Origin: a virus
Reading direction: 5' to 3' (one strand)
Length of the DNA stretch: 51,191 bases
IMG/VR virus record: IMGVR_UViG_3300020183_000118
Coordinates: 1 to 51,191 of that record
Positions 1-51,191 of this stretch are shown piece by piece. Numbering within the stretch: the first letter of the stretch is position 1; each line of letters begins with the position of its first letter. A program made the position numbers and the translations under genes. Below the pieces are notes generated by a model that was not told the DNA's origin, did not search any database, and was given only the letters and a program-made list of their open reading frames with translations.

Positions 1-735
1 TAAAATGTTTCCAGAACTGAAATTGGTAATGGCGCTTGTTGTTACATAAGCATTGGTCAGTGCAGATATATAACCGCCGCTAATAACAGCATTACCTGTG
101 CTAAAATTTGTAGTAGTACCAGTGGTCGTATTGCTTTGTGTAGCGTTAAGTGTGGTAGCGTACCAACTTTCTACATTTCCTGTTGCAGCAGTAATATTTG
201 CGAGTGCAGATATGTAACCTCCACTAACAACTGCATTTGCTGTACTAAAATTTGTTGTTTGGGTAGTGGTAGCAGTTAAATTAGCTAAATCGTTGATATA
301 ACCGCCGGTAATGACAGCATTGGCAGTGTTGACGGATCCAAATGCACCTGCGTAGGTAACTCCAATGTTGCCAAAGATACTGCTTCCATTCACATTAGAG
401 ATATTACCACTGAAGTTATAGGCAAACAAATTACCTGCAAAAAGATTTCCCGAGATACCAGCACCGCCAACTACAGTTAATGCACCGTTAGTGACATCAG
501 TGGAGTTTACGCCAGATGTTGCAACTAAATTGCCAAATATTCGTGCTACCCCTGACACATTGGCAGTGCCTGTAACAGTGAATGTATCTACTAGACTGTT
601 GGTATTGACACCAAATCGAAAGTTGGTGAAATCCATATAGGTCAACGGTTTACCATTTGTGGTAAACGCAAGATCTACACTTTGTCTGTCTAGGTCGGAA
701 AAAAGTAAAGCGCCGCTTATTCTGCCAATTGCCAC
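1..735 (-). CDS. Fibre-like virion protein with GGYI repeats (partial, C-terminus beyond window)
   Basis: At least 245 residues, open to the left edge. I chose a GTG start (codon 735-733, VAIGRISGALLFSD) because it follows GGAG by five bases and lies just after the stop of the upstream gene. The chain is rich in Asn, Thr, Ala and Gly, with no signal peptide or membrane segment. Its distal part has at least three related copies of a motif like NAVISGGYISALAN (bases about 60-330), separated by Thr/Asn spacers, as in beta-rich phage fibre or shaft proteins. It is the last visible gene of a minus-strand block of virion-type genes with a likely late promoter at 1907-1914. Role as a tail or head fibre component is inferred from composition, repeats and context; no family is recognised firmly. 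Confidence 0.6.
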   Translation of the reverse strand, partial: MAIGRISGALLFSDLDRQSVDLAFTTNGKPLTYMDFTNFRFGVNTNSLVDTFTVTGTANVSGVARIFGNLVATSGVNSTDVTNGALTVVGGAGISGNLFAGNLFAYNFSGNISNVNGSSIFGNIGVTYAGAFGSVNTANAVITGGYINDLANLTATTTQTTNFSTANAVVSGGYISALANITAATGNVESWYATTLNATQSNTTTGTTTNFSTGNAVISGGYISALTNAYVTTSAITNFSSGNIL

Positions 736-744
736 GGCTGCTCC

Positions 745-1170
745 TTATGCAGCATCAGTGCTGTTGAGGTTGTGTACTACTACAATTTTGTTAGGATTCA
801 CTCCTGGCGCAGGAGGAGGGCTGGTGAATGTGATAGTGGTTGTACCATTCGTGGTATAATTTATTGTGGGCTGCTGATAAACACCGCCAATTGAAACCAG
901 TACAGCGTTGTCGCTTGATTCTATTTGACTCATTGTAAATGCGGTGGTTACACCATCGCCAGTGAATTCATCTACTGTGATGCTTACCGAACCAATTTTG
1001 GCCACTTGATTCCAAACACTGGCAAAGTACATTTCTATTCTGTTGTTTGATATGTTAAATCTGACCTGTCCATTCACTGGTTGGTCTGGTCCAACACTGT
1101 TACTACCAATAGGCAATTGTATTGCGTAGCTACCGCCCAACAATTGTGTGTTTTTTAAATAGCGTCCCAT
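745..1170 (-). CDS. Small virion structural protein with fibre-type beta modules
   Basis: 141 residues. The N-terminal half (about 25-60) has the pattern PVNGQVRFN..NNRIEMYFASVW, common in phage fibre and baseplate-attached proteins that carry a short beta-meander ending in Trp. The second half (about 65-138) has a module starting DEFTGDGVTTAFTM and ending KIVVVH. A similar module appears several times in the giant baseplate protein at 35453-48142. It lies nine bases before the GTG start of the next gene and three bases after the 107-residue gene, so the block is probably one transcript. Function as a decorating or fibre-tip component is an inference. Confidence 0.7.
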   Translation of the reverse strand: MGRYLKNTQLLGGSYAIQLPIGSNSVGPDQPVNGQVRFNISNNRIEMYFASVWNQVAKIGSVSITVDEFTGDGVTTAFTMSQIESSDNAVLVSIGGVYQQPTINYTTNGTTTITFTSPPPAPGVNPNKIVVVHNLNSTDAA

Positions 1171-1173
1171 TAG

Positions 1174-1497
1174 TTATACACCTATAGTGCTTACAGTGGC
1201 CACAATGGTGTTACCAACATTGGCATTTGCTCTAATTGTGTCGCCTTGAGCCAATACCAGTTTTTCCCAGTCAACAATATAGGTATCCCCGGATGTGATC
1301 AATTTGTTCTTGTACACTATGTTGTTGGCATTGGCCTCAAAGCCCGCAGGAACAACATGCAAGGTAAAGGCTGTTGCTGCTGTGTTTGTGTTGCAAAAAT
1401 ACATGGTAGTTACCGCTTGTCCACCAACGCTGGTCACTGTCAATACATTGGCTGCTGCCTGTCCTGAGTCTACTAAAACTGTGTTGTGAATTGCCAT
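1174..1497 (-). CDS. Small virion structural protein
   Basis: 107 residues, no signal peptide or membrane segment. The sequence is beta-strand rich, with alternating hydrophobic residues and many Thr, Val, Asn and Ala (for example QAVTTMYFCNTNTAATAFTL). Proteins of this size and style are frequent in the virion gene blocks of marine T4-like phages, but I cannot assign a T4 counterpart. The ATG at 1497 is preceded by AAGGA (ATAAGGATATAAAATG). It sits between two other putative structural genes with gaps of 3 and 9 bases, so co-transcription is very likely. Confidence 0.65.
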   Translation of the reverse strand: MAIHNTVLVDSGQAAANVLTVTSVGGQAVTTMYFCNTNTAATAFTLHVVPAGFEANANNIVYKNKLITSGDTYIVDWEKLVLAQGDTIRANANVGNTIVATVSTIGV

Positions 1498-1506
1498 TTT
1501 ATATCC

Positions 1507-1887
1507 TTATAGTACCAATGCGTAAACTTGTGCGCTGGTTACTGCTGTTGCTGATCCGGTCTGAATTGATTCGTATGTTGATCCATCGTTTGTTAAAGTC
1601 CAGGCCCCTAATGTTTCGTTCCAAAGGATTGCCACATTTGCATACGATCCTCTATCAACCTCAATACCAGCTGTGTTTAGTGTTACACCTGCCCCAGTTT
1701 CCCCTGCATTTAAAGTTATGGTATTATCAGTGATGCTGAGATCTTTTTTGTAAACGTTGGTGGAATTTCCTCCAACAAAAAGATTACCATCAATGTAGAC
1801 TGTGTTAGTACTTATAGTGACATTGGCAGTTGGATTGATCTTGTTGGTAATACTGTAGTCAGTATTTAAACTTTTAACTGTGGCCAT
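1507..1887 (-). CDS. Small virion structural protein, first gene of fibre block
   Basis: 126 residues. Residues about 25-70 resemble the repeated beta-strand units of phage fibre proteins (VTISTNTVYIDGNLFVGG, then LSITDNTITLNAGETGAGV), followed by a Trp-containing strand pair (VAILWNETLGAWTLTNDG). The start at 1887 has a good ribosome site (AAGGACCCATAATG). A near-consensus late promoter, CATAAATA, lies 20 bases upstream on the same strand, so this gene probably opens the late transcript that also carries the next three genes. Assignment as fibre or whisker-like protein is from sequence style and position. Confidence 0.65.
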   Translation of the reverse strand: MATVKSLNTDYSITNKINPTANVTISTNTVYIDGNLFVGGNSTNVYKKDLSITDNTITLNAGETGAGVTLNTAGIEVDRGSYANVAILWNETLGAWTLTNDGSTYESIQTGSATAVTSAQVYALVL

Positions 1888-1906
1888 TATGGGTCCTTAT
1901 CTAGTG

Positions 1907-1914
1907 TATTTATG
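1907..1914 (-). promoter_or_regulatory. Probable T4-type late promoter (CATAAATA)
   Basis: The minus strand reads CATAAATA, one base from the T4 late consensus TATAAATA recognised by gp55-bound RNA polymerase. It lies 20 bases before the ATG at 1887, leaving space for a short leader with AAGGA. gp55 is encoded in this window, which supports the reading. Confidence 0.6.
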
Positions 1915-1940
1915 CTAGTATAAAGTTTGATCTAGTCAAT

Positions 1941-1963
1941 AAAAAACCCGCCAAAGCGGGTTT
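1941..1963 (-). terminator. Rho-independent terminator after the 163-residue gene
   Basis: On the minus strand an 8-bp stem (AAACCCGC with GCGGGTTT, positions 1963-1944) with a four-base loop is followed by a run of T residues (1946-1941). It stands 19 bases beyond the stop of the gene at 1982-2473 and separates it from the fibre block with its own promoter. Confidence 0.85.
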
Positions 1964-1981
1964 AATTTTATATCATTTTGA

Positions 1982-2473
1982 TCAATGACATTCTACATTT
2001 GCAAAAGTAGAAGTTGCTACGCTGTCACTGGTTCTCCAACGATATCTGTTATTGCTTTGATCCCAAACATGTTTGTTTGAGATTCTGCTTACATAGAACC
2101 GAGTATTACTGGTATTATACCCAGTCACTGTCATAGTGCTCGATCCTGATGCTGCTGCTGCATTGGCAGCATCTGCTCCTGCTGCTAATGTAGCGATAGT
2201 AACACTGGCATTGCTATGTGTACGACTTTCAGTTGCGCCTACCGCATTAGCGACCAAGAACTGTTTAGCACCTTTTTGAGCAATAATATAGGCATTTGCG
2301 TGTAACACGCCTGCGCTTGTTCTAAATTGTACTTTGACTGTTTTTACACCTTGAACTGTTACCCACTGTGGACGACCGCCGGTGCCACCAACGGAACTGA
2401 TTGTTGCACTTACTTCTTGATCAACTAGTGTACCGTCACTTCTTTCGTGACTAATTTTTAAACCTCTTGCCAT
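1982..2473 (-). CDS. Putative virion protein, independently transcribed
   Basis: 163 residues. No known domain is recognised. The N-terminal half has alternating strands (VTVQGVKTVKVQFRTSAGVL); the middle is an Ala-rich stretch (about residues 95-115, AAGADAANAAAASGSS); the C-terminal third is basic and aromatic (VWDQSNNRYRWRTSDSV). The ribosome site AAAGGAG is strong. The gene has its own terminator and a likely late promoter about 80 bases upstream, so it may be made in large amounts, as expected for an abundant virion protein such as a head decoration or fibre-associated protein. That last point is inferred from position next to gp23. Confidence 0.65.
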   Translation of the reverse strand: MARGLKISHERSDGTLVDQEVSATISSVGGTGGRPQWVTVQGVKTVKVQFRTSAGVLHANAYIIAQKGAKQFLVANAVGATESRTHSNASVTIATLAAGADAANAAAASGSSTMTVTGYNTSNTRFYVSRISNKHVWDQSNNRYRWRTSDSVATSTFANVECH

Positions 2474-2552
2474 TTTATTTCTCCTTTAATTAGCGTTCTA
2501 GGCTATACGCGGTTAGCATTCCGACATAAGCTCTCAGTTAAGAGCGAACTAA

Positions 2553-2789
2553 TTATTTATTTGATCCGCAATAAATTTGGTCCATGGATCGGTGTTTGCG
2601 TACTGCCGTAGTACTTCTAGATTTTTTACTCTTCGCGTTGTGGTAGCAAAGTAAATTTTTTTCTAAATCTTTAAATACACGGGCCAACTCAATTAATACT
2701 CTGTCACAACGTATCGTCCACGAATCAATAGTATCGTAGCTGTGATCAATATAATTGTCAAAAGTATCAATTCCAATATACTTACTCAT
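2553..2789 (-). CDS. Hypothetical small protein (doubtful)
   Basis: A 78-residue reading frame starting MSKYIGIDTFDNYID, mixed charged and aromatic, no recognised domain, basic C-terminal part. The frame stays open upstream to a TTG near 2831, but that part is only translation of the terminator hairpin. The ATG directly follows the T run of the gp23 terminator and has no ribosome site, so expression is doubtful. Its stop overlaps a candidate late promoter. It may be a remnant or chance frame. Confidence 0.3.
   Translation of the reverse strand: MSKYIGIDTFDNYIDHSYDTIDSWTIRCDRVLIELARVFKDLEKNLLCYHNAKSKKSRSTTAVRKHRSMDQIYCGSNK
2554..2561 (-). promoter_or_regulatory. Candidate late promoter (AATAAATA)
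   Basis: The minus strand reads AATAAATA, one mismatch to TATAAATA. A transcript starting a few bases downstream would have a leader of about 75 bases before the ATG at 2473. That leader holds a hairpin, GCTCT/AGAGC, at 2530-2545. Confidence 0.45.
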
Positions 2790-2790
2790 A

Positions 2791-2811
2791 AAAAAAGCAC
2801 CCGAAGGTGCT
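2791..2811 (-). terminator. Rho-independent terminator of the gp23 gene
   Basis: On the minus strand GCACC-TTC-GGGTGC forms a GC-rich stem followed by seven T residues, about 30 bases beyond the gp23 stop. This is a typical strong terminator ending the head-gene transcript. Positions may be off by one base. Confidence 0.85.
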
Positions 2812-2840
2812 TTTTTATTTTTACCAAACAATGATAAAAA

Positions 2841-4037
2841 TCACTGAAATGATAGATTTGAGACAGCAATCTCACCTAGGTAGTCAGCTGCATTACCGAA
2901 CGACGATGCTGTGTTAGTTAACTCAACATAACCATAACGAGTCATGAAACCAACTACTGGCTCAAATGTGCTTGGATCTAGAACAACACCAGAGCTCATT
3001 AGAGGGATATATGGGCAATAGAACGCTGCTGCATCAGCCTCGCTTGAACCCTTATAACCAACTAGAACTGCTTGGCTATCGCTAGCATAGCTGTCAACAT
3101 AGATACGCATTGCGCCGTTTAGTGTACCAACAAACTTGGTGTTGGTAGGAGCTTCAAAGGTACCTTCAGTTGTACGAGCAAATGCACTAGTGGTTGCGCT
3201 TTGTAACACAGTTAGAGCTGCTGGACTTACAACTGCCCAGTTACCAGCACCACGACGTGTACGACTAGCGATTAGGTTTGCTGTACGGTTGATTAGAACA
3301 GCTAGTGCAGCATGTTCGTCACCAACGAATGTAGCAGTACCTGATACAGCAGCCTGGTCAAATGTAAACTCAGTTGCTGCTAGGCTACGTAGCGAACCTA
3401 GGATTTCTTGGTCAATTTCAACGGTAATCTCTTGTGCAAGAGCTGCCATGATTTCTGCTTCGATGTCAAGACCGTGCATGGCTTGTGCATCTTGTGCAGC
3501 TTCAAAAGTCCAGCGAGCTGATAACTTACGAGTCTTGGCTTCAACAACTTGCTTCAAGATTTGTACATTGATTCTGTTACCAGGTACACCTTCTAGTGTG
3601 CTAGTTGTTGCTGCTTTACCAGTTGTTGCTGTGCCACCTGGTGTTAGACCAGAATATGCAACAGCTATCTTGAATGGGCTTAGTGCTTCATCACCAGCTG
3701 TGGTACCAGTAGCGTATGGGCTAGCTGTGTCAGTGGTATTGTCTGCATAACGAACACGTAGTGTGTGGATCTGTGCAACAGGTCCAGTCATTGGCTGAAC
3801 ACCAACGATTTCGTTTGCAATAACTGTAGGCATTACACGTCGAATAACTGGTAGAATTACACGATTTAGTGTTGCTACGTTTGAAGCGGCAGTTGCGCCT
3901 GCAGTTGCAGCTTCCATCAAGTGCGTGCGAGTGTTCTCAAGGATTACACCCATTGTGGTTCTTTTAGAACCGTTTAAGCCTTCTAACAGAGCGTCTTTAG
4001 TTTCGCCCCAACGGCTTTCTAGTAATGCTTGTGTCAT
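2841..4037 (-). CDS. 23: Major capsid protein (gp23 family)
   Basis: 398 residues. It builds the hexameric capsid lattice of the T4-type head. Hallmarks seen: the region GVQPMTGPVAQIHTLRVRY (about 78-96), RTRRGAGNW (about 260-268), and the C-terminal block FYCPYIPLMSSGVVLDPSTF with a following PVVGFMTRYGY. The gene follows gp22 and gp21 in the canonical head order and has a strong ribosome site (AGGAGAAAAGGA). It is clearly shorter than T4 gp23 (521 residues). The part before the conserved core is only about 55 residues, but it holds several L/I-x-E motifs (ending at residues 7, 19, 34 and 42) of the type cut by gp21. A short propeptide removed at one of these is likely, by analogy with T4. 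Confidence 0.95.
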   Translation of the reverse strand: MTQALLESRWGETKDALLEGLNGSKRTTMGVILENTRTHLMEAATAGATAASNVATLNRVILPVIRRVMPTVIANEIVGVQPMTGPVAQIHTLRVRYADNTTDTASPYATGTTAGDEALSPFKIAVAYSGLTPGGTATTGKAATTSTLEGVPGNRINVQILKQVVEAKTRKLSARWTFEAAQDAQAMHGLDIEAEIMAALAQEITVEIDQEILGSLRSLAATEFTFDQAAVSGTATFVGDEHAALAVLINRTANLIASRTRRGAGNWAVVSPAALTVLQSATTSAFARTTEGTFEAPTNTKFVGTLNGAMRIYVDSYASDSQAVLVGYKGSSEADAAAFYCPYIPLMSSGVVLDPSTFEPVVGFMTRYGYVELTNTASSFGNAADYLGEIAVSNLSFQ

Positions 4038-4063
4038 TTTTTTCCTTTTCTCCTATTTAGGGT

Positions 4064-5170
4064 TTACTTTAGCCCTGCTAAACGCTTGATTTCAAAAACG
4101 TTATTAGCGTTTTCTTCAACGGTTTGTGTATTAGCAGATTTATCACCAGTTACTTCTACACGGCCTTCTGCTAGCATTGCCTTGGGCTTGGCAGCAGGTT
4201 GAGCTGTGTTGTTTAGAACAGCTGGTAGATACTTGTCGTATGCACTCTGCAACTTAGCAGTCTGCACACTTTCAAGGAGTTCGCTCATGACTGCTGCTTT
4301 CTCCTTGTTTAACGATTTCAAAAGACTTGCCATGATTTCACGGCGTTCAGTTGATTCACGTATAATCTTAATTTCTTTCTCTTTTGATTCAACAATCATT
4401 GCAGCTTTTTCTACATGAGCTTGTGCTTCTTGCAAAGCCTGCTCTTTGGCAGCAACAACAGCTTGTAGCTTGCGAATCTCTTTGTTCTCATTTAAGTGAG
4501 TAACAGCGAATTCACTAGCAAAAGCTTCAAAGATTTGACGACCAAACATGTTCTCACGAGCAAGTTGTATGTCTTCTTTGAGTTGAGTCATTTCTGACTC
4601 TAGTTTTCTGGTAATTGACTCTTTAACCAGTTCTGCAGATCTTGCAACGAAATTTTGTTGTAGTTCAGCAAGCTTATCTTTGGCACCAGCGATTAGACGA
4701 ACTTTTGTCTCAACCACTGCCTGCTTGTCTTGCTCGAACTCTTGAATTTCTTCCGCTAATGACTTGATAACAAATGATTCTAGCTTACTAACACTATTTT
4801 CATATTGCTTACGGTCTTCACGTAGTTCTTTAATTTCTTCGGCCAGTTTACCAACCAAGAAATTGTTGAACTTTTCGCTGTTTTCCATCATGTGAACTTT
4901 AAATTTCGCACGATCTTCTGCTAGAGACTGTTTCTCTGCTGCAAACTCTTCGAGTTCGCTTTGCAGACTTTCAGTTACCATTCTGTCTAGAGCTTCAACC
5001 ATAACTTGTTTGTCATGCTGATAGCGTTGAGCAAATTCTTCACGAAGTTCTGCACGAACACTCTCACGAGCTTCTAGCAGTTTTGCTTCCCAAGCTTCAC
5101 TAATTGCTTGCTTGGTATCTTCGTTTATGATGCCGCTGTCTACCAATGGTTTGATAGCATCTAATAACAT
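4064..5170 (-). CDS. 22: Prohead core scaffolding protein (gp22-like)
   Basis: 368 residues, strongly charged and almost wholly alpha-helical, with long coiled-coil stretches between about 20 and 300 (runs such as FAAEKQSLAEDRAKFKVHMM and EEIQEFEQDKQAVVETKVRL). The C-terminal 60 residues are Pro/Ala/Asn-rich and end EIKRLAGLK. In T4, gp22 is the main internal scaffold on which gp23 assembles and which gp21 later degrades. Length exceeds T4 gp22 (269 residues), which fits the longer scaffolds of marine relatives. Position between gp21 and gp23, the coiled coil and the strong site AGGAGA before the ATG make the assignment firm. Confidence 0.9.
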   Translation of the reverse strand: MLLDAIKPLVDSGIINEDTKQAISEAWEAKLLEARESVRAELREEFAQRYQHDKQVMVEALDRMVTESLQSELEEFAAEKQSLAEDRAKFKVHMMENSEKFNNFLVGKLAEEIKELREDRKQYENSVSKLESFVIKSLAEEIQEFEQDKQAVVETKVRLIAGAKDKLAELQQNFVARSAELVKESITRKLESEMTQLKEDIQLARENMFGRQIFEAFASEFAVTHLNENKEIRKLQAVVAAKEQALQEAQAHVEKAAMIVESKEKEIKIIRESTERREIMASLLKSLNKEKAAVMSELLESVQTAKLQSAYDKYLPAVLNNTAQPAAKPKAMLAEGRVEVTGDKSANTQTVEENANNVFEIKRLAGLK

Positions 5171-5180
5171 CAGGTTTCTC

Positions 5181-5828
5181 CTATTTTAACTTAAGGTCAT
5201 TGATAAGGCGTGTTAGGCCTTCTTTCAGGTACCGCTGTACTCTTTGATCTTGTGTGGCATCACGAGCCACATCTAACACTCGGTGTCCGTGACGCATATT
5301 CATCAAGCTCTCATAGATAGCTCTTGGATATGCATTTGGAGCCGAAGGCTGTGCTACAATGTCAACGGTTATGATATCAAAACCACTTACACGCCCGTCG
5401 TTAGCTACTTCTCCGCTTCCTCGGCTGCTGACACCCAACTTTACACCAGATGTGATCATTGCTTTAACAAGTTCTCCCATTGGTGTTGGTAGGATTTTTA
5501 GTTTGCCAAATCCGCAAGGACCGTCCATCCACATACCTGTAATCATATGTGACACACGATCCAAATTAATCTTCAAATCATCAGGGTGATCAACTTCGCC
5601 AAGGACGCTTTTGCCTTCCTTGATAGTTTCATTGATAGTTTGTACGGCCTTTTGAATTTCCGTCATAGGATATACACGCTGATTTTCATTTTTGACATCA
5701 CCTTGAATGCATATCCCTTCCAGATACAAATTTTTCTGTTCCTTTCCATCGTACCCGGGCGCATCCTCTTCAAGGATTTTGATCTGCGCCCGGTCGAATG
5801 AAAGTTGCTCTTTTAGGTACAAAGCCAT
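5181..5828 (-). CDS. 21: Prohead core maturation protease (gp21 family)
   Basis: 215 residues, matching the size of T4 gp21. This serine protease is built into the prohead, activates itself and cleaves scaffold, core proteins and gp23 after L/I-x-E sites. Key motifs visible are GEVDHPD with the candidate catalytic His81, and LGVSSRGSGEV with Ser134/Ser135, the usual His and Ser blocks of herpesvirus-type prohead proteases. An acidic third residue cannot be fixed by eye; FDIITVDIVAQPSAP (about 150-164) is the conserved strand after the Ser block. Gaps to gp22 (10 bases) and the core protein (13 bases) show one transcript. Confidence 0.95.
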   Translation of the reverse strand: MALYLKEQLSFDRAQIKILEEDAPGYDGKEQKNLYLEGICIQGDVKNENQRVYPMTEIQKAVQTINETIKEGKSVLGEVDHPDDLKINLDRVSHMITGMWMDGPCGFGKLKILPTPMGELVKAMITSGVKLGVSSRGSGEVANDGRVSGFDIITVDIVAQPSAPNAYPRAIYESLMNMRHGHRVLDVARDATQDQRVQRYLKEGLTRLINDLKLK

Positions 5829-5841
5829 ATTATTGCCCTAA

Positions 5842-6777
5842 TTAATTACCACCAGGTTCGATACTGTGCTTGTTAATGCCGCCTTCTTCACCTGTTTTTG
5901 CTTTCTCTTTCTTTGAGAAAGTGTTGCCTGCTCTTGCTCCTGGAACATTTTCAAAGTTACCTGCATGTGGTAGATCTTTGGTTGTGCCTTTCTTTGGAGC
6001 ACTTGTGCCGTCTGGTGCGCTTTCGCTAGCACCTTGCACCAAGTTCTTTGCAGTACCACCCATGTCATTCTTGCCTGCTACTGTTGACTGTGTGTTAACA
6101 TTAGCATGATCGCCACCTGCGCTGGTACCAGCTGGTTGTCCTTCGGTGTTGCTAGGTGCGCTGATTTTTTCTACATATTCACGCATTAGATCAACTGCGG
6201 TTTTTTGTAGCGGACGACGCTGACGAGATTCATAAACGGACTCATCCATTTTTTCTTCTTTGTCGTCATCTTCTTCTTTGTCATCTTTGTCGTCATGTTG
6301 AGCTTCGTACATTTCCATGTCATCTTTACGATCCATGTCGACCATGTCATCATCGCCCATGTCCATTGTATCCATGTCCCCCATGTCATCATCGCCTTCG
6401 TCGCCCATTAGCTGTTCAAATTCGGCTTTTAAGGCTTCTAGCTCGCTTTCAAGATCCATGACTTTTTGCTCTAGGTCGCCTACGCCATCGTCATCGCCCA
6501 TGTCATCATCGCCCATGTCGCCCATGTCGCCCATGTCCATGGCATCCATGACATCTTCGTCTTCGCCTTCGACCATGCCACCGTTTTGATCGGCATCAAT
6601 TTCCTGCATCATTGATTCTACTGGACTACCGCCCATACCTTCTTCGGCATATTCTTCATCCATTAGGCTTTCGTAGATGTCGCGACTTTTTTCTACTACA
6701 ATTTCGTGAAACAACGCACGAGCTTGATCTTCCTCGTCGTTGATAATGTGTTCTATTAGCTGTTCATATTTGTTCAT
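5842..6777 (-). CDS. Acidic prohead core protein (gp68/gp67-like position)
   Basis: 311 residues. Residues 1-50 are helical (QLIEHIINDEEDQARALFHE), similar in style to the N-terminus of T4-type prohead core protein gp68. Residues about 60-190 are extremely acidic with repeated DDDMGDMD-type units around a short coiled coil (LEQKVMDLESELEALKAEFEQL broken here for length: about 105-126). A basic RQRRPLQK segment (about 185-192) follows, then an Asn/Gly/Thr-rich tail. It lies between portal and gp21, where T4 has genes 67 and 68, so an internal scaffold role with proteolysis by gp21 is likely. Strong site AAGGAG precedes the ATG. Exact equivalence to 67 or 68 is uncertain. Confidence 0.75.
   Translation of the reverse strand: MNKYEQLIEHIINDEEDQARALFHEIVVEKSRDIYESLMDEEYAEEGMGGSPVESMMQEIDADQNGGMVEGEDEDVMDAMDMGDMGDMGDDDMGDDDGVGDLEQKVMDLESELEALKAEFEQLMGDEGDDDMGDMDTMDMGDDDMVDMDRKDDMEMYEAQHDDKDDKEEDDDKEEKMDESVYESRQRRPLQKTAVDLMREYVEKISAPSNTEGQPAGTSAGGDHANVNTQSTVAGKNDMGGTAKNLVQGASESAPDGTSAPKKGTTKDLPHAGNFENVPGARAGNTFSKKEKAKTGEEGGINKHSIEPGGN
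6320..6590. repeat. In-frame tandem repeats coding Asp/Met/Gly
   Basis: Short direct repeats of the type GCCCATGTC and GCCCATGTCATCATC occur many times inside the acidic core protein gene. They code GDM, DDDMGDM and similar units. Unequal recombination or slippage could change their number without a frame shift, because the units are multiples of three. Confidence 0.7.
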
Positions 6778-6870
6778 CGGGAACTCCTTATAATAATATG
6801 GCTGTATTTTATTTACTAAAATACCTAGATAATGGGGTTAAATGGTGTTTTTTTGAAGGATTTACTAGGA

Positions 6871-7095
6871 CTACATAGGCCCAGGCGCGGCTGCAGGAGG
6901 TTTGTACTGTTTTGCTACTTTTTCTAATTTGTTTTCGTGTTCTACTTTACGCACATCATTGGCCATTCGTAAACGATTGAGATCGCCCAAGGTAAGCCGT
7001 GTTTTTCTAAGATCGCTCAGCTTGAGAGGCGTGTTATCGTCTTTCTCACTTTGATATCCGGGCTTGGCAGGTTCAAACAATTCAGTAACAATCAT
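6871..7095 (-). CDS. Small protein between portal and prohead core gene
   Basis: 74 residues, basic and helical in the middle (LRKTRLTLGDLNRLRMANDV), with a Pro/Ala-rich C-terminus (PPAAAPGPM). No domain is recognised. It occupies the place of T4 gene 67 (between 20 and 68) but is not acidic like gp67, so only the position supports a prohead core role. No clear ribosome site precedes the ATG; a TAAATA-like motif (AGTAAATAAC) lies a few bases upstream. Confidence 0.6.
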   Translation of the reverse strand: MIVTELFEPAKPGYQSEKDDNTPLKLSDLRKTRLTLGDLNRLRMANDVRKVEHENKLEKVAKQYKPPAAAPGPM

Positions 7096-7116
7096 ACAGT
7101 TATTTACTCAATCTTG

Positions 7117-8832
7117 TTAAATTGCAGCCCCAGTGGGTGTAGTTTGAGCAGGGGCGCCTGCTGGTCCTGGGCCGGCTCCAAGAGGACTTCCTGTACCCGG
7201 TGCTGGTTGTGTTTCGGGACCAGGTTCTGTAGGCGGCGCCACATTTTCCAAATCACCAGCAATACCACCAGGACTTATACCAACGCTTCGTAGATTAGGA
7301 TCCTCGGCTGGCGTAAATTCAATGTCGCCCTGCTCTTCGGCCCACATGGTTTCGTTTTCGCTCATTTCTTGCTCGCTTAGGCCCAGATAACGCTTCATTA
7401 ACCAGCGTTTGCTCATGTAAGGATAAGCTTCTAGCTGAGTAAATGTTGCAATTCTGGCGCTGTCAATATCAGCTTGACGATATTGTGCAAAGTTTTGCGG
7501 TGGTTCAAATATAATTTCAAACAGTTGACTGTCAATGTTAATACCTCTCCAACGCATGAACAGTTTAAACTCTGTATCCAATTTTTCAATAATTGCGCTT
7601 TGTAGACGTTGACAATACTGATTAAAACGCCATTCTTGTATTAGAGCAGTACCTACTCTACCGTCATTGTATGCTTGTGTGGCATCTTCTACTGCTACCG
7701 GTAGGTAACTGCTGGGAATACGCAAACCACGGAATAACTTGTTTGTAAAATAACGTAAATCAGTGATTTCACCTAAGTTGCTAGCGCCAGGCAAGGTATC
7801 TACTGTCGATCCCCTTTGATCAGCTGTAACAGGAAAGAAGTAATCTTCCATCTGTGCCAATGGGTTGTAAGTTGCATCCATCATGTTTGCTCCGCCACCT
7901 GTTTGAGTAGGAATACGTCGCTGACTGATTTCATTTTTTATACGTTCAACAAACGCCATGGCCATATGACTGGGCATATTACCTACATCAATTTTAAATA
8001 CTCTACGCTCAGGAGCACGTTGTACGCGATAGATAATAACACTGTCTTCCAACAGTTCTTTTTGTTTAAAAACTTTGAAAACATTTTCTAACACACTGGT
8101 ACCAAATGGCCAAAATACGTCAAGGCCTTCGGTAAGACTAAGATGCATGATATGTTCGGCATTTACCGCGGCTTCGTTTTGAGCTCTAGTGAAACGCCCG
8201 CCGCCACCCAAGGGCACATTAGGCTGAACATAACTTCCTGACGGGCCGCCCACTTGCGGATGATTCATGTACTGATCGCTAGTAGTAACTGCTGTGACAG
8301 TGAGATTTTCAAAGTTGGGGTTGAGGTCTTTGACGATGTACTGCTCGGGCTTTTTACCTTCACTTTCGTTAACAATAACCTTGACCACTTTGCTCATTTC
8401 TACCCAGAACAGTTTAAAGTTTTCGGGATCTCGCACAAACACTTGATCACCGTATTTTATTGTATTTCTTACAATTCTAAATATACGTTTGTTGAATTCA
8501 TTGAGATTGACCCATTGTTGCAGTTGTTCCTTGATGATTTTTACTTCGTTATCAGTGGGTTGATCTTTGTATTTGATATCAAATGGTGTGTTGTTTGCTT
8601 CATTTTTCTGAGTCATAAACTCACTGAGAATGTCTAGAGCTGCATTGATTTCTGAATCCATGTCCATTTGTTCGTACTGATTGTAGCGTTCAATACGATT
8701 GGGATGTCCAATATAAACGTCAGGCAAGTTGCTTTGATAGTTTCTATATCCAGGATCTGGCAAGCGACCGCTACCAAGTGGACTGATGTTGCTGGGCAAA
8801 TTAGACGACTTAAAATATTTTTTCCAAGACAT
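7117..8832 (-). CDS. 20: Portal vertex protein (gp20 family)
   Basis: 571 residues from the ATG at 8832 (MSWKKYFKSS). An in-frame TTG further upstream (8868) is unlikely to be used because it would overlap the previous gene. The protein forms the dodecameric portal through which DNA is packaged and to which the neck joins. Conserved gp20 features visible are the N-terminal RIERYNQYEQMDMDSEINAA, IKYGDQVF, WVEMSKV, and RGLRIPSSYLPV followed by YNDGRVGTALIQE and RFNQYCQRLQ. The last 60 residues are a Pro/Gly/Ala-rich tail that T4 gp20 lacks. Size is near T4 (524). It heads the head cassette. Confidence 0.95.
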   Translation of the reverse strand: MSWKKYFKSSNLPSNISPLGSGRLPDPGYRNYQSNLPDVYIGHPNRIERYNQYEQMDMDSEINAALDILSEFMTQKNEANNTPFDIKYKDQPTDNEVKIIKEQLQQWVNLNEFNKRIFRIVRNTIKYGDQVFVRDPENFKLFWVEMSKVVKVIVNESEGKKPEQYIVKDLNPNFENLTVTAVTTSDQYMNHPQVGGPSGSYVQPNVPLGGGGRFTRAQNEAAVNAEHIMHLSLTEGLDVFWPFGTSVLENVFKVFKQKELLEDSVIIYRVQRAPERRVFKIDVGNMPSHMAMAFVERIKNEISQRRIPTQTGGGANMMDATYNPLAQMEDYFFPVTADQRGSTVDTLPGASNLGEITDLRYFTNKLFRGLRIPSSYLPVAVEDATQAYNDGRVGTALIQEWRFNQYCQRLQSAIIEKLDTEFKLFMRWRGINIDSQLFEIIFEPPQNFAQYRQADIDSARIATFTQLEAYPYMSKRWLMKRYLGLSEQEMSENETMWAEEQGDIEFTPAEDPNLRSVGISPGGIAGDLENVAPPTEPGPETQPAPGTGSPLGAGPGPAGAPAQTTPTGAAI

Positions 8833-8864
8833 AGCGTGTTCCGAGTGTGCAGTATTTACCGTGA

Positions 8865-11138
8865 TCAAGCCGTGTTGTTGGCTATTCTTTCGGACACACT
8901 GACCATGTCCTGCATTTCAGAAACTATCTTTTGTATTTCAGCAGTTTGCAGCTCGAGTGTTCTTTTTTGCTGCTCGCTGCTAGTAACCAATTGATCTTTT
9001 AGTTCAGTCATGACCTGACTCAGGCCACTAGGTGCAGAAAATGCTGTTTCTATTGCCCGGGTCACTGCTGCTGGCAATTCTGCAATTGGAGCTATATCAG
9101 GTGTAGCACTATCTTTGCGCCTTTCAATATCTTTTTGCAAAGAGTCTAAACTGGCTGCAAAAATATTTTGTAATTGAGTGGTTTTAGCTAATAGTTCAGT
9201 TGGATCAAGATTAGCTGCAAATTGATCCAAAGGAACAATCTGTCCTGGAGCGTCAAATGTTCTTACTTCAGGTCCTTGTTCGCCCACAATATAAGGAAGG
9301 AAACGACCCACCGGACCTCCGTCTGCTCTGGGTTCGGGTACAGGAAAAGTTGCTCGTACCCACCGTTTAAAAATTTCAGTCATGTTGGCCTTGTACTCTT
9401 CAAGATCTGTTACTGGTCCTGGAGGCGTTCTTCCAGGAACATCTACACCAAACATCAATGACAGTGTTTGTTGTAGTCCTTGCACAAAGGCCTCGGTTGT
9501 GGCACCAATTGCTGTGGCATATTTTGGTAAAGCCTCTAAAGCCAAGTTTTCTATAGCTTTGGCAAATTTTTGTGTTTGATCTTGAGCTTTAAGAATACCG
9601 GTTGTGAGATCACCGCTGGCTGTGGCTTGATCTTCAGCAGCACGTTTTGATTGTTTATATATGTCTTTATCTTTAAATGCAAGAGCTACAAGTTCGTTAA
9701 TACCAGTTGTTAAGCCGCCTAAACTGCCACTCAAGGTGTTAATCATGGGTATTACACCACCAGTTGAGTCTTCAAGTTCTTTTTGTTTTTTACCTGCACG
9801 TATGGATTGTTCTACCCCTGCTTGTTGAGCATCTGCTACACTCTTGGATGAGTCGTAAATTATTTCTCTGCCTAATGTGAAAATTCTAGCAAAGTCCTCA
9901 TTGTTAGCAGATAACAAAGCGGCAGTTTCCTCTGTAATTACTTGACCGCCTGAAGCTATAAATTGTAAAAATCCTTTTTTAGCTGATTCTGGCAAATAAC
10001 GAAAGTATGCCTGAAATTTGTTGGCCTGTTCTGGATCAGTGAACTTGCTCATGATATCAGCTTGCATGGATTTAATTCTAGCTTCTTCGACTAAAGCCTT
10101 GGCATTTTTTCCTGTAATATCTTGTAGCACTTTTAAATCAACAGCATATGCTTTGGTAGCTCTAGCCACATCGGCAGCCTGAAGATTTTTAAACTGCTCC
10201 TGAGTCATAGTGGCACGTACAGTGCTTAAATAATCAGCTGCCAGTTCTGCCTGCTCCTCGATCGAGTAACCAAGCGCACGTAACTCATTGCGTAGCGTTC
10301 TTCCGTTAGCACCTTGTTCAGTTTCAAATGCAGCACTCACGTCTGCAACTTTTTTAGCTCCTTCGGCTAACGGAATACCAAAATTTCTAATAGACGCTTC
10401 AGCGGCTGCTACAGACTTGGTAAATTGTTCTATAGTCATACCCGATCTAGAAGCAACATCGCGCAGCTCCATGAAACTGCCCGAAAAACTGGCACCCATT
10501 TTGTTAAACGTGCCCATGTTTTGTATGGTTTCCTGCAGTTCTTTGCTCATCATCTCGTTGATGACCTTGGCGCCGGATCCCAATACGCCGACTACGGCGC
10601 TGCTTGCTTTGCTCAGACCTTTGATTACAGTACCTAGTGGGCCTAAATATTCTGTCAGATCGGCGCCAGATTCAATTATTCCTCGTATGCCCATTGTGGC
10701 CATATCAATACCGGTACTGAAAATTCCAGCTGTGGCAGCAATAGGGTTATCTTGTATGCTTTTGGCCGATTTAGTAAAGGTAATACTCATGTCAGCCACA
10801 GCAGTAGACAGTCGTTGTAATTCAAAAGCAAAGCGACTGTTTTTGAAATCTTGTGCAGCAATAGTAGCAGCATTCATGCCAGATTCAAACTTGCTCCAAC
10901 CCGACGATGTGGCAGCAGCAGCTGAACGTGACGCACTGGCCAAGCCCGCCATGCTGCCAGCTGCTTCGTCAGCTGAATTAGCAGTACGTTTGGTCGCCGC
11001 TGCGGCTTCAGCGTCGTATCGACGCTGACGATTGCTTTGGCTGGCCATTACTCGCAGCAACTCTTGCAAGGTGCTTTCTTGAGCAGCGTTTTCTACATAA
11101 ACTGGACCAGTTGGTAATCCATCAATTCTGATAGCCAT
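8865..11138 (-). CDS. Tape-measure-like tail protein
   Basis: 757 residues. Ala/Ser/Gln-rich, mostly helical, with hydrophobic stretches in the first third (about 125-215, e.g. SSAVVGVLGSGAKVI). About residue 610 it has the sequence PRADGGPVGRFLPYIVGEQG followed by PEV, typical for C-terminal parts of phage tape-measure proteins. The last 60 residues form a charged coiled coil. Such proteins set tail length and are packed inside the tail tube; T4 uses gp29 for this. The gene stands alone between portal and the divergent gp26 operon, with a candidate late promoter 30 bases upstream. The tape-measure call is from the motif and composition. Confidence 0.8.
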   Translation of the reverse strand: MAIRIDGLPTGPVYVENAAQESTLQELLRVMASQSNRQRRYDAEAAAATKRTANSADEAAGSMAGLASASRSAAAATSSGWSKFESGMNAATIAAQDFKNSRFAFELQRLSTAVADMSITFTKSAKSIQDNPIAATAGIFSTGIDMATMGIRGIIESGADLTEYLGPLGTVIKGLSKASSAVVGVLGSGAKVINEMMSKELQETIQNMGTFNKMGASFSGSFMELRDVASRSGMTIEQFTKSVAAAEASIRNFGIPLAEGAKKVADVSAAFETEQGANGRTLRNELRALGYSIEEQAELAADYLSTVRATMTQEQFKNLQAADVARATKAYAVDLKVLQDITGKNAKALVEEARIKSMQADIMSKFTDPEQANKFQAYFRYLPESAKKGFLQFIASGGQVITEETAALLSANNEDFARIFTLGREIIYDSSKSVADAQQAGVEQSIRAGKKQKELEDSTGGVIPMINTLSGSLGGLTTGINELVALAFKDKDIYKQSKRAAEDQATASGDLTTGILKAQDQTQKFAKAIENLALEALPKYATAIGATTEAFVQGLQQTLSLMFGVDVPGRTPPGPVTDLEEYKANMTEIFKRWVRATFPVPEPRADGGPVGRFLPYIVGEQGPEVRTFDAPGQIVPLDQFAANLDPTELLAKTTQLQNIFAASLDSLQKDIERRKDSATPDIAPIAELPAAVTRAIETAFSAPSGLSQVMTELKDQLVTSSEQQKRTLELQTAEIQKIVSEMQDMVSVSERIANNTA

Positions 11139-11148
11139 ATTTTTCCAC

Positions 11149-11156
11149 TATAAATA
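11149..11156 (+). promoter_or_regulatory. Late promoter TATAAATA for the gp26 operon
   Basis: Exact T4 late consensus on the plus strand, 33 bases before the ATG of gp26, with a GGGGA ribosome site between. Recognition by gp55 with the sliding clamp is established for T4; use here is inferred. Confidence 0.85.
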
Positions 11157-11168
11157 CTACATCAATTA

Positions 11169-11176
11169 TATTTATT
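11169..11176 (-). promoter_or_regulatory. Candidate late promoter (AATAAATA) for tape-measure gene
   Basis: The minus strand reads AATAAATA, one base off the late consensus, 30 bases before the ATG at 11138. It is interleaved with the opposite promoter at 11149-11156. Confidence 0.55.
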
Positions 11177-11189
11177 TGGGGATCAAACC

Positions 11190-12026
11190 ATGGCCGTAGC
11201 AGCTAATAATCCGTTATTCAAACATTTTCGACAACCAGCACTGTATCTAAAATTGCCAAGTCAAGGACAATTTTGGCCTGACGCAGCTATTGATTTACCG
11301 GTAACCGGTGAAATTCCTGTGTATCCTATGACGGTCAAAGACGAAATTACCTTGAAAACCCCTGATGCACTCATGAACGGTGTAGGTGTAATTGAAACAA
11401 TACAAAGCTGTTGTCCCAATATCAAAGATGCCTGGAAAATGCCCATAATTGACCTCGATGCTGTATTGATTGCCATAAGATTGGCCAGCTACGGTCATAA
11501 TATGGACATAACTACAAATTGTAAACAGTGTGCCAGTGAAAATGACAATACTGTTGATCTGCGTATGGTACTAGATCGTTTGCGTATTCCAGAATTCAAA
11601 TCAGAACGTATTGATAATTTGACATTTAAATTTAGACCACAAGCATTTGAAGACAACAACAAAGTCAACATGATACAGTACGAGCAGCAACGCTTGATAG
11701 ACGCAGTGACCAGCAGTACTCTAAGTGACGAAGAAAAGAAAGCGCAATTTGATCAAATTTTTCCCAGATTGACTGATTTAAGTGTGGCCACAGTGGTTAA
11801 CAATATAGAATCCATCACACTAGAAGATGGTACTCAAGTGACCGACGAATACTACATAAAAGAGTTCTTGTTCAATTGCGAACGTAGCACATACACAGAA
11901 ATAAAAAACAAAATAGATAACTTGATCAAACAATTACAGATTGATCCAATGGAAATCGTTTGTTCAGAATGTCAGACAACATATCAAGCCGAGTTAAATT
12001 TTAATCAAGCAAATTTTTTCGGATGA
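11190..12026 (+). CDS. 26: Baseplate hub protein (gp26 family)
   Basis: 278 residues. The N-terminal part has the pattern YLKLPSQGQFWPDAAIDLP followed by IPVYPMTVKDEITLKTPDAL, characteristic of the T4 gp26-type baseplate hub family. Two Cys pairs, CKQC (111/114) and CSEC (258/261), could together bind a metal such as zinc, as seen in relatives. T4 gp26 is 208 residues. The gene has an exact late promoter and the site GGGGA; it ends in a TGA that overlaps the next frame. Role in central baseplate assembly is from family knowledge. Confidence 0.85.
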   Translation: MAVAANNPLFKHFRQPALYLKLPSQGQFWPDAAIDLPVTGEIPVYPMTVKDEITLKTPDALMNGVGVIETIQSCCPNIKDAWKMPIIDLDAVLIAIRLASYGHNMDITTNCKQCASENDNTVDLRMVLDRLRIPEFKSERIDNLTFKFRPQAFEDNNKVNMIQYEQQRLIDAVTSSTLSDEEKKAQFDQIFPRLTDLSVATVVNNIESITLEDGTQVTDEYYIKEFLFNCERSTYTEIKNKIDNLIKQLQIDPMEIVCSECQTTYQAELNFNQANFFG

Positions 12027-12037
12027 GGCTTTTGACC

Positions 12038-12250
12038 ATGTCTGAATCAGACATGCTAACGTACTTCGAACAGCTAGAACGACAGTCAAAAGCCATAAAA
12101 GAAGAAATGCTGAGAATGTGTTGGTACATGAGAGGTGGACTCAGCTATGAAGATTCCATGCTGTTGAGCAATGATGATCGTGCTCTAATAGGTAAAATAA
12201 TCAAAGACAATTTAGAAACTGCTAAGAAATCAGGAATGCCATTCTTCTAA
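12038..12250 (+). CDS. Small baseplate-assembly gene after gp26
   Basis: 70 residues from ATG 12038, chosen because GAGG at 12025-12028 gives a well-placed ribosome site; an ATG at 12023 overlapping the gp26 stop would add five residues. The sequence is helical (LTYFEQLERQSKAIKEEML), then CWYMRGGLSYEDSMLLS, a pattern I associate with small genes that follow gp26-like genes in T4-type phages, with a role comparable to assembly chaperones. In T4 gene 51 follows 26, but gp51 is much larger, so I give no symbol. Confidence 0.7.
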   Translation: MSESDMLTYFEQLERQSKAIKEEMLRMCWYMRGGLSYEDSMLLSNDDRALIGKIIKDNLETAKKSGMPFF

Positions 12251-12303
12251 GACTAACTTCGTTAGTCTATTGATTTCGCTTGCGCTCATCAATTTTGTTT
12301 TTT
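12251..12303 (+). terminator. Tandem hairpins with T run ending the gp26 operon
   Basis: The first hairpin, GACTAAC-TTC-GTTAGTC (12251-12267), starts right after the stop codon. The second pairs ATTGAT (12269-12274) with ATCAAT (12288-12293), with an inner CGC-TT-GCG, and is followed by TTTTGTTTTTT. The second is a good intrinsic terminator for plus-strand transcription. Confidence 0.85.
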
Positions 12304-12659
12304 AGATTTCATCTAGATTAATTGGTCACTCTTTGCCCAGGGCGGGCAAAAATACATGAGCTTCATCTGAGTAGCACAGTCACTAGCGTTAGAGCATTAC
12401 AGAGGTGGTTGTCCGGTACCTCGAGCTCCGTTCTTATACAACGGCGGTTTATACAATAGACGCTAGCCTACCATACAAACGTGCTTGATCACTCAAGCGT
12501 CTTTATAGCCTTTATAAATCCTGTTCAAACAACTAAATCGCGGCATTTGCGATCTTCATCCCGAAGGGTAGTAGTTGAGTGCTTCTTGCAGCGAGAAGGC
12601 TTCCGTCCCTGTGTTTATTTCGACCAGGTCTAGGGCACACGATATTAACTTGTGCGAGT
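12304..12659. ncRNA. Gene-free, hairpin-rich region; candidate structured RNA
   Basis: About 355 bases between two converging operons with no plausible frame. Possible helices: TTTGCCC/GGGCAAA (12332-12350); a 7-bp stem CTAGCGT/ACGCTAG (12383-12389 with 12460-12466) enclosing GAGGT/ACCTC (12402-12422) and CCGTT/AACGG with a 7-base loop (12428-12444); GCTTGA/TCAAGC (12483-12498); ATCGC/GCGAT with a 7-base loop (12537-12553); CTTCT/AGAAG with a 7-base loop (12582-12598); GCACA/TGTGC (12635-12655). The layout resembles a folded RNA more than a spacer. A TATAAATC motif at 12513-12520 (plus) and TATAAAGA on the minus strand nearby are weak late-promoter candidates. No tRNA, tmRNA or known riboswitch could be matched. 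The strand is unresolved. Confidence 0.4.
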
Positions 12660-13679
12660 TTATACTGCGGTACTTGTTATAATTTTAGCCAGAAAATTGC
12701 TGTAAAGTTGATGTGTTTTTGGGCCAGGGTGTAGATTATCGGTGCCAAAGTCTTGATATAAAAATAAGCCTTGAGTATTGTATGTTTTAGCGTTTTTATT
12801 TAATAGATATTTGAATTGATAATAATATTGTTCATTTAGTAAAGATCGATTTAATAAATCATCAATTACTGCATTAAACATTACTAATTGGATGTCGAGT
12901 TTTTTACAAAAGTTTATTAATTCTCTAATAGATTCCAAGCATTGAAATAAGTTATTTTCGTCGTCCAATTGATCAATTGGGAAAATTCTGTTAAATGCAC
13001 TATTCTTTTGATATAATGCATTTAAAGCATGAAGATGATGTAATTGATCTTGGTAGTAATACGGTATTCTTCTAAAGGTTGTTATCCCCCAACACAGTAT
13101 GTCTCCAGACCTGATGTCAGATTTTAAAATCTGATTAGCAGCCCACCGAATTGACGATCCGGGCGCAGTTAAAAAACTACAAGGCAAATCTAATTTATCG
13201 CCTACAAGAGAACCATATCGTTCAGTAGGTTTTACACCAACGCCGTGACTTACACTACATCCTGCGATCCAAATTTGCTTGCTGTTGGTTTTTCTAGTGT
13301 CGGCGATAGAATTTTTATATTTTTGACTAATGCATAAATTTAAATTAACAACTTTTACTTGATCTGACAAATAAAGTAATAAAATTTCAGACGAGCCTTG
13401 TATGCAGTCGGTGGCATTGGTTGCAGTTATAGTTTTGTGATCAGACCATACTTCCGGTGGGCAGTATACAATAGTATCAGCTGATAGCAAGATTTCCATC
13501 ACAATTGATATGTCTTTGGGAAGATCTGCTAGCGAAGTGTAGCATACTAGATTGTGTCGCCGAGATTCCAAGAACTCCTGATAATTGCTTGACTCAACTA
13601 AAAAAGCATCGCGTCTGTGCGCTTTTGCTTGTTCGGCAAGTTCAATATTGCAATCACCAAAATATATAACTTTGCTCAT
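12660..13679 (-). CDS. SGNH-hydrolase-like protein with extra N-terminal domain
   Basis: 339 residues. Residues about 135-330 look like an SGNH/GDSL-type fold: IAGCSVSHGVGV with candidate nucleophile Ser142, a Gly block APGSSIRW (about 172-179), and TDNLHPGPKTH with Asp314 and His317 as the D-x-x-H block. Such enzymes remove or transfer acyl or acetyl groups on glycans, lipids or other esters. Residues 1-130 form a separate domain of unknown function. The 294-residue gene at 22245-23129 has the same two-part plan and many shared motifs, so they are paralogues. It is the last gene of the gp55 operon and overlaps the GIY-YIG gene by four bases. AT content is high. The substrate is unknown. Confidence 0.65.
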   Translation of the reverse strand: MSKVIYFGDCNIELAEQAKAHRRDAFLVESSNYQEFLESRRHNLVCYTSLADLPKDISIVMEILLSADTIVYCPPEVWSDHKTITATNATDCIQGSSEILLLYLSDQVKVVNLNLCISQKYKNSIADTRKTNSKQIWIAGCSVSHGVGVKPTERYGSLVGDKLDLPCSFLTAPGSSIRWAANQILKSDIRSGDILCWGITTFRRIPYYYQDQLHHLHALNALYQKNSAFNRIFPIDQLDDENNLFQCLESIRELINFCKKLDIQLVMFNAVIDDLLNRSLLNEQYYYQFKYLLNKNAKTYNTQGLFLYQDFGTDNLHPGPKTHQLYSNFLAKIITSTAV

Positions 13680-14101
13680 TTCTTTTTTATGTGCGATCCG
13701 TGGACACGAACGCTAATCTGTCCGTTATAGTATTGATCTGATTCTAAGACTTGGTGTCTAAATTGTTCCCTTGCTTCAATATATGAACATTCTGCTCGTG
13801 ATTTGCAGTAAAAAAGTATTTCTCTAGTAAATTTTTCTGGGCCTAGTGATTCGATGTCTTTGTTTAGTTCGTCGTTTGAGCCATAATAGGTTTGCCAATC
13901 ACTGTCTATTTTGCTTCTGATTCTTTTTTTCTTTTTGTTGCCGTTTTTTAGTTTTACTGTTCGTACTGTAGTTTTTGAAAATTTGGCTAGTTTTTTTCCT
14001 ATATATTTGCGCCCAGATACTGTATTTGTAATCAAATATACAAATCCCACGCAATCTTCAGGAAGTGATTCCACTAGAGTGGATTCGAATAGCCATGACA
14101 T
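13676..14101 (-). CDS. GIY-YIG-like endonuclease (seg-type)
   Basis: 141 residues. The N-terminal GFVYLITNTVSGRKYIGKKL (about 19-38) is a variant GIY-YIG motif, in which Tyr pairs are present as VYLI and KYIG. A Lys/Arg-rich insertion follows (LKNGNKKKKRIRSKI), then DWQTYYGSNDEL and an acidic candidate metal ligand in YIEAREQFRHQVL (Glu near 110). Small stand-alone proteins of this type in T4-like phages are usually described as seg-like homing endonucleases; whether this copy cuts DNA is unknown. It sits between the SDR gene (10-base gap) and the distal SGNH gene (4-base overlap). Confidence 0.8.
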   Translation of the reverse strand: MSWLFESTLVESLPEDCVGFVYLITNTVSGRKYIGKKLAKFSKTTVRTVKLKNGNKKKKRIRSKIDSDWQTYYGSNDELNKDIESLGPEKFTREILFYCKSRAECSYIEAREQFRHQVLESDQYYNGQISVRVHGSHIKKK

Positions 14102-14111
14102 ACAGCATTAA

Positions 14112-14696
14112 TTATGCCTTGTAGTCTAGATTACAATAAAATGTTATTTCCTCAATACAAGTATTTTGATTTAATTTTCCTGCATACTTTATAAAATCTG
14201 ATACATCTTGCAAATTTAAACCATTTCCAGTCCACGTTGGGCGATTTCTGCTTAGTTCTGTGTCTAACCGGTCTAATGTAATCAAAGTAGTTTTAAAAGC
14301 CACTTTATTAGCCTTAAACGATGCTGTACATTGTTTACTTGCGTGTGTCAATGCTGCTTTGGCCACACGATATGTTTCAAATCCGGGCTCACGAGCCACA
14401 ACATGTTTTTCGCCTACGCTGCCAATGTTATAGATATGTCCTGCTTTGTGGTTTTTGCTCCATGCGTCGTATACTGCTTCTAACACATGCACTTGTCCAA
14501 AATTAGCCCATGCTTCTTGTGGTGGACCATCAAAGGCATTGTTTACAAACACGTCATAATCCAAACTCAATTTGGCTATATATTCGTGATCTTGTGTAAT
14601 ATCAACGCCGTCTATACGACTAATGCTAACGCCGTTAAACTCTTCAACTAGATGTTTTCCTAATCCTCGATTACCACCTGTTACTAACACTTTCAT
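14112..14696 (-). CDS. Short-chain dehydrogenase/reductase (SDR)
   Basis: 194 residues, short for an SDR (commonly about 250). The N-terminal VLVTGGNRGLGKHL (about 3-16) is the TGxxxGxG dinucleotide-binding motif; NNA is at 52-54; the catalytic set is visible as Ser93 (NIGSVG), Tyr109 and Lys113 (YRVAK). It should use NAD(P)H to oxidise or reduce a carbonyl or alcohol; the substrate is unknown. The C-terminal substrate-binding part is abbreviated. Its ATG overlaps the stop of the radical SAM gene, and it has the best ribosome site in the operon (AAGGAGG), suggesting strong translation. Confidence 0.85.
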   Translation of the reverse strand: MKVLVTGGNRGLGKHLVEEFNGVSISRIDGVDITQDHEYIAKLSLDYDVFVNNAFDGPPQEAWANFGQVHVLEAVYDAWSKNHKAGHIYNIGSVGEKHVVAREPGFETYRVAKAALTHASKQCTASFKANKVAFKTTLITLDRLDTELSRNRPTWTGNGLNLQDVSDFIKYAGKLNQNTCIEEITFYCNLDYKA

Positions 14697-15808
14697 CTAA
14701 TGGATCCTCCTTGATCCCAAACTTTGGTAAATTTTTCTCCGCATGTCATCGCACATTCCATAATTCTATTAGAATCAGACCAACTGTCAACCAAGTCGCG
14801 CCAAAAATAAGATTGAAATATCTTTTGTAAACTGTGATGTTTTATATCCAATTGGTCTTTATAATTTTCTATAAATTCTTTTACTTGTATTTTTCCTGTG
14901 TTAGTAAAACTGGCACTATTGGCACCTGGTTTTGCAAACGAATGAAATCTTGCGTCGTACATGTTGTGTTCAAAAAAGTTACATGGAAGTACAAGCCCTT
15001 CGGCAGTAATCACAACTTTGTTACCTAATAAGGCATCACATTTGATTGGTGTTTGTTGTAAATAGTCTTTAAAAGTCCCATACATTTGTTTGATAACTTC
15101 TATTTTTTGTACACTGGGATTACGCCATTCAGAATTATTTGGTTCTTCTAGCAAGTATTCTGTATGACCATGCCTGTCCAGTACTGGCCAATTGGGGTAT
15201 GCACATTCGTTGGCATGATCGTAAAAACGGCCAGTCTTTTTTGGTAAAAAATTAAAGAATCCGTATTCTTTACTCAATTGTCTTGCTTGTTCAACTTGAT
15301 GTTCGTTATGTTTAAAAACTATAAAGTTCCATTGCGCTCGACCGCCCTTGCGAATAAATGCTCTAGCATTACGTATAGCAATAGAGTATTTTACATTACG
15401 TCTATAGATGTGTAAAGTGTCCTCTAGTCCATCAAAGCCAAAATCAATTTGACCATAACCGTTCATGATGGTCGCTATTTCTTCCCAATAGCTTTCGTCA
15501 TGCACACCACCATTGGTGTGAACGTATAACCATACTGTTGGATTTTTAGTTCTAAAATCTTGAAGAATGTCTAAGAAGTCAGGATGCATGACAGGATCGC
15601 CATAACTCCCGCAAAAAAATATTTGCTTTAATTGACTACAATGGTCAACGCTGAAGGCAGCATCAATTACTTCTCTATCTAAATGTATCAACGGCATGTA
15701 AGGATTAAGTCCTGATCCTTGTACGTTTCTTGGACATTGGGGGCAGGCAGCATTACAATAAGTTGTAATTTCCAATTGATATTCTTTAATTTTTTTATAA
15801 TCAAACAT
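14693..15808 (-). CDS. Radical SAM protein with SPASM-like C-terminus
   Basis: 371 residues. The cluster motif is CNAACPQC (Cys18, 22, 25), binding the 4Fe-4S that cleaves S-adenosylmethionine. FCGSYGDPVMHPDFLDIL (about 70-87) matches the GGE-like strand and loop of twitch/SPASM radical SAM proteins. The C-terminal third has Cys residues in the pattern KCDALLGNKVVITAEGLVLP-C and ECAMTCG, suggesting an auxiliary cluster. Such enzymes often modify peptides or sugars. It overlaps the gene upstream (8 bases) and the SDR downstream (4 bases). The substrate is not known. Confidence 0.85.
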   Translation of the reverse strand: MFDYKKIKEYQLEITTYCNAACPQCPRNVQGSGLNPYMPLIHLDREVIDAAFSVDHCSQLKQIFFCGSYGDPVMHPDFLDILQDFRTKNPTVWLYVHTNGGVHDESYWEEIATIMNGYGQIDFGFDGLEDTLHIYRRNVKYSIAIRNARAFIRKGGRAQWNFIVFKHNEHQVEQARQLSKEYGFFNFLPKKTGRFYDHANECAYPNWPVLDRHGHTEYLLEEPNNSEWRNPSVQKIEVIKQMYGTFKDYLQQTPIKCDALLGNKVVITAEGLVLPCNFFEHNMYDARFHSFAKPGANSASFTNTGKIQVKEFIENYKDQLDIKHHSLQKIFQSYFWRDLVDSWSDSNRIMECAMTCGEKFTKVWDQGGSIR

Positions 15809-16268
15809 CAGGTAAATCTTTAAAAAAGTTTTTGGCCACCTCTAAGGTGTCACTGTTTGTTTTAAATATAGTTCCGGCTAACTTTGGACCCGGTTTTCTT
15901 AAATCAATTAACCAAGCTGCTGCTGGAGTAGCAAATTCAAATTTCCAAGCACCGTTGTGACCCAGGTACAAATTGGGACAAATAAAGTAAGGCTCATGCT
16001 CGGCCTTGTGCATATAAACTGGAAAGAACTTGCCATTCCAAAGTTCAGACTCTAGCTTTATACAATCAAGTTTAATACCTTTAATTTCAACATGCCTATC
16101 TATAACAATATTACCGTATGGATCATGCACATGGTGTTCCGGCGATTTTCCGTAGTGAATTACAGTCAAATCGTGACCACCGTCAACTAAATCTACGTCA
16201 AAATCATAATAATCCTGGGCTGGCCCATCGTCCAAAGTCAAATAATCGTCAACAACTATTTTTATCAT
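15801..16268 (-). CDS. Beta-rich protein of unknown function between radical SAM genes
   Basis: 155 residues from ATG 16268 (MIKIVVDDYL), preferred because of AGGA seven bases before it; a TTG at 16316 overlapping the upstream stop is possible. The chain reads as a beta-sandwich: DVDLVDGGHDLTVIHYGK (about 25-42), then IVIDRHVEIKGIKLDCIKLE, and near the end LGHNGAWKFEFATPAAAWLI. I have the impression of similar small proteins in marine phage genomes, with a possible carbohydrate- or ligand-binding shape, but I cannot name a family. It is flanked by two radical SAM genes, so it could be their substrate, a carrier or a binding partner; this is inference. Confidence 0.6.
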   Translation of the reverse strand: MIKIVVDDYLTLDDGPAQDYYDFDVDLVDGGHDLTVIHYGKSPEHHVHDPYGNIVIDRHVEIKGIKLDCIKLESELWNGKFFPVYMHKAEHEPYFICPNLYLGHNGAWKFEFATPAAAWLIDLRKPGPKLAGTIFKTNSDTLEVAKNFFKDLPDV

Positions 16269-16312
16269 TGGGTTTCCTAAGCGCCGTTCTACATTAAGAT
16301 CTATTTCCAGCC

Positions 16313-17818
16313 TCAATGTATTACTCCTGCCAGTTTGCTTAACCTGTCTTGATATTTGTCCATCATAATCTTCATCTGATCGTCGCCCTTCCAGAAAGTA
16401 TATCCCAGAGCAACTGCATGTTCTTGAGCTCGTATACGACGCATTATACGCTCTTTATAAGTCAATGTGGGATTGTCTTCACATAACCATTCGGTGCCTT
16501 GTGGACGTTGGTTGTTTACACCTATTATTTTAAATCTTTCAGGATTGTTGTAGAGTTCAGTCCCTTCTTCTATTGTGAGAGTGGTACCCAAGTTCACTCC
16601 TATAATTGTACCATCAGCTACATAACGCTGATATCTTGTTAGCATGTCTAGAGTGGCAATAAAATCTTCTTCTCTTTCTGTAGGAAACCCTACGATAATT
16701 AGAAAATACACATGCATATTAAACTTGCTGTAATATTCCATGTTGTAATCTAACTCGTAGTTAGTAAAACCCTTTCGCATATGAGCACGTACACGATCGC
16801 TTCCAGTTTCAACTCCGATTACCATAGTGTCTGCGCCAGCTCGACTCATGTATTCAAAATCTTCCGGACGAAAAGCTTTTTGTCCGTGAACAATAGCATG
16901 ACTACTATAGCTAAAATACCGATCGGGTAACCCGTGCAGTTGGTAATAGTCCACTAGCAACTCATTGAATTGTCTCAAATCCCTGACACTACCGTTGCAC
17001 AAAGCATCGTGGAAAAAATAATCACGCACGCCATAAGATTCATAATAATGAATCATTTCCTTGGCCAATTGTGATCCGGTTTTGAATCTGAAGCCCCCCT
17101 GCATGGTAGGAATGTCGCAAAACGTACAATTGCGTACACACCCTCTACTGGTTTCCATGGGAAGCACACCAGACCGGTACCCACTTTGATATTCGGTGAT
17201 TTTAAAATCACCGAAGTCCATGGGTCGGTGTTTTTTTACATCGCTGCGTTCGGCAAAGAAATCTGTATCGATACCGGCAACCAAATAGTTGCCTTTGATA
17301 ATTTCCGGTATGGTTGTTTCAGCTTCGCCACGTATCCAATGGTCGATTAACCGTTCTTTTTTTAAATAATGAGCAAATTCCGGACGTTCGCTAAAACTGC
17401 CATTTTCTTCTCTAATCAGACCTTGGCCGCCCACAATTACTTCTATAGTACTATGGCATCTAAATCTTCGTAAGAATAATTCTGTAAATCTTTGTGCCTG
17501 CCAACTAAAAACACTAATTAACAATTTTTCAGGTGATATTGACAGTATTTCACCAATCCACTCATTAATGAACTTAAACAAGTTTTTTTCTGCTTCAATT
17601 GATAGAATCCTGTTCTTTACAAATAGATATTCGTCAATTTCATTGAACAGTGCGGGTTTAATTGAATTTTTAAATTGTGTAAAATAATCTATATTGATAT
17701 CTAAAATTTTGCTACACAAATTGTGTTGGTTAAAAATTTGCTTGATGATTGCAGGTGCTGCTGCTGGGCGCACCGGTGCTACTCTTGGTATACTTAGGAT
17801 AACTGCGTAAGTATTCAT
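16313..17818 (-). CDS. B12-binding-type radical SAM protein
   Basis: 501 residues. The N-terminal region (1-190) has the order of a cobalamin-type Rossmann domain (LLISVFSWQAQRF, VIVGGQGLI at about 127-135, then RGEAETTIPEII at 163-174). The usual DxHxxG cobalamin motif is not seen, so B12 binding is uncertain. The radical SAM core starts at ETSRGCVRNCTFCDIP (Cys227, 231, 234); GVETGSDRVRAHMRKGF and LIIVGFPTEREEDF are typical downstream strands of this class. Related enzymes carry out methylations and ring or chain changes. It overlaps the SPASM-like gene by four bases. GC content is similar to gp46/gp47, unlike the AT-rich neighbours. Confidence 0.85.
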   Translation of the reverse strand: MNTYAVILSIPRVAPVRPAAAPAIIKQIFNQHNLCSKILDINIDYFTQFKNSIKPALFNEIDEYLFVKNRILSIEAEKNLFKFINEWIGEILSISPEKLLISVFSWQAQRFTELFLRRFRCHSTIEVIVGGQGLIREENGSFSERPEFAHYLKKERLIDHWIRGEAETTIPEIIKGNYLVAGIDTDFFAERSDVKKHRPMDFGDFKITEYQSGYRSGVLPMETSRGCVRNCTFCDIPTMQGGFRFKTGSQLAKEMIHYYESYGVRDYFFHDALCNGSVRDLRQFNELLVDYYQLHGLPDRYFSYSSHAIVHGQKAFRPEDFEYMSRAGADTMVIGVETGSDRVRAHMRKGFTNYELDYNMEYYSKFNMHVYFLIIVGFPTEREEDFIATLDMLTRYQRYVADGTIIGVNLGTTLTIEEGTELYNNPERFKIIGVNNQRPQGTEWLCEDNPTLTYKERIMRRIRAQEHAVALGYTFWKGDDQMKIMMDKYQDRLSKLAGVIH

Positions 17819-18120
17819 GGAATTGATTTTGTAGTCAAAAGATCATCGGTACAATTTGTGCATCTTTCAAGTCTACAAGTTGTAGGTTGATCTAACAATT
17901 TAAAATCCTCAAATAGAACACCTAAAAAATCATTTTCGCATTGGGCACCGTAAACATTAAGTTTGCTGTCAATCAAGATATAATCTAATCCAGCGTTACA
18001 TTTCCAGCCTTGCCAATAATCAAGCTGTTCACTATGTAATCTATTAGAATACATTAAATATTCGTTGCCTTTTTCGTCGCGAACAACTACATTATAATTA
18101 TAATCAATTAATTGCTGCAT
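17815..18120 (-). CDS. SPASM-like Cys-rich domain, likely split from the radical SAM gene upstream
   Basis: 101 residues from ATG 18120; TTG 18135 is another possible start. Cysteines lie as in the C-terminal auxiliary-cluster region of radical SAM/SPASM enzymes: KCNAGLDYILIDSKLNVYGA then QCEN, and CRLERCTNC. It lacks a ribosome site, and its start lies inside the end of the radical SAM gene at 18104-18763, in the +1 frame. The two genes together would make one ordinary radical SAM-SPASM protein of about 320 residues. Options are a programmed +1 shift, coupled reinitiation at the ATG 16 bases before the upstream stop, or a real or artefactual indel. Confidence 0.65.
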   Translation of the reverse strand: MQQLIDYNYNVVVRDEKGNEYLMYSNRLHSEQLDYWQGWKCNAGLDYILIDSKLNVYGAQCENDFLGVLFEDFKLLDQPTTCRLERCTNCTDDLLTTKSIP

Positions 18121-18763
18121 AGTTGTCAAAATCAAAAAGATTCAAATTATTGTTTGTTTTTGCCTTATCTCTTATACGTAAAGTCCAATCAATTTCTGAA
18201 ATTGAAAAATTTATATTGTGTTGATTTAAAAATTTTTTGTAAATTTCAATGCGATCTTTATGCCAAGGTTCATTCATTATGTTAACATGCACTGTTTTAT
18301 TAAGTCCTGTAATGGCATTTTTAGCACACAACACATTATTAAAAAATTTGTTTTCATTTAAAAATTCGCTATGTGTAGAAAAACTTATCCAATCTAAATA
18401 TTCTAATAGATCCAAATATAATTTTTGGTTAGCAGTGCCATTAGTAACTATTCCTATCAATGCCAACTTATCTCTATATGAGGTTACAAGCCACTGTATA
18501 AAAGGCAACAGGTCTTGATTTATGGTTACTTCACCTCCGGTTAAACTTATTTTATATTTTAAGTTTCTGTGCTTGGTTTTATCATAAATTTCAAACCAAC
18601 ATTGTTTTAACTCATTCAAAGTCTTAGTTTCTGAGGTCAAACTGTGCCACTTTTCAGGACAATACATACAATCAAAATTGCATCTATCATGCAGGTGCCA
18701 TGCCACTATAATATTACGATCTACAGGTGACACACTTACTATAGGTATTGATTTGTAGCTCAT
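18104..18763 (-). CDS. Radical SAM core protein
   Basis: 219 residues. HLHDRCNFDCMYCPEKW holds the CxxxCxxC cluster (Cys28, 32, 35); ISLTGGEVTINQDLLPFI (about 72-89) is the GGE motif and following helix; IVTNGTANQ (about 104-112) is the next core strand. The core ends without the auxiliary-cluster domain, which is found in the next frame (17815-18120). Alone it would resemble a short activase-type radical SAM protein. Its ATG overlaps the gp46 stop by four bases. Base composition is very AT-rich, well below gp46, suggesting separate origin. Confidence 0.85.
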   Translation of the reverse strand: MSYKSIPIVSVSPVDRNIIVAWHLHDRCNFDCMYCPEKWHSLTSETKTLNELKQCWFEIYDKTKHRNLKYKISLTGGEVTINQDLLPFIQWLVTSYRDKLALIGIVTNGTANQKLYLDLLEYLDWISFSTHSEFLNENKFFNNVLCAKNAITGLNKTVHVNIMNEPWHKDRIEIYKKFLNQHNINFSISEIDWTLRIRDKAKTNNNLNLFDFDNYAAIN

Positions 18764-20529
18764 TTAATATCAACGTCTGTATTATAACTAGTAAATCCGT
18801 TTTCTTTGATTACACTTAATACGTTGTTAACACGACCTGCTAGCTCATCTTTGTGACTAACTAACCATACACTACGATTACCTTCTCTGCTCATTTTTTT
18901 AAGTATGGCCAGGCTGTTTTCAACACCTGAACTATCCATACCAGTATCAATCACTTCGTCAATGAACAACAAGTTAATTGGTTGGTACAAACTTTCCCAT
19001 ACATCACGGAAAGCCCAACTTAGACTTAGAATCAATCTATTACGTTCGCCGCGACTTAGGTTATCAAAATCTAATTCTCTGCCTAGCTCTTCAATACTTA
19101 CAGTAAGATCATTTTGAAATTTAACAGTATGCGGCAGTCCAATACGATCCAAGTACTGACTTAATCTAGAATTTAAGTAAGATAAGTTTTGATCAATAAT
19201 ACGTTTACGTATAAAACTGTCTTTGTTAGTTAGTAATTTAAGCAAAAATTCTTGATGTTCTCGAACATTAGCAAGTTCATTGATTGAATCGTAACTAACT
19301 TCCTCTACAGCCTTTGTTTCCATTTCACGAATTTGTTCCGCATACGGATCTTGGTCACTTTTCTTTGTAGCAAGTTGTTGCTGTAAGTTTGCTACGGTAT
19401 TGCGGTGATTAATAGCATCTTCCTTGCGATCGTAAAACACCGTAGGAATAGGACCTAAATTACCTATCAATGCAAGTGCATCTACATGAGACATCAGCTG
19501 TTCATCGTTGGCCAAATACTGTAGTGAAGTTTCTTTTAGTGTGTTTCTTTTTTCTTCTAATACCTGTTCGTGCCGAGTATCATGTAATGCTTGTCCACAG
19601 GCATAGCACTCGTGCTTTTCTAAAGTTTCTATTTCTCTTTTAAGTTTATCTAAGGACTTTAATATTCTGACTTGATCAGTTTCACAGGCTACTTTCCACC
19701 GATTAATTTCTGCGGCTTTTTTAGTTTTTTCATTGTAATCATCAAGTAAATCATGATTTAATAGTTCTTGATCAATATCTAAATCTCCTACAACACTTAA
19801 CGCTTGCTCTAGTTCCGCAATTTCATTTAGACGTTTAGTATTCCATAATGTTTGTCTACGACGTGTGGCTTCAATTTGTTCTTGGATACGAGCATTGGCA
19901 TCGGCCACAGCTTTAATTCTGTATTCTTCTTGAGTAATTGTATCTCGGGTGGCCTTTAATTGTTCCTTAAGAGCGTCGGCCTTTTCACTTAGCATGGTAA
20001 TGCCCAGCAACTGTTCAATGATAGCACGTTGGTCATTGGCCTTTAACGCCAGGAACGGTTCAGTATAAGTGTTCAGTGCAACGATATGCTTGAACATGTC
20101 GTGACTCATACCTAACATGCGCTCAATTTCTGCTTGTGTTTCTCTGCTATCGCCCTGACTTTCGTCTGAGATTTGTTGTTCCTGCCCGCCCACGTAGAAT
20201 GCCATAGTGTTGGGCTTACGACCTCGCTCAATTCTGTAGTCAACTCCGTCTTTTTCAAATTCAATAGTGACCAACATGTTCTTACCATTTGTTTTGTTGA
20301 TAAGATTGTCTTTTTTGATATTGGTCAATGCACTACCATACAACGCATAACTCAGTGCATTGATAATGGTTGTTTTTCCTGTACCATTACGTGCGCCTGT
20401 ATCGTCGCCACCGAGGTCCAAGTTCTGACCTAGTACAAGAGTGAGATCCCGACGATCAAACTGAACAGCCTGGGTAGCATTACCCACGCTCAGGAAATTC
20501 TTTACGGCTAGAGTTCGTATTTTAAACAT
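18760..20529 (-). CDS. 46: Recombination endonuclease subunit gp46 (SbcC/Rad50-like ATPase)
   Basis: 589 residues, near T4 gp46 (560). Walker A is GARNGTGKTT (45-54); a long coiled coil runs about 180-450 with a zinc hook CYAC (Cys308/311) at its turn; the ABC signature is LSRGE (491-495) and Walker B is LLFIDEVID (520-528). With gp47 it forms the Mre11-Rad50-type nuclease that resects DNA ends for recombination-dependent replication and host DNA breakdown. All key residues are present. It overlaps the upstream SGNH gene by 22 bases and the radical SAM gene by four. Confidence 0.97.
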   Translation of the reverse strand: MFKIRTLAVKNFLSVGNATQAVQFDRRDLTLVLGQNLDLGGDDTGARNGTGKTTIINALSYALYGSALTNIKKDNLINKTNGKNMLVTIEFEKDGVDYRIERGRKPNTMAFYVGGQEQQISDESQGDSRETQAEIERMLGMSHDMFKHIVALNTYTEPFLALKANDQRAIIEQLLGITMLSEKADALKEQLKATRDTITQEEYRIKAVADANARIQEQIEATRRRQTLWNTKRLNEIAELEQALSVVGDLDIDQELLNHDLLDDYNEKTKKAAEINRWKVACETDQVRILKSLDKLKREIETLEKHECYACGQALHDTRHEQVLEEKRNTLKETSLQYLANDEQLMSHVDALALIGNLGPIPTVFYDRKEDAINHRNTVANLQQQLATKKSDQDPYAEQIREMETKAVEEVSYDSINELANVREHQEFLLKLLTNKDSFIRKRIIDQNLSYLNSRLSQYLDRIGLPHTVKFQNDLTVSIEELGRELDFDNLSRGERNRLILSLSWAFRDVWESLYQPINLLFIDEVIDTGMDSSGVENSLAILKKMSREGNRSVWLVSHKDELAGRVNNVLSVIKENGFTSYNTDVDIK

Positions 20530-21236
20530 TGTATGTGTTGGTATAATAAGTCTGATAAATGATTATGTCCATCTTCAAGAATATGTCCGTGAGGACCAAT
20601 TGGAAATTTTTGACTTAAATCATTAATAGTAAAATTATTCCATTTGTAAAATTTTTCTGTATCAATACATTTGATATAATATTGTATTTCGTTGTATTCT
20701 GCAAAAATTTGCTCATCATTCATGAGATCAAAATTTATTAAATCTTTAACAGAAGATATAAATTTATGTTTAGGAGCAAGCCATTTGCTTAGATCATTTG
20801 GAAAGGTGTTAATCATTAAATAATTTTTTTTAAATTTTTCAAAGCAGCTTTGTAATTGAATAATTTGCTGCAACCAAAGTTTGAATGAAAATAATTCATT
20901 GTGCCAATGCTTGTATAAAGTTTTGCCCCAATTGGTATAAAAAGCATTATCGCAATAAAGTTGATTCTTCAACAATGGGTTAAAATTTATTTCATAATTA
21001 TTGTCTGATTTATAAAATGTATATCGACTAGTGGCAGTCCACGCAATAATGTATAAATTACAATTTTTATTAAAGTTTTTTAAACTTTGATATACAGTTC
21101 TATAATTTGTACCACCACTAACAGCATCATTAATCACTGTTGTGTTAAGCTTTTTAGCTAAAAGATAAGGCCAGGAATTATTTGTATCACTTAATTCGTA
21201 GCCAAAAGTAAAACTACAACCATTGGTATAAATCAT
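20508..21236 (-). CDS. SGNH-hydrolase-like protein between gp47 and gp46
   Basis: 242 residues. TNGCSFTFGYEL (4-15) carries the candidate nucleophile Ser in a GCS block; SGGTNYRTVYQS (about 40-51) fits the Gly block; the C-terminal GHILEDGHNHLSDLLYQHI fits the Asp/His block, the exact Asp-His pair being unclear. There is no extra N-terminal domain, unlike the other two SGNH-like genes of the operon. It is strongly AT-rich (sampled lines have 14-19 G+C in 60 bases), rich in Asn, Lys, Phe and Tyr, and overlaps gp47 by four bases and gp46 by 22, so it was fitted precisely between two partner genes. The substrate is unknown. Confidence 0.65.
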   Translation of the reverse strand: MIYTNGCSFTFGYELSDTNNSWPYLLAKKLNTTVINDAVSGGTNYRTVYQSLKNFNKNCNLYIIAWTATSRYTFYKSDNNYEINFNPLLKNQLYCDNAFYTNWGKTLYKHWHNELFSFKLWLQQIIQLQSCFEKFKKNYLMINTFPNDLSKWLAPKHKFISSVKDLINFDLMNDEQIFAEYNEIQYYIKCIDTEKFYKWNNFTINDLSQKFPIGPHGHILEDGHNHLSDLLYQHIQCLKYEL

Positions 21237-22252
21237 AAATTTTTATAAATGTCAAGCAATAGTGTTTTATTGTACTGCTCGCTTTGGATATTAGTAAGTT
21301 GGTTAGTTACAATTGTATCTACACTTTCAAACATTATATTACCAGTAATATCGTAATTGATATCCTCACTGATTGCTTTTTGAGGAATAAGGGTAATTTC
21401 TCTGAGATTGTAAGTATTTACAAAAGTTTCTTTGATAAATGTAGCTTCTTCATAACTAATGTCAACATCAAGATTCACACGAACATGCATGCCTTTGTGT
21501 AGTAGCCGATCAGTGTTGGTCAATACATTGCTGAGTTGATACACACGATATCTAGGTTGGTCAGGCCAGGAATGATACTCTGGCTCTGCACCCCACTCTA
21601 AGATCATCATACCGCGTTCGTCGTCGTGATTGTCTGCGTAATTGTGCGGAAAGCAGTTGCCAATGTAGGTGATGTTTCGTTGCGTCTGTCGTTTATGAAA
21701 ATGTCCAGTAAATACTCGTTCAATACCAGTAAAGTCTTCTCGTCGGACATCTCCATGGTCCGGCATCTGCACCATTGCGTTCATGTAGAATGTAGGCAGT
21801 TCAAAATGCCCAAACATGTATTTTGCACTTAGCTTAGGTATACGTTTGTAATCATCCCCAACTAGCCAAGGGGCCACAATAACATCACCGTCGTGTAGCC
21901 AATCATTACAAATGACAACATTCGGTAGATGTCGAGCCCACTCAACACTTTGGACATCCCTCTTGTCCCTATAATATAAGTCATGATTGCCAGGAATGAA
22001 GTACACACGATCGAAGTTATCGTTGAGATGTTCCAGAGCACGGAGACTATAGTTAAGAGTGACAATATTGATACTAGCACGATTGTTATGCCAATCTCCA
22101 AGAAAAAACGCTGTTTCACATCCTTCCTCCCGTGCTTTAGCTGTAAACCATTTGATAAAATTCAAGCAATCGTCGTTGTGAGTTTGACTGTTGCTCTTTA
22201 AACCAAAATGTATATCTGTACAGACTGCTGCTCGTTTAAATAAGTTAGACAT
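21233..22252 (-). CDS. 47: Recombination endonuclease subunit gp47 (SbcD/Mre11-like)
   Basis: 339 residues, equal in size to T4 gp47. Metal-binding phosphoesterase motifs appear in order: TDIHFG (12-17), LGDWHNNR (51-58), PGNHDLYYRD (about 98-107) and GHFHKRQ (about 187-193). It is the nuclease partner of gp46. It overlaps the SGNH gene upstream by eight bases and the SGNH gene downstream by four. All catalytic His, Asp and Asn residues expected for the family are visible. Confidence 0.97.
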   Translation of the reverse strand: MSNLFKRAAVCTDIHFGLKSNSQTHNDDCLNFIKWFTAKAREEGCETAFFLGDWHNNRASINIVTLNYSLRALEHLNDNFDRVYFIPGNHDLYYRDKRDVQSVEWARHLPNVVICNDWLHDGDVIVAPWLVGDDYKRIPKLSAKYMFGHFELPTFYMNAMVQMPDHGDVRREDFTGIERVFTGHFHKRQTQRNITYIGNCFPHNYADNHDDERGMMILEWGAEPEYHSWPDQPRYRVYQLSNVLTNTDRLLHKGMHVRVNLDVDISYEEATFIKETFVNTYNLREITLIPQKAISEDINYDITGNIMFESVDTIVTNQLTNIQSEQYNKTLLLDIYKNL

Positions 22253-23129
22253 CTAGTAATTGTACACGATTTAACAAAGTGTTTGCAAGATTTTTATGAC
22301 TCAAAGGACCAAAATGAAGATTGTCGGATCCCCGATCAACAGCAAAGTTAGTCGCACAATAAAACTCCGGATATTTTGAATACCTGTAATTAAATTCCAT
22401 ATCCCTACTATCAACACAAAGAACTATAAATTTAACTCCAATGCTTCTTAGATATTGAACACCAATATTAACATAGCTTAGTTGTAAAAAGAAACATTGC
22501 TCATTTGTATATGTTTCAATTAATGTTCGATTGTTACAATTAGCGAGAACAATTTCTTGAACATGCTTGCCGTTAAAAAAACTTAACCTATACGGAGAAG
22601 TAATTTGCCATACAACAATATCATCTTTTTTTAAATTAGAATTAATTAATTGACGTAAACTCCAGTGAGTAGAACTACCTGGTTTTGTAATTAATTTTAA
22701 CGGAAGATTTAAACCTTCAGCTAAATGGTTTCCATAAGGTTTGGAATTATGGTTTAACCCGGTACCGTGGCTGTGACTACAGCCATACACCCACAGGGTA
22801 CTTTTGCTATAACTTGAATTGATATCAGAATGTTCAGCAAAGGACAACACCTCGTCTCCAAGAAAATTGTTAACGTGCATAGTGTTTACATAAGACAAAA
22901 AATTTAAAGTGTCTATAGTTATTTCTTCGTCTTTGATAAAATTATTGTCTATGTATTCTATACTATCAAAATAATGAACTATAGATAACAATTCATGGAT
23001 TGTTAGATCCGCCAGCGTCGTATGATATTCTGTTGAGGTTAGTTTAGTATTAATATTATCAAGCAATATAGAGTTTTTGTTGACTGAATTAAAATTAAAA
23101 GTTGGGTGAGTGATGTAAAGTTTAGTCAT
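22245..23129 (-). CDS. SGNH-hydrolase-like protein, paralogue of the distal operon gene
   Basis: 294 residues from ATG 23129 (MTKLYITHP); the adjacent ATG 23132 is also possible. Both overlap the gp55 end. Residues 1-110 are an N-terminal domain sharing the feature YHTTLADL with YTSLADL of the gene at 12660-13679. The SGNH part has WVYGCSHSHGTG (Ser118), TKPGSSTHWSLRQL, DDIVVWQIT and SDNLHFGPLSH (Asp/His block), each matched in the paralogue. A hydrolase or acyltransferase acting on an ester is likely; the substrate is unknown. AT-rich (one sampled line is 16 G+C of 60). Confidence 0.65.
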   Translation of the reverse strand: MTKLYITHPTFNFNSVNKNSILLDNINTKLTSTEYHTTLADLTIHELLSIVHYFDSIEYIDNNFIKDEEITIDTLNFLSYVNTMHVNNFLGDEVLSFAEHSDINSSYSKSTLWVYGCSHSHGTGLNHNSKPYGNHLAEGLNLPLKLITKPGSSTHWSLRQLINSNLKKDDIVVWQITSPYRLSFFNGKHVQEIVLANCNNRTLIETYTNEQCFFLQLSYVNIGVQYLRSIGVKFIVLCVDSRDMEFNYRYSKYPEFYCATNFAVDRGSDNLHFGPLSHKNLANTLLNRVQLLDV

Positions 23130-24006
23130 CATTGTAATCGCCAGATGTTTGCCCGCCACCCCATGATCCCATACCCTGTCTGGTATAACTTGGAGTAAGT
23201 CCATTCATTTCAAGAATATCATCTCGTAAATTTTGATTGCGTTTTTCAATGTTGAGGACTCTAGTAAAACTATTAGTGATAGCGGCAGTATAATAGGCAA
23301 AAGGATTTTGTGACTTGCTCTCATCAAATTGTAGTCCTATCTGTGATAATTGTAGTAGTGCTTGCGAACGCATTTCATCATTGTATGTATAACCGCGCCA
23401 GTTTGAACGGGTAGCGTAACGCTCGCATAATTTCATAAACATGTGTGCTAACTTTGGAGTCATTGTTCCGTGATCTTTAGAAAAATGTCCTCGCTCTAGA
23501 TTGCCCTTCCAATGGCTTTTGCCTACGCAATAAGGTACACCCGATTCATCAATTTTGTAGTGTTGAAACGGTGGAAAATTTACTTTGGTATATTTGGTTG
23601 CACTGGGTACGTCCAAACTGTCATCATATTCGGTTACAGGATCTTCGTCATCTACTACAATTGCAATTTTTGATTTTTTGGATTTAGTGGTGTCAATGGG
23701 CACATGTTCCCAAGTCATAACACGGAACACTATGTCAGTAGTAACAACTTTGTTGGGTTTTACGGCAAAGTCGTCTAGTTTTAATTTAGTAGCACTTGCG
23801 GCTTGAGCAGCATCGTAAGCAGCTCGTCCTAGTCGCTCAGCCCTTAGTTTTCGACCTTCTGCGATGTTTTTTTTGTTTATTTTGTCAACACTAGGCAAAA
23901 TTATGTCGTAATGCCCATCTTCTGGTGTTAAAAAGCTACAATAAGTCATTTTGCTTTTGTGAATTTCTTTGAGAATATCTCTATTATTCAGATAGTTGTG
24001 TTTCAT
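23122..24006 (-). CDS. 55: Late-transcription sigma factor gp55 with N-terminal extension
   Basis: 294 residues; T4 gp55 is 185. The C-terminal part (about 170-275) matches the gp55 family: MFMKLCERYATRSNWRGYTY, then DEMRSQALLQLSQIGLQFD and NPFAYYTAAITNSFTRVLN. The first 150 residues (YDIILPSVDKINKKNIAEG, DIVFRVMTWEHVP, VNFPPFQHYKI) form an additional conserved-looking part. gp55 replaces the host sigma for late genes and recognises TATAAATA; several such sites lie in this window. The ATG has AAGGA upstream. It starts the long overlapping minus-strand operon. The C-terminal 25 residues are Gly/Ser/Asp-rich. Confidence 0.85.
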   Translation of the reverse strand: MKHNYLNNRDILKEIHKSKMTYCSFLTPEDGHYDIILPSVDKINKKNIAEGRKLRAERLGRAAYDAAQAASATKLKLDDFAVKPNKVVTTDIVFRVMTWEHVPIDTTKSKKSKIAIVVDDEDPVTEYDDSLDVPSATKYTKVNFPPFQHYKIDESGVPYCVGKSHWKGNLERGHFSKDHGTMTPKLAHMFMKLCERYATRSNWRGYTYNDEMRSQALLQLSQIGLQFDESKSQNPFAYYTAAITNSFTRVLNIEKRNQNLRDDILEMNGLTPSYTRQGMGSWGGGQTSGDYNDD

Positions 24007-24038
24007 TGGATTCCTTAAAATACGCAGTTAATTTAGCA

Positions 24039-24046
24039 AATAAATA
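24039..24046 (+). promoter_or_regulatory. Candidate late promoter (AATAAATA) for baseplate operon
   Basis: AATAAATA on the plus strand, one mismatch to the late consensus, 24 bases before the ATG at 24070 with a GAGGA site between. It lies in the 63-base divergent spacer next to gp55. Confidence 0.6.
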
Positions 24047-24069
24047 ATAAAAAAGCAAGAGGAATTTAT

Positions 24070-25068
24070 ATGGCAGTGGTAAACCAAATACAGTATAAAA
24101 AGAATGTGGCATATAACCAAGGTGCTAAAGAACAAAACATGACCGTAGAAACTCGAAAACAAATAAATGGCGGTATTTTCAAAAGTTTTCCTGTTCCTGA
24201 AAAAGGCCAAATTACTACCAGTGCCGATCCCAAAGATGCCAGAATGACCACGGCTGGATTTGTCAAATGGGGTGAATCCGAACCAGCCAGCACCAAATTT
24301 GGAAATAGTGACGAAGCCGGTAATGATTGGCGTGTGCGAATCAGCATCCATCCCAACAGTAAAATTTTATATTATGATCCAGCTGCTTTACCTCCTGTGG
24401 CCGGGCTAGTGGCTCCATTAAAATTTACTGATGGTTTCATCTTTCCGTATGTGCCAACAGTAACAGTGTCCCATACTGCAAATTATTCTCAAGTGCCGCT
24501 GACTCATTCTAATTATACTCAATACTTTTACGAATCAAGTGCTGTTACTGCTATTAGCATCAATGCTGATTTTACAGTTCAAAACATAGAAGAGGCCAAA
24601 TATTTTTTAGCTGGTTTATACTTCTTCCGAGCATTGACCAAAATGTTCTACGGCTCCAGTGGAAATTATCAAGGGAGTCCACCCCCAATAGTGTATCTTG
24701 ACGGATACGGACAGCATTATTTACCGCATGTGCCATGTGTAGTAACCAGTTTTAGTCATACTATGCCATCAGACGTGGATTATATAGAAGTCACTACTCC
24801 GCAATCAGTAAATTCTAAAACAGATTCAAGAAGAACGCCCGGCGGTCCTATGGGATCCATTATATTACCTCAAGTGGCACGCACCAATGCAGGCAGCGAA
24901 ATCCAAACACAAGAGATATTATCAGCATTCAATCGTGTGCCAACAGCCAGCACTTTTAGTCTTACATTGCAACCTATTATCAGTAGAACCAAAGCAATGA
25001 ATTTTGATTATTCTGAGTTTGCACGTGGTGTCATGATTGGTACTAAAGGTAATGGAGGATATCTATAA
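24070..25068 (+). CDS. Baseplate-tail tube junction protein (gp48/gp54-like)
   Basis: 332 residues. The central part has the pattern typical of T4-type baseplate tube-cap/initiator proteins: WRVRISIHP, FPYVPTVTVSHTANYSQVPL, THSNYTQYFYESSAVTAISI, FTVQNIEEAKYFLAGLYFFR and ALTKMFYG. In T4, gp48 and gp54 top the hub and start tail-tube growth; I cannot tell which of the two this resembles more. The C-terminus has a short Gly-rich end. First gene of the plus-strand baseplate operon; its stop overlaps the next start by one base. Confidence 0.75.
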   Translation: MAVVNQIQYKKNVAYNQGAKEQNMTVETRKQINGGIFKSFPVPEKGQITTSADPKDARMTTAGFVKWGESEPASTKFGNSDEAGNDWRVRISIHPNSKILYYDPAALPPVAGLVAPLKFTDGFIFPYVPTVTVSHTANYSQVPLTHSNYTQYFYESSAVTAISINADFTVQNIEEAKYFLAGLYFFRALTKMFYGSSGNYQGSPPPIVYLDGYGQHYLPHVPCVVTSFSHTMPSDVDYIEVTTPQSVNSKTDSRRTPGGPMGSIILPQVARTNAGSEIQTQEILSAFNRVPTASTFSLTLQPIISRTKAMNFDYSEFARGVMIGTKGNGGYL

Positions 25069-25373
25069 TGTCCAAAGTAGCCTACTCGGCATCTAGCCCG
25101 TATTTTAGAACTGGTTCTTTTGGAATTTTTTTAGACGTAATGACCAACAGGCCAGTCAGCAAATTGACAGATGATGTATTATACGAAATAGACAGTGTAT
25201 ACGAATATAGACCCGACTTGTTAGCATCAGACCTTTACGGTGATTGTGGTTTATGGTGGGTATTTGCACAACGTAATCCCAATGTTCTAATAGATCCACT
25301 CATGGACTTTGTGGCCGGCGCTAGAATTTATATTCCCAAAATACAAACTCTCAAACAAGATCTTGGAGTGTAA
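25068..25373 (+). CDS. 53: Baseplate wedge protein gp53-like
   Basis: 101 residues; T4 gp53 is 196. It has the pattern YEYRPDLLASDLYGDCGLWW followed by VFAQRNPN, IDPLMDFVAGARIYIP, known from short gp53/LysM-like baseplate proteins. In T4 gp53 clamps neighbouring wedges around the hub. The shorter length leaves mainly the LysM-like part. It overlaps the upstream stop by one base. Confidence 0.75.
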   Translation: MSKVAYSASSPYFRTGSFGIFLDVMTNRPVSKLTDDVLYEIDSVYEYRPDLLASDLYGDCGLWWVFAQRNPNVLIDPLMDFVAGARIYIPKIQTLKQDLGV

Positions 25374-25376
25374 TCA

Positions 25377-28300
25377 GTGGCAAAAAAAACTCCTCAAGAA
25401 TTAAGAGCCGAACTAGATGCTCTTGATAAAAAAGTACGCGAACAAGAGTCAATCGCACTTAAAGCAGCAAGACAGTTTGGTAGTGCAGCTACCAAACGAC
25501 TAGAAGCAGCCCAGGCGGAAGCCAATCGGTTACGTGCTCTAGCCACAGAAAAATTTAAAGAATATGCGGCTGCGAATAAAGACAATCGTTTGACCTTTTT
25601 AAAGGCCGAACGAGAAAGATTGTTAGCCGAAGAGGAAGCATTAACAAAAGAATACAGCCTTGGACCCAACAACACGTTTTTAACCGGCGCCAAGTTGGAA
25701 GCCTGGGAAGCCCGAGTTAGACAGAACAACAAAGATCTAAGCCAAAATTTCAAAGATATACAGGCTGAGTCAGGAGAAAATGCAGCAAAAGGACAAACTG
25801 CACAGGCACCGTTCAATGCTAATTTTGCTCCTGACAATCCTGGCACCGGTAAAGCTGATACTACACAAAATGTCAATCAAGAACTTAATGCCGATGAAAA
25901 AAACAATCTTTTAAAAGGAGCAGCAGCTCAACGTGCTTTGGATCAAGCACAAGATCCAACCGCGGCCAACAAACAAAATCTCAGTAAGACGCAAGGATCT
26001 GCCGTCAAATCAGAATCAAATTTTACCGAAGCCGGTTCAACAAATTCAGACAATTCGGTTGTTGGCAATGATGTTACAGGTAAAAAAAGTGATTATGAAA
26101 ATAATTTTAGTCTAAATACGAGAGGTGCTCGTGTTTTTACAAATAGATTACACGCTTACGAAAGCTATACGTATAGAATCTCTTTATTTTTGTTAACTAG
26201 GCAGGATTACAATGTATTATCTACTAACCCAAAAAATTTTACGCCTACTTTTAGTTTAATCAGCAGCGGCGCCGGATTCGGAGCTCCTGGAGTCATTACT
26301 ACCACCTACGAACGCAAATCCAGTCCATGGGGCGGGTATGAAGATGTGCCCACTACACAAACCAAAGCTGGCAGACACCCCGATTTTCAAACTGACTTTT
26401 TTATTGACAATCTACAGCTTTTAACAGTTGTAGGTCTAAATGCACAGACTAAATCATCAAACGCAATTGAAATATCTTTCAATATCGTTGAACCTTATGG
26501 ACTGAGCTTGCTAGATAGATTGCTCAGTGCCTGCGAAACTAGCGGAGATAGAAACGCAAACTACATAGCTCAACCTTATCTATTACAAATTGACTTTTTA
26601 GCCAGCCCCACAGATGAGATGTTGTTTTCTGAGAACAAAATCAACAACGTGATTGACACCAAGAGAATCGCAATAAAAATACAAGAAATGAAAATTAAAC
26701 CTTCAGGCAGTGGCACTACATATGCTGTGAAGGCCATTCCTTTTAATCACACAGCATTCAGTGTTACCGCTGCAGCACTACCTGTACCAATCAAAGTAGA
26801 GGCAGGCACAGTGGGTGAATTCTTCAGTAACAGCGAGGATTTTCAAAAAATATTCGCAAAAGAATTCAAGGTACAGGAAGAAAGACTAGAAAGCGAATTA
26901 AAAGCATGGATAGATATAGAATTTATTAGCGTAGGCGGACAACCACCGCGACCTGAGCAATTAGAAGCCAAACGTGCCGCATTAAAAAATGCAGACAGTT
27001 ACAATTCAAAAAGTTATACTGCTGGGTACAACGAGTACATGACCACCATTGCTAAAGATCAGCAATTGACCAAATTACCTCCAACTAAAATTGCATTTGC
27101 TATTGATAGTGAGTTTGTAAATTCTCTAATAGTTTCTGATAGTACTTCACAAAACACTGATGGTCGTATGATTGATCCTCGAACTACTGTAGGACAGACT
27201 GACCCGGGTTATAAAACTGTAGAAAGTTTTAATATCCGCGAAGGCACAAATGTTATTGAGGTAATTGATCAGGTGATGGCTAAAAGTCAATATATCAAGA
27301 GTCAAATTAAAACATTGCTCAAAGAACAGGCCGATCAACAGGCCAAGGAAGATTATAACAAAGGCAATGCCCGTACCAAAGATACTTCAGTGCCACAAAA
27401 AATAAATTGGTACAGAGTGGTACCCACTATTGCCTTGAATGATTTTGATGCTGCAAGAAATGATTACAGCAAGACTATTCTCTACAACGTTTTGCCATAC
27501 AAGGCCGTAAATTCCTATCATCCCAATTTTCCAAAAACAACAGCAGAAAGTGTGGCTGCAAAAGTGGTTAGGGAATATTTTTATGTGTACACTGGACTTA
27601 ATCAGGACATAATCCGGCTAGATATAGATTTTGATAGTACTTACTTCACTCAACTAACCACATATAGAAATCAAGTGGCTAGATTAGGAACCAACGCACT
27701 AAGCGACCCAAAAGACTATCCTGACACTCAATTTGGTTTTCGAGCCAATTCGCAACAGACTATTTTACCAGGTACTATACATTTTGTTGGTTCGAATAAA
27801 GACAGTAACGGCATGAACACTGCCACAAACCCAGAAGAAAGAATAGTAGCCGACTTGAGAAAAAGCATATACACAAGTCAACGCGGCGATCTGCTGAACA
27901 TAAAAATGCAAATTACTGGCGACCCTGCTTTTATAAAACAAGACGATATCTATTACAATCCTGGTACTCCGGCTGAGTATTTGGAATTTTCTCGCAGTCG
28001 CACAGATCGTGCCGAAGTCCCAATAAATTCTTCTGGACAAATATTGTTTGATAACGAACAGATATTTGTAAAAGTGTATTTTCAAAATGCTGTTGACATC
28101 AACGATGATATAGGCATTGTTAACAAACAAGAGGTGCTTCAAAATGGCCGTAGAACAGATGGAACGTTTACTGGGGTGTATAAAGTACAAAAAGTTACTA
28201 GCGAATTCAGTCGCGGTCAATTTACTCAAACATTGGACTTAATCAGGATGCCCGACATATTGCCCGAAACACCAGTTCCGGCCGGGCAAACAACACAAAC

Positions 28301-28715
28301 AGGAACAACAGAAACTACAGCAAGTGCAAAGGCAAGTGAAGAGGCTGATAATAGCAAACGATCAGTTATATCTAGTAATCCAACAGGTGTAGCACCAAAA
28401 CCGCAACCTCGCCTTGTAGAGGCTGCCAGACAACCAGCTGTAAGTGATCCTGCTATAAACAACGGCAATGGTAATACGCAACAAAATTCCAATACCTATC
28501 AATCTGCTCCACAAAACGCCAATAATGCTCAAAACATAGCGCCTCAAAACTCAGCAGCGCGGACATTCAGTGATGCTTTTAGACAGGCCAGAAAAGACTT
28601 TGGTAACAAGCCCGGCGGCTATTTTGAATGGCGAGGGAAATTGTATCAAACCAATTATCAAAACGAACCGTTTGTGGCCAACCCAAAACCAGTCTACCCA
28701 GGAGCAAACGAATAA
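25377..28715 (+). CDS. Large baseplate hub-type structural protein
   Basis: 1112 residues from GTG 25377 (VAKKTPQELR). Residues 1-160 are a charged coiled coil (for example RQFGSAATKRLEAAQAEANR); 160-220 is Gln/Asn-rich linker; 225-900 is the folded part with THE patterns IDNLQLLTVVGLNAQTKS, NAIEISFNIVEPYGLSLLDR and YLLQIDFLASPTDE, which I recognise from large baseplate structural proteins of marine T4-like phages; the last 150 residues are low-complexity (Thr, Gln, Asn, Ala). Position just before the gp5-like gene suggests the gp27 role in the central hub; the T4 protein is only 391 residues and I could not show homology by eye. Stop overlaps the next start. Confidence 0.65.
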   Translation: MAKKTPQELRAELDALDKKVREQESIALKAARQFGSAATKRLEAAQAEANRLRALATEKFKEYAAANKDNRLTFLKAERERLLAEEEALTKEYSLGPNNTFLTGAKLEAWEARVRQNNKDLSQNFKDIQAESGENAAKGQTAQAPFNANFAPDNPGTGKADTTQNVNQELNADEKNNLLKGAAAQRALDQAQDPTAANKQNLSKTQGSAVKSESNFTEAGSTNSDNSVVGNDVTGKKSDYENNFSLNTRGARVFTNRLHAYESYTYRISLFLLTRQDYNVLSTNPKNFTPTFSLISSGAGFGAPGVITTTYERKSSPWGGYEDVPTTQTKAGRHPDFQTDFFIDNLQLLTVVGLNAQTKSSNAIEISFNIVEPYGLSLLDRLLSACETSGDRNANYIAQPYLLQIDFLASPTDEMLFSENKINNVIDTKRIAIKIQEMKIKPSGSGTTYAVKAIPFNHTAFSVTAAALPVPIKVEAGTVGEFFSNSEDFQKIFAKEFKVQEERLESELKAWIDIEFISVGGQPPRPEQLEAKRAALKNADSYNSKSYTAGYNEYMTTIAKDQQLTKLPPTKIAFAIDSEFVNSLIVSDSTSQNTDGRMIDPRTTVGQTDPGYKTVESFNIREGTNVIEVIDQVMAKSQYIKSQIKTLLKEQADQQAKEDYNKGNARTKDTSVPQKINWYRVVPTIALNDFDAARNDYSKTILYNVLPYKAVNSYHPNFPKTTAESVAAKVVREYFYVYTGLNQDIIRLDIDFDSTYFTQLTTYRNQVARLGTNALSDPKDYPDTQFGFRANSQQTILPGTIHFVGSNKDSNGMNTATNPEERIVADLRKSIYTSQRGDLLNIKMQITGDPAFIKQDDIYYNPGTPAEYLEFSRSRTDRAEVPINSSGQILFDNEQIFVKVYFQNAVDINDDIGIVNKQEVLQNGRRTDGTFTGVYKVQKVTSEFSRGQFTQTLDLIRMPDILPETPVPAGQTTQTGTTETTASAKASEEADNSKRSVISSNPTGVAPKPQPRLVEAARQPAVSDPAINNGNGNTQQNSNTYQSAPQNANNAQNIAPQNSAARTFSDAFRQARKDFGNKPGGYFEWRGKLYQTNYQNEPFVANPKPVYPGANE

Positions 28716-30202
28716 TGGCAAACAATGTACAAAAATTAAATCGAGTTCCAGACTGGGCCGGATACACTTACAAAACTGGCGTCAATCTCAATTCTGGACC
28801 TTACATTGGTATCATAAAAAACAATGCCGATCCAGCTAGACAAGGACGTTTGGCTGTGTTTATCCCAGACATAGGCGGTAAAGAAGATGATCCAAGTGGT
28901 TGGTTTGTGGTTAGATATGCTAGCCCTTTCTTCGGCAGTACTTTGGGATTGCCTGGATCACCAGATAATGACACCTTCGCGGTATCACAACAAACTTATG
29001 GATTCTGGGCGGTACCCCCTGACCTAAACAATCAGGTGCTGGTAACATTTGTTATGGGCGACGCATCTAGAGGCTTTTGGTTCGGATGCATACCTAATAC
29101 ACAGTCCACACACATGTTGCCTGGCCTGGCTAGACCCAACGGAAATGCTTACGTAGGCAATACCAAAATACGCCCTGATGCCATATTTGGTGCAGGCAGA
29201 ATTTCTAGTGACAGCTATTTGCCTGTGTCAGAATTGGTCTATGAACGTAAAGTTTTTGACAAAGTACCAAGATTTTTTGATTTGCCAACTGTGGTACATA
29301 CTTGGCAGGCCAACATTGTAATAGAACAAGGACTGGATAAAGATCCAGTAAGAGGCACAATAACCAGCAGCAGCCTAAGAGAGACACCCAGTCAAGTGGT
29401 AGGATTAAGCAGCCCTGGGCGAAGTTCTCCTGATACTGTGGATTTTCCTAACCTACAAGACCTACTGGACAATCAGTTGTTCCCTGTTTCTTTAGCTCAG
29501 CAGTTTCCTAACAGAAAAGGTGGGCATTCCTTGGTCATGGACGACGGGGATCTTTACGGACAAAGTAGACTGTTGCGATTGCGTAGCAGTGCTGGCCATC
29601 AGATTCTAATGCACGATACCGAAGATCTGATGTACATTAGTAACAGTAAAGGCACTGCCTGGATAGAATTAACGCCAGATGGCAGTGTGAATGTGTTTAG
29701 TGCTAGCAATGTTAGTATCAGATCTCAACAGGACATAAATTTTCATGCCGACAACAACATCAACTTACACAGCGGAAACACAATAAAAATGTTCGCTGAA
29801 AAATATTTTTTAAATCAAACACAAAGTTATCAACTTACAGCCGCAAAAAATATCTCTTTAAATGCTGGTAATGTTGGTATTAAAAGCGGTACGAGCCTTT
29901 TGATGCAATCAGTCACCGGCGGTTGGCAGACTGCGGCAGACCTTGTACTGAAAGGAAGAAAAATTTTTCTCAATACTGGAACACCTGCTGAACCATTATC
30001 TAACCAACCGTTGGAGTTTTACAAACAGGGCAACGTATTGTATGACAACGACACAAAATTGTGGATAAGATCTGATACCACATTTGAAAGCTTATCTCCG
30101 TTTGCTCCCACACACGAACCATGGACAAGGGCAACCGGGCAATATAAAAAGAACGACGGAAAAATTGTTCCATCCGTGCCACAAACGCCAGGAAAAATAT
30201 AA
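28715..30202 (+). CDS. 5: gp5-like hub/spike protein without lysozyme domain
   Basis: 495 residues from ATG 28715. The N-terminal OB-like domain has GPYIGIIKNNADPARQGRLA then VFIPDIGG and WFVVRYASPFFG, typical of gp5/VgrG-type hub proteins. The C-terminal part (about 300-440) has repeated short strands with Asn and Ser turns (VNVFSASNVSIRSQQDINFH, NINLHSGNTIKMFAEK, ISLNAGNVGIKSG), fitting the triple-stranded beta-helix of the membrane-piercing spike. Between the two no T4-type lysozyme catalytic sequence is visible, unlike T4 gp5 (575 residues). Cell-wall digestion, if any, must come from another protein. Confidence 0.8.
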   Translation: MANNVQKLNRVPDWAGYTYKTGVNLNSGPYIGIIKNNADPARQGRLAVFIPDIGGKEDDPSGWFVVRYASPFFGSTLGLPGSPDNDTFAVSQQTYGFWAVPPDLNNQVLVTFVMGDASRGFWFGCIPNTQSTHMLPGLARPNGNAYVGNTKIRPDAIFGAGRISSDSYLPVSELVYERKVFDKVPRFFDLPTVVHTWQANIVIEQGLDKDPVRGTITSSSLRETPSQVVGLSSPGRSSPDTVDFPNLQDLLDNQLFPVSLAQQFPNRKGGHSLVMDDGDLYGQSRLLRLRSSAGHQILMHDTEDLMYISNSKGTAWIELTPDGSVNVFSASNVSIRSQQDINFHADNNINLHSGNTIKMFAEKYFLNQTQSYQLTAAKNISLNAGNVGIKSGTSLLMQSVTGGWQTAADLVLKGRKIFLNTGTPAEPLSNQPLEFYKQGNVLYDNDTKLWIRSDTTFESLSPFAPTHEPWTRATGQYKKNDGKIVPSVPQTPGKI

Positions 30203-31311
30203 TGGCCAATCGAGGAATTAACAACGCAGCGAATAATATAGTAATCAGTCCTGCCGGGCGGCAGTCATTGACCAGAGTAGACGCTCCAAAAGGTGCTACC
30301 TTAAACAAAGTAAAAGACAATATAGCAACTCTCTCAAAATTTGAGACAAAATGTTTGTTAATACAACTTAGCAGTTTAGAAAGCAATATTAATGCAAATA
30401 CAGTGAATATTGGTGTCCCAACAATAGGAACTTTCCGCGCTAATATCAATGCCAATACTGTGGTTTCGCACGCTAACACGTATTTTTCTAATGTTGCAGC
30501 AATAACTATTACCAACAGTGATCATACTGATATACAGTTGGGTATGCTGGGAAATATACAATTACCAAGTGTTGGCAGATTTGGAAGTAATACCATGGTT
30601 ATAAAAAAATCTGTTGGCGGAAATATAACTGCGGGTAATTTTGTCCCAGGATTTACATACACAGTCACAAGTATTGGAACCACAAACTTTACTTTATGCG
30701 GATTAGAAGGAAATGTGGCGAACGTGGTAATAGGAAATGTGTTTGTTGCCAATTCGTTGGGCACAGGCACAGGCACTGCGTTTTTGACCAACAATCAAAT
30801 ACTATTAGGCAGCGATCACACTGTAAGCGGCGACATTCAGTTCAACTTGGTTACTTTAAAACTGGGCAAATATCAAAATAGTGACTATCTTCTTACTCGT
30901 TACGGATATAAAAACAGCGACGGAACCTGGGCAACAAAGGACGGAGTAGATTCGAACGATATTTTTTTACAAGCTACCGAAGTGCAGGATAACATATTGT
31001 ACAATTTTATCCAAGAACAATATCCAGAACTGATAAGACAAGGAGCTATAAGAGACAGTGATAGTAAAGAAACTGTTGCCGGCATGCTGGCCTTGGCCTA
31101 TCAATACCAGGATCTTGGCAATCCCCAGCTGAGGCAAAATATTTACAATAGTGACGGTACTATCAACATTGAAAATTATTCAATAGCTGCTAGAGCAAAT
31201 GTTTGGCGAGAAACCGGGCAAACTGTAGACAGTCAAGGACGCCCGGGCCACATATATTTCAATGCCGGCAAATATGCAATTGGTACTTTGGGCGCAGACG
31301 TGCCAGAATAA
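30202..31311 (+). CDS. Baseplate-operon protein with inserted GTGTGT module
   Basis: 369 residues. Residues 1-110 are Asn/Ala-rich with helical parts. Residues about 147-195 hold a module FTYTVTSIGTTNFTLCGLEG ending LGTGTGTAF, related to a segment in the gp6-like protein. The C-terminal third (about 250-365) has VQDNILYNFIQEQYPELIRQ, ETVAGMLALAYQYQ and DSQGRPGHIYFNAGKYAI, a domain I have seen in other T4-like baseplate operons but cannot name; a cell-wall-degrading activity is possible but no catalytic acid can be pointed to. It lies between gp5-like and gp25, touching the gp5-like stop. Confidence 0.6.
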   Translation: MANRGINNAANNIVISPAGRQSLTRVDAPKGATLNKVKDNIATLSKFETKCLLIQLSSLESNINANTVNIGVPTIGTFRANINANTVVSHANTYFSNVAAITITNSDHTDIQLGMLGNIQLPSVGRFGSNTMVIKKSVGGNITAGNFVPGFTYTVTSIGTTNFTLCGLEGNVANVVIGNVFVANSLGTGTGTAFLTNNQILLGSDHTVSGDIQFNLVTLKLGKYQNSDYLLTRYGYKNSDGTWATKDGVDSNDIFLQATEVQDNILYNFIQEQYPELIRQGAIRDSDSKETVAGMLALAYQYQDLGNPQLRQNIYNSDGTINIENYSIAARANVWRETGQTVDSQGRPGHIYFNAGKYAIGTLGADVPE

Positions 31312-31319
31312 ATATACAT

Positions 31320-31700
31320 ATGGCTCTAATAAGATACAAAGGTTTTAGCACGATTGATCAGAACAAAAAGTTTCGATTAACTGATGCTGAATTAATCAAG
31401 CGTGATTTACTAAATCATTTTGCTATCAGAAAAGGCGAAAAATTAATGAACGCCAATTTTGGTAGCATTATTTGGAGTCTGTTGTTTGAACCTTTGACCG
31501 CGGACGTTAAAGCTTTAATTGTAAATGATATCAATGGAATTGTAAATTCGGATCCTAGAATCCGAGTAGATAATGTGCTGGTTGATCAGCTAGACATAGG
31601 TCTACAAATTCAGGTTGACATCACTATTCTGCCTGATAATTATAGCGATAGTATCAATTTACAGTTCAATCGCGAACTTAACACTGTAGTAGCTGCATAA
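31320..31700 (+). CDS. 25: Baseplate wedge protein gp25
   Basis: 126 residues, close to T4 gp25 (132). Start set at ATG 31320 (MALIRYKGFS); the frame upstream overlaps the previous gene and is not used. Family features: LIKRDLLNHFAIRKGEKLMN, FGSIIWSLLFEPLT and the C-terminal LQIQVDITILPDN. gp25 belongs to the lysozyme-like-named sheath-initiator family that forms, with gp6 and gp53, the inner core bundle of the wedge and starts sheath polymerisation. No clear ribosome site is visible before the ATG. Confidence 0.92.
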   Translation: MALIRYKGFSTIDQNKKFRLTDAELIKRDLLNHFAIRKGEKLMNANFGSIIWSLLFEPLTADVKALIVNDINGIVNSDPRIRVDNVLVDQLDIGLQIQVDITILPDNYSDSINLQFNRELNTVVAA

Positions 31701-31720
31701 AAATACCACTTTATAATTTC

Positions 31721-31728
31721 TATAAATA
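31721..31728 (+). promoter_or_regulatory. Late promoter TATAAATA before gp6
   Basis: Exact T4 late consensus in the 49-base spacer between gp25 and gp6, 21 bases before the ATG with AAGG between. It would give gp6 and the downstream giant gene their own late transcript. Confidence 0.85.
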
Positions 31729-31749
31729 CTAGAACAAGGTATTTTTGAC

Positions 31750-34700
31750 ATGGCTATTACTACAAGACAAACCAGTTTACTAGTTCAACAAGATTGGACT
31801 AAAATCTATCAAACTTTTAGGGAAGCTGATTTTCAGAGTTTTGATTACGAAACTTTACGAAAATCAATGATTGAATATCTACGTACTTACTACCCCGAAG
31901 ATTTCAATGATTACACAGAAAGTTCTGAATATATTGCCCTAATAGATCTAATAGCTTTTTTAGGACAAAGTTTAGCTTTTAGAGCCGACCTTAACGCTAG
32001 AGAAAATTTTATAGATACGGCCGAACGTAGAGACAGTATTCTAAAGTTGGCTAGATTAGTAAGTTATAATCCCAAGCGCAGTGTGCCTGCGTCGGGCTTT
32101 TTAAAGTTTGACAGTGTAAGTACTACAGAAGCGGTGTTTGACAGCACAGGCATCAATTTAAGCAACATTGTTATAAACTGGAACGACAGTACCAACGAAA
32201 ACTGGCTAGAGCAATTTACTGCTGTACTTAATGCGTCATTGGTAGCAACACAAGCAATTGGCAAGCCGGGAGCAACAAAAAGTTTAAGCGGAGTTAAAAC
32301 CGACGAGTACACCATTGATGTAATCAGTGGAATAACACCAACATATCCGTATTCTGCTGCTATTGCAGGTGTTACTTATCCATTTGAAATTGTAAGTGCT
32401 ACCAGCAACGAACAAAACTACATATATGAATCCACTCCAAGCCCTGGTGGCGCTTTTAACTTTTTATATAGAAACGACAATCAAGGCAACGCAAGCAACA
32501 ACACCGGATACTTTTTTTATTTTAAACAAGGCGAACTAAACAGTCTTGATTTTTCAATTACAGAAAGTTTGCCTAATAGAATTGTCAATATCAACTTTGA
32601 CAATATCAACAATTCAGACGTTTGGCTGTATTCAGTTTCCTCAAGCGGTAATGTAAGCGAACTCTGGACGCAAGTACCTGCAGTCAATGGTATAAATGTA
32701 ATTTACAACAATTTTGAGGAAAGAAACTTATACAGCGTTGCATCACGTGCAAATGATCAAATTGATTTAGTGTTTGGCGATGGGTCGTTTACTAATATTC
32801 CTATAGGTAATTTTAGAATATTTTACAGAGTTAGTAATAACATCACTTACAAAATAACTCCAGACGAAATGTCCAGCATTGCAATTAACGTTCCTTATGT
32901 GGGCAGAACCGGCAGAGCTGAAACACTAACAGTAAGAGCAAGTCTTCAATATACAGTGACTAATGCTATTTCTAGAGAAAGTCTTGAGGACATACGGACC
33001 AAAGCTCCGCAACAGTATTATACTCAGAATCGTATGGTAACAGGTGAGGATTACAATGTGTTGCCCTACACCAGTTTCAACAACATGTTAAAACTCAAGG
33101 CTGTCAATCGTACTAGTTCGGGCATCAGTAGATATCTTGATGTAATTGATACTACTGGCAAATATTCAAGTACCAATATATTCGCCGAAGATGGAATAAT
33201 TTACAAAGAAGATTATCAAGAGACTGAAAATTTTCAATTCACAAGCAGCACTGAAGTAAATGCTATAGTCAGAAATACCATAAAGCCTCTGATATCGAGT
33301 ATTACAACCAGGCATTTGTATTACGACACAGCTACCAGAAACAGTCCACAAGGCACAACAATTGTGGCGACCAGCATGGTAGTAGGAACAGTTTATAAAA
33401 TTATATCAGTAGGCTCTACTACATTTACAAACTTTGGTGCTAGTGCAAACACAGTAGGCACAATATTTACTGCAACTGCTGCTGGAACTGGCAACGGCAC
33501 AGTAGCAACAGTAGCGGTGTGGACTCAGACTACTAGTTCAGGCAGCAGAAGCACAGGTACATTTAATAGCCCAAATTACACATTTTTAGTACAAGGAAGT
33601 CTTGTAAAATTTGTTGCACCAGCTGGCAAATATTTTGACGCACAAAATCAACTTCAAACAGGTACTCCTAGTACAGAATTTCAAAAAACTATATTATGGG
33701 CTAGTATAATCGACTATGATAATCCTGGATTAACCGCAGTTGCTACCTTGAGTGTGGTCGTACCTACTGGTTCTATTGTGAGCGAAATAATCCCTGTATT
33801 CGCCAATGATTGGTCAGAAACGCTAATAAACAACATCATACTTCAAGTACTCAGTTATAAAACTTTTGGTTTGAGATACGATATACCAAGCAAAACATGG
33901 CAACTGATTGAAAGCCAAAATTTAGGATCAGGTTCGTTTAGCCTTGCCAATGCAGGTAGTACCGCTGGTACAGGATTAGATAACAGTTGGTTTATAAAAT
34001 TAAGTTTTGCTAATAATGAATATACTACAATCAGTCGAGGCCTGAATTATTTTTTCCAAAGCGAACGCGAAACAAGATTTTATTTTGATCCAGATATTAG
34101 AGTGTACGATAGTAGAACTGCAACTACCCTGATTGACAGTATCAAAGTGTTGCGTACCAATACAGAACCTGACAGCAGCGAAAGTCTATTTTACAGTCAA
34201 ACTTACAGAATTTGGCAGAGAGCCATTGGCCCTGACGGTATAGATGATAATCGTAAAATCAAAATAACTTTTCCTGATGATAATCTTGACGAAGTGCCAG
34301 ATGATCCAGATTTGTTTGTTGAATTAGTAGCACCCACTATAAACAGTGAAAACAAGTACGTATTTTTTTTAGAAGCAACCGATCAATATAATTTTTTGCT
34401 GTACAATCCGGTTGATCAAGCAGTTATTGTAACAGCTTATGCAGATGAAGATGAAATATTAACAAATATTTCTTTATATGCCACTGGCACCATATTTTAT
34501 GCCACCGACGAGGATATATTTTACGAATCACAAGGAATTTTGCTTAATGAAGTAAACAATTATGTTGCTCGAATTGGTCGACAAGATTTGCAATTCCAAT
34601 ATAAGCATAATGCTCCTAATAACAGACGCATTGACCCTAGTCCTAACAATATTATTGATTTTTACATCTTGACCAAGACTTACAGCAATGATTATTTTGC

Positions 34701-35340
34701 ATACATCACAGACACCAGTGGCAAGGTCACACAACCAGTTACTCCTTCGATTGACGAACTCAAAACAGAATTTGGTTCAATTGAACAATACAAGACTATC
34801 AGTGACAGTATAATTTACAATCCGGCAGTGTTTAAACCGTTGTTTGGTAACAAGGCTGATGCAGCACTGAGAGCAACATTTAAAGTTATTAAAAACCCAA
34901 ATGTTACAATAAGTGATAACGAAATTAAAAGTCAGGTTGTAGCAGCTATCAACACTTATTTTGACATCAATAATTGGGACTTTGGGGAAACTTTTTATTT
35001 TAGTGAACTTAGTGCATATCTACACACTTCGTTGGTACCAAATGTAAGCAGTATTGTTATAGTGCCTTCAAATATTGACACACAATTTGGTACCTTGTAT
35101 CAAATTGATGCCAAACCTGATGAAATTTTAGTAAGCGCAGCAACAGTAGATAACGTACAAATTATTTCTGCTATTACAGCAGCACAACTTAATATGGCAT
35201 CAGGTGGTGGCGGTGGTGGTGGCGGTGGATCATCTGGTGGTGGATCAGGTGGTGGTGGATCATCTGGTGGCGGTGGATCATCTGGTGGTGGATCGTCTGG
35301 TGGTGGATCAGGTGGTGGCGGTGGTGGAGGATATTATTAA
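31750..35340 (+). CDS. 6: Baseplate wedge protein gp6-like, enlarged, with Gly/Ser tail
   Basis: 1196 residues; T4 gp6 has 660. The N-terminal 130 residues match the family (FNDYTESSEYIALIDLIAFL, GQSLAFRADLNARENFIDTA, RLVSYNPKRSVPASG), as do the middle part (GRTGRAETLTVRASLQYTVT, YYTQNRMVTGEDYNVLPYT) and the C-terminal part (FGNKADAALRATFKVIKNPN, YFDINNWDFGETFYFSEL). Insertions make up the extra length, among them a module at about 542-587 (VYKIISVGSTTFTNFGASAN ... GTGNGTV) also found in the 369-residue gene. The last 45 residues are nearly pure Gly and Ser. gp6 forms the ring that holds the wedges together. Late promoter 21 bases upstream. Confidence 0.9.
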   Translation: MAITTRQTSLLVQQDWTKIYQTFREADFQSFDYETLRKSMIEYLRTYYPEDFNDYTESSEYIALIDLIAFLGQSLAFRADLNARENFIDTAERRDSILKLARLVSYNPKRSVPASGFLKFDSVSTTEAVFDSTGINLSNIVINWNDSTNENWLEQFTAVLNASLVATQAIGKPGATKSLSGVKTDEYTIDVISGITPTYPYSAAIAGVTYPFEIVSATSNEQNYIYESTPSPGGAFNFLYRNDNQGNASNNTGYFFYFKQGELNSLDFSITESLPNRIVNINFDNINNSDVWLYSVSSSGNVSELWTQVPAVNGINVIYNNFEERNLYSVASRANDQIDLVFGDGSFTNIPIGNFRIFYRVSNNITYKITPDEMSSIAINVPYVGRTGRAETLTVRASLQYTVTNAISRESLEDIRTKAPQQYYTQNRMVTGEDYNVLPYTSFNNMLKLKAVNRTSSGISRYLDVIDTTGKYSSTNIFAEDGIIYKEDYQETENFQFTSSTEVNAIVRNTIKPLISSITTRHLYYDTATRNSPQGTTIVATSMVVGTVYKIISVGSTTFTNFGASANTVGTIFTATAAGTGNGTVATVAVWTQTTSSGSRSTGTFNSPNYTFLVQGSLVKFVAPAGKYFDAQNQLQTGTPSTEFQKTILWASIIDYDNPGLTAVATLSVVVPTGSIVSEIIPVFANDWSETLINNIILQVLSYKTFGLRYDIPSKTWQLIESQNLGSGSFSLANAGSTAGTGLDNSWFIKLSFANNEYTTISRGLNYFFQSERETRFYFDPDIRVYDSRTATTLIDSIKVLRTNTEPDSSESLFYSQTYRIWQRAIGPDGIDDNRKIKITFPDDNLDEVPDDPDLFVELVAPTINSENKYVFFLEATDQYNFLLYNPVDQAVIVTAYADEDEILTNISLYATGTIFYATDEDIFYESQGILLNEVNNYVARIGRQDLQFQYKHNAPNNRRIDPSPNNIIDFYILTKTYSNDYFAYITDTSGKVTQPVTPSIDELKTEFGSIEQYKTISDSIIYNPAVFKPLFGNKADAALRATFKVIKNPNVTISDNEIKSQVVAAINTYFDINNWDFGETFYFSELSAYLHTSLVPNVSSIVIVPSNIDTQFGTLYQIDAKPDEILVSAATVDNVQIISAITAAQLNMASGGGGGGGGGSSGGGSGGGGSSGGGGSSGGGSSGGGSGGGGGGGYY
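35203..35330 (+). repeat. GGTGGTGGATCA-type repeats coding a Gly/Ser tail
   Basis: Degenerate tandem units such as GGTGGTGGATCATCTGGT repeat through the last 130 bases of the gp6-like gene and encode runs of Gly broken by Ser or SerSer. Units are multiples of three, so length can change in frame. Confidence 0.85.
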
Positions 35341-35444
35341 TGGCAAATATAGTAAGAGCAAAAGAACCTAGCAATCTTGGACAGATCAATCTTGATGCAA
35401 TTGGCACAAAAAACACAAACAAGTATTATAATAATTTTTTATAG
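35340..35444 (+). CDS. 34-residue small ORF between gp6-like and giant baseplate gene
   Basis: ATG at 35340-35342 shares its A with the gp6 stop (TAATG), and the frame MANIVRAKEPSNLGQINLDA... ends at TAG 35442-35444, eight bases before the next gene. It fills the gap exactly and its end carries AGGA for the next ATG. The tail is Asn/Tyr-rich (KNTNKYYNNFL). No relative is known to me. The one-base stop/start overlap, used by other genes in this operon, argues for translation; a chance frame is not excluded. Confidence 0.45.
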   Translation: MANIVRAKEPSNLGQINLDAIGTKNTNKYYNNFL

Positions 35445-35452
35445 GATTAGTA

Positions 35453-38400
35453 ATGGCAGCTTTTAAAACTTTGCAGTTTCTACCAGAGATTTTTAGAACC
35501 GATACCAATAGAAAATTTCTAAATGCAACTGTAGATCAATTAGTTAGCGAACCAAATTTAATCAAGGTCAATGGTTACATTGGTAGAAAGTTAGCCCCGT
35601 CATATAAAGCGTCTGATAGTTATATCACGGAGCCAACCAAAGCCCGCCAAGATTACCAGCTAGAACCTAGTATCATAATTAAAAATACCAATTCGGGCGA
35701 GCTTACTTTTGCTACCACTTATACTGACATTGTAAACAAGATTAATTTTTATGGAGGATTCGGCAACAATCAAAACAGATTGTTCGATAATGAATATTAT
35801 TCTTACGACCCACAAATTGATCTTGACAAGTTTGTTAATTTTGCACAATACTATTGGCTTGCTAACGGCCCTGATGCCGTTATTGTCAGTGCAAGTGCTG
35901 TGCCTCTTGAAGCAACTTATGGAGTAACATTTGACAGCACAACACAAACCTATAGATTTACTGGATTTGATAACGCTCCAAATCCAGTTATTACACTAGC
36001 TCGCGGTGGCCGATACACTTTTGTCAACAACGAACCGGGAAATAAATTTTATATACAAACCAGTCCTGGTCTATTAGGTGTAGATCCAAATGCACCTAAT
36101 TTAACAACTCGTACAGTTTTAGGAGTAACAAACAACGGCCAAGATGTTGGCGACACGGTGTTTCAAGTACCACTTGCATCTGCACAATTACAGTGGACCA
36201 ACATGCCTGTAATTGGCAACGTGAATTATGCAACCAGTCTGAGTTATCAATCATTGCAAGGCTGTTTGTTAAGCGATCTTGAAAACGTTTTAGGAGGACT
36301 TGACGGACCAACTTCAAGTCTAGAAGACGCAACAATTATTTTTGTTAACAATGAGTTCATTGATGACATATACTGGGTAAACACAGCAAGAATACAAAAC
36401 AACATAATTCGTTTAGATCAGGCTTCTTTAATTCCATTATCGGAAAGAAATAATGTATATCAAATTGGACTTTTTGAAGATGATCAAGGCGATGTGAGAA
36501 TATATCTCACAAACAAATTGAGTGTTAGTAACGAACAAAAAGTGAGAATTAAAGCCGGTATAACAAATGCTGGTAAAGAGTTTTATAGTAGACTAGATCT
36601 TTACAATCAGGTACCAGCGATCACTGCTCCGATAAATTTATTATTTTATCAAAGCGACCAAACTGACAGCGCAGTAGGTGCAATTCAGCTGATTGACCCT
36701 AGTGCTGCACTCATTGATCCGGATTTAGAAATAATAGGACAACGTACATATACCAGTCCTGGTGGTGTGGTGTTTACCAACGGATTAAAAGTAACATTTG
36801 ACTCAACAGTTTCTGCCCCTTATGCTAACAACACATATTATGTAGAAGGAGTTGGCACCAGTATAACATTGATGTTGGTTAGCAATCTTATTTGCCCTGA
36901 ACTAAATGATGATTTATCTTTGCCAGATTATCTTACCATTAATCGAGGCAGTCTTGATTTAAACGGATGGGCAAGAAGTAACAGGTGGTTTCATGTGGCA
37001 GTGATAGCAGCCACCGCTAATTATAATGGCACTGATTTATTTCTTGATCAAAACTATAGAGCACAACGACCAATTATTGAATTTAAACCCAATTTACAGC
37101 TATTTAATTTTGGAACAGAATCCAAAAATCCTGTTGATGTTCTTGATAATATTATTACAAATGCTTACACACAAGTTCAAGGTGTACTGTGCGCTTCCAC
37201 TTCGCAAGTTACTATCACCGTGGATGGCGAAACTGTAACATTCAACGATGGCGACAGAATTATTTTTAGTCAAGATGAAAATCTGGATGTTAGAAATAAA
37301 ATTTATGATTTTTCTATTGAGCTTACAACAGAAGCACCAGACCCGCTGGAATACAGAGCCTTTATACAAGAAGCATCGGATGCTACAGTAGAAGAAAGCC
37401 AGACGATTATAGTTAAAAGCGGTGCCAATGGACCTAAACAATGGTATTTCAATGGCACCATATGGATTGAAGCACAGCAAAAAACAGCAGTTAACCAAGC
37501 GCCATTATTTGATCTAATAAACTTAGAAGGCATTAGTTTTGGTACCAATTCAGTATATCCTGGTAGCACATTCGCCGGAAGTAAAATATTTTCTTACAAA
37601 ATTGGAACTGGTAGTAATGATAGTGTGTTGGGTTTTCCGTTAAGTTACAAAAATCTAGTCACACAAGGTGACATACAATTTGAAAATAATTTTGATTACG
37701 ACACATTTTCCTATATTTTAGATGCTGGTGTAACAAGAACAATATCAGTGAACGCCGGATTGATACAACAAAACCTATCAAGAATCACCAGCACAAGATT
37801 AAACACCTGGGTAATTAATTCAAATTTCAGTAAACAATATCAAATTTTTAATTTTACTTACGACGGATCTACAAATTTATTTCCAGTTGATATTTTACCT
37901 GACATCAGCGTATCAGTACCCAATATCAAGGTTGTTATTAACAACGTGCCTGTGCCAGCTGGACAGTTTGCTTTGACAAAAGTGGTTGACAAATTGGCAG
38001 TATTGATCAATCCTTCATTATTGGCAACAAATGATGTGGTGTTTATAAGTATCTGGAACAGTTCTACTGCATCTACGCAAGGTTTTTATCAGGTTCCTTT
38101 GAATTTTGATATTAACAGTCTTAACACCGATCTTGAAACATTGACACTAGGACAGATGAGAAATCATCTGACAGAATTTAAAAATAACAGTTTAGATATT
38201 GTAGGAGAGGTGCCAGGATACAGCAATTTGAGAGATATAGATTTTTCAAATCGAGGCGGCAGCATTTTACAACATAGTGCTCCTATTATTTACGCAGGGT
38301 TATTTTTAAATCACCCTGAGATGAATTTTGTTGACGCACTACGGTTAGCATCAAAAGAATATTCGCAATTCAAAATAAAATTTTTAGAAGCCGCCGCAAA

Positions 38401-41400
38401 TCTAGAATTAGATAGAACAAATATTGCTGCCTGTGTTGACACTATCATGTCAACACTCAATAGTGTTAAAAATGACACTTTCCCTTATCATTACAGTGAT
38501 ATGGTACCGTACGGTGAGGACGAAAGAGTGGCACTGCCTAGCTACACAGTTTTTGACACAGATATAAGAGCATATGAAATCACAAGAATATTTGATGATG
38601 CCGCAGTTAGTAATAAGGCAGTTTTTATATACTTAACAAGGCAACTAAACGGCACAGTAAGCACTACATTACTGGTCAAAGGACAAGATTATTATTTTGA
38701 TCAAACTCGACCTGCTGTTGTAATCCAAGATTCTTTCAATTTATTATATAATGATATTATTAGTATTGTAGAATTTAACAACACAGACGGCAGTTATGTG
38801 CCCGAAACTCCAACCAAACTAGGATTATATCCAAAATATGTGCCTGAAATCTTTACAGACAATACATATCGTACACCTATTCAAGTTATTCAAGGGCATG
38901 ATGGTAGCTTAACACCAGCATTTGGGGACTTTAGAGACAGTTTATTACTAGAATTAGAACGAAGAATTTATAACAATATCAAAGTTGAATACAACATTTT
39001 AAATTTTAACATAAACGATTACGTTCCTGGTAAATTTAGATTGTTAGATTACAGCAGACAAGAATTCAATCAACTGTTGAGCCAAAATTTTTTACAATGG
39101 GTTGGAACCAACAGAGTTGATTTTACAACCAACAACACATTCAAAGCAAGTGATCCTTTTACATGGAACTACAGAAAATTTAGAGATGTAGTCAATGGCG
39201 AATCATTAACTGGCACTTGGCGCAGTGTATTTAGATACTTTTTTGACACCGACAGACCACATACCCATCCTTGGGAAATGCTGGGATTTAGCGAAAAACC
39301 CAGTTACTGGGACGATCGGTACGGGCCAGCGCCTTATACTGGGGGTAATCTTGTTTTATGGGGTGATTTAGAATCAGGATACATTCATGCAGGCACTCGT
39401 GCCGGCGTAGATTTAAGATACAGTAGGCCAGGACTGACACAAATAATTCCAGTAGATGACAGCGGCAACCTAAGGAAAACTAGCGAATTTTTAGTCACTG
39501 ATTTTGACAGTGCAGCCGCTAACACCAGTTTTGCAGTAGGAGACATTGGTCCTACTGAATTGGCGTGGCGTCGTAGCAGTGACTTTCCATTTGCTATGCA
39601 ATATGCACTTGCAATTGGCAAACCAGCTAGATATTTTGCTTTGTTGGGAGATGTTCGACACTACTTTAGAAGTAACACCACAGGTCAGTTTGTCGACACA
39701 GTAGATAACAAACATATTCAACCTAACATTTTGAGAGTCAATGGATATATTGACATGGATGACACAGTTGAGCGTAGTGCTGGATATATCAACTGGATCA
39801 GAGATTACCTTAAAAATATTGGCATAAATGATGCCGGAACAATTATCAAAAATAACTTAGAAAGAATGACGGTACAATTATCATACAAGATGGCCGGTTA
39901 TTCTGACAAAAGATTTTTAGAATTGCTAGCGGAACAAGTTAGTCCTAGCAGTATAAACGACAGTGTAGTTATTCCTGAAGAAAACTACAGTATAGAATTA
40001 TACAAGGGTGCGCCACTTAACAAAATTGTGTACTCTGCTGTTATTATAGAAAAATCAGTAAACGGATATACTGTAAGCGGATACGATACAACTAATCCTT
40101 ATTTTTATATTGTTCCTAGTTTACCTAACAACAACGCCTATGTGATAGAAGTGGATGGCCAACGAGGCACAATTTTTAGGGATTTTAAAACACAACGATA
40201 TACTATTCCTTACGGTTTTGAATTTAATACAAAACAGCAAGTTGTTGATTTCTTAGTCAGTTATCAAAGATTTTTGATAGCACAAGGTTTTGTGTTTGAA
40301 GATAGAGATAATTTACTCAACGAGAAAAAAGATTGGGTACTAAGTGCCAAAGAATTTTTACACTGGTCTAAGCAAGGATGGCGTACAGGAAACATTTTTG
40401 TTTGTAGTCCTGTGTCTACTTCGATTAAAGTATTTAATGAAACAGCAGTTGTTGACGAAATAAAAAATACACCAAACAGTAGCCGAGTGCTTGATATTAA
40501 TTATCAAGCAATAAAGAAAAACAATTTTACAATTATACGAGACAGTAATTTATTTACGTTTAACTCTTTATTAAATCAAACTATTGGGCTGGCCGAATTT
40601 AATCTAGTGCAATATGAACACTTGTTACTACTTGATAATACCACGGTGTTTAGAGATGTCATTTATGTTCCTGAAACTGGTAATAGACAATATAGATTAA
40701 AGTTAGTTGGAGCTAAAACACAGTTTTGGAACGGAAGTTTAGAACTACCTGGCTATATCTACGGCAGTGACAAAACAGACGAATGGCAACCGGGCCAAGA
40801 CTATCTCAAAGGGTCTTTGGTATCTCATAAAGCTAGAATTTACACTGCAATTGAAAACATAAGTGCAGCAGATCAATTTCAGACTGCATCATGGAAGCAA
40901 TTGGGATTGAATGAATTACAATCTGGCGTTATAAACAATTTTGCAACAAATGCCAAACAATCTTTGCAGTATTATGACATAAACGATCAACCAATTGATG
41001 AACAAGTCCAGCTGTTTAGTAATGGATTGATAGGCTTCAGACCCAGACAATATTTTACAAATCTTGGTATCGACATTGTCACACAGTCAAAATTCTACCA
41101 AGGATTAATCAAACAGGGAGGAACGGCTAACGCTATAAATGCATTACGAGGAGCTCAGTTTAATAATCTAAATACAGAATTAAATTTTTATGAAAATTGG
41201 ATGATGCGAGTCGGCGAATATGGCTCATTAGATATAAATCAATACTACGAATTTTTATTATCTGATTCTGTATTTGATAATAACCCTGCTGTTTTTCAAC
41301 TGTCAGATGGTACCGTTGCTACACAAACTGATATTGCCGTTTTTGATCAGACTAGTACATATAAGTTGAGTGGTGCATTTAACCCCAATTTTTTACGAGT

Positions 41401-44400
41401 TGAGGATAACAGTCAATCAAAAGAACTAAGACCTTTGCCTACTGCTGGTTTTGTGAACTTAGATGACGTTGATGGAACAATTTTTGATATTCAAGATTAT
41501 GCCAGTTATGCAGACATAGTTGATAATATGTCGGTTGGATTTACATTATGGACAGCCAGAGATTTTGATAAACAATGGAATGTGTATAGATGCTGTAATG
41601 TACCTGGACTGGCGTTTATACTCAGATACAACACCGAATCTCAAGCTGAACTAGTAATAAGTGCCGAACATGGTTTAGAAGAAAACGACTTAATTGCATT
41701 AAAAAACTTTGATCCCAGATACAACGGAATTTATCGTGTAAATGCAATTATTGATTCCACTAGATTTTTAATTACAATTTATAATAATTTACAAGATTTA
41801 ATTGACGCCGAGGCAGTTATTGCTAACGGTATTGTTTATAAGTTACAAAGTAGTAAATTAGCAACACCAACTGCTGTCATCGAGTCGACCCCCAACTCAG
41901 GATGGGCAGTAAATGACAAAGTTTGGATTGAAAATTTAGACAATGAAGGTAACTGGGGTGTCTATACTAGAACAGATCCGTGGGAGTATCAAAACAGAAT
42001 TCAACTAGGCGAAAGTCAATATGCCGGCAATGATCATTTTGGTCGTAGCATAGCATTGGACAATTCACCTCTGTATCTATTTGGAGGAGCCCCGGACAGT
42101 TCAAATGGTCGTGTCAGCATATATGCACGAAATTCTAATAATGGGTGGGACAGCTATGGTTTTTTATGGGGCAACAACCCAGTATTAGACAGTTTTGGTA
42201 AAGTCCTAGCAACTGCCACTGTTGGAAGCAGTAACTTCTTGGCTGTTTCTGCCAGCGATTCTGGCAGTAAACAAGGCGTTGTTTATGTATTTGAAAATCA
42301 AGTTTTAGTTCAAATTTTGGCCGATGTCAGCGGTACAGCGGGCGATGAATTTGGGGCATCATTGTCAATGGGCGACGATGCCAAGTATCTTTATATCGGA
42401 GCACCAGGTGCTAATAAGGTGTACTGTTACGCACTAAATTACCCAAGAGAAGAGGTCACGCAAAACTTAATTGGTTCTACAGGAGTGGCTACATTTAATT
42501 TAAGTTTTGCTGCTGCAGATGCCAGTGACATTATTGTTACTGCTCCGCTGAGAGCAGCGGAATATTTCCCGGGAATAGATTATACCACAGCAAGTGGTCC
42601 AGATAGAATTATTTTTACAGTTGCTCCTTCCGATGGAGATAGAATAACAGTACAGAAAAGAACCTATCATTACACACTGTTAGATACTCTTCCCGTATCT
42701 TCAGAATCTGCAGTAGGCAGTCAATTTGGTTCCGCCGTAGTTAGTAACAGTGATGGATCTACAATTGCAGTAGGAGCCAAGTCCACTATTGTCGATGGTT
42801 TAAATGAAGCTGGAGCGGTGTATCTGTATCATAGAACCACAACTGAGTTCGTAACCAATGGTTTAACAAATACATTCACACTGCCAGATAATTTAGGCAA
42901 TGTATTTTACGTGTATTACAATGATGTACTATTAACCAATGGAACTGATTACTATTTAATTGGAACAAACATAGTGCAATTTGCTGGATTTAATATTCCG
43001 CCAGCTGGAAATAGACTTGTGGTTGAGAGCAATCAATTTATATTAGACCAAATCATTTATCCACAAACAGTTGGTAGTGCAGGAGGGTCTTTTGGAGCCC
43101 AGTTGTCTATGTGTAACAGCGGTTGCAACCTCTACGTTTCTAGTCCTGCTTACTTAGAACCAAATTATAGATTTGGATTGGTTACTCGATTCGTCAATGC
43201 AGGACGAGTTTACGGTACAGTAACAGGAACAGTAATCGGCCCCACTGTTACAATAGGCGAAACTATTGTAATTAACAATCGTGTGGTGACCTTTACTGGA
43301 ACCAGTCTAGCATCAGTTGTTTCTGCTATTAATGGAGCAAACATTCCTGGAGTGACTGCATCCATAAGTTATAACAAAATCAAGATTGACAGCGACGTAG
43401 TGGTAGCCGCCAATCGTTTGAATATAGTATCGGGAAACACAGGTACTCCATTGATAGATCTTGGAATTGACGACTACAAATTTGTACAAATTATTCGTCA
43501 TCCTGACACCTTGGGCGAAACTTTTGGAGCTACATTAAAAGTTGATCAAGCAAGCGGAACATTGGCTATCGGAAGTGACGGTGCAGATATATCTATTCCA
43601 ATTGACATCGACTCGACTCTTGCAATACCTACTTTGTTTGATAGTGGGGGTACCAAGTTTGTAGATCAAATCAGTGACAGCGGTGCTGTCTACATCTACA
43701 ATCTAATGAACAATCCGTATGAGGATGTAGATAATCCGTCATTGTTTGCTTTTACACAAAAGCTACTTGGCCCAAATCTTGACACTGGGTTTAACTTTGG
43801 TGCAGCAATTGACTTGAGATCTGATTATTTAATTGTCGGGGTATCCAATGATTACAACATTGTAACCGAAGGCGGAAGTTTATATTACTACTACAATCAA
43901 GACGCTACGTCTGGGTGGACATTGACTAGATACAAAGAACCAAGAGTAGACATTGGGGCAGTAAATAGTGCATTTCTTTATAATACTGTGTCTCAAAACA
44001 TACTAGACTTTTTTGATTATTTGGATCCAGTAAAAGGTAAACTGTTAGGTGCAGTAGAACAAGAACTTGATTTTAAAGAAGATTATGATCCTGCAAGCTA
44101 CAACAGATCAAATAGAACAAACACAATCAATAACACAAATTTTTACTGGTCTGATCGCCAGGTTGGTAAAACATGGTTAGACTTGTCATTAATGAGTTTT
44201 ATTGATTACGAGCAAGGCATTTTACAATACAGAGTCAAAAATTGGGGTAGCCTGTTCCCAGGTAGCCAAGTTAAAATATATGAATGGGTAGAAAGCAATT
44301 TCTTACCTAGCCAATACGCCACCAGTGCAGGAGATGGAATAGCTAGATATCCGGATGACACAGCTTACAGTTCTGTTACAGTGGTAGATCCAGCAACTGG

Positions 44401-47400
44401 TATAATAACACAGAAGTATTACTATTGGGTCCATAATAAAATTAGTGTGGATATAAATCAAGCTCGAAGAACCTTGAGTGCTAAGGCATTAGAATCTTAC
44501 ATAACAGCTCCTAAAGATCAAGGTATACCATATCTAGCTTTATTGGCACCCAACAGCGTTGCAGTCTACAATGTAACTGATCAATTGATCGGAAACGACG
44601 TGGCTATCCATTTGGATGTGGCTCAAATTAGAAACAGCAACTTGATGCACAGTGAATGGCAAATGGTACAACAAAATGCCGGCGCTGAATCTATTCCGGT
44701 AAGATTTATTTCAAAATTAAGAGATAGTATTGTAGGATTTGATGACACAGGCTTGATTGTTCCTGATCCATTGTTGAAAGCGCAAGATCGCCTTGGTATT
44801 TTAAATATGCCAAGACAAACTCTGATGTCTAATAGATTAGGTGCTTTACAAAATTATGTAGAAACACTTAATGCAATTTTAGTGCGCTACCCTACACTAC
44901 TAATAAAAACACCATCTACACTGTTTTTAGAAGATCCACTGCCTACCACTGGCTTTAATACACAGACAAGTAATGTCACAGATCTAACTTATCTAAGCAC
45001 CGATGCCTTTACCAATGGATATAAGATTTTAATACCTAATGACTCTAATTATCAAGGTAAATGGAGCATTTACAGTTTTAATTCAACCAACGATACTTTT
45101 GAATTATTTAGATTACAAAGTTTCAAAACAGAATTGTTTTGGAGCCCTACTGTATGGTATGACACCACTTTTCAAAACGGCAAAGATATCAACTACACTG
45201 TGGCAATCTACAGCGATATTCAAGCTCTGAGTCCCGAACCTGGTGATTACATAAAGGTACTAGATAATGGTCAAGGCAAGTGGTTACTGTACGAAGCTCA
45301 GGATGGCGGATCTTTAAGTTTGATTGGGGCCGAAAATGGAACACTACAAGTAAGCACAGAAGTATTTGATGTGACAGTGAGAGCCGGTTATGACAGCGCC
45401 GTTTACGATTCTGTAGGATTTGATCCACAAGCAGTCCAAGAGTTAAAAAATATTTACAACAGTGTGTATCAAGAAATACTAACAGGCAATCTGAGTAACG
45501 AATTAAACAGATTATTCCTTACAATTGTAAACTTTATATTTGCAGAACAAAAGAATCCAGACTGGATTTTTAAAACAAGCTTTATTGATGTTTATCATAA
45601 TCTTAGAAATTTGGAACAGTTCCCAAATTTTGTAAGAGACAATCAAAGTTTTTACAATGATTATATTCAAGAGGTAAAACCATATAGAACACAGATTAGA
45701 GAATACGTACCTAGTTATATAAAACAAGATACGGCTGCAGGTGATTGGACAGATTTTGATTTACCAAGTGTGTATGATGCTAGATATGGAAAATTTAGAA
45801 GTCCTGACATAGCGATTACACAAGATGCATCGTTGTTTGAAAATGAAATTTATAGCGATTGGGCAAACAATTACAAATTCAAAGTAACTGATTATATAAT
45901 TGGTAATATAGGGCTTAATTATGTATTACCTCCCAATGTAGAAATTACTGGCGGCGGTGGTATTGGTGCTGCGGCTATAACAACACTATATGCCAATGGT
46001 CGTGTGGCTTCTATTACAGTCACCAATGCAGGATCAGGATATACGTCAACTCCAAATGTGTTTATAAACGGCGATGGTGTAGGAGCCACAGCGTATCCGC
46101 TATTGAAAAATGAATTTTATAGTTCCCAAACAAATCTCAGTTATAATCTAGTTAGAAGTATAGATACTCAAATTAAATTTGATAGATTTGCATATTCTAG
46201 TAACTTGATATTATGGCAACCAAACACAGCTTATGCTAATACTGTTGTAACATCAGGTAACACAGTTACTGATCAAGGAAATATCTATATCAGTAGCGGA
46301 AATATTGTTGTATATAACAATCAGGCCTATTTGGCAACTAACGCAAATATTTCTACTCAAAGCACATTTGATTTCACTAGATTTACAGTAATCGACAGTG
46401 GCAATACATTGCTTAATGCTGCAGACAGAATAATAGCCTACTATCAACCAGAAGTTGGGATGACTGGTCGAACTCTTACTCAATTGATTAACGGACTAGA
46501 ATATCCCGGAATAGAGGTTTTAGGAACCGAATTTAGAACCAATGCATTTGAAATTACAAGCAATGTAATCTCATTTAACTATACTGGTTTAACCATAGAC
46601 AGTGGCAATGTTGATGCGGTAAATTTCCAAACTTTAGGTTTTGAAGTGGATCAAAGTATCAGAATTGAAGCACAGGTGCCATTTGAATTTCAGAATAACG
46701 GATATTTTACCATAGTCAATGTTACAAGAGATTCAATGACATTGACTGGACAACCAGTCGAAACAACTTACAAAATTTTATTAGATTCGCCAATTACTGC
46801 CAATCTAGGAGATTATATAACTCAGGCAAACACATTGGCTAATGCTTATGTGTTACAGTCAGTTACCAATTCGTCCACAGTGGATTTAATATACACCGTG
46901 CCTGAATTTACTGTATCATCAAACAATATCAGCATCAATGGTGTAGCTATCCAATCAAATATTGCAGAAATAGGTACAGGCGGCAATGCCAACGTAAAAA
47001 TATCGTATCTAGATTTACAACAAGTATTAGATTCTAATATATACAGCAAATATCTTGACACAGCATTGGGAACCAGGCCTCAAGATATTAATATCGTAGG
47101 CGGTGCATATGTTGACACTTATGCAAGTCATGCGCCCGAGGAATTGATACCAGGAAGAATGTACGATGCAATGGAAATGCGTGTTTTCAGTAATACAACA
47201 GGAAATACAGAAACCTATGGATTTAGGTTATTCCAACCAATGAGTGCCAATGCAGTTTATACCAGAATCAATGCCAACGCCACTACTACTCTGTCGGCCA
47301 ATTTAAATCTAATAGATGATGAAATTGTTGTAAACGATGCAAGTAAATTACCTGACCCTAGTCCAAGCTTGGGCAATCCTGGTATTGTGTTTATTAATGG

Positions 47401-48142
47401 CGAAAAAATTCATTATTATCAACGCTATGATGCTGCTAGACTGGCCACAGCAACACCTTGGACCGCTAATACTGTGATTCCAGCTGCTACACTTATTGCA
47501 TTAGACAGTAATGTATATTTGACTACCGGCAACGTTTATGCAAATGCCAATACATACATAAACTCGGCAAATATTCAGCTTATTACAGTAAATTCATTGC
47601 GTCAACTGAGACGCGGAGTTGATGGTACAGGTGTATCAAATGTCATATTGTCAGGGAATACTATATCAGATAGCAGCCTTACTCAATTAATTCCAGACGC
47701 TCAGATTTATTCTGCTGTAACAGTCAATGGTAATATTACAGTTACATCAAATGTAAGTTTTAAATTGATAATGAGTTCGAATATTACTGCCAATGTTGGG
47801 GATTACATCACGCAATTTGCAAATACAGGAAATGCAAGAGTTTTACAATCTGTAACAAACGGCAATATTGTAGCAGTTGATTTTGTCACTGGCACATTCC
47901 AAACGGCATCTAACATAGGAACCAGAATAAACATAGCTAGTATTACCGGTGGTGTTTCTAGTGTCAGTGCAAACGTGCTCAATATCAACACTTTAGGATC
48001 AGTGTTTGCAAATGGTAATGTTGTGTTGTCCAGTGTTCCTTTATTACAAAGCAATATTTGGGAACAATTAGGAACTACCCTACAAAATAGCAACACAATT
48101 GGTGCACAATTTATTAGAGCGGAGCCTAGTTATATACCATGA
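35453..48142 (+). CDS. Giant baseplate protein (gp7 position) with FG-GAP propeller
   Basis: 4229 residues, about four times T4 gp7 (1032), in the gp7 place between gp6 and gp8. The first 160 residues have patterns I know from giant baseplate proteins of marine T4-like phages (FLPEIFRTDTNRKFLNATVD, YSYDPQIDLDKFVNFAQYYW). Residues about 2190-2820 hold seven FG-GAP-like units (HFGRSIALDNSPLYLFGGAP, DEFGASLSMGDDAKYLYIGA, SQFGSAVVSNSDGSTIAVGA and others), enough for a seven-bladed beta-propeller, with extra beta modules inserted between blades 3/4, 4/5 and 5/6. Later parts show GYTSTPNVFINGDG (about 3520), NGEKIHYYQRYDA (about 3985) and two copies of a GDYITQ...VLQSVTN unit. Likely the wedge backbone plus outward-facing, possibly ligand-binding, domains. 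Ends in a four-base overlap with gp8. Confidence 0.8.
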   Translation: MAAFKTLQFLPEIFRTDTNRKFLNATVDQLVSEPNLIKVNGYIGRKLAPSYKASDSYITEPTKARQDYQLEPSIIIKNTNSGELTFATTYTDIVNKINFYGGFGNNQNRLFDNEYYSYDPQIDLDKFVNFAQYYWLANGPDAVIVSASAVPLEATYGVTFDSTTQTYRFTGFDNAPNPVITLARGGRYTFVNNEPGNKFYIQTSPGLLGVDPNAPNLTTRTVLGVTNNGQDVGDTVFQVPLASAQLQWTNMPVIGNVNYATSLSYQSLQGCLLSDLENVLGGLDGPTSSLEDATIIFVNNEFIDDIYWVNTARIQNNIIRLDQASLIPLSERNNVYQIGLFEDDQGDVRIYLTNKLSVSNEQKVRIKAGITNAGKEFYSRLDLYNQVPAITAPINLLFYQSDQTDSAVGAIQLIDPSAALIDPDLEIIGQRTYTSPGGVVFTNGLKVTFDSTVSAPYANNTYYVEGVGTSITLMLVSNLICPELNDDLSLPDYLTINRGSLDLNGWARSNRWFHVAVIAATANYNGTDLFLDQNYRAQRPIIEFKPNLQLFNFGTESKNPVDVLDNIITNAYTQVQGVLCASTSQVTITVDGETVTFNDGDRIIFSQDENLDVRNKIYDFSIELTTEAPDPLEYRAFIQEASDATVEESQTIIVKSGANGPKQWYFNGTIWIEAQQKTAVNQAPLFDLINLEGISFGTNSVYPGSTFAGSKIFSYKIGTGSNDSVLGFPLSYKNLVTQGDIQFENNFDYDTFSYILDAGVTRTISVNAGLIQQNLSRITSTRLNTWVINSNFSKQYQIFNFTYDGSTNLFPVDILPDISVSVPNIKVVINNVPVPAGQFALTKVVDKLAVLINPSLLATNDVVFISIWNSSTASTQGFYQVPLNFDINSLNTDLETLTLGQMRNHLTEFKNNSLDIVGEVPGYSNLRDIDFSNRGGSILQHSAPIIYAGLFLNHPEMNFVDALRLASKEYSQFKIKFLEAAANLELDRTNIAACVDTIMSTLNSVKNDTFPYHYSDMVPYGEDERVALPSYTVFDTDIRAYEITRIFDDAAVSNKAVFIYLTRQLNGTVSTTLLVKGQDYYFDQTRPAVVIQDSFNLLYNDIISIVEFNNTDGSYVPETPTKLGLYPKYVPEIFTDNTYRTPIQVIQGHDGSLTPAFGDFRDSLLLELERRIYNNIKVEYNILNFNINDYVPGKFRLLDYSRQEFNQLLSQNFLQWVGTNRVDFTTNNTFKASDPFTWNYRKFRDVVNGESLTGTWRSVFRYFFDTDRPHTHPWEMLGFSEKPSYWDDRYGPAPYTGGNLVLWGDLESGYIHAGTRAGVDLRYSRPGLTQIIPVDDSGNLRKTSEFLVTDFDSAAANTSFAVGDIGPTELAWRRSSDFPFAMQYALAIGKPARYFALLGDVRHYFRSNTTGQFVDTVDNKHIQPNILRVNGYIDMDDTVERSAGYINWIRDYLKNIGINDAGTIIKNNLERMTVQLSYKMAGYSDKRFLELLAEQVSPSSINDSVVIPEENYSIELYKGAPLNKIVYSAVIIEKSVNGYTVSGYDTTNPYFYIVPSLPNNNAYVIEVDGQRGTIFRDFKTQRYTIPYGFEFNTKQQVVDFLVSYQRFLIAQGFVFEDRDNLLNEKKDWVLSAKEFLHWSKQGWRTGNIFVCSPVSTSIKVFNETAVVDEIKNTPNSSRVLDINYQAIKKNNFTIIRDSNLFTFNSLLNQTIGLAEFNLVQYEHLLLLDNTTVFRDVIYVPETGNRQYRLKLVGAKTQFWNGSLELPGYIYGSDKTDEWQPGQDYLKGSLVSHKARIYTAIENISAADQFQTASWKQLGLNELQSGVINNFATNAKQSLQYYDINDQPIDEQVQLFSNGLIGFRPRQYFTNLGIDIVTQSKFYQGLIKQGGTANAINALRGAQFNNLNTELNFYENWMMRVGEYGSLDINQYYEFLLSDSVFDNNPAVFQLSDGTVATQTDIAVFDQTSTYKLSGAFNPNFLRVEDNSQSKELRPLPTAGFVNLDDVDGTIFDIQDYASYADIVDNMSVGFTLWTARDFDKQWNVYRCCNVPGLAFILRYNTESQAELVISAEHGLEENDLIALKNFDPRYNGIYRVNAIIDSTRFLITIYNNLQDLIDAEAVIANGIVYKLQSSKLATPTAVIESTPNSGWAVNDKVWIENLDNEGNWGVYTRTDPWEYQNRIQLGESQYAGNDHFGRSIALDNSPLYLFGGAPDSSNGRVSIYARNSNNGWDSYGFLWGNNPVLDSFGKVLATATVGSSNFLAVSASDSGSKQGVVYVFENQVLVQILADVSGTAGDEFGASLSMGDDAKYLYIGAPGANKVYCYALNYPREEVTQNLIGSTGVATFNLSFAAADASDIIVTAPLRAAEYFPGIDYTTASGPDRIIFTVAPSDGDRITVQKRTYHYTLLDTLPVSSESAVGSQFGSAVVSNSDGSTIAVGAKSTIVDGLNEAGAVYLYHRTTTEFVTNGLTNTFTLPDNLGNVFYVYYNDVLLTNGTDYYLIGTNIVQFAGFNIPPAGNRLVVESNQFILDQIIYPQTVGSAGGSFGAQLSMCNSGCNLYVSSPAYLEPNYRFGLVTRFVNAGRVYGTVTGTVIGPTVTIGETIVINNRVVTFTGTSLASVVSAINGANIPGVTASISYNKIKIDSDVVVAANRLNIVSGNTGTPLIDLGIDDYKFVQIIRHPDTLGETFGATLKVDQASGTLAIGSDGADISIPIDIDSTLAIPTLFDSGGTKFVDQISDSGAVYIYNLMNNPYEDVDNPSLFAFTQKLLGPNLDTGFNFGAAIDLRSDYLIVGVSNDYNIVTEGGSLYYYYNQDATSGWTLTRYKEPRVDIGAVNSAFLYNTVSQNILDFFDYLDPVKGKLLGAVEQELDFKEDYDPASYNRSNRTNTINNTNFYWSDRQVGKTWLDLSLMSFIDYEQGILQYRVKNWGSLFPGSQVKIYEWVESNFLPSQYATSAGDGIARYPDDTAYSSVTVVDPATGIITQKYYYWVHNKISVDINQARRTLSAKALESYITAPKDQGIPYLALLAPNSVAVYNVTDQLIGNDVAIHLDVAQIRNSNLMHSEWQMVQQNAGAESIPVRFISKLRDSIVGFDDTGLIVPDPLLKAQDRLGILNMPRQTLMSNRLGALQNYVETLNAILVRYPTLLIKTPSTLFLEDPLPTTGFNTQTSNVTDLTYLSTDAFTNGYKILIPNDSNYQGKWSIYSFNSTNDTFELFRLQSFKTELFWSPTVWYDTTFQNGKDINYTVAIYSDIQALSPEPGDYIKVLDNGQGKWLLYEAQDGGSLSLIGAENGTLQVSTEVFDVTVRAGYDSAVYDSVGFDPQAVQELKNIYNSVYQEILTGNLSNELNRLFLTIVNFIFAEQKNPDWIFKTSFIDVYHNLRNLEQFPNFVRDNQSFYNDYIQEVKPYRTQIREYVPSYIKQDTAAGDWTDFDLPSVYDARYGKFRSPDIAITQDASLFENEIYSDWANNYKFKVTDYIIGNIGLNYVLPPNVEITGGGGIGAAAITTLYANGRVASITVTNAGSGYTSTPNVFINGDGVGATAYPLLKNEFYSSQTNLSYNLVRSIDTQIKFDRFAYSSNLILWQPNTAYANTVVTSGNTVTDQGNIYISSGNIVVYNNQAYLATNANISTQSTFDFTRFTVIDSGNTLLNAADRIIAYYQPEVGMTGRTLTQLINGLEYPGIEVLGTEFRTNAFEITSNVISFNYTGLTIDSGNVDAVNFQTLGFEVDQSIRIEAQVPFEFQNNGYFTIVNVTRDSMTLTGQPVETTYKILLDSPITANLGDYITQANTLANAYVLQSVTNSSTVDLIYTVPEFTVSSNNISINGVAIQSNIAEIGTGGNANVKISYLDLQQVLDSNIYSKYLDTALGTRPQDINIVGGAYVDTYASHAPEELIPGRMYDAMEMRVFSNTTGNTETYGFRLFQPMSANAVYTRINANATTTLSANLNLIDDEIVVNDASKLPDPSPSLGNPGIVFINGEKIHYYQRYDAARLATATPWTANTVIPAATLIALDSNVYLTTGNVYANANTYINSANIQLITVNSLRQLRRGVDGTGVSNVILSGNTISDSSLTQLIPDAQIYSAVTVNGNITVTSNVSFKLIMSSNITANVGDYITQFANTGNARVLQSVTNGNIVAVDFVTGTFQTASNIGTRINIASITGGVSSVSANVLNINTLGSVFANGNVVLSSVPLLQSNIWEQLGTTLQNSNTIGAQFIRAEPSYIP
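42025..43910 (+). repeat. Seven FG-GAP-type repeats within the giant protein
   Basis: Units start near bases 42025, 42190, 42340, 42715, 43074, 43513 and 43783, each with a pattern FG..(hydrophobic strand)..G(A/S)....G.V(Y/F). The sequence signature is that of integrin-type beta-propeller blades. Confidence 0.7.
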
Positions 48143-48843
48143 ATCATACCCAGCTAAATAGTAATATGGATAAAAATATGGAAGATTTAGAACGTAACCC
48201 CACAGACCACGAACATAAACCAAACGAAACGGGTGGCATAAATGTGCAAGGGCATATCAAAATTTTTGATCCCACTTCAGGCGAAGTTTATGTAGATAAG
48301 CGAAATGCAATTCACTACGAAAATATCAGTGAGGCTATAGCGTATACATTGGCAAACAAAGGTCAAAACTACATTTACGAAATGCATTTTGGTAACGGCG
48401 GTACCAGTATTGATCCTACAGGAATTATCAATTATTTGCCACCAAATGTTAATACCAGTAACAGCAATTTGTACAATCCAACCTTTGCTAAAATTGTAGA
48501 TAATAACAGTGCATTAAATGCTGATCCAACAAGAAACAAAATGGAAATACGACATGTTCCTGGTAGAGTGTATACAGACATTGTTATCAGCTGTTTGCTT
48601 GATTACGGTGAGCCAACTGGCCAAGCAGCATTTGACAACAGTACAAATCTTGAAGATACTTATACATTTGACGAATTGGGTCTCAAAGCTAGAAGCACAG
48701 ACGGTAGTTCTGGACTTACCACAACAGGCAAATTACTTACGCATGTAATTTTTCATCCTGTGCAAAAAAGTCTAAACAGATTAATTCAAATTGATTACAC
48801 AGTGAGAATTCAAACTCTAACCAATTTGAGCAGCATAGGATAA
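48139..48843 (+). CDS. 8: Baseplate wedge protein gp8-like
   Basis: 234 residues; T4 gp8 is 334. Family features are NVQGHIKIFDPTSGEVYVDK, RNAIHYENISEAIAYTLANK, IYEMHFGNGGTSIDPTGIIN, YLPPNV and the C-terminal VIFHPVQKSLNRLIQIDYTV. gp8 is a peripheral wedge protein that binds gp7, gp10 and gp6. The first 25 residues are charged and probably disordered. ATG overlaps the stop of the giant gene by four bases. Confidence 0.9.
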   Translation: MNHTQLNSNMDKNMEDLERNPTDHEHKPNETGGINVQGHIKIFDPTSGEVYVDKRNAIHYENISEAIAYTLANKGQNYIYEMHFGNGGTSIDPTGIINYLPPNVNTSNSNLYNPTFAKIVDNNSALNADPTRNKMEIRHVPGRVYTDIVISCLLDYGEPTGQAAFDNSTNLEDTYTFDELGLKARSTDGSSGLTTTGKLLTHVIFHPVQKSLNRLIQIDYTVRIQTLTNLSSIG

Positions 48844-48847
48844 CACA

Positions 48848-49963
48848 ATGAGTTATTTTGTAAACAAAACCGATGGGTCAGTGATTGTTGTACTAGATGG
48901 TACAAAAGATACTACCAGCACCAGTTTAACACTGTTTGGCCGGTTAGTACAAAACTACGGTGATCAAACAAATGAAAATTTTGTTAGGTTACTTGAAAAT
49001 TTTGCATTTAACAACAGCCCAGCCAATCCTATATATGGACAGCTATGGTACGACACCAGCATTGATAATTTAAAAGTATACACCACTGCCAATACATGGT
49101 CAGTAATTGGTACTGACATTCGCGGCAATCTTGATGTATCGGGCAATGTGCATTTTGGGCCATACAATTTTGCTTTCAAAGATCTTGATGGAAATGTTCA
49201 GATAACCAATAGTGCTAATGTAGGCAATGTCAGTTTTTACACCAACGTAAACGGTGTAAGTTCTAGAGTGCTGCATATTAACAGCCAAACTGGTCTAATG
49301 GATGTGTATGGTAATGCTACCGCAAACTTTGGCGTACCAACAAAAATATACGTGGATAGTGAAATGTCTGCATTGCAGTCAAGAGCAAATACCAATCTTG
49401 TGGCCAATGTTGCTATTATCAATTCAAACCTGGCTACAAGAACCAGTGAAGAAAATCAACTGCGAGCAAATATAACTGCGGCCAATGCTCAAATAGCATT
49501 GAGAGATACAATCGCCAGAGTGAATTCAATTAATACTGCAATTAATACTGCACTCACTGCCAATGTTGATGCAATTTATGCTAATTTGGCTGCCAGAGTT
49601 GATCAAACTGTTGCAGTAGAAACAGCAATGACAGCCAATGTTGCTGCTGCTAACGCAAGAGTTAACGGTGCCAATGTTAACATTACAAATTTAAACAACA
49701 GATTAGACAGTGTAAACACTGCAATTGATATTGCACTCACAACAAACCTAGCCCTCAAAGCAGACACTTTAAGTCCTACACTAACAGGAACGCCCACTGC
49801 ACCAACCGCTGCATTTGGTGCAAACACATTACAAATTGCCTCAACTCAATACGTTATGACTAGATCAGAATTCTGGGGCGGTAGTAGAAAATTTGTGAGT
49901 ACCGATGATCCAAGTGTTAGCGATGGTGACAATGGTGATATTTGGTTTAAATACGTTCCTTGA
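48848..49963 (+). CDS. Fibre or gp10-like protein with N-terminal baseplate-type domain
   Basis: 371 residues. The N-terminal part has TSLTLFGRLVQNYGDQTNEN, FVRLLENFAFNNSPANPIYG and QLWYDTSIDNLKVY, a pattern common at the start of gp10/fibre proteins of marine T4-like phages. Residues 170-315 are an Ala/Asn/Thr-rich helical coiled coil (for example RVNSINTAINTALTANVDAI), likely trimeric. The TLTGTPTAPTAAFG stretch (about 325) is a frequent fibre-shaft motif, followed by a small C-terminal domain ending GDNGDIWFKYVP. Good ribosome site AGGA overlaps the gp8 stop. Attachment to the wedge periphery is inferred from order. Confidence 0.75.
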   Translation: MSYFVNKTDGSVIVVLDGTKDTTSTSLTLFGRLVQNYGDQTNENFVRLLENFAFNNSPANPIYGQLWYDTSIDNLKVYTTANTWSVIGTDIRGNLDVSGNVHFGPYNFAFKDLDGNVQITNSANVGNVSFYTNVNGVSSRVLHINSQTGLMDVYGNATANFGVPTKIYVDSEMSALQSRANTNLVANVAIINSNLATRTSEENQLRANITAANAQIALRDTIARVNSINTAINTALTANVDAIYANLAARVDQTVAVETAMTANVAAANARVNGANVNITNLNNRLDSVNTAIDIALTTNLALKADTLSPTLTGTPTAPTAAFGANTLQIASTQYVMTRSEFWGGSRKFVSTDDPSVSDGDNGDIWFKYVP

Positions 49964-49966
49964 CGC

Positions 49967-51191
49967 ATGACCACTACTAAAATAATTGAGAGAGAATTTG
50001 TTGTACAGGTTGGAGCTGATACTTTGCCGGCTGTTACATTGGGCGCTTGGTCTGGCTTTATGAACACCTATGCGGTATGGCCGTCGGGCGCCGGCGATTC
50101 AACGACCATACGAAGATCTGTAAATTTACAAGCAGGTTATTATTATGTAACTGGCGCAGTTGACAACTACGGCTCAGTGAATATAAATGGCCAATACAAC
50201 ATTACGTTATACAATTTTGATGCTAATATATCCAGGACTGCAATTGGTAATAATACAAGAATTTATCACGGTGGCGGAGCAATGAGTATTGTTATTTCTG
50301 CCACCAACACCGGCGGACCTAGAGGAGTAGCAGTAACAATATCAGAGGAACTAGTAAGAAATGAACCAGGTATTCCAGGTATTCCTAATCCCATCGGGGG
50401 GACTCGAACTGTGATCGATGTAGGAAATTTAGTATGGAGTACTAGAAGTGCAGGTACTTTAACCATTGGTAGATATCAAGTCACACTGCCTTTCCGGGCG
50501 AATATTACAGCACATGCGTGGGCTGCAGGCGGCGGCGGAGGCGGCATGGATGCTGGTACTCTGGGAGGCATAGGAGCGCCGGGGCTGTATAATACCACAT
50601 CATTTGAAGTTGACAGAGGCGATTTAGTTGAAGTTTTTGTAGGAAAAGGTGGCAATGGGGGTTCGAGTAGCTCAGGAGGCGCCCCTGGCGGTGCAGCTGG
50701 ACTAAGCAGAACAAGTATCAACGGCGATGCAACTAAATCTTTCAATGGTGGTGCAGGATCTGCAGCTGGTCCCGGAGGTACTTCGGGTGGTGGAGGTGGT
50801 GGCGGCGGAGCGTCTGGTGTATTAGTAAACAATGTCCCGATGTTGGTAGCAGGTGGTGGAGGTGGTGGTGGAGGTGCCGGCAACGATGGCAACGGGTCTG
50901 GAAAATATGCTAGAAGAGATGCAACAATAACAAAAAATGCATTTGGAGATTACTCCATTGGCGCACCGGCATTAGATGTTGACAATTCTGGTTCATTAAC
51001 TTTAAGTGCTCAAACTCAAATAGTAGAATATAACACGCTGCCAAGTGTGACTGCACCCCCAACTGCTGCTGGGTCAACAAAAGTTTTTGCATTTGGATAT
51101 GGATTTAATGCTGCGGGTTCATTTACAAGAACAGTGCAAACAAACAACAAGGTAAATTTATCAACTAGCGGAGTTTTAACTTTTTTTGCTC
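49967..51191 (+). CDS. Gly-rich adhesin-like fibre protein (partial, C-terminus beyond window)
   Basis: At least 408 residues from ATG 49967, three bases after the preceding stop, open to the right edge. Residues 1-145 form an N-terminal beta-rich domain. About 145-170 there is a short collagen-like PGIPGIPNPIGG segment. From about 180 onward Gly runs alternate with strands (AWAAGGGGGGMDAG, GGAGSAAGPGGTSGGGGGGG, MLVAGGGGGGGGAGNDG), the architecture of Gly-rich phage adhesins in which Gly stretches form polyglycine-II-like sandwiches. A receptor-binding role at the fibre tip is a plausible inference. Confidence 0.7.
   Translation, partial: MTTTKIIEREFVVQVGADTLPAVTLGAWSGFMNTYAVWPSGAGDSTTIRRSVNLQAGYYYVTGAVDNYGSVNINGQYNITLYNFDANISRTAIGNNTRIYHGGGAMSIVISATNTGGPRGVAVTISEELVRNEPGIPGIPNPIGGTRTVIDVGNLVWSTRSAGTLTIGRYQVTLPFRANITAHAWAAGGGGGGMDAGTLGGIGAPGLYNTTSFEVDRGDLVEVFVGKGGNGGSSSSGGAPGGAAGLSRTSINGDATKSFNGGAGSAAGPGGTSGGGGGGGGASGVLVNNVPMLVAGGGGGGGGAGNDGNGSGKYARRDATITKNAFGDYSIGAPALDVDNSGSLTLSAQTQIVEYNTLPSVTAPPTAAGSTKVFAFGYGFNAAGSFTRTVQTNNKVNLSTSGVLTFFA

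Follow-up and report, generated by a model that had tools for sequence, protein, structure and literature searches.

The closest described counterparts of the locus analysed here come from T4-like phages. Exchangeable radical SAM modules are already known from Campylobacter phages since 2010: CP220 and CPt10 carry an interchangeable radical SAM module (Timms et al. 2010, PMC2853527; PMC3322345), and the portions of the source considered here note phage radical SAM gene clusters without giving a substrate (PMC2853527). As described there, these phages resemble our locus in being T4-like, in their multi-gene radical SAM clusters with amidinotransferase and nucleotide-sugar-transferase-like genes, and in the swapping of these genes between relatives. 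The pelagimyophage host recognition cluster, as outlined in the relevant part of its report (PMC7029224), likewise joins a T4-like backbone to a variable island related to surface glycans, with radical SAM cassettes. In T4 itself co-conversion of flanks is known, and the Seg homing endonucleases and HEG islands offer, in the sections of the sources used here, the likeness of a GIY-YIG nuclease bordering exchanged genes in a T4-like genome (PMC2988022, PMC10448857, PMC13096335). Finally, the excerpted account of AprD4/AprD3, a radical SAM dehydratase and an NADPH reductase (PMC5461906), presents a radical SAM enzyme with a dedicated reductase acting on a sugar.

We analysed a viral sequence of 51,191 nucleotides (IMG/VR record IMGVR_UViG_3300020183_000118), referred to below as the window. 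It contains what is, on good evidence, a cassette site within the recombination and late-sigma operon of T4-like phages that form an uncultured lineage. A preliminary description of this DNA had considered its combination of genes unknown from characterised phages, which is only partly right given the modules reported by Timms et al.

Organisation of the operon

From gp55 (23122-24006) down to position 12660 the minus strand carries an unbroken run of 13 tightly packed frames. The run had been recognised before as twelve frames, a count that missed the 106-aa frame at 17815-18135. Taking the first listed start of each frame, we count eleven overlaps (4 to 83 bases) and a single gap of 10 bases at the 12 junctions; the dense packing described earlier is confirmed, and a 44-base gap was not reproduced. 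The 83-base overlap, between SGNH3 and gp55, becomes 11 bases if SGNH3 starts at the family-consensus Met (23132). The features are as follows.

23122..24006, minus strand: gp55, late sigma factor, backbone; phrog_12791, 1.8e-79; kept in relatives
22245..23132, minus strand: SGNH3, SGNH-family protein in the gp55-gp47 slot; GCS and DxxH motifs in its alignment row; first ATG at 23204
21233..22252, minus strand: gp47, SbcD-like nuclease subunit, backbone; phrog_100, 7.2e-58
20508..21236, minus strand: SGNH2, DUF6071 SGNH-like protein in the gp47-gp46 slot; PF19547, 3e-6
18760..20529, minus strand: gp46, SbcC-like ATPase subunit, backbone; phrog_77, 3.2e-101
18104..18763, minus strand: rSAM3, short radical SAM core; Radical_SAM, 1.1e-6
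17815..18135, minus strand: small106, Cys-containing, 106 aa; profile match to a fused bacterial protein; ATG at 18120 a possible start
16313..17818, minus strand: rSAM2, radical SAM enzyme resembling B12-type families; Radical_SAM, 3.2e-18
15801..16316, minus strand: beta, predicted CBM60/CBM36 fold; AlphaFold model, VIA comparison
14693..15808, minus strand: rSAM1, radical SAM enzyme; Radical_SAM, 3.5e-10
14112..14696, minus strand: SDR, short-chain dehydrogenase/reductase; adh_short, 2e-6
13676..14101, minus strand: SegE-like GIY-YIG endonuclease at the cargo-slot border; PF19835, 5.9e-34
12660..13679, minus strand: SGNH1, SGNH-fold enzyme at the operon end; AlphaFold pLDDT 91.6, fold comparison
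12535..12555, minus strand: weak terminator-like hairpin directly past the last gene; hairpin scan

The PHROG matches make the identities of gp55, gp47 and gp46 certain at the sequence level, and together with the Pfam matches of the accessory frames they bear out the gene types proposed earlier. The closest named relatives at gp46 are PA5oct-like phages, at 49%. The region holds 10 hairpin sites against 7.4 (sd 2.9) in shuffles, a number that is not significant.

Accessory proteins and their partners

By sequence, rSAM1, rSAM2 and rSAM3 all belong to the radical SAM superfamily: each has the domain and the CxxxCxxC motif, which was present in 92/92 copies of rSAM1, 40/40 copies of rSAM2 and 10/10 relatives of rSAM3 (sets not de-duplicated). 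The Pfam scores of rSAM1 and rSAM2 exceed the cut-off, and that of rSAM3 lies just under it (29.4 bits vs 29.5).

Among 59 orthologues of rSAM1, 56 are followed by the SDR gene; two others lie at a contig end and one precedes SegE. The SDR protein is placed in its family by an adh_short match above the cut-off together with both sequence motifs, YxxxK in 89/89 and GxxxGxG in 88/89 copies (again not de-duplicated). In rSAM1, further C-terminal cysteines (C257, C276, C352 and C356) are invariant across eight aligned sequences; the window protein gave no Pfam SPASM match, and its profile matched no solved chain at E 0.01.

The gene directly before beta is rSAM2 in 30 of 37 cases. The closest solved chain to rSAM2 is 9ccb (MgmA), at 8.8e-13 over the core; several B12-type NCBIfam models match, all below their own cut-offs, and no Pfam B12-binding match was found at E 0.1. 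Its partner had been called a beta-rich unknown. It indeed matches no family, but a search for fold neighbours of the predicted structures, which returned chiefly SGNH/GDSL enzymes for SGNH1, gave CBM60/CBM36 for beta. The beta model (pLDDT 81) scored Z 9.5 with 2xfd and 9.3 with 2xhh in VIA, the next row being 5.4; Foldseek gave a probability of 1.00 against CBM60/CBM36 with an E of only 0.012, at 12-14% identity over the alignments. We therefore predict for beta the fold of these calcium-dependent carbohydrate-binding modules.

rSAM3 and small106 are probably the two parts of a split radical SAM enzyme. A fused bacterial homologue of the pair exists (L105:16221-17333), the small106 profile matches residues 276-364 of that protein at an E of about 1e-12, and small106 directly follows rSAM3 in 17 of 22 listed rows, several of them from one contig. 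Judged by eye, small106 looks like a SPASM/twitch-like second half. The nearest solved chains to rSAM3 are viperin (RSAD2, 7e-4); an identification as viperin was rejected at 59.5 bits against the curated cut-off of 180 of the prokaryotic viperin model.

SGNH1 and SGNH3 have no Pfam family above cut-off, and are assigned to the SGNH hydrolase superfamily by the motifs in both sequences and by the modelled fold of SGNH1. For the latter, VIA gave Z 16.2 and an rmsd of 2.4 over 156 residues, with 50 rows that are chiefly SGNH/GDSL enzymes, and acetyl-xylan esterase and CE2 carbohydrate esterases are among the best Foldseek matches. In an alignment holding SGNH1 and SGNH3, the SGNH1 residues S142, D314 and H317 are kept in 30/30, 28/30 and 30/30 sequences. 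SGNH2 matches DUF6071 above the cut-off and Lipase_GDSL_2 (0.063) below it; its family occupies the same gp47-gp46 slot in L032, L062 and L088.

Cargo slots in related phages

The comparison with relatives provides good support for a constant gp55-gp47-gp46-SegE backbone whose gaps serve as cargo slots (gp55/gp47, gp47/gp46, gp46/SegE and after SegE). We examined 65 loci selected by gp46, with gp47, gp46 and the border nuclease all visible. Cargo was found in 56 and the site was empty in 9; there were 45 distinct slot contents, and radical SAM genes occurred in at least 35 loci. In the window the cargo comprises SGNH3, SGNH2, rSAM3-small106, rSAM2-beta, rSAM1-SDR and SGNH1. The order rSAM2-beta-rSAM1-SDR was found again by the rSAM2 scan in five loci, L084-L088 (tblastn identity 59 to 88%), of which L085 and L086 have identical identity values and may be one virus; the remaining three loci of that scan are 100% or nearly identical to the window across these four genes. 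A cluster of N_Twi radical SAM genes beside structural genes, comparable to the pelagimyophage island, is separate in this lineage, the gp46 locus being an additional site.

Such turnover, with its empty sites, is what one would expect of selfish passengers, unrelated genes trapped at a permissive site and useless to the phage. We consider this highly improbable: two-gene modules are conserved, catalytic motifs are kept, and pN/pS between window and relative is well under 1. Values of 0.05 to 0.40, indicating purifying selection, were obtained for the eleven genes with orthologues among ten loci on nine contigs (L084 and L154 being one contig), SGNH1 and SGNH3 having no close enough orthologue there, and on this basis the operon is not a chance assembly.

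The preliminary description had seen in these genes a modification pathway rather than random cargo. Non-random they are; a single pathway they are not, since the nine accessory genes are separable modules or single genes in different slots, the modules being rSAM1-SDR, rSAM2-beta and rSAM3-small106. A radical SAM gene adjoins all 68 distinct SDR-family genes seen, a count biased by the many members from the rSAM1 scan; five SDRs unlike the window type, from the gp46 scan, have such a neighbour in 5/5 cases. The search for co-occurrence in relatives recovered stable rSAM1-SDR and rSAM2-beta pairs in many phages, and in L144/L145 an SGNH gene, an N_Twi radical SAM gene and an SDR gene stand together with no gp46/gp47 in view. 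Co-occurrence confined to this genome, the outcome that would have counted against the preliminary description, is therefore not what was observed.

SegE and the exchange of cargo

The GIY-YIG gene looks like exchange machinery or a border rather than a part of the chemistry. Its product matches PF19835 (SegE_GIY-YIG) over profile positions 1-123 of 123, as expected of a SegE-type endonuclease with a full-length domain. Median divergence at 4-fold sites is 0.33 for SegE, 0.56 to 0.58 for gp55, gp47, gp46, rSAM1 and SDR, and 0.65 for the hub gene. SegE is less diverged than gp46 in 170 of 183 pairs, as against 97 of the same pairs for gp47, and of the six genes set against gp46, SegE is the one whose distances follow gp46 least well (rho 0.37). 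In the pair L087/L150, identity peaks at SegE (99%), declines through SDR (96%) and rSAM1 (93%) to 82 to 83% at rSAM2, gp46 and gp47, and is 84% at the hub gene on SegE's other side. These sequence comparisons indicate a more recent sharing of SegE than of the genes around it, in one case as part of a conversion-like tract that includes rSAM1-SDR. A slower rate could account for part of the silent-site signal, but SegE divergence reaches 0.54 to 0.62 in distant pairs.

The same data bear on what SegE does. We hold with moderate confidence that it drives homing of the cassettes: SegE, or the PDDEXK nuclease replacing it, would cut a co-infecting relative at the site, the cutting being our inference, and repair would copy SegE and at times the neighbouring cargo. 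Mean divergence of SDR and rSAM1 sites near SegE is no lower (0.51 to 0.59), and conversion of cargo is therefore seen in one pair only, of the five whose identity profiles were examined. High-identity patches also occur away from SegE, at gp55 (90% in L087/L150, 89% in L051/L064) and at two genes far downstream in L006/L007 (90 and 96%), so recombination is not confined to SegE. These patches fit a second explanation as well, which we think quite conceivable though not the one to be expected: SegE would be a resident, resolvase-like recombination nuclease of the gp46/47 pathway, with cargo being exchanged through ordinary homologous recombination in conserved flanking genes. SegE borders 63/65 loci, as a domesticated nuclease would as well as a mobile one, and a PDDEXK_15 nuclease borders the other 2; SegE is under purifying selection, and in PA5oct a RusA-like resolvase is found close to this position. 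Against a resident nuclease stand the more recent sharing of SegE than of gp46, gp47 and gp55 within the clade, its poor tracking of gp46, and the position of the L087/L150 maximum.

Probable substrate of the cassettes

We give about even chances to the reading that the locus consists of exchangeable cassettes bordered by a nuclease, whose enzymes probably tailor sugars. On indirect evidence the substrate is most likely a carbohydrate, be it a nucleotide sugar or a glycan of the surface or the virion, because of the predicted fold of beta, the fold and motif of SGNH1, and the sugar genes found as neighbours and as cargo. A relative of SGNH1 in L112 adjoins genes for an NDP-sugar epimerase and a DegT sugar aminotransferase (Pfam), another in L127 is close to N_Twi radical SAM genes and a carbamoyltransferase, and in relatives these slots can hold an epimerase, a UDP-glucose dehydrogenase or a glycosyltransferase (one representative in each case, out of 148 scanned of 184). 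On the other side, among the thirteen operon frames, Pfam/PHROG-type family matches revealed no glycosyltransferase or nucleotide-sugar gene. The chemical steps, all of which we infer, would be the following: rSAM1 may oxidise or deoxygenate a sugar carbon and SDR then reduce the resulting carbonyl, in the style of AprD4/AprD3; rSAM2, docked by the CBM-like beta, may act on carbon by methylation or rearrangement; and the SGNH proteins may attach acyl groups or take them off.

Peptides are the substrates of many SPASM/twitch radical SAM enzymes. Among solved structures rSAM2 is closest to the MCR glutamine methylase MgmA, which methylates a protein glutamine; both points argue against a sugar substrate. 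The target of the cassettes might be a protein (of the phage structure or of the host) or a hidden RiPP-like peptide, with beta, so often beside rSAM2, as recognition partner or even as substrate. In addition, rSAM1, rSAM2 and the wider cargo give scores with models of peptide and protein maturases, all such scores of the window rSAM1 and rSAM2 lying below curated cut-offs. We find this unlikely, though far from negligible, as no short precursor peptide is evident among frames of at least 50 aa, beta is predicted to have a carbohydrate-binding-module fold, and the SGNH relatives occur in sugar contexts. Radical SAM enzymes also participate in known thymine hypermodification pathways, a thymidylate synthase gene adjoins the SGNH relative in L112, and a dCMP deaminase occurs as cargo in 1 of 148 scanned representatives. 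Hypermodification of nucleosides or DNA bases is nevertheless very improbable: neither the window operon nor the 25 of 42 cargo Pfam families listed included a recognised base-modification kinase, hydroxymethylase or other family of DNA modification, and it is sugar genes that follow the SGNH gene in L112.

Returning to sugars, it is tempting to speculate further, on a reading that we rate as rather doubtful when taken whole. The essential operon would house a sugar-editing library, in which rSAM-reductase and rSAM-CBM modules deoxygenate, C-methylate and re-acylate glycans, a SegE-type nuclease drags modules between co-infecting phages, and another radical SAM cluster, larger and located beside structural genes, has a pathway in common with Bdellovibrionia-like chromosomes. 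If true, this would be radical-enzyme-based glycan diversification spread by homing drive.

Comparison with known systems

The present locus differs from each of its counterparts. In CP220 no gp46, gp47 or SegE is annotated within a 10.8-kb stretch, where many genes are 'hypothetical', and the CP220 protein shares only about 21% identity with rSAM1 of the window. The pelagimyophage island, according to the part of the report concerned with it, is located among tail fibres, with VrlC and gp14 on either side (PMC7029224). AprD4/AprD3 can be likened to rSAM1-SDR by gene adjacency. Unlike CBM60/CBM36, beta is a phage protein on its own whose gene is linked to a radical SAM gene. Compared with the T4 Seg systems, the cargo here consists of biosynthetic modules in a gp47-gp46 operon, and SegE is a putative homing endonuclease. 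Since empty sites, filled sites and nuclease replacement coexist at one syntenic position, the locus is a natural setting in which to ask whether, in wild phage populations, metabolic cargo travels with homing endonucleases. Beyond the clusters noted in 2010, the radical SAM genes here fall into small, conserved modules with identified partners, namely an SDR, a CBM-like protein and a detached second half, each module being small enough for expression.

Organization of the operon

The window is a virus record of 51,191 bases. Its minus strand carries a run of 13 frames, with no real interruption, from gp55 down to position 12660, in the order gp55, SGNH3, gp47, SGNH2, gp46, rSAM3, small106, rSAM2, beta, rSAM1, SDR, SegE and SGNH1. 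The backbone (gp55, gp47, gp46 and the GIY-YIG endonuclease SegE) and most of the enzymes were named by family searches. The continuous minus-strand run proposed in the preliminary description is thus upheld, while its count of twelve frames has to be raised by small106, a 106-residue frame absent from that list. Neighbouring frames overlap by 4-32 bases, and once by 83 bases (with the first ATG of SGNH3, an SGNH-like hydrolase). The packing is as tight as had been described, but of the two gaps reported, 10 and 44 bases, the 10-base one is the sole gap in the run. The features for which positions are needed are:

23122-24006, minus strand: gp55
13676-14101, minus strand: SegE, bordering the cargo slot
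11149-11156, plus strand: exact match to TATAAATA
31721-31728, plus strand: exact match to TATAAATA
35453-48142, plus strand: a single 4,229-codon open frame, on the window's structural side

None of the candidate transcription signals was retained. The T4 late promoter motif, TATAAATA, occurs twice in the window against 5.3 expected, with no occurrence on the minus strand. Promoter-like sites numbered 55 against 45.8 (sd 6.1) in shuffles, and terminator-like sites 10 against 7.4 (sd 2.9). Each of the two motif matches closely precedes a plus-strand frame; one of these frames is the baseplate hub gene.

A variable cargo site

The site was compared across relatives by scanning IMG/VR with gp46, blind to cargo (best 80 of at least 599 relatives among 600 stretches), and with the radical SAM gene rSAM1 (best 80 of 394), a selection that biases the counts toward near relatives and in which some loci are stretches of one contig. 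In 65 of the best 80 gp46 loci, gp47, gp46 and a border nuclease were all visible. Cargo was present in 56 of these 65 and the site was empty in nine, with 45 differing contents, and the border nuclease was SegE in 63 and PDDEXK_15 in two. At least 35 of the 65 hold one or more of four radical SAM families; the true figure may be higher, as the uncounted family c20 shows a radical SAM-like N-terminus in one relative (L228, by eye). A PDDEXK_15-type family, c30, was seen in the usual place of SegE in L042, L050, L190, L204 and L210 (Pfam was run on L042 and L050 only).

Of 184 cargo representatives, 148 were scanned, those left out being mainly frames below 100 residues and some rows that closely resemble genes of the window itself. 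Pfam returned Radical_SAM 37 times, SPASM 12, DUF6071 five and adh_short four, and the NCBIfam N_Twi_rSAM model matched 28 of the 148 at E 0.001. Among the virus records behind the loci, 12 have 3 to 19 radical SAM matches each. Against named phages, megablast of the locus gave no match, and tblastn found one record for rSAM2 and four for rSAM1, all below 30% identity.

Independent modules within the cargo

Radical SAM, SDR (short-chain dehydrogenase/reductase) and SGNH genes together had been read as a likely modification pathway. The whole accessory set as one pathway was rejected, because the modules vary independently of one another across loci. What is conserved is pairs of genes (identical proteins were entered once in neighbour counts; motif counts were not de-duplicated). 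Among 59 distinct rSAM1 orthologues (at least 55% identical), the next gene is SDR in 56, SegE in one, and the contig ends in two. A radical SAM gene adjoins each of the 68 distinct SDR-family genes seen, upstream or downstream, including ten SDR genes of other types than the window's. Upstream of beta, a carbohydrate-binding-module-like protein (37 distinct), we found rSAM2 in 30 cases, an N_Twi radical SAM gene in three, an aminotransferase-like family in two (weak Pfam match), and gp47 and a contig end once each. Frames below 60 residues were dropped, and filtering for overlaps removed beta from L087 at least, where tblastn found it, so that rows reading rSAM2 then rSAM1 may conceal a beta gene. 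The rSAM2-beta pair was also found on two short contigs assigned to Flavobacterium and Rickettsiales MAGs, which may be phage.

Small106 follows rSAM3 in the window, in L004, L084, L085/L086 and L173, and in additional copies of these contigs; in L158 and L160, rSAM3 stands with no small106 frame called. A single 370-residue protein of the bacterial contig L105 spans both, matching rSAM3 at residues 32-176 (E ~1e-6) and small106 at 276-364 (E ~1e-12), and the two therefore look like halves of one enzyme. Our reading of the small106 cysteines, by eye, would give it a twitch/SPASM role; a motif proposed for it had no match among 11. Viperin, the nearest NCBIfam model to rSAM3, was rejected, as the score was 59.5 bits where the cut-off is 180.

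Folds and neighbourhoods suggestive of sugar

The beta model (pLDDT 81, low at residues 101-112 and from 141 on) aligned with CBM60/CBM36 structures at Z 9.5 (rmsd 2.5 over 99 residues) and 9.3 (3.4 over 110), the next row scoring 5.4. No other structures matched well, and the Foldseek E was only 0.012. The SGNH1 model (pLDDT 91.6) matched chiefly SGNH/GDSL enzymes at Z up to 16.2, including TesA and CE2 carbohydrate esterases; the matches span residues 126-339, leaving the N-terminal 125 residues scarcely probed. In the alignment, Ser142 and His317 are each kept in 30/30 sequences and Asp314 in 28/30. rSAM2 scored under the cut-offs of the B12-type radical SAM models, and among solved chains the B12-dependent glutamine methylase MgmA came nearest, with the match confined to the core.

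Among the 37 loci of the SGNH scan, SGNH1 relatives directly follow SegE in 17, two of which are the window's own virus. Elsewhere, their neighbours are thymidylate synthase, an NDP-sugar epimerase and a DegT aminotransferase in L112, a hexapeptide transferase with an AMP-binding enzyme in L136, and N_Twi radical SAM genes in L127, where a carbamoyltransferase is not far away. L144 has N_Twi, SDR, N_Twi and SGNH in succession, flanked by gp32-like and UvsX-like frames (flanks assigned by eye). These neighbourhoods and the beta fold associate the cargo with sugar, and the substrates of its enzymes are only proposed. On a phage contig (L134:7704-8795 and 6539-7414), an SGNH1 relative lies near S-adenosylmethionine synthetase and adjoins a radical SAM gene, which is QueE-like by eye with a Pfam match below cut-off.

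Between the window and its relatives, pN/pS was 0.05-0.40 for eleven comparable genes (ten loci from nine contigs), ratios that are rough since many dS values are saturated.

Divergence and probable exchange of SegE

SegE had a dS of 0.45-0.57 in six of eight window-relative pairs (two of the six from one contig), and of 1.09 and 1.28 in the others; for its neighbours in the same comparisons, dS was about 1 to 3 or saturated. Among pairs of loci with gp46 more than 80% identical, the median 4-fold divergence was 0.33 for SegE (312 pairs), compared to 0.56-0.58 for gp55, gp47, gp46, rSAM1 and SDR (115 to 312 pairs); for the baseplate hub gene it was 0.65 (73 pairs). In a set of 183 pairs, SegE was less diverged than gp46 in 170, whereas gp47 was less diverged than gp46 in 97. 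The distances of SegE also correlated least with those of gp46 among six genes (rho 0.37 versus 0.52-0.73).

A constant slow silent rate may contribute but is by itself a poor fit, as SegE reaches 0.54-0.62 in distant pairs: across the gp46 identity bins it rises from 0.24 to 0.40, 0.54, 0.59 and 0.62, indicating that it is not simply frozen. Constraint by an overlapping antisense frame was also considered. Such a frame is open over 70-71 codons in 12 of the 18 loci examined, but the remaining loci, L008, L085, L161, L171 and L172 among them, have a shorter one, and so the frame offers no general explanation.

Five pairs with the lowest SegE divergence against saturated gp46 were then examined. 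Between L087 and L150, identity peaks at SegE (99%), declining on one side through SDR (96%), rSAM1 (93%) and rSAM2 (82%), and on the other through 96, 96 and 84%. This profile resembles a conversion tract that took rSAM1-SDR with it. In the other four pairs SegE is 91-94% identical, and the nearest aligned downstream frames are raised in two (L016/L020 and L051/L064) but not in the other two. Raised identity also occurs far from SegE, in gp55 (90% in L087/L150, 89% in L051/L064) and in two far genes of L006/L007 (90 and 96%). Recombination is thus not limited to SegE, and these patches count against homing. An average tract reaching SDR and rSAM1 was not seen, both being on average no less diverged. 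Taken together, the divergence and pair data make a recent spread of SegE fairly well supported, with apparent carriage of cargo shown in one case and cutting by SegE putative.

SegE matches PHROG family 447 at 7.2e-38; its label, 'NAD synthetase', is probably an annotation error.

A second cluster and bacterial relatives

A longer contig of 84,692 bases carries the window's operon at 100% identity (L083), and it matches the window's last 5 kb at an offset of 19,464 bases in every 40-base word listed. From about position 11347 of its end stretch (L224, G001:65000-84692), after the structural genes and ~5.7 kb past the window's right end, lies a further cluster: a 309-residue 'TYDEP' protein, four whole N_Twi radical SAM genes and a fifth truncated at the contig end, and a gene that looks like an SGNH gene. 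Four further phages were sampled. Comparable clusters occur in L225, L226 and L227, where five or six N_Twi genes are accompanied by SGNH2 relatives and a carbamoyltransferase (called by Pfam on L225 only, by eye on L226 and L227); L228 has six N_Twi genes, its stretch stopping before the corresponding point. L105 encodes, next to its N_Twi radical SAM genes, a protein that shares 37% identity with the 309-residue one across 303 residues.

Clusters rich in radical SAM genes akin to the phage cargo were seen in L098, L099, L102 and L105 (contigs of Bdellovibrionia or unassigned bacteria), together with SDR (L098, L102), a QueC-like gene (L098, Pfam) and a carbamoyltransferase (L099, Pfam).

Comparison with known systems

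Interchangeable radical SAM modules are described for T4-like phages, namely the Campylobacter phages CP220 and CPt10 (PMC2853527, PMC3322345) and pelagimyophages (PMC7029224). Nucleases at exchange borders are likewise described, with published T4 precedents that include SegB and the tRNA region (PMC2988022, PMC10448857, PMC13096335). In PA5oct, whose gp46 is 49% identical to the window's, gp55, gp47 and gp46 are adjacent with no annotated gene between them, and a RusA-like resolvase lies near. We recognised no account of the gp46/gp47-SegE radical SAM locus in the literature searched, which most subscription journals fall outside. To our knowledge, and within that literature, the new elements are the position of the cargo site within the gp55-gp47-gp46 operon, the conserved pairing of radical SAM genes with an SDR or a CBM-like gene, the putative split radical SAM enzyme formed by rSAM3 and small106, and SegE-centred exchange in an uncultured lineage.
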